Assembly: GCA_001777455.1 (NCBI GenBank)
Contig: MFDZ01000028.1
Location: forward strand, 36,863-57,733
Direction: 5' to 3'
Source of the DNA: Candidatus Daviesbacteria bacterium RIFCSPLOWO2_02_FULL_41_8
GTDB taxonomy: Bacteria > Patescibacteriota > Microgenomatia > Daviesbacterales > UBA10151
Length of the DNA: 20,871 bases
The notes under the pieces: generated by a model
Told to the model about the DNA's origin: nothing
Seen by the model: the letters and a program-made list of their open reading frames with translations, nothing else
Databases searched by the model: none
Translations under genes and position numbers: made by a program
Part shown: piece after piece, positions 1 to 20,871 of the stretch
Numbering within the stretch: the first letter of the stretch is position 1
Layout of the letters: the number at the start of each line of letters is the position of its first letter

Positions 1-529
1 CATTGACGGCAATAACCGGAATCTGTAGAGTGCCATCTTTGAGCATGGCCCGCAGTCTAATCACCCCGGTGGTGGTTTCCTCGGAGGAGCCGATGACGTC
101 TTTGAGTTGAGATTTGCGTTCGGTATGGAGTAGCGTTACCAAATCTGCTCCGTCATCCATAGTAATTTGCGGGTTAAAATCCATGACAGTGTTTAAGTGT
201 TTGTAATAGGTATCTTTGTCCTCGCCTTTGATGGCGAAAGTGGGAATACCGTAATCTATGGCCAGCGAGGCGGCTACCTCATCTTGCGTGGACAGGGGAT
301 TGGAAGCACAAAGAGCCAGGTTGGCTCCCCCTTCTTTTAGGGCAATCATTAAATTAGCGGTTTCGGAAGTGACGTGCAGACAAGCTCCCAGTGTAATGCC
401 TTTTAATGGTTTTTCTTTAGCAAACCGCTTTTTAATTAGTTCCAAAACTTTCATTTGGGACCCGGCCCACTCGATTCTGAGTTTGCCCTTAGGAGCAAGT
501 CTAATATCTTTTACATCGTGCTTAATCAT
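1..529 (-). CDS. ahcY: Adenosylhomocysteinase, N-terminal 176 residues (cut by window start)
   Basis: Minus-strand frame open from ATG at 529 to the window edge, so the C-terminal half, including most of the NAD domain, is not visible. The protein begins MIKHDVKDIRLAPKGK and carries the family-typical stretches KPLKGITLGACLHVTSETA (near residues 40-58) and CASNPLSTQDEVAASLAID (near 73-91), which in this family line the substrate pocket. The enzyme reversibly splits S-adenosylhomocysteine into adenosine and homocysteine in the cytoplasm, relieving inhibition of methyltransferases. The start is supported by AGAGGA (542-537) seven bases upstream. It lies downstream of a PfkB kinase that could phosphorylate the adenosine product. 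The two genes are separated only by a repeat element, so co-transcription is likely. Family assignment is firm; the NPLSTQDEVAA form resembles archaeal and thermophile-type enzymes. Confidence 0.93.
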   Translation of the reverse strand, partial: MIKHDVKDIRLAPKGKLRIEWAGSQMKVLELIKKRFAKEKPLKGITLGACLHVTSETANLMIALKEGGANLALCASNPLSTQDEVAASLAIDYGIPTFAIKGEDKDTYYKHLNTVMDFNPQITMDDGADLVTLLHTERKSQLKDVIGSSEETTTGVIRLRAMLKDGTLQIPVIAVN

Positions 530-536
530 GGTTTGT

Positions 537-542
537 TCCTCT
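537..542 (-). promoter_or_regulatory. Shine-Dalgarno site of ahcY
   Basis: AGAGGA on the minus strand, seven bases before the ahcY ATG. It directly abuts the end of the repeat at 543-658, so the repeat stops exactly where the ribosome site begins. Confidence 0.6.
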
Positions 543-658
543 GTCATTCCTGCGAAAGCAGGAATCTATATAAATAAGCAAAGCTTGCGATCCTTCGGAT
601 CTAAATTATTTTATGGATCCCGTTGTCTCCTGACACGTGTTATCTAGTACGGGATGAC
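543..658. repeat. Two-hairpin palindromic repeat with GTCAT/ATGAC ends, enlarged copy
   Basis: The ends are inverted (GTCATTCC at 543-550, GGGATGAC at 651-658). Inside are a perfect 8-bp stem ATTCCTGC/GCAGGAAT with a GAAA loop (546-565), a small GATCC-TTC-GGATC hairpin (589-601), and a second stem ATCCCGT/ACGGGAT (617-623 with 649-655). A 25-nt loop in that second stem holds the palindrome ACACGTGT (633-640). The same two outer hairpins form a compact 68-bp element inside murB (14766-14833), so this copy appears to have gained sequence in the middle. It fills the gap between the kinase gene and ahcY. No transposase is present, so it is MITE-like or REP-like. Confidence 0.8.
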
Positions 659-664
659 GCTTTA

Positions 665-1600
665 TTACGAAAGCGTCAGTTCTTCCTCAAAATTACTTTT
701 GTATCTCTCACAAAATTCCCGGACAGTAAAACTGTGATTAGTTGTACCATATTTTTCTATCGCGTAACAAGACGCAACTCCGCCCATTTGTCCGCAGATT
801 TGCAGGTCCAACTCTTTAGTAAAACCGGCCAAAAAGCCGGCCCGGTAAGCATCCCCGGCGCCGGTCGGATCCAGCACCTGGTTTGGTTTGGCGGCCGGGA
901 TTTGTAAATTTTGGTCCTGTGTTTGGATGATAGAACCTTTTTCACCCAAAGTGGTGATCAGGATTTTAACCTGTTCCAGCAGCCCCTTATCATCCAGCAT
1001 CAACTTTTCTTTGAGTAAACTGATTTCATAATCATTGCCGATTAAAATCTCGGCACCACTTAACATATCTTTTAAGTCTCCGGGAGAGAGAGCCGGCAGC
1101 TGCATGCCGGGATCTAACATATAAGGAATCTTTAATTGCTGAGCTTCTTGACATAATTTGATCATAGCCGCCGGGTTATTGGGAGAAATTACCGCGAAAT
1201 CTGTTTTTGCATCTTTTAAAGATAGCCTGTCAGCGTACTCCATTGCCCCCGGGTAAAAGGCGGTGATTTGATTATCTGCCTTATCCGTCATAATAAAAGC
1301 GGAAGAAGTTAAGTTGTTATCAATGGTTTGAATCCCGGAAATGTCCACTCCGGCATCTTGCAAAAATTTGGCATAATCCAAAAAATCCGCCCCTACTACC
1401 CCGGCTATTTCCACCGGAGTATCGAGTAATCCTAAATTGTAGGCAATATTGCCGGCAGTACCGCCTTTTTGTTTGGTTAAAGTGTTGACTAAAAAGGATA
1501 AATTAATCTGGTGGATTTTATCCGGCATGATGTGATCGGAGAATTTTCCTGGAAAATCCATAATATGATCAAAAGCCAGTGAGCCGGTTACTGTAATCAT
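665..1600 (-). CDS. PfkB-family sugar/nucleoside kinase, probably adenosine kinase
   Basis: A 311-residue ribokinase-fold protein. It has the N-terminal PfkB signature GGTAGNIAYNLG (about 46-57) and the C-terminal signature LDPTGAGDAYRAGF (about 243-256), with the catalytic Asp at 250 and the GAG anion hole. NDYE near 190 fits the Mg/phosphate region. Members phosphorylate sugars or nucleosides with ATP. Adenosine is the likely substrate because the next gene downstream encodes adenosylhomocysteinase, which releases adenosine. The substrate is inferred from context, not read from residues. ATG at 1600 is preferred over a TTG at 1624 because a TATACT box (1613-1608) ends seven bases before it and lies inside the longer reading frame. 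No Shine-Dalgarno site is visible, so the mRNA is probably leaderless. Confidence 0.88.
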   Translation of the reverse strand: MITVTGSLAFDHIMDFPGKFSDHIMPDKIHQINLSFLVNTLTKQKGGTAGNIAYNLGLLDTPVEIAGVVGADFLDYAKFLQDAGVDISGIQTIDNNLTSSAFIMTDKADNQITAFYPGAMEYADRLSLKDAKTDFAVISPNNPAAMIKLCQEAQQLKIPYMLDPGMQLPALSPGDLKDMLSGAEILIGNDYEISLLKEKLMLDDKGLLEQVKILITTLGEKGSIIQTQDQNLQIPAAKPNQVLDPTGAGDAYRAGFLAGFTKELDLQICGQMGGVASCYAIEKYGTTNHSFTVREFCERYKSNFEEELTLS

Positions 1601-1607
1601 TGTTATA

Positions 1608-1613
1608 AGTATA
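1608..1613 (-). promoter_or_regulatory. -10 box of the pfkB/ahcY operon
   Basis: TATACT on the minus strand, ending seven bases before the ATG at 1600. No good -35 is visible 17 bp upstream (TAGCTT). Transcription is expected to start at or next to the start codon. Confidence 0.5.
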
Positions 1614-1647
1614 TATAATTCCAAAAAAGTAAGCTAGATTGAGATTA

Positions 1648-1669
1648 TTCTTCGAGCGAAGTCGAGAAG
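1648..1669. repeat. Short imperfect palindrome
   Basis: CTTCGA (1650-1655) faces TCGAGAAG (1662-1669) around a 6-nt loop, in the divergent gap between the kinase operon and the unknown gene at 1808. It resembles the common CTTCGA-type dispersed bacterial repeats; no function is assigned. The rest of the 1625-1791 gap is AT-rich with nothing else recognisable. Confidence 0.45.
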
Positions 1670-1791
1670 TTACCTGAAAAATATTAATGATTTTTTCTTC
1701 ACACTTTTGAATACAGAATTGGGAAGAAATACAAACGCGCGCAGTTCCTAGTCAAAGATGAGAAAAAAAGTATAGAATTTAAAGTTTGAGA

Positions 1792-1800
1792 TGATATAAT
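1792..1800 (+). promoter_or_regulatory. Extended -10 promoter of the 1808 gene
   Basis: TGA-TATAAT is an extended -10 with the perfect consensus hexamer at 1795-1800. It ends seven bases before ATG 1808 and has no recognisable -35, which predicts a leaderless transcript. Confidence 0.6.
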
Positions 1801-1807
1801 TTTAGGT

Positions 1808-2095
1808 ATGGGTATAACATTTCATCCACCTAGTTTCAGGCAATTTTTAGGTAGTCCTCAAGAGAAGAATAGGTTAGGAAGTCGTGAAGGAGTGGCTTTT
1901 ATCGGGGAAAACTTAGCCGATTTGCCGAGAAGCGATTGGTTTGCGGAAGGCAAACTACTTGAAGTATGTGCTGAAGCAACAGAATACTCAAAATTAAATC
2001 CGGAAGCAAGAATTCTAGTTTTAGAAGTAACTTGTGGTGCAGATTATGCGATAAAAAGACCACGAGAAGGTTTTGGCGGTAAAGAAAGAAGATAG
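1808..2095 (+). CDS. Small protein of unknown function (95 aa)
   Basis: Not recognised as any family. The 95-residue product begins MGITFHPPSFRQFLGS. It has a mildly acidic helical-looking middle (EGKLLEVCAEATEYSKLNP) followed by a beta-like ARILVLEVTCGADYAIKRP segment and a basic tail ending GGKERR. There is no signal peptide or membrane segment. A consensus TATAAT seven bases before the ATG, the same arrangement as several clear genes here, is the main reason to treat it as real. It opens the accessory block of plus-strand small genes and is followed by repeat copy A. It could be a remnant of a longer gene; no homologue-based check was possible. Confidence 0.5.
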   Translation: MGITFHPPSFRQFLGSPQEKNRLGSREGVAFIGENLADLPRSDWFAEGKLLEVCAEATEYSKLNPEARILVLEVTCGADYAIKRPREGFGGKERR

Positions 2096-2127
2096 TCCTT
2101 TTAAGATATAAGTAATCCTCAAAGGTT

Positions 2128-2220
2128 GCAGGCAGAACTTTTAATTTTCCGGCGAAAGACGCAATTTGCACTGAACACAGTCGAAGTGCTTGCCCTGAGT
2201 TTACCGAAAAGGTAAAATTT
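2128..2220 (+). repeat. Accessory-block repeat, copy A (longest)
   Basis: Three parts in order: a GCAGGCAGAACTTTTAATTT lead followed by CCGGCGAAA (2128-2157), an imperfect palindrome GCACTGA-N5-TCGAAGTGC (2168-2189), and a second imperfect palindrome CCCTGAG-N5-CGAAAAGG (2193-2212) ending GTAAAATTT. Copies B (3131-3173), C (4393-4437) and D (5259-5324) keep different subsets of these parts, as if by internal deletion. The copy fills most of the gap before the phosphotransferase gene and contains its likely promoter. Confidence 0.75.
2190..2218 (+). promoter_or_regulatory. Repeat-borne promoter upstream of the APH gene
   Basis: TTGCCC (2190-2195), a 17-bp spacer and TAAAAT (2213-2218), all inside repeat copy A. 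The -10 ends nine bases before ATG 2228 and there is no Shine-Dalgarno site. The spacer is the repeat's imperfect palindrome. The same arrangement occurs in copies B and D. Confidence 0.55.
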
Positions 2221-2227
2221 CTGCAGC

Positions 2228-3124
2228 ATGTCTACAGTTAAAACTAAGATTAGCCCGGAAGAGGTGGTGACCTTTTTGAGGAAAAATGTTTACTCCAGTA
2301 TATCTACAGTAGAGTTTCTAAAAGGAGGAGAGTTGTCTCAAGCTTGCGCATTTTCTACACATAAAGGAGATTTTGTCATTAGGATTAATAAAGATAAATA
2401 TACTTATGAAAAAGATAAGTATGCTTTTGCGAGTTTTGCCGGTGCCGGCATTCCCGTTCCGGAGGTATTGGAAATTGGTAAATTTAATGAACAGTTGTTT
2501 TATGCTATTTCAAAAAAAGCTGTGGGCAAAACCTTTGATCTACTGGATAAAGAAACTGCCATTAAACTTCTTTCGCAACTCATAAACACGTTAAACGAAA
2601 TTCACTCTATAAAATTGGATGATGGCAAATATGGATACTGGGATAGTTTTGGAAAAGCAGAGATTGTCAGCTGGAAGGAATTTATACTGCACAGAGACGA
2701 TAAGTTTGTGAATGCCCATCCAGACGATGATTTTATAAAGAAGCTGCACCAATCAGTTCGGGATCTTGGCGAATATTTGCCGGAGGACAGATATTTAGTT
2801 CATGGCGATTTTGGCTTCAATAATTTAGTCGCAGATGGGGAAACTATTACCGGAGTTTTGGATTGGGGAGAGTCTGTTTATGGTGATTTTATGTATGACG
2901 TGGCCTGGCTTACTTTCTGGCCTTCAGAAGTGCCTTTTGTAGATATCTTTAAAGAACATTATAAAAAGAATAATAAGAAAGTGAAAAATTTTGAGGAAAG
3001 ATTAAGATGTTATCTATTGCAAATAGGACTCGGCTCCCTAGGTTTTTTTGCTAAATCTGAGCAGGAAGATGATTATAATTGGACTAAAGATAAACTGCTT
3101 GGAATGATAAACCGCACTCCCTAA
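2228..3124 (+). CDS. Aminoglycoside/hygromycin phosphotransferase-like kinase (APH family)
   Basis: A 298-residue cytoplasmic protein with the protein-kinase-like APH fold. The catalytic loop is LVHGDFGFNNLV, with Asp194 as the presumed base and Asn199 as a metal ligand. The metal-binding ITGVLDWGE (Asp212) follows, then a YGDFMYDVAWLTFW segment very like hygromycin-B kinases. The N-lobe has GDFVIRINKDKYTYEKDKYA (47-66). Family members transfer ATP phosphate to aminoglycosides, macrolides or ordinary small alcohols, so a resistance role is possible but unproven. Length is normal for the family. It is driven by a promoter inside repeat copy A and is followed by copy B and a lincosamide-nucleotidyltransferase-like gene, giving two antibiotic-modification-type enzymes side by side. 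Confidence 0.85.
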   Translation: MSTVKTKISPEEVVTFLRKNVYSSISTVEFLKGGELSQACAFSTHKGDFVIRINKDKYTYEKDKYAFASFAGAGIPVPEVLEIGKFNEQLFYAISKKAVGKTFDLLDKETAIKLLSQLINTLNEIHSIKLDDGKYGYWDSFGKAEIVSWKEFILHRDDKFVNAHPDDDFIKKLHQSVRDLGEYLPEDRYLVHGDFGFNNLVADGETITGVLDWGESVYGDFMYDVAWLTFWPSEVPFVDIFKEHYKKNNKKVKNFEERLRCYLLQIGLGSLGFFAKSEQEDDYNWTKDKLLGMINRTP

Positions 3125-3130
3125 AAGATA

Positions 3131-3173
3131 CAGGCAGATGCTTGCCCTGAGTTTATCGAAGGGGTAGAATTTG
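3131..3173 (+). repeat. Accessory-block repeat, copy B (shortened)
   Basis: CAGGCAGA joins directly to TGCTTGCCCTGAGTTTATCG and ends GGGGTAGAATTT. Compared with copy A, the first palindrome and most of the lead are missing while the second palindrome and TARAATTT end are kept. It fills the whole gap between the APH and nucleotidyltransferase genes. Confidence 0.75.
3142..3170 (+). promoter_or_regulatory. Repeat-borne promoter upstream of the nucleotidyltransferase gene
   Basis: TTGCCC (3142-3147), a 17-bp spacer and TAGAAT (3165-3170), within repeat copy B. The -10 ends nine bases before ATG 3180, the same gap as in copy A. Confidence 0.5.
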
Positions 3174-3179
3174 TTTCGT

Positions 3180-3677
3180 ATGGAAGCTGAAAGTGTTATT
3201 GAGTTATATAATCTTCTCCAATCAAATGGGATTGAAGTTTGGATTGATGGTGGTTGGGGAATTGATGCGTTGCTTGGAAAGCAAACACGCCCGCATAAAG
3301 ATTTGGATATAGCCATAAATCATAAAGACAAACCAAAACTCCGTAAACTACTCGAAGAAAGAGGATATAAAGACATAGCCCGAGATGACACAAGCGATTG
3401 GAACTTTGTTTTAGGTGACGGAGAGCGGGAGATAGATGTTCACACTTTTGTGTTTGACGAAAAGGGCAATAATATATACGGAGCAGCATACCCAAAGCAG
3501 TCACTTACCGGAACAGGAGCGATTAACGGAGAATCCGTAAAGTGTATTCCTCCCGAATGGGTAGTTAAGTTCCATGCTGGCGCTAAATATGAACCTAAGG
3601 CAAAAGACATCCAGGATGTAAATGCCGTATGTGATAAATTTGGCCTAAAACCACCAGAAAATTATAAAAGATCCTAA
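3180..3677 (+). CDS. Lincosamide nucleotidyltransferase-like protein
   Basis: A 165-residue nucleotidyltransferase. The opening EVWIDGGWGIDALLGKQTRP followed by HKDLDIAI closely matches the LnuA/LinA and aminoglycoside-adenylyltransferase group. The likely metal-binding acids are Asp41 and Asp43 (HKDLDIAI) and Asp86 (REIDVHTF). Known relatives add AMP to lincosamides or related drugs, but many environmental members are uncharacterised, so drug modification is an inference. Length is normal for LnuA-type proteins (about 160 residues). ATG at 3180 is preferred over TTG at 3171 because the codons before it fall between the repeat-borne -10 box and the expected transcription start. It follows the APH gene within the repeat-separated block. 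Confidence 0.85.
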   Translation: MEAESVIELYNLLQSNGIEVWIDGGWGIDALLGKQTRPHKDLDIAINHKDKPKLRKLLEERGYKDIARDDTSDWNFVLGDGEREIDVHTFVFDEKGNNIYGAAYPKQSLTGTGAINGESVKCIPPEWVVKFHAGAKYEPKAKDIQDVNAVCDKFGLKPPENYKRS

Positions 3678-3697
3678 AATTTGCCAATTTGTTCCTT

Positions 3698-3719
3698 GCT
3701 TTTTAGCCTCAGAAATACT
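3698..3719 (+). repeat. Direct repeat S1 (22 bp)
   Basis: A 22-bp sequence with core AGCCTCAGAAATACT (3705-3719), matching 5158-5179 at 21 of 22 positions. It begins 20 bp after the nucleotidyltransferase stop. S1 and S2 bracket a 1.46-kb segment containing the genes at 3835 and 4563. Confidence 0.75.
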
Positions 3720-3746
3720 ATAAAATCTGTGAGCACCCTTTTTTAC

Positions 3747-3760
3747 TAATTTGCAAATTA
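3747..3760. promoter_or_regulatory. Perfect 14-bp palindrome, possible operator
   Basis: TAATTTGCAAATTA reads the same on both strands and ends 38 bp before the TTGCCT -35 box of the downstream gene. It could bind a dimeric regulator, but AT-rich palindromes of this size also arise by chance. Confidence 0.3.
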
Positions 3761-3798
3761 TTGCCAGCTATTGACCAATTACGTGGTAAACCTATAGT

Positions 3799-3827
3799 TT
3801 GCCTTTTATCCTCTAAATCGCTATAAT
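3799..3827 (+). promoter_or_regulatory. Promoter of the 3835 gene
   Basis: TTGCCT (3799-3804), a 17-bp spacer and the consensus TATAAT (3822-3827). The -10 ends seven bases before ATG 3835 and there is no Shine-Dalgarno site, which predicts a leaderless transcript. Confidence 0.65.
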
Positions 3828-3834
3828 AGTCAGT

Positions 3835-4380
3835 ATGTTTATTGGCTACTCCCCTGAGAGAAGTGAGTTAACAGAGAAACTATCAGCCCGCCGGAATATA
3901 TTACTGCATGCTGGTGGAGACAGAGTTGATGCTTTTGACGAGATCGGGAAGATGCCCGGAATGGAAGTTATTGAGCGTTTTGATTCGGCAAATAGTCATT
4001 ATTTTGATTGCCGGGATTATGTTTTTGGCCGAAGAAGAAGGGAAAAATGGTATGACCCCCGCAGTGACGCCTTAGAAGAAACAATGTTGGGACATCCGGC
4101 TAACTTTTTAATCTCTCAAGGCTATAATCATACAGAAACTCCCCTTAGTGGTGATGTAGCAGTCTATATTCATAATCCTTCATGGTATCCAGGTCCCAGA
4201 GCTGCCCATTGGGGTATTTATGATCAGGGAAAAGTTATTTCAAAATTTGGTGCAGGACATGTTTATCGCCATAGCTTTGATCTCGTCCCCAACTTTTATG
4301 GGAATAGGGTTTTATTCTTCCATCCCCCCACTCCCAGGAGGATGAAAATCTGGGCTTGGTTTAGGAGGCTATTGGATTAA
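3835..4380 (+). CDS. Unknown protein, possibly NlpC/P60-like (papain-like fold)
   Basis: A 181-residue soluble protein with no signal peptide. The second half, SGDVAVYIHNPSW (105-117), AAHWGIYDQGKVISKFGAG (123-141) and YRHSFDLVP (144-152), resembles the strand pattern of uncharacterised NlpC/P60-like domains, where a GD(V/I) strand precedes an HxG strand. On that reading Cys59 (YFDCRDYVFG), His125 and possibly His146 could form the active site. This assignment is by pattern only and is weak. A consensus promoter lies seven bases upstream. It sits with a NYN nuclease gene between the direct repeats S1 and S2. If the fold is right it could cleave peptide or amide bonds inside the cell; a toxin or effector role would be speculation. 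Confidence 0.6.
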   Translation: MFIGYSPERSELTEKLSARRNILLHAGGDRVDAFDEIGKMPGMEVIERFDSANSHYFDCRDYVFGRRRREKWYDPRSDALEETMLGHPANFLISQGYNHTETPLSGDVAVYIHNPSWYPGPRAAHWGIYDQGKVISKFGAGHVYRHSFDLVPNFYGNRVLFFHPPTPRRMKIWAWFRRLLD

Positions 4381-4392
4381 ATTTTCAAATAA

Positions 4393-4437
4393 GCAGGTAG
4401 AGCTTTTAATTTTCCGGCGAAAAGGGCAAGATTTGCA
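4393..4437 (+). repeat. Accessory-block repeat, copy C (lead only)
   Basis: GCAGGTAGAGCTTTTAATTT then TCCGGCGAAAAGGGCAAG, matching the lead section of copy A (2128-2164). The two promoter-like palindromes are absent. It lies just after the stop of the 3835 gene. Confidence 0.65.
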
Positions 4438-4470
4438 AGATCTGGTTGAATTCTCTTACAAATCACTGAC

Positions 4471-4499
4471 TTGACCTTAAAAGCTTGCTAAGTTATAAT
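4471..4499 (+). promoter_or_regulatory. Promoter upstream of the terminator-like hairpin and NYN gene
   Basis: TTGACC (4471-4476), a 17-bp spacer and TATAAT (4494-4499), the best two-box match in the accessory block. The expected start near 4506 lies only a few bases before the hairpin at 4513-4540. Confidence 0.65.
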
Positions 4500-4512
4500 T
4501 AATACATAAACG

Positions 4513-4546
4513 CCTCACCTAGTGCGCAAGCCCGGTGAGGTTTTTT
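4513..4546 (+). terminator. Intrinsic terminator-like hairpin between promoter and NYN gene
   Basis: A perfect 7-bp stem, CCTCACC (4513-4519) with GGTGAGG (4534-4540), followed at once by six T (4541-4546). It sits about 7 nt after the predicted start of the 4471-4499 promoter and 10-16 nt before the NYN start codon. It would therefore either attenuate NYN expression or end a transcript of roughly 40 nt. Confidence 0.65.
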
Positions 4547-4547
4547 G

Positions 4548-4556
4548 TGGCATAAT
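4548..4556 (+). promoter_or_regulatory. Possible second (extended -10) promoter of the NYN gene
   Basis: TGG-CATAAT ends six bases before ATG 4563, in the position of the other leaderless promoters here, but has no -35. If active it would bypass the terminator just upstream. Confidence 0.35.
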
Positions 4557-4562
4557 ATGTTT

Positions 4563-5150
4563 ATGTCCAACTGTATCCTGTTTATCGACGGAGAGAATTT
4601 TCTTCATAAGGTAGAAGAAGTTATTGGAAAAGAGCAAGCTGTTAGAGACTCAAACAGGATTGTTAGTATTGATTTAGACAAATTATTTAATCTTCCGCTG
4701 AAAGGGTTAAGGATCACAAGAAAGATATTTTATGCTTCCAGGTTGCATCTTCATCCTGAAACAAAAAGAAAATCTGAACAGCTGATAAGGCTTCAAAGAA
4801 AGCTAAGAAACAATTTAGTAAAACTGGGGTATGAATTTATCATTGCTGGAAATGTTAGGGCCCAAAAAGTAAATGGAAAAATAATTTTTAGAGAAAAAGG
4901 AGTGGATGTCAAAATTGCCGTAGATATGGTGTCTCTGGCTTGTGATAAAAAATTGGCAACGGCCATCCTTTGTAGTTCGGATTCTGATCTTCAGCCTGCT
5001 ATTTCCGAAGTTAAAAATAGGAATGTTGAAGTAGTATATTTGGGATTTGAGAATAATCCTAATAAGGGCTTGACCTATACTACAAATAGAACAATCTTAC
5101 TTAGGAATTCAGAAGTCTTGGCATCTTTATCCCAAAGAAAAAAGGCCTAA
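4563..5150 (+). CDS. NYN-domain (LabA/DUF88-type, PIN-like) nuclease
   Basis: A 195-residue protein with the three acidic clusters of NYN nucleases: LFIDGENF (Asp9), FREKGVDVKIAVDMV (Asp115, Asp121) and ILCSSDSDLQPAI (Asp140, Asp142). Family members are metal-dependent RNases of PIN-like fold, often acting in RNA turnover or defence. The bacterial LabA-like branch is mostly uncharacterised. ATG 4563 is preferred because it gives the motif its usual position and follows the CATAAT box. ATG 4557 and TTG 4545 are in frame but overlap that box or the terminator. It is preceded by a promoter plus terminator-like hairpin, an unusual arrangement that suggests regulated read-through. It is followed seven bases later by repeat S2. 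Confidence 0.85.
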   Translation: MSNCILFIDGENFLHKVEEVIGKEQAVRDSNRIVSIDLDKLFNLPLKGLRITRKIFYASRLHLHPETKRKSEQLIRLQRKLRNNLVKLGYEFIIAGNVRAQKVNGKIIFREKGVDVKIAVDMVSLACDKKLATAILCSSDSDLQPAISEVKNRNVEVVYLGFENNPNKGLTYTTNRTILLRNSEVLASLSQRKKA

Positions 5151-5157
5151 AGCCCCA

Positions 5158-5179
5158 GCTTTTCAGCCTCAGAAATACT
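5158..5179 (+). repeat. Direct repeat S2 (22 bp)
   Basis: Second copy of S1 (3698-3719), with core AGCCTCAGAAATACT at 5165-5179. It begins seven bases after the NYN stop codon. The two copies are in the same orientation, 1.46 kb apart. Confidence 0.75.
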
Positions 5180-5218
5180 GGAAACAAAAAAACTCTTTTA
5201 GTTAAGATTTCATTTGTA

Positions 5219-5255
5219 CCACGATCGTGGGATATTTGTTACACCTCGGAGGTGT
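5219..5255. repeat. Two adjacent perfect palindromes
   Basis: CCACGATCGTGG (5219-5230) is a perfect 12-bp palindrome. ACACCTC-G-GAGGTGT (5241-5255) has perfect 7-bp arms. They lie between repeat S2 and repeat copy D, upstream of the gene at 5344. The second resembles the CACCT/AGGTG hairpin inside murB (15031-15067) and may belong to the same family; the first could be an operator. Confidence 0.55.
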
Positions 5256-5258
5256 GAT

Positions 5259-5324
5259 AAATAGAGCTTTCCTCTTCCGGCGAAAAAACATTTGCACTGA
5301 GCACAGTCAAAGTGTAAAATTTGC
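5259..5324 (+). repeat. Accessory-block repeat, copy D
   Basis: A diverged lead (TAAATAGAGCTTTCC then TCTTCCGGCGAAAA) followed by the first palindrome TTGCACTGA-N5-TCAAAGTG and the GTAAAATTT end. Relative to copy A the second palindrome is missing. It ends 19 bp before ATG 5344. Confidence 0.7.
5292..5320 (+). promoter_or_regulatory. Repeat-borne promoter upstream of the 5344 gene
   Basis: TTGCAC (5292-5297), a 17-bp spacer and TAAAAT (5315-5320), within repeat copy D. The -10 ends 23 bases before the ATG, so a short leader of about 16 nt is expected rather than a leaderless mRNA. Confidence 0.5.
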
Positions 5325-5343
5325 TCATAAAAGTAGCATCTTA

Positions 5344-5973
5344 ATGAAAAAAACTAGTATTGAGTTTATACAAAAAACAGTTACGGAATTAGAGAATGGA
5401 GCAACAGATAGGAGAAGTATTTTCTACCTGTATACAATATTAAGGGAGGAATTTAAGGAGAATTGTGATAGTGCCTGCGAGTTCATTATTGATATAGGTG
5501 ACTTCATGGCTCATTCCCAGAAGCGTAAGCGAGGAGATGCGTTTGATAAAGTTAACAGGTTCGCAACAGCTCTACTTAGTTTTACTAAAACTTCTGATCC
5601 TAATATTCCACTTATATTAAAACCTCTGGACGATTTATTATTTACTCAGACACAACTTATGGGTGAAACAATTAAAGCGTTGGAGTGTATTGGGAATATT
5701 AATTTTAATAAGGGGAAATTACTAACAAGATCTGAAGCTCTTATGGTTAGTGTAATGGAGAATTTAGCGGGAACAGAATTTTTAATTGAGGATAAAGACA
5801 ATTATGTGTGTAAGTTTTCTGATGTTGAATTCGATCAAGAAGGTAATAAATGTCTTTATGTTAGTATAGAAAGTTCTTTAGCTGGGATTCAACCGCGCAC
5901 ACTTACTCCTCGGTTAATTTTAAGTGACGGGGGGAGCATTCGTTGCTTAGCGTTAAAAACATTTTCATCTTGA
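5344..5973 (+). CDS. Unknown protein (209 aa)
   Basis: Not recognised. The product starts MKKTSIEFIQKTVTELENGA and has a mainly helical-looking N-terminal two-thirds, with a Lys/Arg patch SQKRKRGD near 59-66. The C-terminal beta-rich stretch contains VCKFSDVEFDQEGNKCLYV. There is no signal peptide or membrane segment, so it is probably cytoplasmic. The frame is open back to 5227, but the extra codons are repeat copy D. ATG 5344 is therefore chosen, and the repeat-borne TTGCAC-17-TAAAAT promoter lies just before it. It ends the accessory block, converging with a minus-strand nucleotidyltransferase gene 10 bp away. The sequence offers no functional hint. Confidence 0.6.
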   Translation: MKKTSIEFIQKTVTELENGATDRRSIFYLYTILREEFKENCDSACEFIIDIGDFMAHSQKRKRGDAFDKVNRFATALLSFTKTSDPNIPLILKPLDDLLFTQTQLMGETIKALECIGNINFNKGKLLTRSEALMVSVMENLAGTEFLIEDKDNYVCKFSDVEFDQEGNKCLYVSIESSLAGIQPRTLTPRLILSDGGSIRCLALKTFSS

Positions 5974-5983
5974 TGAATAATAT

Positions 5984-6415
5984 TTAAATAGGTTTTGAGG
6001 AAGAAGGAGGCAATGTGCTGAGTAGAGATTGTAAAATACCGTTCTTGTCATAGAGAATTTTTGCTCCGTCTGAAATTACCCGTTTGGTTCCCGGATCAGT
6101 CGGATCTGTCTTGGCCCATTCGGGAGTAGCGATGCCGAATTCTATTTCCAGGCCACTTTCATAAAATACTCTTTTTGACTGAACCAGACCCCAGTCTTCA
6201 TTTTTAATTTCCTTAATTTGCCCGAAGTTTTGTAGCCACTGGACGTCTTCTAAAAGTGATTTTGGATCATTAGTAATAATTACCAGATCAATATCGGAAT
6301 CCGGTTTGGCCGTGCCCTTGGCGTATGAACCGACCAAAGCAACTGCCTTAATATTATCCTGACTTGTTGCCCATTGCTTAAATTCCTCTAAAAATAGATT
6401 GACTACTTCTTTCAT
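5984..6415 (-). CDS. Small MNT-type nucleotidyltransferase-domain protein
   Basis: A 143-residue protein whose core is VALVGSYAKGTAKPDSDIDL (26-45). This is the GSxxxGT...SDxDL signature of the polymerase-beta nucleotidyltransferase superfamily, with metal-binding Asp41 and Asp43. A later LEIEFGIA stretch supplies a possible third acid. Such proteins include antitoxin-type adenylyltransferases paired with HEPN proteins and drug-adenylylating enzymes. No HEPN partner is adjacent, so neither role is supported. The start lies eight bases after the vanW stop with no Shine-Dalgarno site, so it is probably the second gene of that operon. It is distinct from the LnuA-like protein at 3180 in both motif and length. 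Confidence 0.8.
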   Translation of the reverse strand: MKEVVNLFLEEFKQWATSQDNIKAVALVGSYAKGTAKPDSDIDLVIITNDPKSLLEDVQWLQNFGQIKEIKNEDWGLVQSKRVFYESGLEIEFGIATPEWAKTDPTDPGTKRVISDGAKILYDKNGILQSLLSTLPPSSSKPI

Positions 6416-6423
6416 ATGGGGGG

Positions 6424-8178
6424 TTATTGGGTTCCGACCAGGTATACTGCCTGCCAGGGTTTGTAGTTGGATTTCCAGACTTCATTAAGTAATGTTTCCC
6501 CGTTTCTGGTAACAGTTCTTTTGAAGATAACAGTGGCGCCCCAGGCTGACCAGTCCACCTGTTTGACTGTACCTTTGGGTAAAGTCGGGTCGTCTTGTCG
6601 GAGTTCCGGCGGCGGCGGAGTTTGATTGCTGACTATTGGTTTAGTTAAACTAACAACTCTTCCGTCCGGCGTGCCGTATAAATCAAAATACAGCGTAGTG
6701 CCGGAAGTATAGGCCTGAATTAAAATATGGGCCGGCGTGTCGTTTTTAAACTGGAAATCCACACTGGGGTAAAAAACTGTCGCATCCAGCCCCGGCGGAA
6801 AACCCTGTTCGTAGTAACTAACCCGGTAGGCATGGGCGGTCCTTTTGACTATCGGCAGTCCGGCATTTAAGACGGCCCGGAAGAGAGTGGTGGAATCCTG
6901 GCAAACTCCGCCGCCGTCATCCAACACCGTCCGGCCGCCCTTAATCACATAAGCTTGTTTAAATCCGGTGGCGGCGGAAATATCACCGATGGTCCGATTA
7001 AAAGAAAAAACTTCCCCGGGAGGAACCAGCGTTCCGGTGATTTTCCCGGCAGTTAAGCCGACATTGTAAATCCTATTGGGGATCGATCCGGCAAAGTTGG
7101 AGATCCCCCGGCCCAGCAGTTCCTTAATACCTAAGCTGTTTACATCGGAGGTGGCGATTTTCGGTTTGACAATATCAACCGGCAGGGGAATATTTTTTAC
7201 CGTGCCGCCGGAGATGGCTTCTGTCAGCAGTTCATAGGCTTGATTTAGGTTTAATCTGCGGCCTTCCTGGGAGGGCTTGAAAGCGGTGACCCGTTTTGTT
7301 TCCGGATTAAATTCAAATAAACCTTCCTGGACATTTTGGTCAATTTCCGCGGCCATCGTTTTCAAATAAATATAAGCCTGGTCTTTATCCAACAATAAGT
7401 TGTCGCCTTTGGTCAGGCCCAAAAGGGTTAACAGTTGCTTGGCGTCTAACACCCAGGTTTTGTCTCCGTAAGTTAGTTTGACCGGTTCCTGTATGAGTGT
7501 TTCCAACGCTTCCTTGGCCCGGATCACTTGGTTAGTGGTAACGGTGGGCGGAACAGTTTTTACAGGCAGCTCCGAATTATACTCTCCGGTTAATAAAAAA
7601 TCCGAGACCGTTCTTAAAACAGTATTTCTATCCAGTGCCCGGCCATTAACCCCTTCTTTAATTTGGATATTGGCAGAAGGAGAGCCTTGCGGAGTGGGCG
7701 TTTCGTCAAAAATCAGTTGTGCATTTTGCGGCGGCTGGTCAATTTGAGCGGCAATATTGTCCAGTTGTTTGTCCAGGGATAGATAAATTTTGGGTTGGAT
7801 TTTGTGAGGAACAAATAAGGTTTGCAGCTGTTTGCCGGCGCGCTCCCAAGGTGTCCCCCGACGACTGTCGTCAAAACTAGAAATAAGACTAGAATAGTCC
7901 AAGGCGGCTGAGGCGGTGGCCGGGTCAATGGTTAACCCGTTAAATTCCAGTTTTTGTTGCAGTCTTTGCTCAAAGTTGGCCTGCACTTTCCTGATGGCTT
8001 GCCCTTCAGTTAAAAAAGAAATATTAGCGTTTCCCGTAAAAGTAAGGGGATAGAATTTATCGGCCATAATCAGCTGATAGGTAATCGTGGTTAAAATTAG
8101 CAGAACAGCAGAGAGAATAATCGGCAGTAAGCTTTTTTTAAAAAATTTTAAACGGGATTTTTTCTTTTTTTTAGCCAC
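6424..8178 (-). CDS. VanW-family membrane-anchored envelope protein
   Basis: A 584-residue protein. A Lys/Arg-rich N-terminus (AKKKKKSRLKFFKK) precedes one membrane helix (about 16-38), leaving the rest outside. Two regions resemble peptidoglycan-binding-4-type repeats (about 170-210 and 295-345). A VanW domain follows (about 355-510) with FNRTIGDIS, DGGGVCQDSTTLFRAVLNAG and HAYRVSYYEQGFPPGLDATVF, and then a small G5-like beta tail. VanW proteins are associated with cell walls and some glycopeptide-resistance clusters, but their activity is not established. GTG 8178 is chosen over GTG 8193 because a TACAAT box (8190-8185) overlaps the longer version and ends six bases before 8178. It heads an operon with the small nucleotidyltransferase. 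Confidence 0.9.
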   Translation of the reverse strand: MAKKKKKSRLKFFKKSLLPIILSAVLLILTTITYQLIMADKFYPLTFTGNANISFLTEGQAIRKVQANFEQRLQQKLEFNGLTIDPATASAALDYSSLISSFDDSRRGTPWERAGKQLQTLFVPHKIQPKIYLSLDKQLDNIAAQIDQPPQNAQLIFDETPTPQGSPSANIQIKEGVNGRALDRNTVLRTVSDFLLTGEYNSELPVKTVPPTVTTNQVIRAKEALETLIQEPVKLTYGDKTWVLDAKQLLTLLGLTKGDNLLLDKDQAYIYLKTMAAEIDQNVQEGLFEFNPETKRVTAFKPSQEGRRLNLNQAYELLTEAISGGTVKNIPLPVDIVKPKIATSDVNSLGIKELLGRGISNFAGSIPNRIYNVGLTAGKITGTLVPPGEVFSFNRTIGDISAATGFKQAYVIKGGRTVLDDGGGVCQDSTTLFRAVLNAGLPIVKRTAHAYRVSYYEQGFPPGLDATVFYPSVDFQFKNDTPAHILIQAYTSGTTLYFDLYGTPDGRVVSLTKPIVSNQTPPPPELRQDDPTLPKGTVKQVDWSAWGATVIFKRTVTRNGETLLNEVWKSNYKPWQAVYLVGTQ

Positions 8179-8184
8179 GCCGAT

Positions 8185-8213
8185 ATTGTACACGAGTTTT
8201 ACACTCCTGTCAT
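8185..8213 (-). promoter_or_regulatory. Promoter of the vanW operon
   Basis: ATGACA (8213-8208), a 17-bp spacer and TACAAT (8190-8185) on the minus strand. The -10 ends six bases before GTG 8178. The -35-like ATGACA comes largely from the end of the half-repeat at 8209-8243. Confidence 0.6.
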
Positions 8214-8243
8214 TCTGATCCGGCTTTGCCGGAGAAGAATCTG
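8209..8243. repeat. Half-copy of a GTCAT-ended hairpin repeat
   Basis: GTCATTCTGA (8209-8218) followed by a CCGGC-TTT-GCCGG hairpin (8220-8232) and GAAGAATCTG. The first ten bases resemble the ends of the full elements at 543-658 and 15747-15837, but no opposite end is present. It occupies the divergent gap between vanW and the solute-binding protein gene. Confidence 0.6.
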
Positions 8244-8256
8244 ATTAGGGTATAAT
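8226..8256 (+). promoter_or_regulatory. Promoter of the solute-binding protein/sensor operon
   Basis: Consensus TATAAT (8251-8256) ends seven bases before ATG 8264. The best -35 is TTGCCG (8226-8231) inside the half-repeat, with a rather long 19-bp spacer, so only the -10 is convincing. Confidence 0.5.
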
Positions 8257-8263
8257 TATGGAG

Positions 8264-9550
8264 ATGAAGAAGATTATCATTATTGTCTTATCTTTAAGCA
8301 TAGTTTTGGGATTTCTGTTTTGGAAATTTGCGCCCAATATTTCTCTTTTTAATAAGCCGGAACCACAAGGCCCCATTACGCTAACTTATTGGGGACTCTG
8401 GGAAGACGATAATTTAATCAGACCGGTGTTGAACGAATACCAAAGACAACATCCAGACATTATTATAAATTACGAAAAGAAATCTTCCTTAAACTATCGT
8501 ACCAGAGTGCAAGCCCAAATTCGGGAAGGAGTCGGTCCGGATGTTTTCCGGATTCACAATTCCTGGGTTCCGATGCTTCAAACTGATTTAGCGCCTGCTC
8601 CGGCAGAATTATTTACACCGGTTAACTATAGAAATATATTCTATCCGGTAGCTTCGGATAGTTTCATTAAAAATAACCAAATTTACGGGGCGTCCATGGG
8701 AGTAGACGGGTTGGCCTTATTTTATAACGAGGATATGTTAAACGCCGTTGGAGGTAGAGTTCCTAAGAATTGGCAGGAGTTTACAGATTCTGCCGTTAAA
8801 ATGACAGTCCGTGACGAAAGTGGAATAAAAACTGCCGGAGCGGCTTTGGGAACTGCCGGAAATGTTGATCACTGGCCGGATATTTTAGGGTTGCTGCTTT
8901 TTCAGCAACCGGGCGTGGATTTAAATAATTTGGCAACACCGCAGGTGGCAGAGATTCTGCGGTTTTACACCGGTTTTGTGATAGATCCGAGAAAAAAGAC
9001 CTGGGATACTAACTTGCCTAAATCCACTGAAATGTTTGCGCAGGGCCGGCTTGGTTTTTATTTTGCTCCTGCCTGGCGGGCATATGAGTTATCTGTAGCA
9101 AATCCTGCTTTAAAATTTAAAACCGTACCGGTACCGCAGTTATCCGGTAGCACGGTTGGTTGGGCTTCCTTTTGGGGGGAAGCTGTTTCGGCTAAATCCA
9201 AAAAAATCCTTGAAGCCTGGAAATTTGTTAAATTCTTAACCTCTGCTGAAGCGGAGAAGTTGACATACCAGCAAGCCGTACAGATCAGGTTATTTGGTGA
9301 GCCTTATTCGTTAGTTTCTTTAAATGCGGAACTTTTAGGAGATCCGGTTATGGGAGCATTCGTGGCCCAGGGGCCGGTTTATAAATCCTGGTATCTTTCT
9401 TCAAACACTTCGGATCTCGGAGTCAACGACGAGATGATTAAAAATTTTGAAGACGGGATTAATGCGGTATTGGCCGGAACTGATCCGGCAGTTGCTTTGC
9501 AAACCATCAACAGCGGAGTAAAGCAAGTTTTGGATAAATATACCAAGTAA
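8264..9550 (+). CDS. Membrane-anchored extracellular solute-binding protein, family 1 (sugar type)
   Basis: A 428-residue protein. After a short basic start and one membrane helix (about 4-22) it has the typical start of sugar-binding proteins, ITLTYWGLWEDDNLIRPVL. It then shows VGPDVFRIHNSWVPML, a GLALFYNEDML strand-turn and SWYLSSNT near the C-terminus. There is no lipobox cysteine, so it stays attached by its helix. Relatives deliver oligosaccharides to ABC transporters, but no permease or ATPase gene is nearby. The next gene starts one base after its stop and encodes a sensor-like membrane protein, suggesting that this protein detects a ligand rather than feeds a transporter. ATG 8264 is preferred to ATG 8258 because the TATAAT box ends seven bases before it. 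Confidence 0.9.
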   Translation: MKKIIIIVLSLSIVLGFLFWKFAPNISLFNKPEPQGPITLTYWGLWEDDNLIRPVLNEYQRQHPDIIINYEKKSSLNYRTRVQAQIREGVGPDVFRIHNSWVPMLQTDLAPAPAELFTPVNYRNIFYPVASDSFIKNNQIYGASMGVDGLALFYNEDMLNAVGGRVPKNWQEFTDSAVKMTVRDESGIKTAGAALGTAGNVDHWPDILGLLLFQQPGVDLNNLATPQVAEILRFYTGFVIDPRKKTWDTNLPKSTEMFAQGRLGFYFAPAWRAYELSVANPALKFKTVPVPQLSGSTVGWASFWGEAVSAKSKKILEAWKFVKFLTSAEAEKLTYQQAVQIRLFGEPYSLVSLNAELLGDPVMGAFVAQGPVYKSWYLSSNTSDLGVNDEMIKNFEDGINAVLAGTDPAVALQTINSGVKQVLDKYTK

Positions 9551-9551
9551 T

Positions 9552-11180
9552 ATGTTTTCTTTTGAAATACTGATCTTTTTGTTTTCGTCACTTACGATCT
9601 GTTCCCTGATTTATTTAAGGATTCCACAAAGCTTATTACAAGCATTAGCCGCCATCTTATTGGCAGCAGTCATCATTGTGAGCCGTATAGTATTTTTAAA
9701 GTCAAAACAACTGCATGGACAACTGTACAGGTATTTACTGCTTTTCATAAGTGCTCTTTTTGTTCAACTTTTAGTAATAACTACCGGAGGATTTTTGAGC
9801 CCGTTTGTGATCTTGCTTTACCTGTTTACGCTGGGGATTAGTTTTTTGTTTAATCTGCAGTCCTCGATTAGTTTTCTTGTTTTTTCGGCGCTTACTCTGA
9901 CAGCCAATATCTTTTTAAATTCCCAAATGCAGGCAATTTTCCGGGACGATCCCTGGTCAACTATTCTTTATTTTATCTCCTTTGCAATAGTGATTCCCTT
10001 AGCTCAATTTCTAACGCGCAGTTATCACATCAAAGATGCTCTTTCTAAAGTGCTTAAAGAATACATCCAAATAAGCGAAGAGAGAGAAGGCTCAATTCTC
10101 AAAAGCTTGAGCGAGTTTGTTGTTGTGACAGATAAGTCTTTAAATATCATTTCTACTAATGAGGCTGTTGAAAAGGCGCTGTCTTTATCGGCTTCCGAAA
10201 TAATCCATCGTCCGTTTTTAGAGATACTTTCTCTTAAAGATTCAGCAGGAAACCCGACGACTGCGGACTCACTCTCCGTCGGTGATATTTTGAATGATAG
10301 ATCTGCTCGAATTATCAAAGGTTTTTATTTCCAGACCAAGACTGATCCCAGGCCACGTCAGATAATTATTCACGCCAAACCCGTTACTGATCTTGACGGC
10401 CAGGTTAGTCAGATAGTTTTTATTATCAGTGAAACATCTTTTTTTGATGATACTAAACGTCATGATAATCTTGATCCTGCCCGTAAAAGGTACCAGATGA
10501 TTTTTAAGACTTTAGGACAAAGCTTGCTGGATGCGAAGCTTCGGCGGCCGGCAGCGGAGGCCGGATTGTTGGCTAAAATCGGAGAAGATCTATTGCTTGC
10601 TCAGGAAATAGAAGATCATCCCATCCGGGAAAATATTGATTTCCCGGATGTAGTCATGATTGGCCAGCAAGCCGTGGCAAACAAACAACAGTTTGCTCAG
10701 GCAATGGGAGTTACGCTTAAGTTTTTTTTACCGCCGGAAGAGGTCAGCGAAGCGGCTTGGCTTAATCTAAAGAGTTCGGGTTTGCCGGAGAAAACTTTAC
10801 CTATGTCAGATTTTGCTGTTCCCGTTGACGGGAAGTGGTTGGGGATGGCGCTTCCGAGGTTGCTTGATTTGGCAATTCTTCTTTCCGGTGGAGGGAGTAA
10901 TCCGGTTGTTGAGTTAACAGCCAGACAAGAAAATAAAACCACTGTAAGTGTTATTATTACTACATCCTCGCCTCCCCTAAGCAGGGAGCGACAAAAATGG
11001 CTTTTTGAGACAAACTACGGCAACTTAGGAAAAACAGCATTTCTTTATTTGGGCAGTGGACTGGAAGGATTTATTGCCAAAAGCATTTTAACTCAACTGA
11101 ATATTCCTTTAAAAATACAATCAGAGGGACTTTCTCCGCACCTTAGTTTTGTAATGACATTTTCCAAGCTGCGAGCTTGA
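9552..11180 (+). CDS. Membrane sensor with PAS domain and degenerate histidine-kinase core
   Basis: A 542-residue protein with about six membrane helices in residues 3-155. A linker helix (160-185) leads to a PAS-like domain (about 185-295, SLSEFVVVTDKSLNIISTNE). The rest is laid out like a histidine kinase. A DHp-like helical region (305-355) lacks the HELRTPL-type phosphoacceptor motif. The C-terminal ATPase-like region has LLDLAILLSGGG where the N-box Asn is expected and TSSPPLS where DxGxGI is expected. Only the last box, LGSGLEGFIAKSILTQL (500-516), is well kept. It is therefore probably catalytically dead, acting by conformation or partner binding. It is translationally coupled to the solute-binding protein gene, and no response regulator is adjacent. 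Confidence 0.8.
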   Translation: MFSFEILIFLFSSLTICSLIYLRIPQSLLQALAAILLAAVIIVSRIVFLKSKQLHGQLYRYLLLFISALFVQLLVITTGGFLSPFVILLYLFTLGISFLFNLQSSISFLVFSALTLTANIFLNSQMQAIFRDDPWSTILYFISFAIVIPLAQFLTRSYHIKDALSKVLKEYIQISEEREGSILKSLSEFVVVTDKSLNIISTNEAVEKALSLSASEIIHRPFLEILSLKDSAGNPTTADSLSVGDILNDRSARIIKGFYFQTKTDPRPRQIIIHAKPVTDLDGQVSQIVFIISETSFFDDTKRHDNLDPARKRYQMIFKTLGQSLLDAKLRRPAAEAGLLAKIGEDLLLAQEIEDHPIRENIDFPDVVMIGQQAVANKQQFAQAMGVTLKFFLPPEEVSEAAWLNLKSSGLPEKTLPMSDFAVPVDGKWLGMALPRLLDLAILLSGGGSNPVVELTARQENKTTVSVIITTSSPPLSRERQKWLFETNYGNLGKTAFLYLGSGLEGFIAKSILTQLNIPLKIQSEGLSPHLSFVMTFSKLRA

Positions 11181-11207
11181 CATTTAAGTTTTGTTTATAC
11201 ATATAAT
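11177..11207 (+). promoter_or_regulatory. Likely promoter of the glycoside hydrolase gene
   Basis: Consensus TTGACA (11177-11182) overlaps the upstream stop codon. TATAAT (11202-11207) follows after a long 19-bp spacer, about 30 nt before ATG 11238. A weaker TATTAA (11225-11230) ends seven bases before the ATG and could give a leaderless transcript instead. Confidence 0.45.
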
Positions 11208-11237
11208 ATAACGTAATGTAGTTGTATTAAATTATTT

Positions 11238-13781
11238 ATGCCCAACCAAAAAGGATTTGCCCATCTGTTCATCCTGTTTGCTGCTTTAGGAATTATTGTC
11301 TTCCTGTTAGTTTCCTCCATGGCCCCTTTTAAAGATAAGCTGTTTTCCTTCCTGTACCCTAAACCCTCATCTTTTGCTGAGTCAATAAATACTGAGCCAT
11401 ATGGGGTCAATGACTGGAACTGGATTGATGATTCTATGCTCGGGATGCAGGAGATGGGAGCAAAATGGATGAGGGTAATGGTTAACTGGTCCAGCATTGA
11501 AGCCACCCAGGGAACATATAACTGGAGCCAAGGAGCCAACAATAATCTGGACTTCTATTTTAACCAGGCTCAAAAGTACGGCATGAAAATAAGCGCTTCT
11601 GTTTACAATGCTCCAGCCTGGGCCAAGCAGCCAGGTCTGAGCGAACCTCAACCTGATCTTTATGCTAATCTGCTCAAAGCCTTTATTCAAAAGTATCCGG
11701 GGAAAATTGCTGCCATTGAGATTTTAAATGAAGAAAATACCGGAGGCTGTTGGCCGGTAGCCAAATGCCGGGATTCTATTTATTATATTCCGGTCTTAAA
11801 ATCCGCTTACCAAGCTGTTAAGTCGGCTGACCCGAATATAATAGTTACTACCTCCGGGTTGTGGGCAAACCCGACAGGTTACCTGGAAGATCTTTATTTA
11901 ATGGGAGCCAAAGGCTCTTTTGACGCGGTTAACTTCCACTATTATCCGGGTAAAAATGCACCCTCTGGGAGTTATACCTGGCTCATCAGCCACTTCCGGA
12001 AGGTGATGGAAAAATACGGTGATGGGGATAAGCCTATTTGGCTGACTGAATTTGGCTGGAATATTACCGATGAACAACAAAATGCCAATAATATCGTCTC
12101 TCCCCAAGAGCAGTCAGATTACATGAGCTATGTCCTGGATAAATCAATGAAATCCGGCTTTGTCAACAAGGTTTTCTGGTATGACCATCACGGTGATGAT
12201 GGGATGACTTTAATCCATACCACCAACAACTACTCTTGGAATACGCTGCAGCCAACTTTGGTAAGCTCCCTAGGAGCCGGAGATACCTCTTTGGTCGTAT
12301 CAAATACCACCGTAAAAAACGGGGCACCCCAAACAGCTGACTGGACTAGAAATTGGCCCAAAGACGGAGTATTGCAAGTTGATAACGAAAAGATAGGCTA
12401 TACTTCGCTCACATCGGCAAATGGCAATACCACTGTTTCAGGGTTGACCAGGGGTGCAGGCAGTACCACAGTTGTCAGTCATGCCCAAGACACAAGAGTT
12501 TTAAATCTGGATTTAACAGCTAACTTTAAAAGACAGGCCTTTTATACTTACAAAAACTTTATCCAGGCAAATCCAACCTGGTCATCCTCTCAGGTTGCTA
12601 CTTTGCCTGATGTTCCTCCTCCGGCTTCAGCAGCCATCCCGCTTTCTAATGCCGGCTTTGAATCAGGCATCACTGATTGGCTGGGCAGTTTGACAATTGA
12701 TTCTACCCAGGGTCATTCCGGCACGTCTTCAGCCAAAGTAGTGAATACTACCGGCGCTGTGGTCAGAGGCTGGCATCAGGCCGTTCCTGTTGAACCGGGC
12801 AAGTCATATTTTATCAAAGGCTGGGTTAAAATTGATCCTGCAGGCAGCGGCAATATGAATGCCATGATTACGGTTGACGCACAAGATGCTTCAGGGAAGT
12901 ATTTAACCGGAGGCCCGTCCAATTATTATATTTATGATACGGAAGGTACATGGAGAGAGGTCCATTATCCTTTTAAAACACCGGATAATGCCGGCAGGTT
13001 AGTTGTTTATCTCTCTACGGACACAGGTACTGGCACTGCCTGGTTTGATGATATATCTATTGAACCATATGATCTTTCCATTCCCACACCAACACCCACA
13101 CCAACACCCACACCAACACCAACCCCGACACCTAGTCCTACATCTACTCCACTCCCTACTCCAACTCCAACACCAACGCCAACACCAACCCCGACACCTA
13201 GTCCTACATCTACTCCACTCCCTACTCCAACTCCAATAGGCGATACGCAACATCCAACAGTTCCCACAAATGTTTTAGTCGTTGCTATTTCTTCCTCCCA
13301 GATTAACCTATCCTGGAATCCTTCTACAGACAATGTGGGAGTAGCAGGCTATGATATTTACAGGAACAGCGTCAAGGTAGCTACGATTACTACCACCTCC
13401 TATGGTGATGCTAATTTGCTACCCTCCGCCACTTACTCATACTTTGTAAAGGCCTTTGATAAAGCTGGTAATATTTCCGCCTCCTCCAATACTGCATCAG
13501 CTACCACTAAATCTCCACCCCAGGCAACCGGAGCCATTTCCGGGACAGTTTTTTCCTCTGTCAGTGGAGTACTTAAAAGGGCCACGATTTCAACTCTGGT
13601 TAATGGCTCTAGGCGATCTGTTACCGCTAACTCATTAGGTGTCTACATCTTGTCCAACCTGCCGCCGGCCACTTATTCTGTTAATTATCATTACTCAGGT
13701 TATCAGGATCAGAAAATTAATGTGACAGTAAATTCCGCCCAGACCACTACTAAAAATGTGACTCTGATTAAAAGGAGGTAA
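11238..13781 (+). CDS. Exported multidomain glycoside hydrolase (clan GH-A type)
   Basis: An 847-residue exported protein. The N-terminus, [20 protein letters not shown], is a membrane/signal segment. Residues 50-330 form a TIM-barrel hydrolase with [15 protein letters not shown], the acid/base motif EILNEEN (Glu165) and the nucleophile motif WLTEFGWN (Glu271), as in clan GH-A families such as GH5 and GH39. A beta domain of about 80 residues (344-424) comes before what looks like the last barrel helix ([13 protein letters not shown]). Then follow a CBM4/9-like domain (467-606), a Thr-Pro linker (617-667), a fibronectin type III domain (669-756) and a carboxypeptidase-regulatory-like domain (765-847). 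It probably cleaves extracellular polysaccharide at the cell surface. Exact family and substrate are not readable. Confidence 0.9.
13111..13242 (+). repeat. 66-bp tandem duplication encoding a Thr-Pro linker
   Basis: Two nearly identical 66-bp units (13111-13176 and 13177-13242) encode a 22-residue block of TPTP followed by SPTSTPLP. A shorter run of the 12-bp unit ACACCAACACCC precedes them. It separates the carbohydrate-binding and fibronectin domains as a stiff extracellular linker. The near-identity at DNA level points to recent slippage or duplication. Confidence 0.85.
13774..13779 (+). promoter_or_regulatory. Strong Shine-Dalgarno site of the cupredoxin gene
   Basis: GGAGGT ends six bases before ATG 13786 and overlaps the stop codon of the hydrolase gene. 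This full-strength site shows that the organism uses Shine-Dalgarno initiation for downstream operon genes. Confidence 0.8.
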
Positions 13782-13785
13782 TTAA

Positions 13786-14235
13786 ATGAAAAAAGGCAAC
13801 CAACAAGGATCAATACTGCCCGCACTCGCGCTTATCCTGATAGCAGGACTTACAGTTTTTGGCTATCTGTTCCTGGGACTAAACAAAGACCAAAATTTTA
13901 TCACTCAACAAGTAATTCCTAACCAGTCGCCAGCTGCCCAGACAGTAACTTCGCCTGCTTCTACTGCCGTAATATCAATTACCGGGGATGGTTTTACTCC
14001 TTCCGTCATTACTATAGCTAAAGGTCAACAAGTGGTCTGGGTTAATAAAGACAGCCAAGCTCATCAAGTGACCTCTTTTCCCAAGACTGCTGCAAATGCT
14101 TTAAGTGGTTTAACAGATAGTGATGTCTTGGATCCTAATGACTCATTTTCTTTTACATTTGAGAATACAGGTACTTTTACCTATCATGATGAACTAAATC
14201 CATCAAAATTTAAAGGAACAATTATTGTTAATTGA
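13786..14235 (+). CDS. Membrane-anchored cupredoxin-like protein
   Basis: A 149-residue protein. A short basic N-terminus and membrane helix (QQGSILPALALILIAG, about 6-21) leads through a Thr/Ser/Pro-rich linker to a plastocyanin-like beta domain (about 61-149). That domain contains FTPSVITIAKGQQVVWVNKD, AHQVTSF (His93) and GTFTYHDELNP (His134). Normal type-1 copper sites use His, Cys, His and Met. Here the usual Cys after the FTY strand is replaced (YHDELNP) and no C-terminal Met ligand is seen, so copper binding would be non-standard or absent. It lies four bases after the hydrolase gene with a strong Shine-Dalgarno site, so both are made together and probably act outside the cell. Confidence 0.85.
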   Translation: MKKGNQQGSILPALALILIAGLTVFGYLFLGLNKDQNFITQQVIPNQSPAAQTVTSPASTAVISITGDGFTPSVITIAKGQQVVWVNKDSQAHQVTSFPKTAANALSGLTDSDVLDPNDSFSFTFENTGTFTYHDELNPSKFKGTIIVN

Positions 14236-14284
14236 TTTTCATTTGGTATGTATAAAATCATTACCTTTCCTTGATGAAAATGAG

Positions 14285-15301
14285 TTAAATTAAGGGTGGA
14301 AGGTTGATTAGTTGGACTTCGGGTTCTAAGATAATGCCGAATTTTGTCTTTACCTTTTCCACATAAGTTTTGGCTAAATCATAAAAAGCTTTGGCGGTTC
14401 CGGTGCCCTGATTAATAAATAAATTAGCATGATAGTCTGCAATCTTGATGCCATCTAAGCTTTGTCCTTTGGCGCCGACTTCTTCCAGCAGTGCTCCTGC
14501 CGGAAGTTTGCCATAAACAATTTTTTCCGGAGGAATATTTTTTAGGATTTCTTCCGGAATTTCCGAAGCCACTAAATTCTTGAAAAAACTACCCGGGCAT
14601 TTTATCCCGGGAGGATATTTAATCAGTCTTTTTGATAAAACTTCCTGGGCTTCCTCTGAAAGCGTTTTTGGGTCTCCCGGTTCAAGTCGGAAAGTAATTT
14701 CTAAAATAGTATCATGAGTCTTTTTGAAGATGCTGTCACGGTAACTAAATTGACAATCCTGTTTTGTCATCCCGTACTTGATACGGGATCCATATAAATT
14801 ATTGGTATAGATTCCTGCTTTCGCAGGAATGACAGAAGAGGGGTTCAGGGCAACAACAGAGATGATGTGGTCAGAAATTGTTTGGCCGTAGGCACCGGCA
14901 TTGCCGTAAACCGCACCGCCAACAGTACCCGGAATGCCGGATAGTTTTTGTAAACCAGAGAGTCCATGGTTAATGGCGTAATCAACCAGTTCCTGGAGTG
15001 GGGTTCCGCTTTGAACACTCAACGCAACTGCACCTTCCAGGTGTCTGCGTTGTTCACCTGGAAGGTGTCTGTGTATGCCGGAGGTTTCATTTTTGATTAT
15101 CAGAAAATCAACTCCTTCGTCGGCCACTAATAAATTGCTCCCTCCGCCGATTACCAGATATGGTATTTGTTGTGCTTTAGCGTATTGGATAGCCTCTATC
15201 AATTCTTCCTGAGTGGTAACTACTGTAAACTTTTTAGCCGGACCACCGATCTGTAAGGTAGTTACTTTACTCATCGGAAAATTATCTTCAAGTTTTTGCA
15301 T
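14285..15301 (-). CDS. murB: UDP-N-acetylenolpyruvoylglucosamine reductase with repeat-derived insertions
   Basis: A 338-residue FAD enzyme of peptidoglycan synthesis that reduces the enolpyruvyl group to make UDP-MurNAc. It shows the FAD-binding VIGGGSNLL (51-59) and GIPGTVGGAVYGNAGAYG (122-139), SYRDSIFK (Arg188), the proton-donor segment PGSFFKN (Ser238) and the C-terminal LEPEVQLI (Glu328). Two stretches are foreign to the family. HRHLPGEQRRHLEG (77-90) is encoded by a perfect hairpin, and SSVIPAKAGIYTNNLYGS through GMT (155-179) is encoded by a 68-bp dispersed repeat. Removing both gives about 300 residues, the usual size. The reading frame stays open throughout, so it is probably functional. 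ATG 15301 is chosen because TATAAT ends seven bases before it. Confidence 0.93.
   Translation of the reverse strand: MQKLEDNFPMSKVTTLQIGGPAKKFTVVTTQEELIEAIQYAKAQQIPYLVIGGGSNLLVADEGVDFLIIKNETSGIHRHLPGEQRRHLEGAVALSVQSGTPLQELVDYAINHGLSGLQKLSGIPGTVGGAVYGNAGAYGQTISDHIISVVALNPSSVIPAKAGIYTNNLYGSRIKYGMTKQDCQFSYRDSIFKKTHDTILEITFRLEPGDPKTLSEEAQEVLSKRLIKYPPGIKCPGSFFKNLVASEIPEEILKNIPPEKIVYGKLPAGALLEEVGAKGQSLDGIKIADYHANLFINQGTGTAKAFYDLAKTYVEKVKTKFGIILEPEVQLINLPPLI
14766..14833. repeat. 68-bp two-hairpin repeat inside murB
   Basis: Inverted ends GTCATCCC and GGAATGAC flank two perfect 8-bp stems: ATCCCGTA/TACGGGAT (14769-14776 with 14782-14789) and ATTCCTGC/GCAGGAAT (14811-14818 with 14823-14830). Both hairpins recur in the element at 543-658. 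It is read in frame through murB, contributing VIPAKAGIY and neighbouring residues between two conserved parts of the enzyme. Confidence 0.9.
15031..15067. repeat. Perfect 13-bp inverted repeat inside murB
   Basis: CACCTTCCAGGTG (15031-15043) and CACCTGGAAGGTG (15055-15067) are exact reverse complements with an 11-bp loop. Each arm is itself nearly palindromic (CACCT-TCC-AGGTG). It encodes an Arg/His-rich insertion in a variable loop of MurB and resembles the ACACCTC/GAGGTGT palindrome at 5241-5255. Confidence 0.8.
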
Positions 15302-15308
15302 AAGCATT

Positions 15309-15314
15309 ATTATA
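15309..15314 (-). promoter_or_regulatory. -10 box of murB
   Basis: TATAAT on the minus strand ends seven bases before ATG 15301. An upstream in-frame ATG (15307) is only one base from the box and is unlikely to be used. No good -35 is visible. Confidence 0.55.
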
Positions 15315-15339
15315 CCTTAATGCTTGATTTAATCAGTCC

Positions 15340-15368
15340 TTGACAAGTAGTGCTAGTTTTTGTATGAT
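15340..15368 (+). promoter_or_regulatory. Promoter of the groES-groEL operon
   Basis: Consensus TTGACA (15340-15345), a 17-bp spacer and TATGAT (15363-15368), the strongest two-box promoter in the window. A start near 15375 gives a leader of about 43 nt. No CIRCE heat-shock inverted repeat (TTAGCACTC-type) was found around it. Confidence 0.75.
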
Positions 15369-15378
15369 TCCCTTCACT

Positions 15379-15394
15379 TCCGCCTATCGGCGGA
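15379..15394 (+). promoter_or_regulatory. Hairpin at the 5' end of the groES leader
   Basis: TCCGCC-TATC-GGCGGA is a perfect 6-bp stem with a 4-nt loop, beginning a few bases after the predicted transcription start. It could stabilise the chaperonin mRNA or be another small dispersed palindrome; the groES start has no clear Shine-Dalgarno site. Confidence 0.5.
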
Positions 15395-15417
15395 CAGGCT
15401 GCCTCCCAAAATTTCAT

Positions 15418-15738
15418 ATGCCAAAGGTAAAAAACAATAATTCGGTTAAAGTCAGCATCAAGCCCCTCATGGGTTATATATTGGTACAACCCAGCGAGGC
15501 TGAAGGCAGAACTGCTTCCGGCATTATCCTTCCAGAGTCTGCCCAAGAAAAACCGGCCCAGGGAACGGTCATTGCTTGTGGCGATGAGATGGTTTTTGAA
15601 AACGGCAAAACCTTAAAATGTCCGGTCAAAGTGGGAGAAAAGGTAGTTTATAAAAAATGGGGCGGAGATGAAATCAAAGTTGACGGCAAAGAATTAAAAC
15701 TCGTAAAATTCGATGACCTAATGGCGATATTGGAGTGA
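15418..15738 (+). CDS. groES: Co-chaperonin GroES
   Basis: A 106-residue protein, slightly longer than the usual 95 or so because of an N-terminal MPKVKNNNSVKVS extension. The core is typical: IKPLMGYILVQPSEAEGRTA, the mobile-loop region SGIILPESAQEKPAQGTVIA, then VGEKVVYKKWGGDEIKVDGK and the closing LVKFDDLMAILE. It caps the GroEL ring during ATP-driven folding. The frame is open back to 15340, but that part overlaps the promoter, so ATG 15418 is the start. No Shine-Dalgarno site is obvious. It is followed by groEL after a 120-bp gap filled by a palindromic repeat, and is divergent from murB. Confidence 0.93.
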   Translation: MPKVKNNNSVKVSIKPLMGYILVQPSEAEGRTASGIILPESAQEKPAQGTVIACGDEMVFENGKTLKCPVKVGEKVVYKKWGGDEIKVDGKELKLVKFDDLMAILE

Positions 15739-15750
15739 CGCTTTGCGTCA
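15736..15750. repeat. Hairpin spanning the groES stop codon
   Basis: TGACGC-TTT-GCGTCA is a perfect 6-bp stem whose first three bases are the groES stop. It merges into the repeat starting at 15747. It could slow transcription or mark an RNA-processing site between groES and groEL. Confidence 0.5.
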
Positions 15751-15837
15751 TCCTGAGGGCGAAGCCCGAAGGATCTCTCGCGGATGCGAGTGGAAACTGA
15801 AACAAGTTCAGAGATTCTTCACTTCGTTCAGAATGAC
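15747..15837. repeat. 91-bp GTCAT-ended palindromic repeat between groES and groEL
   Basis: Inverted ends GTCATCCTGA (15747-15756) and TCAGAATGAC (15828-15837) with one mismatch. A GGGC-GAA-GCCC hairpin lies inside the left part and an AGATTCTTCACTTCG segment inside the right part. This is a different subtype from the element in murB but has the same end type. It stops ten bases before the groEL Shine-Dalgarno site, as the 543-658 element does for ahcY. Confidence 0.8.
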
Positions 15838-15846
15838 AAGTAAGAA

Positions 15847-15853
15847 AAAGGAG
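15847..15853 (+). promoter_or_regulatory. Shine-Dalgarno site of groEL
   Basis: AAAGGAG lies five bases before ATG 15859, just after the repeat. Confidence 0.7.
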
Positions 15854-15858
15854 AAAAT

Positions 15859-17475
15859 ATGGCTAAAATATTGAAATTTGATAGCGAAGCAAGAGAGAAA
15901 TTATTAAAGGGTATTAATACCCTGACTGAAGCTGTGGCAACCACCCTTGGTCCAAAAGGCCGCAATGTGGCCTTAGATAAGAAATGGGGAGCTCCCAGCG
16001 TAGTACACGACGGGGTGACTGTGGCCAAAGAAATAGACTTAGAAGATCCCTTTGAGAATATGGGAGCCCAGCTTTTGAAAGAGGCCGCCAGCAAAACCGC
16101 CGATGTGGCCGGAGACGGCACCACCACTGCCACCATTTTGGCCAAAGCAATTGTGACCGAAGGCTTAAAAAATATTCAGGCCGGTTCTAATCCAATGATT
16201 TTAAAACACGGCATTGAAAAAGCAGTGGTTGTTTTGGTGGACGAGCTTAAGAAAATGAGCAAGAAAATTGTCTCACAAGAAGAAGTGGCCCAGGTAGCGA
16301 CCATCTCTGCGGCTGACGAGCAAATCGGCAACTTAATAGCCGAATCTTTGCAAAGAGTTGGCAAAGACGGAGTGGTGACAGTTGAAGAGGGGAAAACCAT
16401 GGAGATGAGTGTGGATTACAAAGAAGGTATGGAATTTGATAAAGGCTTTGTGTCTCCATACTTTGTAACCGATGCCGATAAAATGGAAGCTTCGATTGAA
16501 GATGCTCATATCTTGATTACCGATAAGAAAATTTCTTCGGCGGCTGATTTAGTCCCGTTCCTGGAAAAATTTGTGGCTGTCAGTAAAAATCTGGTGATTA
16601 TTGCCGATGAAGTGGAAGGTGAAGCTTTAGCGCTTTTGGTAGTTAACAAACTGCGGGGGACGTTCAATGTTTTGGTCGTTAAAGCTCCCGGGTTTGGTGA
16701 CCGTCGTAAAGAGATGCTAGAAGATATTGCCATTTTAACTGGTGGTATGGTGTTATCTGAAGATACCGGTCGGAAACTTGAATCAGTGGAGATTACGGAA
16801 CTGGGTCGGGCCGGCAGAGTTACCTCCGATAAAGACAATACCCTGATTGTGGACGGCAAAGGGGCAAAAGGCAAAATTGAAGCCAGGATTAGTCAGATTA
16901 AAAGAGAGCTGGCCGCATCTGACAGCGAATTCGATAAAGAAAAATTGCAGGAAAGACTGGCAAAGCTTACCGGTGGGGTGGCAGTAATTAATGTGGGAGC
17001 AGCCACAGAGGTGGAGTTGAAAGAGAAAAAGGAAAGGGTAATTGATGCGGTGGCTGCTACTAAGGCTGCGATCTCAGAAGGAATTGTGGCCGGAGGTGAA
17101 ATTGCTCTGCTTCGAGCAGGCAAAGCTTTGGATGCTATTACAGCAGAAGGCGAAGAAAAAATTGGAGTGGAGATCGTAAAAAGAGCATTAGAACAACCCT
17201 TCAGGATATTAGTTAAAAATGCCGGCATGGATGACGGAATTGCCCTCTCAAAAGTAATGGCCAGCAGTGGCAATATGGGTATTGATGTGTTGGATGGCGA
17301 GATGAAGGATTTGGTCAAAGTAGGTATTATTGATCCGGTTAAAGTAACCAGATCGGCTTTGCAAAATGCCGCCTCCATTGCCGTGATGGTAATGACAACA
17401 AATTGTTTAATCAGCGATAAACCGGAACCGGAAAAAGCTCCTCAAATGCCCTCCGGCGGCATGCCGGAATATTAA
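15859..17475 (+). CDS. groEL: Chaperonin GroEL
   Basis: A 538-residue, full-length group I chaperonin that refolds proteins in the cytoplasm with GroES. It begins [20 protein letters not shown] and has the nucleotide-binding [14 protein letters not shown] (near 84-97). The catalytic-Asp region [20 protein letters not shown] and the equatorial end [20 protein letters not shown] are also present. The apical domain shows [20 protein letters not shown]. The C-terminus is short, ending MPSGGMPEY, without the long GGM repeat of E. coli. No frameshift or missing catalytic residue was seen. Its own Shine-Dalgarno site follows an intergenic repeat, which may set the GroES:GroEL ratio. Confidence 0.97.
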
Positions 17476-17477
17476 TC

Positions 17478-17486
17478 TGATACAAT
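17478..17486 (+). promoter_or_regulatory. Extended -10 of the PH-domain gene
   Basis: TGA-TACAAT ends seven bases before ATG 17494, immediately after the groEL stop. It gives the gene its own leaderless-type promoter, although read-through from groEL is also possible. Confidence 0.5.
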
Positions 17487-17493
17487 ATTGGTA

Positions 17494-18087
17494 ATGGCCA
17501 AGTTTCATTACCGGGAATCTCCCACCGAGAAGCAAAAAAATACCTTCAAGAAATATCTTTCCGAGGATGAAGAGTTGGTTTTAATCACCGGTTTATCCCG
17601 GGCTTTTATAAGATCTAAGTTTGTAATGTATATGTTGTTTCCGGGGATGCTTTTTTTAGGGTTGGGTCTGGGGTTGGGCTGGGTTTTGGGCCTGGATAAA
17701 ATGTGGGCTTTGGGGTTAGGGACAGTAGGCATGTTGTTATCGGCAACTGTCAAAACAATGCATATCTATCATGCCAACAGATATTTATTTACCACCAGAA
17801 GAATCATTATTAAAAAAGGACTATTGTCTGTTAAGCTGACAGCGGCGCTGTACGACAAAATTACGAATTTAGTGGTGGATCAGTCGTTTATGGACAGGTT
17901 GCTACTGCATCACGGCACCATTGTGGTAAATACTGCCGGTGTCAGCAAAGGAGAAATAGTACTGCAGTTTGTTGATTATCCGCTGGAGCTTAAGAATCTA
18001 CTGGAAAGATTGATCAACAGGGAACGGGAGCAATTCGGACTCAAAGGGGCGATTTTGACGGAAGTTGAAGGGGAAATTCTTACGTAG
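17494..18087 (+). CDS. Bacterial PH-domain (DUF304/YdbS-like) membrane protein
   Basis: A 197-residue protein. A soluble N-terminal part (MAKFHYRESPTEKQ, SEDEELVLITGLSRAF) is followed by two hydrophobic helices (about 43-67 and 70-90, rich in GLGLGLGW). A bacterial pleckstrin-homology-like domain (about 97-175) starts HANRYLFTTRRIIIKKGLLS, continues with YDKITNLVVDQSFMDRLL and GTIVVNTAG, and ends with the PLELKNLLERLI helix. The function of this family is poorly defined; members are thought to act at membranes. ATG 17494 is preferred over TTG 17488 because a TACAAT box ends seven bases before it. Its neighbours do not suggest a specific job. It converges with the M23 peptidase gene. Confidence 0.8.
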   Translation: MAKFHYRESPTEKQKNTFKKYLSEDEELVLITGLSRAFIRSKFVMYMLFPGMLFLGLGLGLGWVLGLDKMWALGLGTVGMLLSATVKTMHIYHANRYLFTTRRIIIKKGLLSVKLTAALYDKITNLVVDQSFMDRLLLHHGTIVVNTAGVSKGEIVLQFVDYPLELKNLLERLINREREQFGLKGAILTEVEGEILT

Positions 18088-18100
18088 TAACAAGCTCCGC

Positions 18101-18736
18101 TTATTTCGTAGATGCCATTATGGGCATACCGGGAATTTCCGGTAGCAGGCCTGCCGGGTCGACATAATTTCCATTTAACGTTATTTCCAGATGAGTGTGC
18201 GGGCCGGAAGTATTACCAGTTAACCCTACCTCTCCCAACATTTTTTCCTCCGTGACTTTGTCCCCAACCTTAACAAAGATCCTTCCCATATGAGCGTATT
18301 TTGATTTGAAGCCATTTTCGTGACTAACTTCCACAAAATTTCCCAATCCCCAAAAATCTCTGCTCACTTGAATAACTTCCCCGTCGATAATCGGATGAAT
18401 TGGCATACCTAAACCGATGGCAATGTCCAAACCCGGGTGATAAGATGAAAACTTGGTTGACAAATAACCGGGGTGAGGCAGAATCAGCGGTTTGGAAAAC
18501 TTGTTGGCAATGACTTCCCCCCTCTGCTCGTCTGCGGAAGCTTTAGCCACAGAATGCCTGACCGGCGGGACGGCTAAAGCCGGGTAATACCCGAGCAAAG
18601 AGAGAGAAAAAAATAAAATTATGGCAAGCTTAGTAAACTTCTTTAAGAACCCTGGCTTGATTTTAGATAATTTACTGTTTAGGGCCTCCCTTTCAGAAAC
18701 TATCTTAGGCAGAAGGTTTTCGTTTTGATTTTTCAA
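18101..18736 (-). CDS. M23-family (LytM-type) metallopeptidase, membrane-anchored
   Basis: About 211 residues. A basic region and one membrane helix (about 36-55, KLAIILFFSLSLLGYYPALA) precede a linker and an M23 domain. Zinc ligands are visible: HPGLD (His100, Asp104) and GPHTHLE (His182), with YAHMG (His149) and His180 as catalytic partners. M23 enzymes cut peptide cross-links in peptidoglycan, so this is probably an envelope-remodelling enzyme, or a regulator of one. Start choice is uncertain. The frame opens at GTG 18757, but that codon precedes a TACTAT -10 box, so TTG 18736 is used here. The linker VRHSVAKASADEQRGEV is unusually hydrophilic and may be repeat-derived. Confidence 0.85.
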   Translation of the reverse strand: MKNQNENLLPKIVSEREALNSKLSKIKPGFLKKFTKLAIILFFSLSLLGYYPALAVPPVRHSVAKASADEQRGEVIANKFSKPLILPHPGYLSTKFSSYHPGLDIAIGLGMPIHPIIDGEVIQVSRDFWGLGNFVEVSHENGFKSKYAHMGRIFVKVGDKVTEEKMLGEVGLTGNTSGPHTHLEITLNGNYVDPAGLLPEIPGMPIMASTK

Positions 18737-18747
18737 AACAGGTGCGC

Positions 18748-18776
18748 ATAGTAACACGATTGAACCTATTTGTCAA
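18748..18776 (-). promoter_or_regulatory. Promoter of the M23 peptidase gene
   Basis: Consensus TTGACA (18776-18771), a 17-bp spacer and TACTAT (18753-18748) on the minus strand. The predicted start near 18741 lies a few bases before TTG 18736. Confidence 0.65.
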
Positions 18777-18786
18777 AGACTTAAGG

Positions 18787-18792
18787 TATAAT
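18787..18792 (+). promoter_or_regulatory. -10 box of the PEGA/SH3 gene
   Basis: Consensus TATAAT ends eight bases before ATG 18801. The -35 region overlaps the divergent M23 promoter and has no clear hexamer at 17 bp. The two promoters are close enough to interfere with each other. Confidence 0.55.
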
Positions 18793-18800
18793 AATGTTCG

Positions 18801-19622
18801 ATGAAAAAGATAATTGCCTGGTTTTTGATTATTATTAGTTTGAGCGCACTGCTCCTCCGTTTCAGCGATAAGATAACTGAAGTTGTTTTAGGTGTTAAAA
18901 AGACCAGCGGGATTTCTGTTTTATCAGAGCCTTCAGACGCAACAGTTTATTTAAATGAAAAGCAGGTTGGTCAAACACCATGGGGAGAAAAAGGCTTGGA
19001 TATTGGCGACTATTTGGTGAAGATCGAAAAAGGGAAAGCTTCTTGGCAGGGCCGGGTAAAACTAACAGGAGGTACAGTAACTGTTGTAACTCGGGATATA
19101 GCTACAGACTCTGCCTCAGCTGCCGGGGAGGTTTTAACTTTGGATAAGGGTAAAGGGTTGACTGTTATTTCAAATCCACCTGACGCTTTAGTAGAGATAG
19201 ACGGGCAACCTTATGGCAAAACCCCGGTTGCCGTAAATATTAATAGCGGGGAGCATGCCATACTGATAAGTCATCAGAACTATTTACCCAGAAGCTTTAG
19301 CGCGGATTTGCCGGAAAATTTTAATTTAACCGTTTCGGTAGATTTGGCTTCCACCGAAGCGGATCTAGCCGCTGCCTCATCTCCATCTTCGTCTCCGTCT
19401 CCTGTAATTACTCAAACTCCAGCAGTTTTGGTCAAACAAACACCGACAGGGTTTTTAAGAGTACGGGATAAACCAAGTCTGAACGGAAAAGAAATAGCGC
19501 AAGTTAAGCCGGGAGAAAGTTTTCCCCTTTTGGCAGAATTAAAATCCTGGGATAAGATACGTTTGTCTGACGGAAGAGAAGGTTATGTATCTTCCGCATA
19601 TGTAGAGAAGAAAAGTCTTTAG
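18801..19622 (+). CDS. Membrane-anchored protein with two PEGA domains and an SH3b domain
   Basis: A 273-residue protein. One N-terminal membrane helix (about 4-20) is followed by PEGA domain 1 (37-99, SGISVLSEPSDATVYLNEKQ then VGQTPW). PEGA domain 2 (118-180, GLTVISNPPDALVEIDGQPY then GKTP) comes next. A Ser/Pro-rich linker (192-207) leads to a bacterial SH3 domain (208-270, GFLRVRDKPSLNGKEIAQV ... GYVSSAYVEKK). PEGA domains are surface beta-sandwiches and SH3b domains often bind cell-wall peptides, so this is probably an envelope-facing wall-binding protein. It shares a divergent promoter region with the M23 peptidase gene, consistent with a wall-related pair. Its stop codon overlaps that of the Crp-like gene. 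Confidence 0.9.
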   Translation: MKKIIAWFLIIISLSALLLRFSDKITEVVLGVKKTSGISVLSEPSDATVYLNEKQVGQTPWGEKGLDIGDYLVKIEKGKASWQGRVKLTGGTVTVVTRDIATDSASAAGEVLTLDKGKGLTVISNPPDALVEIDGQPYGKTPVAVNINSGEHAILISHQNYLPRSFSADLPENFNLTVSVDLASTEADLAAASSPSSSPSPVITQTPAVLVKQTPTGFLRVRDKPSLNGKEIAQVKPGESFPLLAELKSWDKIRLSDGREGYVSSAYVEKKSL

Positions 19623-20278
19623 GGTGTTGATTCAAGCATAGATTCTTTTTTGAGTTTTTGCAGGTTTTTGACCACCAAGGATTTTCCCAGGTGATTGATT
19701 AAACCCTCTTTTTGTAGTTGTTCCATTTCCAGGCTAACAGTTTCCCGGGCTATTCCAATAAGGTTAGCAATATCCTGGTGCGTTAAGGGAACTTGGATAA
19801 AAATGTTTTTGCCCACTTTTTTGCCGTATCTTTCAACACAAATCAAAATTATTGAAACTACTTTACTACGGGCATGGCCGAATATGGCATGTTCCATTCT
19901 GGTTAAAACTCCATGAAAACGCATCAAAATGCGGCCGGTTAGTTCAAGTAACACCTCATTGTCCTGCTTTATAAAATTTAAGAATTCTTTTCTTGGCGCC
20001 TGGTACAATTCAACATCAGTAAAGGCCTCCATGTAATAGATGTGTGGAGTGTTGTTGATAGCCCAAATTAATGGGAAGATATTTTCTGGCCGAAAAATAA
20101 TTAAAGTCAATTCTTGAGCATCTTTGGAAATAGAATAAAGTCTGACGTATCCTTTTTTTAGATAAAAAACTCCCTTAGGCTCCTCTTTGGCATGTAAAAT
20201 AGTTGCATTTTTTTTAAATGATAATTTCTTATATCCGGAGAAAAATTTATTTATTTTTTCGGAAACATGCTGCTCCAT
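19619..20278 (-). CDS. Crp/Fnr-family transcription regulator
   Basis: A 219-residue cytoplasmic regulator. It has an N-terminal cyclic-nucleotide-binding-type beta roll (about 15-120, KGVFYLKKGYVRLYSISKDA, IFPLIWAINNT), a dimerisation helix and a C-terminal winged helix. The HTH reads LTHQDIANLIGIARETVSLEMEQLQKEGLI (given in two parts: LTHQDIANLIGIARETVS, then LEMEQLQKEGLI). There is no cysteine cluster for an iron-sulfur site, so it is not an FNR-type oxygen sensor. The phosphate-binding RxS of true cAMP receptors is also not evident, so its ligand is unknown. It starts ten bases after the UbiA-like gene stop and is probably co-transcribed with it. The last four bases overlap the convergent PEGA gene. 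Confidence 0.92.
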   Translation of the reverse strand: MEQHVSEKINKFFSGYKKLSFKKNATILHAKEEPKGVFYLKKGYVRLYSISKDAQELTLIIFRPENIFPLIWAINNTPHIYYMEAFTDVELYQAPRKEFLNFIKQDNEVLLELTGRILMRFHGVLTRMEHAIFGHARSKVVSIILICVERYGKKVGKNIFIQVPLTHQDIANLIGIARETVSLEMEQLQKEGLINHLGKSLVVKNLQKLKKESMLESTP

Positions 20279-20288
20279 ACAATAAGAT

Positions 20289-20871
20289 TTATGTCCCCAG
20301 GAAGTAAATAATTCCCAGTACTAATACTGCCCAGATTATTACAGCAGCAAGCAAGGGAGTGTCGGTCAGGATAATCCGCTCCGGTGATTCACCCTCTTTC
20401 TTCTCATAAATAATATAGAGATATCTCATCACGGCAAAAAGCACAATAGGCACTGTGGCCATTAAGTATTTAGCTTCGGTTAAAGGCAGTTCAAAGCCGC
20501 CAAGTAAATTGGAAATTACCTTTCGTGCATGTATAGGAGGCTGCAGGAAAGCAAAAAAAGCATATGTTAACCAGGCGGAATTGGCAAACATGGAGGTTAA
20601 ACTGTCCAGCAAATTTTCCGGATAATGAAGCAGGGTTTCCCGGTGGTGGGCGGCTTGGGAAGTCAGCAAAGTTCTCTCAGACCGCCTTTTTCCTACTGCC
20701 AGAAACAAGGCAAAGCTAGTAATTGACAGCAAAAACCAGACATTTAAATGGGCATCTATGGCCCAAACGCCTGCATATACCCGAAGGACAAACCCGGCTG
20801 CAATAACTAATATATCAATTAAAATAATTTGTTTGAGATAAGCGGAATAAAAAATCTGCATGATTAAATAC
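20289..20871 (-). CDS. UbiA-family prenyltransferase, probably decaprenyl-phosphate phosphoribosyltransferase-like (5' end cut off)
   Basis: The frame is open through the window edge, with Y-L-I preceding the internal Met at 20861, so this is the C-terminal 193 residues of a longer protein rather than a complete 190-residue one. About five membrane helices remain. FYSAYLKQIILIDILVIA followed by GFVLRVYAG, then FLAVGKRRSE, resembles the second half of the UbiA members that put phosphoribose on polyprenyl phosphate, the first step of arabinan precursor synthesis in actinobacteria. The N-terminal NDxxD motif would lie outside the window. Such a carrier lipid could serve cell-surface glycan synthesis. 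The UbiA superfamily is clear; the phosphoribosyl subtype is likely. Confidence 0.82.
   Translation of the reverse strand, partial: YLIMQIFYSAYLKQIILIDILVIAAGFVLRVYAGVWAIDAHLNVWFLLSITSFALFLAVGKRRSERTLLTSQAAHHRETLLHYPENLLDSLTSMFANSAWLTYAFFAFLQPPIHARKVISNLLGGFELPLTEAKYLMATVPIVLFAVMRYLYIIYEKKEGESPERIILTDTPLLAAVIIWAVLVLGIIYFLGT

Follow-up and report, generated by a model that had tools for sequence, protein, structure and literature searches.

Sequence comparison indicates that the −10 boxes in front of accessory genes in the stretch of DNA analysed here (20,871 nucleotides, referred to as the window) belong to an inter-gene junction element, which is common to the accessory-gene arrays of several Daviesbacteria-type genera. 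The explanation that we favour, and hold to be fairly probable, is that the repeats of the window are junction elements of a short cassette-like accessory array occupying a variable site between the genes for a PfkB-type kinase and a VanW-like protein, with some of the junctions doubling as promoters. Both transcription from the junctions and recombination at them we infer.

The block of six accessory genes lies between two conserved border genes (Table 1). The PfkB kinase gene adjoins that of S-adenosylhomocysteine hydrolase in 10 of 11 congeners, the stretch of the eleventh ending short. Within the genus, the PfkB/VanW site is either empty or differently filled: the gap, taken as the distance between tblastn ends, measures 7, 7, 65, 143, 247, 265, 1105, 1347, 1749, 3826, and 4730 nt in the 11 congeners, and a search of those 11 stretches at E up to 1e-3 found no gene of the window block. 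Searches against a defence library matched gene 5 to HEC-09 (E 3.7e-11) and NYN (1.1e-9) and the border nucleotidyltransferase to PDC-S09 (E 6.1e-10). Gene 3 reached no better than E 0.0074, and the remaining four genes of the block had no match in this library. A structured RNA was set aside, as Rfam gave no match over 1600–6500 at E up to 1; so were a phage element (the element core and the module have no exact match in viral contigs) and a plasmid element (2096–2227 has no plasmid match).

Table 1. The accessory block of the window, its borders and its junction sites
Feature	Position	Strand	Remarks
Left border, PfkB-type kinase, conserved	665–1600	−	PF00294
Accessory gene 1, 95 aa	1808–2095	+	no Pfam match; own TATAAT ends 7 nt before ATG
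Copy A, junction element	2128–2227	+	upstream unit 2128–2164; palindromes 2165–2188 and 2190–2212; TAAAAT 2213–2218; start codon 2228
Predicted leaderless sigma-A-type promoter A	2190–2218	+	TTGCCC-17-TAAAAT, 9 nt to ATG
Accessory gene 2, APH-type phosphotransferase family	2228–3124	+	PF01636, E 2.8e-23; family-level assignment, no substrate implied
Copy B, short junction	3126–3179	+	one palindrome 3142–3164; predicted promoter 3142–3170 (TTGCCC-17-TAGAAT); ATG 3180
Accessory gene 3, aminoglycoside-2''-adenylyltransferase family (ANT-like)	3180–3677	+	PF10706, E 2.4e-29; family-level, no substrate implied
Junction after ANT-like gene	3666–3727	+	conserved 3′ half 3666–3684, then TTAGCCTCAGAAATACTATAAAATC 3703–3727; no palindrome
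Accessory gene 4, 181 aa	3835–4380	+	DUF7689 match below threshold; own TATAAT ends 7 nt before ATG
Copy C	4393–4436	+	diverged 3′ half preceded by the upstream unit; palindrome absent
Accessory gene 5, NYN-domain protein	4563–5150	+	PF01936, E 4.3e-18
Perfect palindrome ACACCTCGGAGGTGT	5241–5255	.	sequence inspection
Copy D	5261–5324	+	upstream unit 5261–5286; palindrome 5290–5314; boxes 5292–5320 (TTGCAC-17-TAAAAT); ATG 5344
Accessory gene 6, 209 aa	5344–5973	+	no Pfam match
Right border, VanW-like protein, conserved	6424–8193	−	PF04294; present in 12 of 12 genus genomes searched

An earlier note on this DNA had described, in copies A, B and D, a TTGCMC box exactly 17 bp from a TARAAT box, and both the boxes and the spacing are as it described them. 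The window has 3 matches to the pattern TTGCMC-N17-TARAATTT, where 100 dinucleotide-shuffled versions average 0.00, and the 3 matches in the source genome (989,227 bases searched, 84.68% complete) are those same three, the reversed pattern giving 0. The distances from the end of the −10 box to the ATG, 9 nt in A and B and 23 nt in D, are likewise confirmed, and A does contain both palindromes, in tandem, with the second type alone in B and the first alone in D. B and D, which the note took for alternative internal deletions, are better described as carrying different palindromes, inserted at the same point immediately 5′ of TAAAAT. In the palindrome, the outer arms extend into both boxes, TTGYAC pairing with GTRTAA; since the palindrome hardly varies in length, the 17-bp spacing is in part set by it. 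Of 12 aligned modules, 3 of them from the window, 10 have a spacing of 17 and 2 a spacing of 18, as has one further relative (G035:C23). The TTGYAC/GTRTAA stem is kept in 91.7% of cells, a value reached by 2 of 500 shuffles, and includes 4 doubly changed cells (3 of 500 shuffles), the two other measures of the stem test being unremarkable (116/500 and 67/500 shuffles).

The best match of the window to the junction model R1 lies at 3666–3684 (E 0.0076), where the conserved 3′ half overlaps the stop codon of the ANT-like gene, and copies A, B, C and D score E 0.59, 1.8, 1.7, and 0.19, respectively, the first three being weak. Since this is the one clear R1 match in the window, A to D are assigned to the element by their shared 3′ half, by their position and by a bridging copy at the end of contig G003:C39, in which a typical 5′ half is joined to the window-type AGAGCTT...GCGAAAA...GGTAAAATTTG. 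The 37-nt upstream unit occurs at 2128 and 4393, with a shorter relative at 5261, and copy C matches copy A at 86% across these 37 nt. The TTAGCCTCAGAAATACTATAAAATC part recurs with one difference in the PfkB–VanW gap of a congener (G037), and a diverged relative of it is found at 5158–5184.

Of the 45 genomes compared, mostly fragmented assemblies, 13 have an R1 match with E below 1e-5, among them 7 from which seeds of the model were taken, and CCCAAAA-N1-8-TAAAATTTGC matches 8 times in 6 genomes against 1 in the control. In unrelated genes, the 5′ half adjoins the stop codon and the 3′ half lies near the start. As with integron sites, all junctions of a locus share one orientation: none of the 29 nhmmer hits (E up to 0.1), many of them seeds of the model itself, opposes the direction of its own locus at the 8 array loci, and two weaker hits do so (L122, E 0.46; L120, E 1.1). 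A G-rich motif, AGTTTTTGGRGG, similar in reverse complement to the 5′ half, opposes the junctions in 9 of 9 places, in 7 of 10 loci scanned, and was left out of the orientation count because it lacks TAAAATTTGC. Several junctions precede opposite-strand frames, and locus L116 has opposite-strand frames of 212, 67, 116, 66, and 63 aa despite its uniform junctions. Fold z-scores range from −1.9 to +0.8 for five bare elements, none significant, from −1.4 to +1.1 for six palindrome-filled relatives and from −0.7 to −0.4 for B, C and D of the window, with −2.2/−2.5 for copy A. The elements are also thinly spread in long gene stretches common to different genomes.

The palindrome itself is a common REP-like repeat, with 251 matches against 1 in the control across 45 genomes, and in being a short palindrome in many dispersed copies it resembles REPs. 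Among 60 copies picked by the analyst from the matches listed, of 251 in total, and excluding three known modules (G004:C2, G012:C18, and G029:C1:12209), none has a −10-like box within 5 nt; their 5′ side, examined by eye for the GTAG/CGTC tag, often reads GTTTA or CTTG/CCTG. A looser genome scan with CTGAN4-8TCGAA was uninformative (22 matches against 40 in the control), and a scan for the module, CGAAGN0-6TARAATYTG, gave a noisy result (33 against 21), so that only rows with recognisable arms were taken further. The TAAAATTTGC end, in turn, occurs also in junctions without any palindrome. The earlier note had proposed the palindromic repeat as the source of the promoter, whereas this end belongs to a separate inter-gene element; of its promoter proposal, the boxes, their spacing and the distance to the start agree with the grammar of the host group, and the palindrome as a portable promoter is not supported.

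That grammar appears to be one of leaderless promoters, with a TATAAT-like box 6–9 nt ahead of the start codon and a TTG 17 bp from the box. TATAAT-like boxes peak 6–9 nt before ATG (77 boxes in 359 genes versus 10 in the intragenic control), TTG is enriched exactly 17 bp from the box (14 of 105 genes) and Shine-Dalgarno-like motifs are few (37 of 359 genes). A and B have the box at this distance and the TTG at 17 bp and are credible leaderless promoters; D is less so, having both boxes, yet 23 nt to the start. Given the leaderless grammar, the 3′ half of the junction would double as a −10 box, and A and B probably serve the APH-like and ANT-like genes as working promoters. The accessible part of PMC12641178 remarks in passing that YchF promotes leaderless translation, and beyond this remark neither it nor the accessible part of PMC6851277 mentions leaderless mRNA in the Candidate Phyla Radiation.

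The bias towards start codons expected of a promoter-bearing repeat is present: 13 of 43 junction boxes lie 5–11 nt ahead of a frame, called mechanically, that starts with ATG/GTG and has 50 codons or more. The corresponding share is 4.4% for random positions and 76 of 1117 for other TATAAT-like hexamers, and in the reverse direction it is 0 of 43. The 43 comprise 42 of the 57 listed boxes plus copy A; 15 boxes were dropped for absence, by eye, of the element context, 4 of which had a start at most 30 nt away. The further suggestion that the repeat is kept because of transcription is not supported, 25 of 43 junctions having no such start within 5–30 nt and several facing opposite-strand frames.

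Exchange of units between junctions is suggested by a DUF4258/DUF2283 gene pair that is homologous in genomes of two genera (G013 and G029) from GTAAAATTTGC to the next TAAAATTTGC, the neighbours being different; the shared part extends exactly from TAAAATTTGC to TAAAATTTGC. This is the one match that is clean at both ends, at the 10-nt box, several others being one-ended. Of the blastn matches of at least 150 nt, 3 of 68 have an end at the box in both loci, where 500 randomisations gave a mean of 0.036 and never more than 2, and all three involve the DUF4258/DUF2283 unit. The strand count of 50:9 in this comparison is partly a product of construction, since the array loci had been oriented beforehand with their junctions forward.

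Tyrosine recombinases (PF00589) are present in 45 of 45 genomes, and none was found beside an array. The integron integrase model TIGR02249, with a cut-off of 265, gave at most 125.3 bits for 10 representative recombinases from 8 genomes; one of G013 (L274) passes NF040815 (223.4 versus 220), a model for archaeal XerA that is also described as integron integrase. The ends of attC sites have the consensus RYYYAAC ... GTTRRRY, which was found at the ends of 0 of 15 elements examined, with one internal match in one element. A canonical integron was set aside on these results. Paired tyrosine recombinases 5–8 kb apart occur in several genomes, a lead dropped because L107–L112 gave one weak junction match at E up to 5 (L110, E 4.1). 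The lone G035:C23 module (TTGCCC-18-TAAAAT, 9 nt before ATG) has no junction element (best E 0.09), and the recombinase frame about 0.8 kb from it was discounted, being of a common type by sequence and on a contig without the element. The source genome has four Y1_Tnp genes, and the palindrome lies within about 1.5 kb of none of these four loci; hairpins resembling ACACCTCGGAGGTGT adjoin Y1 transposase genes of this genome, as judged by eye.

Under the junction explanation that we favour, the 5′ half would follow closely on the stop codon of the gene before it and the 3′ half would end in TAAAATTTGC ahead of the next gene, and recombination at the junctions would let genes enter, leave and change their order as units. 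The space between the halves would be taken by common REP-like palindromes, in many cases immediately 5′ of TAAAAT; the 3′ half would provide a −10 box for a gene of the same orientation, and a palindrome inserted 5′ of TAAAAT would provide a TTG at the right distance. A more far-reaching version, which we put forward tentatively as a possibility, is that Daviesbacteria have their own integron-like cassette system: a non-IntI recombinase would cross over in TAAAATTTGC, the box would act as a leaderless −10, captured genes of the same orientation would be expressed at once without a shared array promoter and REP-like palindromes would tune or fold the site. An ordinary hot spot of illegitimate or homologous recombination, with the repeats as mere homology, native promoters beside REP-like palindromes and no dedicated cassette system, would fit arrays without an adjoining recombinase, a bare element without a significant fold, the abundance of REP-like repeats and the thin spread of elements through long common gene stretches. 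We regard it as somewhat unlikely, because the junction orientation is fixed while frames lie both ways, the two halves keep to stop and start in unrelated genes and one match has both its ends at the 10-nt box.

The portable promoter of the earlier note, a mobile palindrome with −35 and −10 boxes retained for switching on the gene behind it, now seems improbable. It draws on the natively spaced boxes of A, B and D and of relatives (G004, G029, G112, G016, and G039, with starts 7–11 nt away), on the start-codon bias, on the conserved box-spanning stem and on the lone G035:C23 module; against it stand the sampled palindromes without a −10, the palindrome-free junctions with the same TAAAATTTGC, the junctions ahead of opposite-strand frames and the promoter boxes that block genes 1 and 4 have of their own. 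Quite unlikely, too, are junctions as miniature transposable elements moved by Y1 or other transposases independently of the genes: random insertion predicts both orientations at a locus, which the uniform hits contradict, and the palindrome is absent from the four Y1 loci, even though an imperfect inverted repeat, GCAGAAcTTTTA...TAAAAtTTCTGC, with 11 of 12 positions judged by eye to be complementary, lies near the ends of copy A, the source genome encodes four Y1_Tnp proteins and the palindromes are nested.

Bacteria of the Candidate Phyla Radiation have very small genomes, and to our knowledge little is known about their uptake of accessory genes. The accessible part of the literature on integrons, gene cassettes and attC sites in Patescibacteria, the Candidate Phyla Radiation, Microgenomates and Archaea, or on CALIN, yielded no report of such a system. 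If the junction is both recombination site and promoter, this would explain how a captured gene is read immediately in a group with leaderless promoters, and would amount to a cassette system outside the integron family; the promoter grammar could serve start annotation in this order even if the recombination part fails.

Accessory genes between short sites are known from the pdif (Xer) modules of Acinetobacter plasmids, and promoter boxes on short repeats from the Correia elements of Neisseria; the complementary parts here lie at the outside and not around a 6-bp core. Leaderless sigma-A promoters are known in Deinococcus and actinobacteria and share the box 6–9 nt before the start and the few Shine-Dalgarno-like motifs, whereas the box of these arrays lies within a repeated junction element. 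With REPs of the GTAG/CGTC families and their RAYTs, the palindromes share a length of about 20 nt, imperfect symmetry and dispersal, but occupy a set place inside another element and were not found within about 1.5 kb of the four Y1_Tnp genes of the source genome; REPs have been reported inside other palindromes in the accessible part of PMC3733652. The arrays differ from integrons in having no integrase among the 10 recombinases scanned and no RYYYAAC/GTTRRRY ends, in a bare element that shows no significant fold and in a site that itself carries a −10 box. They resemble integron arrays, attC sites and CALIN in their units of mostly 1–2 small accessory genes (here DUF4258/DUF2283, HicA, BrnT and antibiotic-enzyme families), in same-orientation inter-gene sites with conserved outer parts and a variable palindromic centre, in genes that are sometimes reversed and in contigs that end in arrays.

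Rereading of the window confirmed the three TTGCMC-17-TARAAT box pairs that the earlier note had placed in copies A, B and D of the accessory-block repeat, as well as the claimed make-up of their palindromes (two in tandem in A, the second type in B and the first in D). Chance does not account for the box pairs, as the pattern is expected 0.00 times (mean of 100 dinucleotide shuffles of the window) and has no further match in the own genome (989,227 bases, 84.68% complete). Of four loci with the D-type module (palindrome plus boxes) in GTDB species genomes, three are named Candidatus Daviesbacteria and one Gottesmanbacteria, in a search that perhaps left out records close to the window's own genome. 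By kinship, the host is called Daviesbacteria-type. The palindrome itself is a REP-like repeat: CMCTGAGN3-6TCGAAG is found in 39 of 45 genomes (the own genome and 44 others of its order, all under a single family label), with 113 forward and 138 reverse matches and 1 in the control. That it acts alone as a promoter was not borne out, since none of 60 copies, picked from the matches listed with three known modules left out, has TARAAT or TATAAT within 5 nt on its 3′ side; TTG lies on the 5′ side of 7.

Positions of the features in the window and in two loci of relatives
Feature	Sequence	Positions	Remark
Repeat copy A	window	2128-2227	box pair 2190-2218
Repeat copy B	window	3126-3179	box pair 3142-3170
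Repeat copy C	window	4393-4436	
Repeat copy D	window	5261-5324	box pair 5292-5320
Top junction-model match	window	3666-3684	E 0.0076
TTGACC-17-TATAAT (11/12)	window	4471-4499	upstream of NYN gene
Same boxes, then GC-rich hairpin and T run	window	4471-4560	hairpin and T run by eye; ahead of NYN gene
CACCT...AGGTG-like hairpin	window	5241-5255	by eye
41-nt inverted repeat, core GTCATTCCTGCGAAAGCAGGAATC	window	537-577 and 14799-14839	93% complementary, far apart
MurB-type frame	window	14285-15307	contains one GTCATTCCTGCGAAAGCAGGAATC-core arm
Nested palindromes within one junction	L120 (G017:C23)	9158-9262	by eye
Dense array	L116 (G029:C1)	10600-15872	~10 junctions
IS-type transposase gene (rve domain)	L116	11377-12825	separates two halves of one junction

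In the relatives, TAAAAT is part of another conserved unit, the junction element (consensus ATCTGGTAATTTTCTCCCAAAAGTCCTAAAATTTGC, with variants; alignments A1 and A2), the 5′ half of which begins within ~10 nt of the upstream stop codon in most copies read; the distance from the junction to the next start codon varies. Palindromes, sometimes nested, lie between the halves, as seen from a junction without one (...CACAAAAAAGGGTAAAATTTGC in genome G014) and one with it (...CACAAAAAAGAGC-palindrome-TAAAATTTGC in genome G029). An exact scan for the core gave 8 matches in 6 of the 45 genomes (control, 1), and the sequence model reached 13 genomes at E <1e-5, 6 of these outside the seed genomes, and 29 at E up to 0.01, where single weak rows are unreliable. 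Copies A to D all match this model weakly; a copy in G003 joins the typical and window-type forms and thereby ties the latter to the family.

The reading of the repeat as a promoter holds as likely for copies A and B, but the promoter part belongs to the junction rather than to the palindrome. For 359 genes of 120 codons or more in the loci compared, with the first in-frame ATG taken, crudely, as the start, 77 TATAAT-like boxes end 6-9 nt ahead of that ATG, whereas equal offsets within genes yield 10. Shine-Dalgarno-like motifs precede 37 of the 359. In a larger locus set, 117 of 464 genes have the box 5-9 nt from the start, with TTG at spacer 17 in 19 of the 117 and in 0-5 at other spacers from 8 to 29. 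After removal of 12 genes with a repeat-like upstream pattern, the count at spacer 17 is 14 of 105, and spacers 14-16 and 18-21 give 0-4. Because their box placement fits this grammar of the host group, copies A and B are, judged by sequence, likely to be good leaderless promoters; the promoter predicted in copy D would give a short leader. The region ahead of the NYN gene, with its own box pair, is possibly a small RNA or attenuator.

The orientation and distance bias towards start codons for which the earlier note proposed a check is present at junction boxes, 13 of 43 of which have a start 5-11 nt downstream (4.4% of random positions) and 18 of 43 within 5-30 nt (14.7%), compared with 0 and 1, respectively, in the reverse direction. 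The other 25 of the 43 do not show it, contrary to what is expected of an element that is only a promoter. All 29 model hits at E up to 0.1, many of them seeds of the model, share one direction within each of eight array loci; two hits beyond this threshold, at E 0.46 and E 1.1, oppose it. Nine of these hits lie in L116, where frames of 212, 67, 116, 66 and 63 aa run on the opposite strand and the 116-aa frame has a G039 counterpart (75.6% identity over 401 nt) that is placed likewise with respect to its own junction. Junction direction thus does not track gene direction. Against uniform orientation counts a G-rich motif, AGTTTTTGGRGG, the reverse complement of which resembles the junction 5′ half: a scan of 10 loci found 9 copies in seven of them (L116, L117, L118, L119, L122, L125 and L156), all opposing the junctions. 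We treated it as a separate element because the 3′ half is absent.

The wider finding, drawn from sequence comparison, would be a cassette-like array, the junctions of which double as promoters. G013 and G029 share a DUF4258/DUF2283 pair, 85.6% alike over 506 nt, in a match that runs from GTAAAATTTGC up to the following TAAAATTTGC; the neighbouring genes differ. Homology likewise ends in or beside a junction for a pair with a HicA gene (G014/G017) and a DUF2283-bearing unit (G012/G013/G029). In a crude test, 3 of 68 blastn matches have an end that falls on a box in each of the two loci, and 1 of these 3 has both ends so placed; random shifting gives 0.036 and 0.0, respectively. All three involve a single unit. 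Across the genus, the PfkB-VanW gap, which in the window holds the six-gene block, measures 7 nt in two genomes (G031 and G041), 65-265 nt in four, one of them with a stretch of N, and 1.1-4.7 kb in five, where other sequence fills it; tblastn found neither the six block genes nor the nucleotidyltransferase in these stretches of the congeners. In G037 the gap holds a palindrome together with a junction-type motif. The second junction motif, TTAGCCTCAGAAATANTATAAAATC, is common to this gap and the window and, like the G003 copy, ties the window type to the junction family.

As for what moves the units, all 45 genomes encode tyrosine recombinases, but none was found adjoining an array in the array genomes among them. 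In G028, two recombinases share the contig of the array at a distance of >40 kb; in G035:C23, a contig without the junction element, a recombinase frame lies ~0.8 kb from a lone module. Ten representative recombinases, drawn from eight genomes with the own genome among them, are Xer-like. All score far short of the cut-off of the integron-integrase model (best, 125.3 of 265 bits), and one is accepted by NF040815, a model of archaeal XerA. Paired tyrosine recombinase genes 5-8 kb apart occur at L107-L112 (G033, G028, G012, G025, G041 and G037). The palindrome is also absent from all four Y1 transposase loci of the own genome. Recombination may be passive, between repeats. By eye, hairpins with CACCT...AGGTG-like cores adjoin some of these Y1 genes (L004-L007) and recur in junction regions, a better candidate than the A/B/D palindrome for the transposases' own REP; the GTCATTCCTGCGAAAGCAGGAATC-core repeat is another dispersed palindrome.

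In 12 modules with a -10 box, a small number, the outer palindrome arms pair across both boxes. Pairing in this stem is preserved in 91.7% of cells (as high in 2 of 500 shuffles), falling to 26-45% with partners slid out of register; C-G, U-A and U-G forms occur at one same pair, and four cells are doubly changed (matched by 3 of 500 shuffles). Two other measures do not stand out, the number of pairs with a double change being matched by 116 of 500 shuffles and that of further pair types by 67 of 500. The likeness of the arms may also stem from template-switch repair of palindromes. Among known systems, REPs are described as inserting within other palindromes, and promoter roles in some settings are mentioned, with no test made there (PMC3733652). 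For attC sites, variable sequence with conserved structure is described, as are similar sites that complicate assembly (PMC9024848) and a variable terminal structure (PMC8946536).
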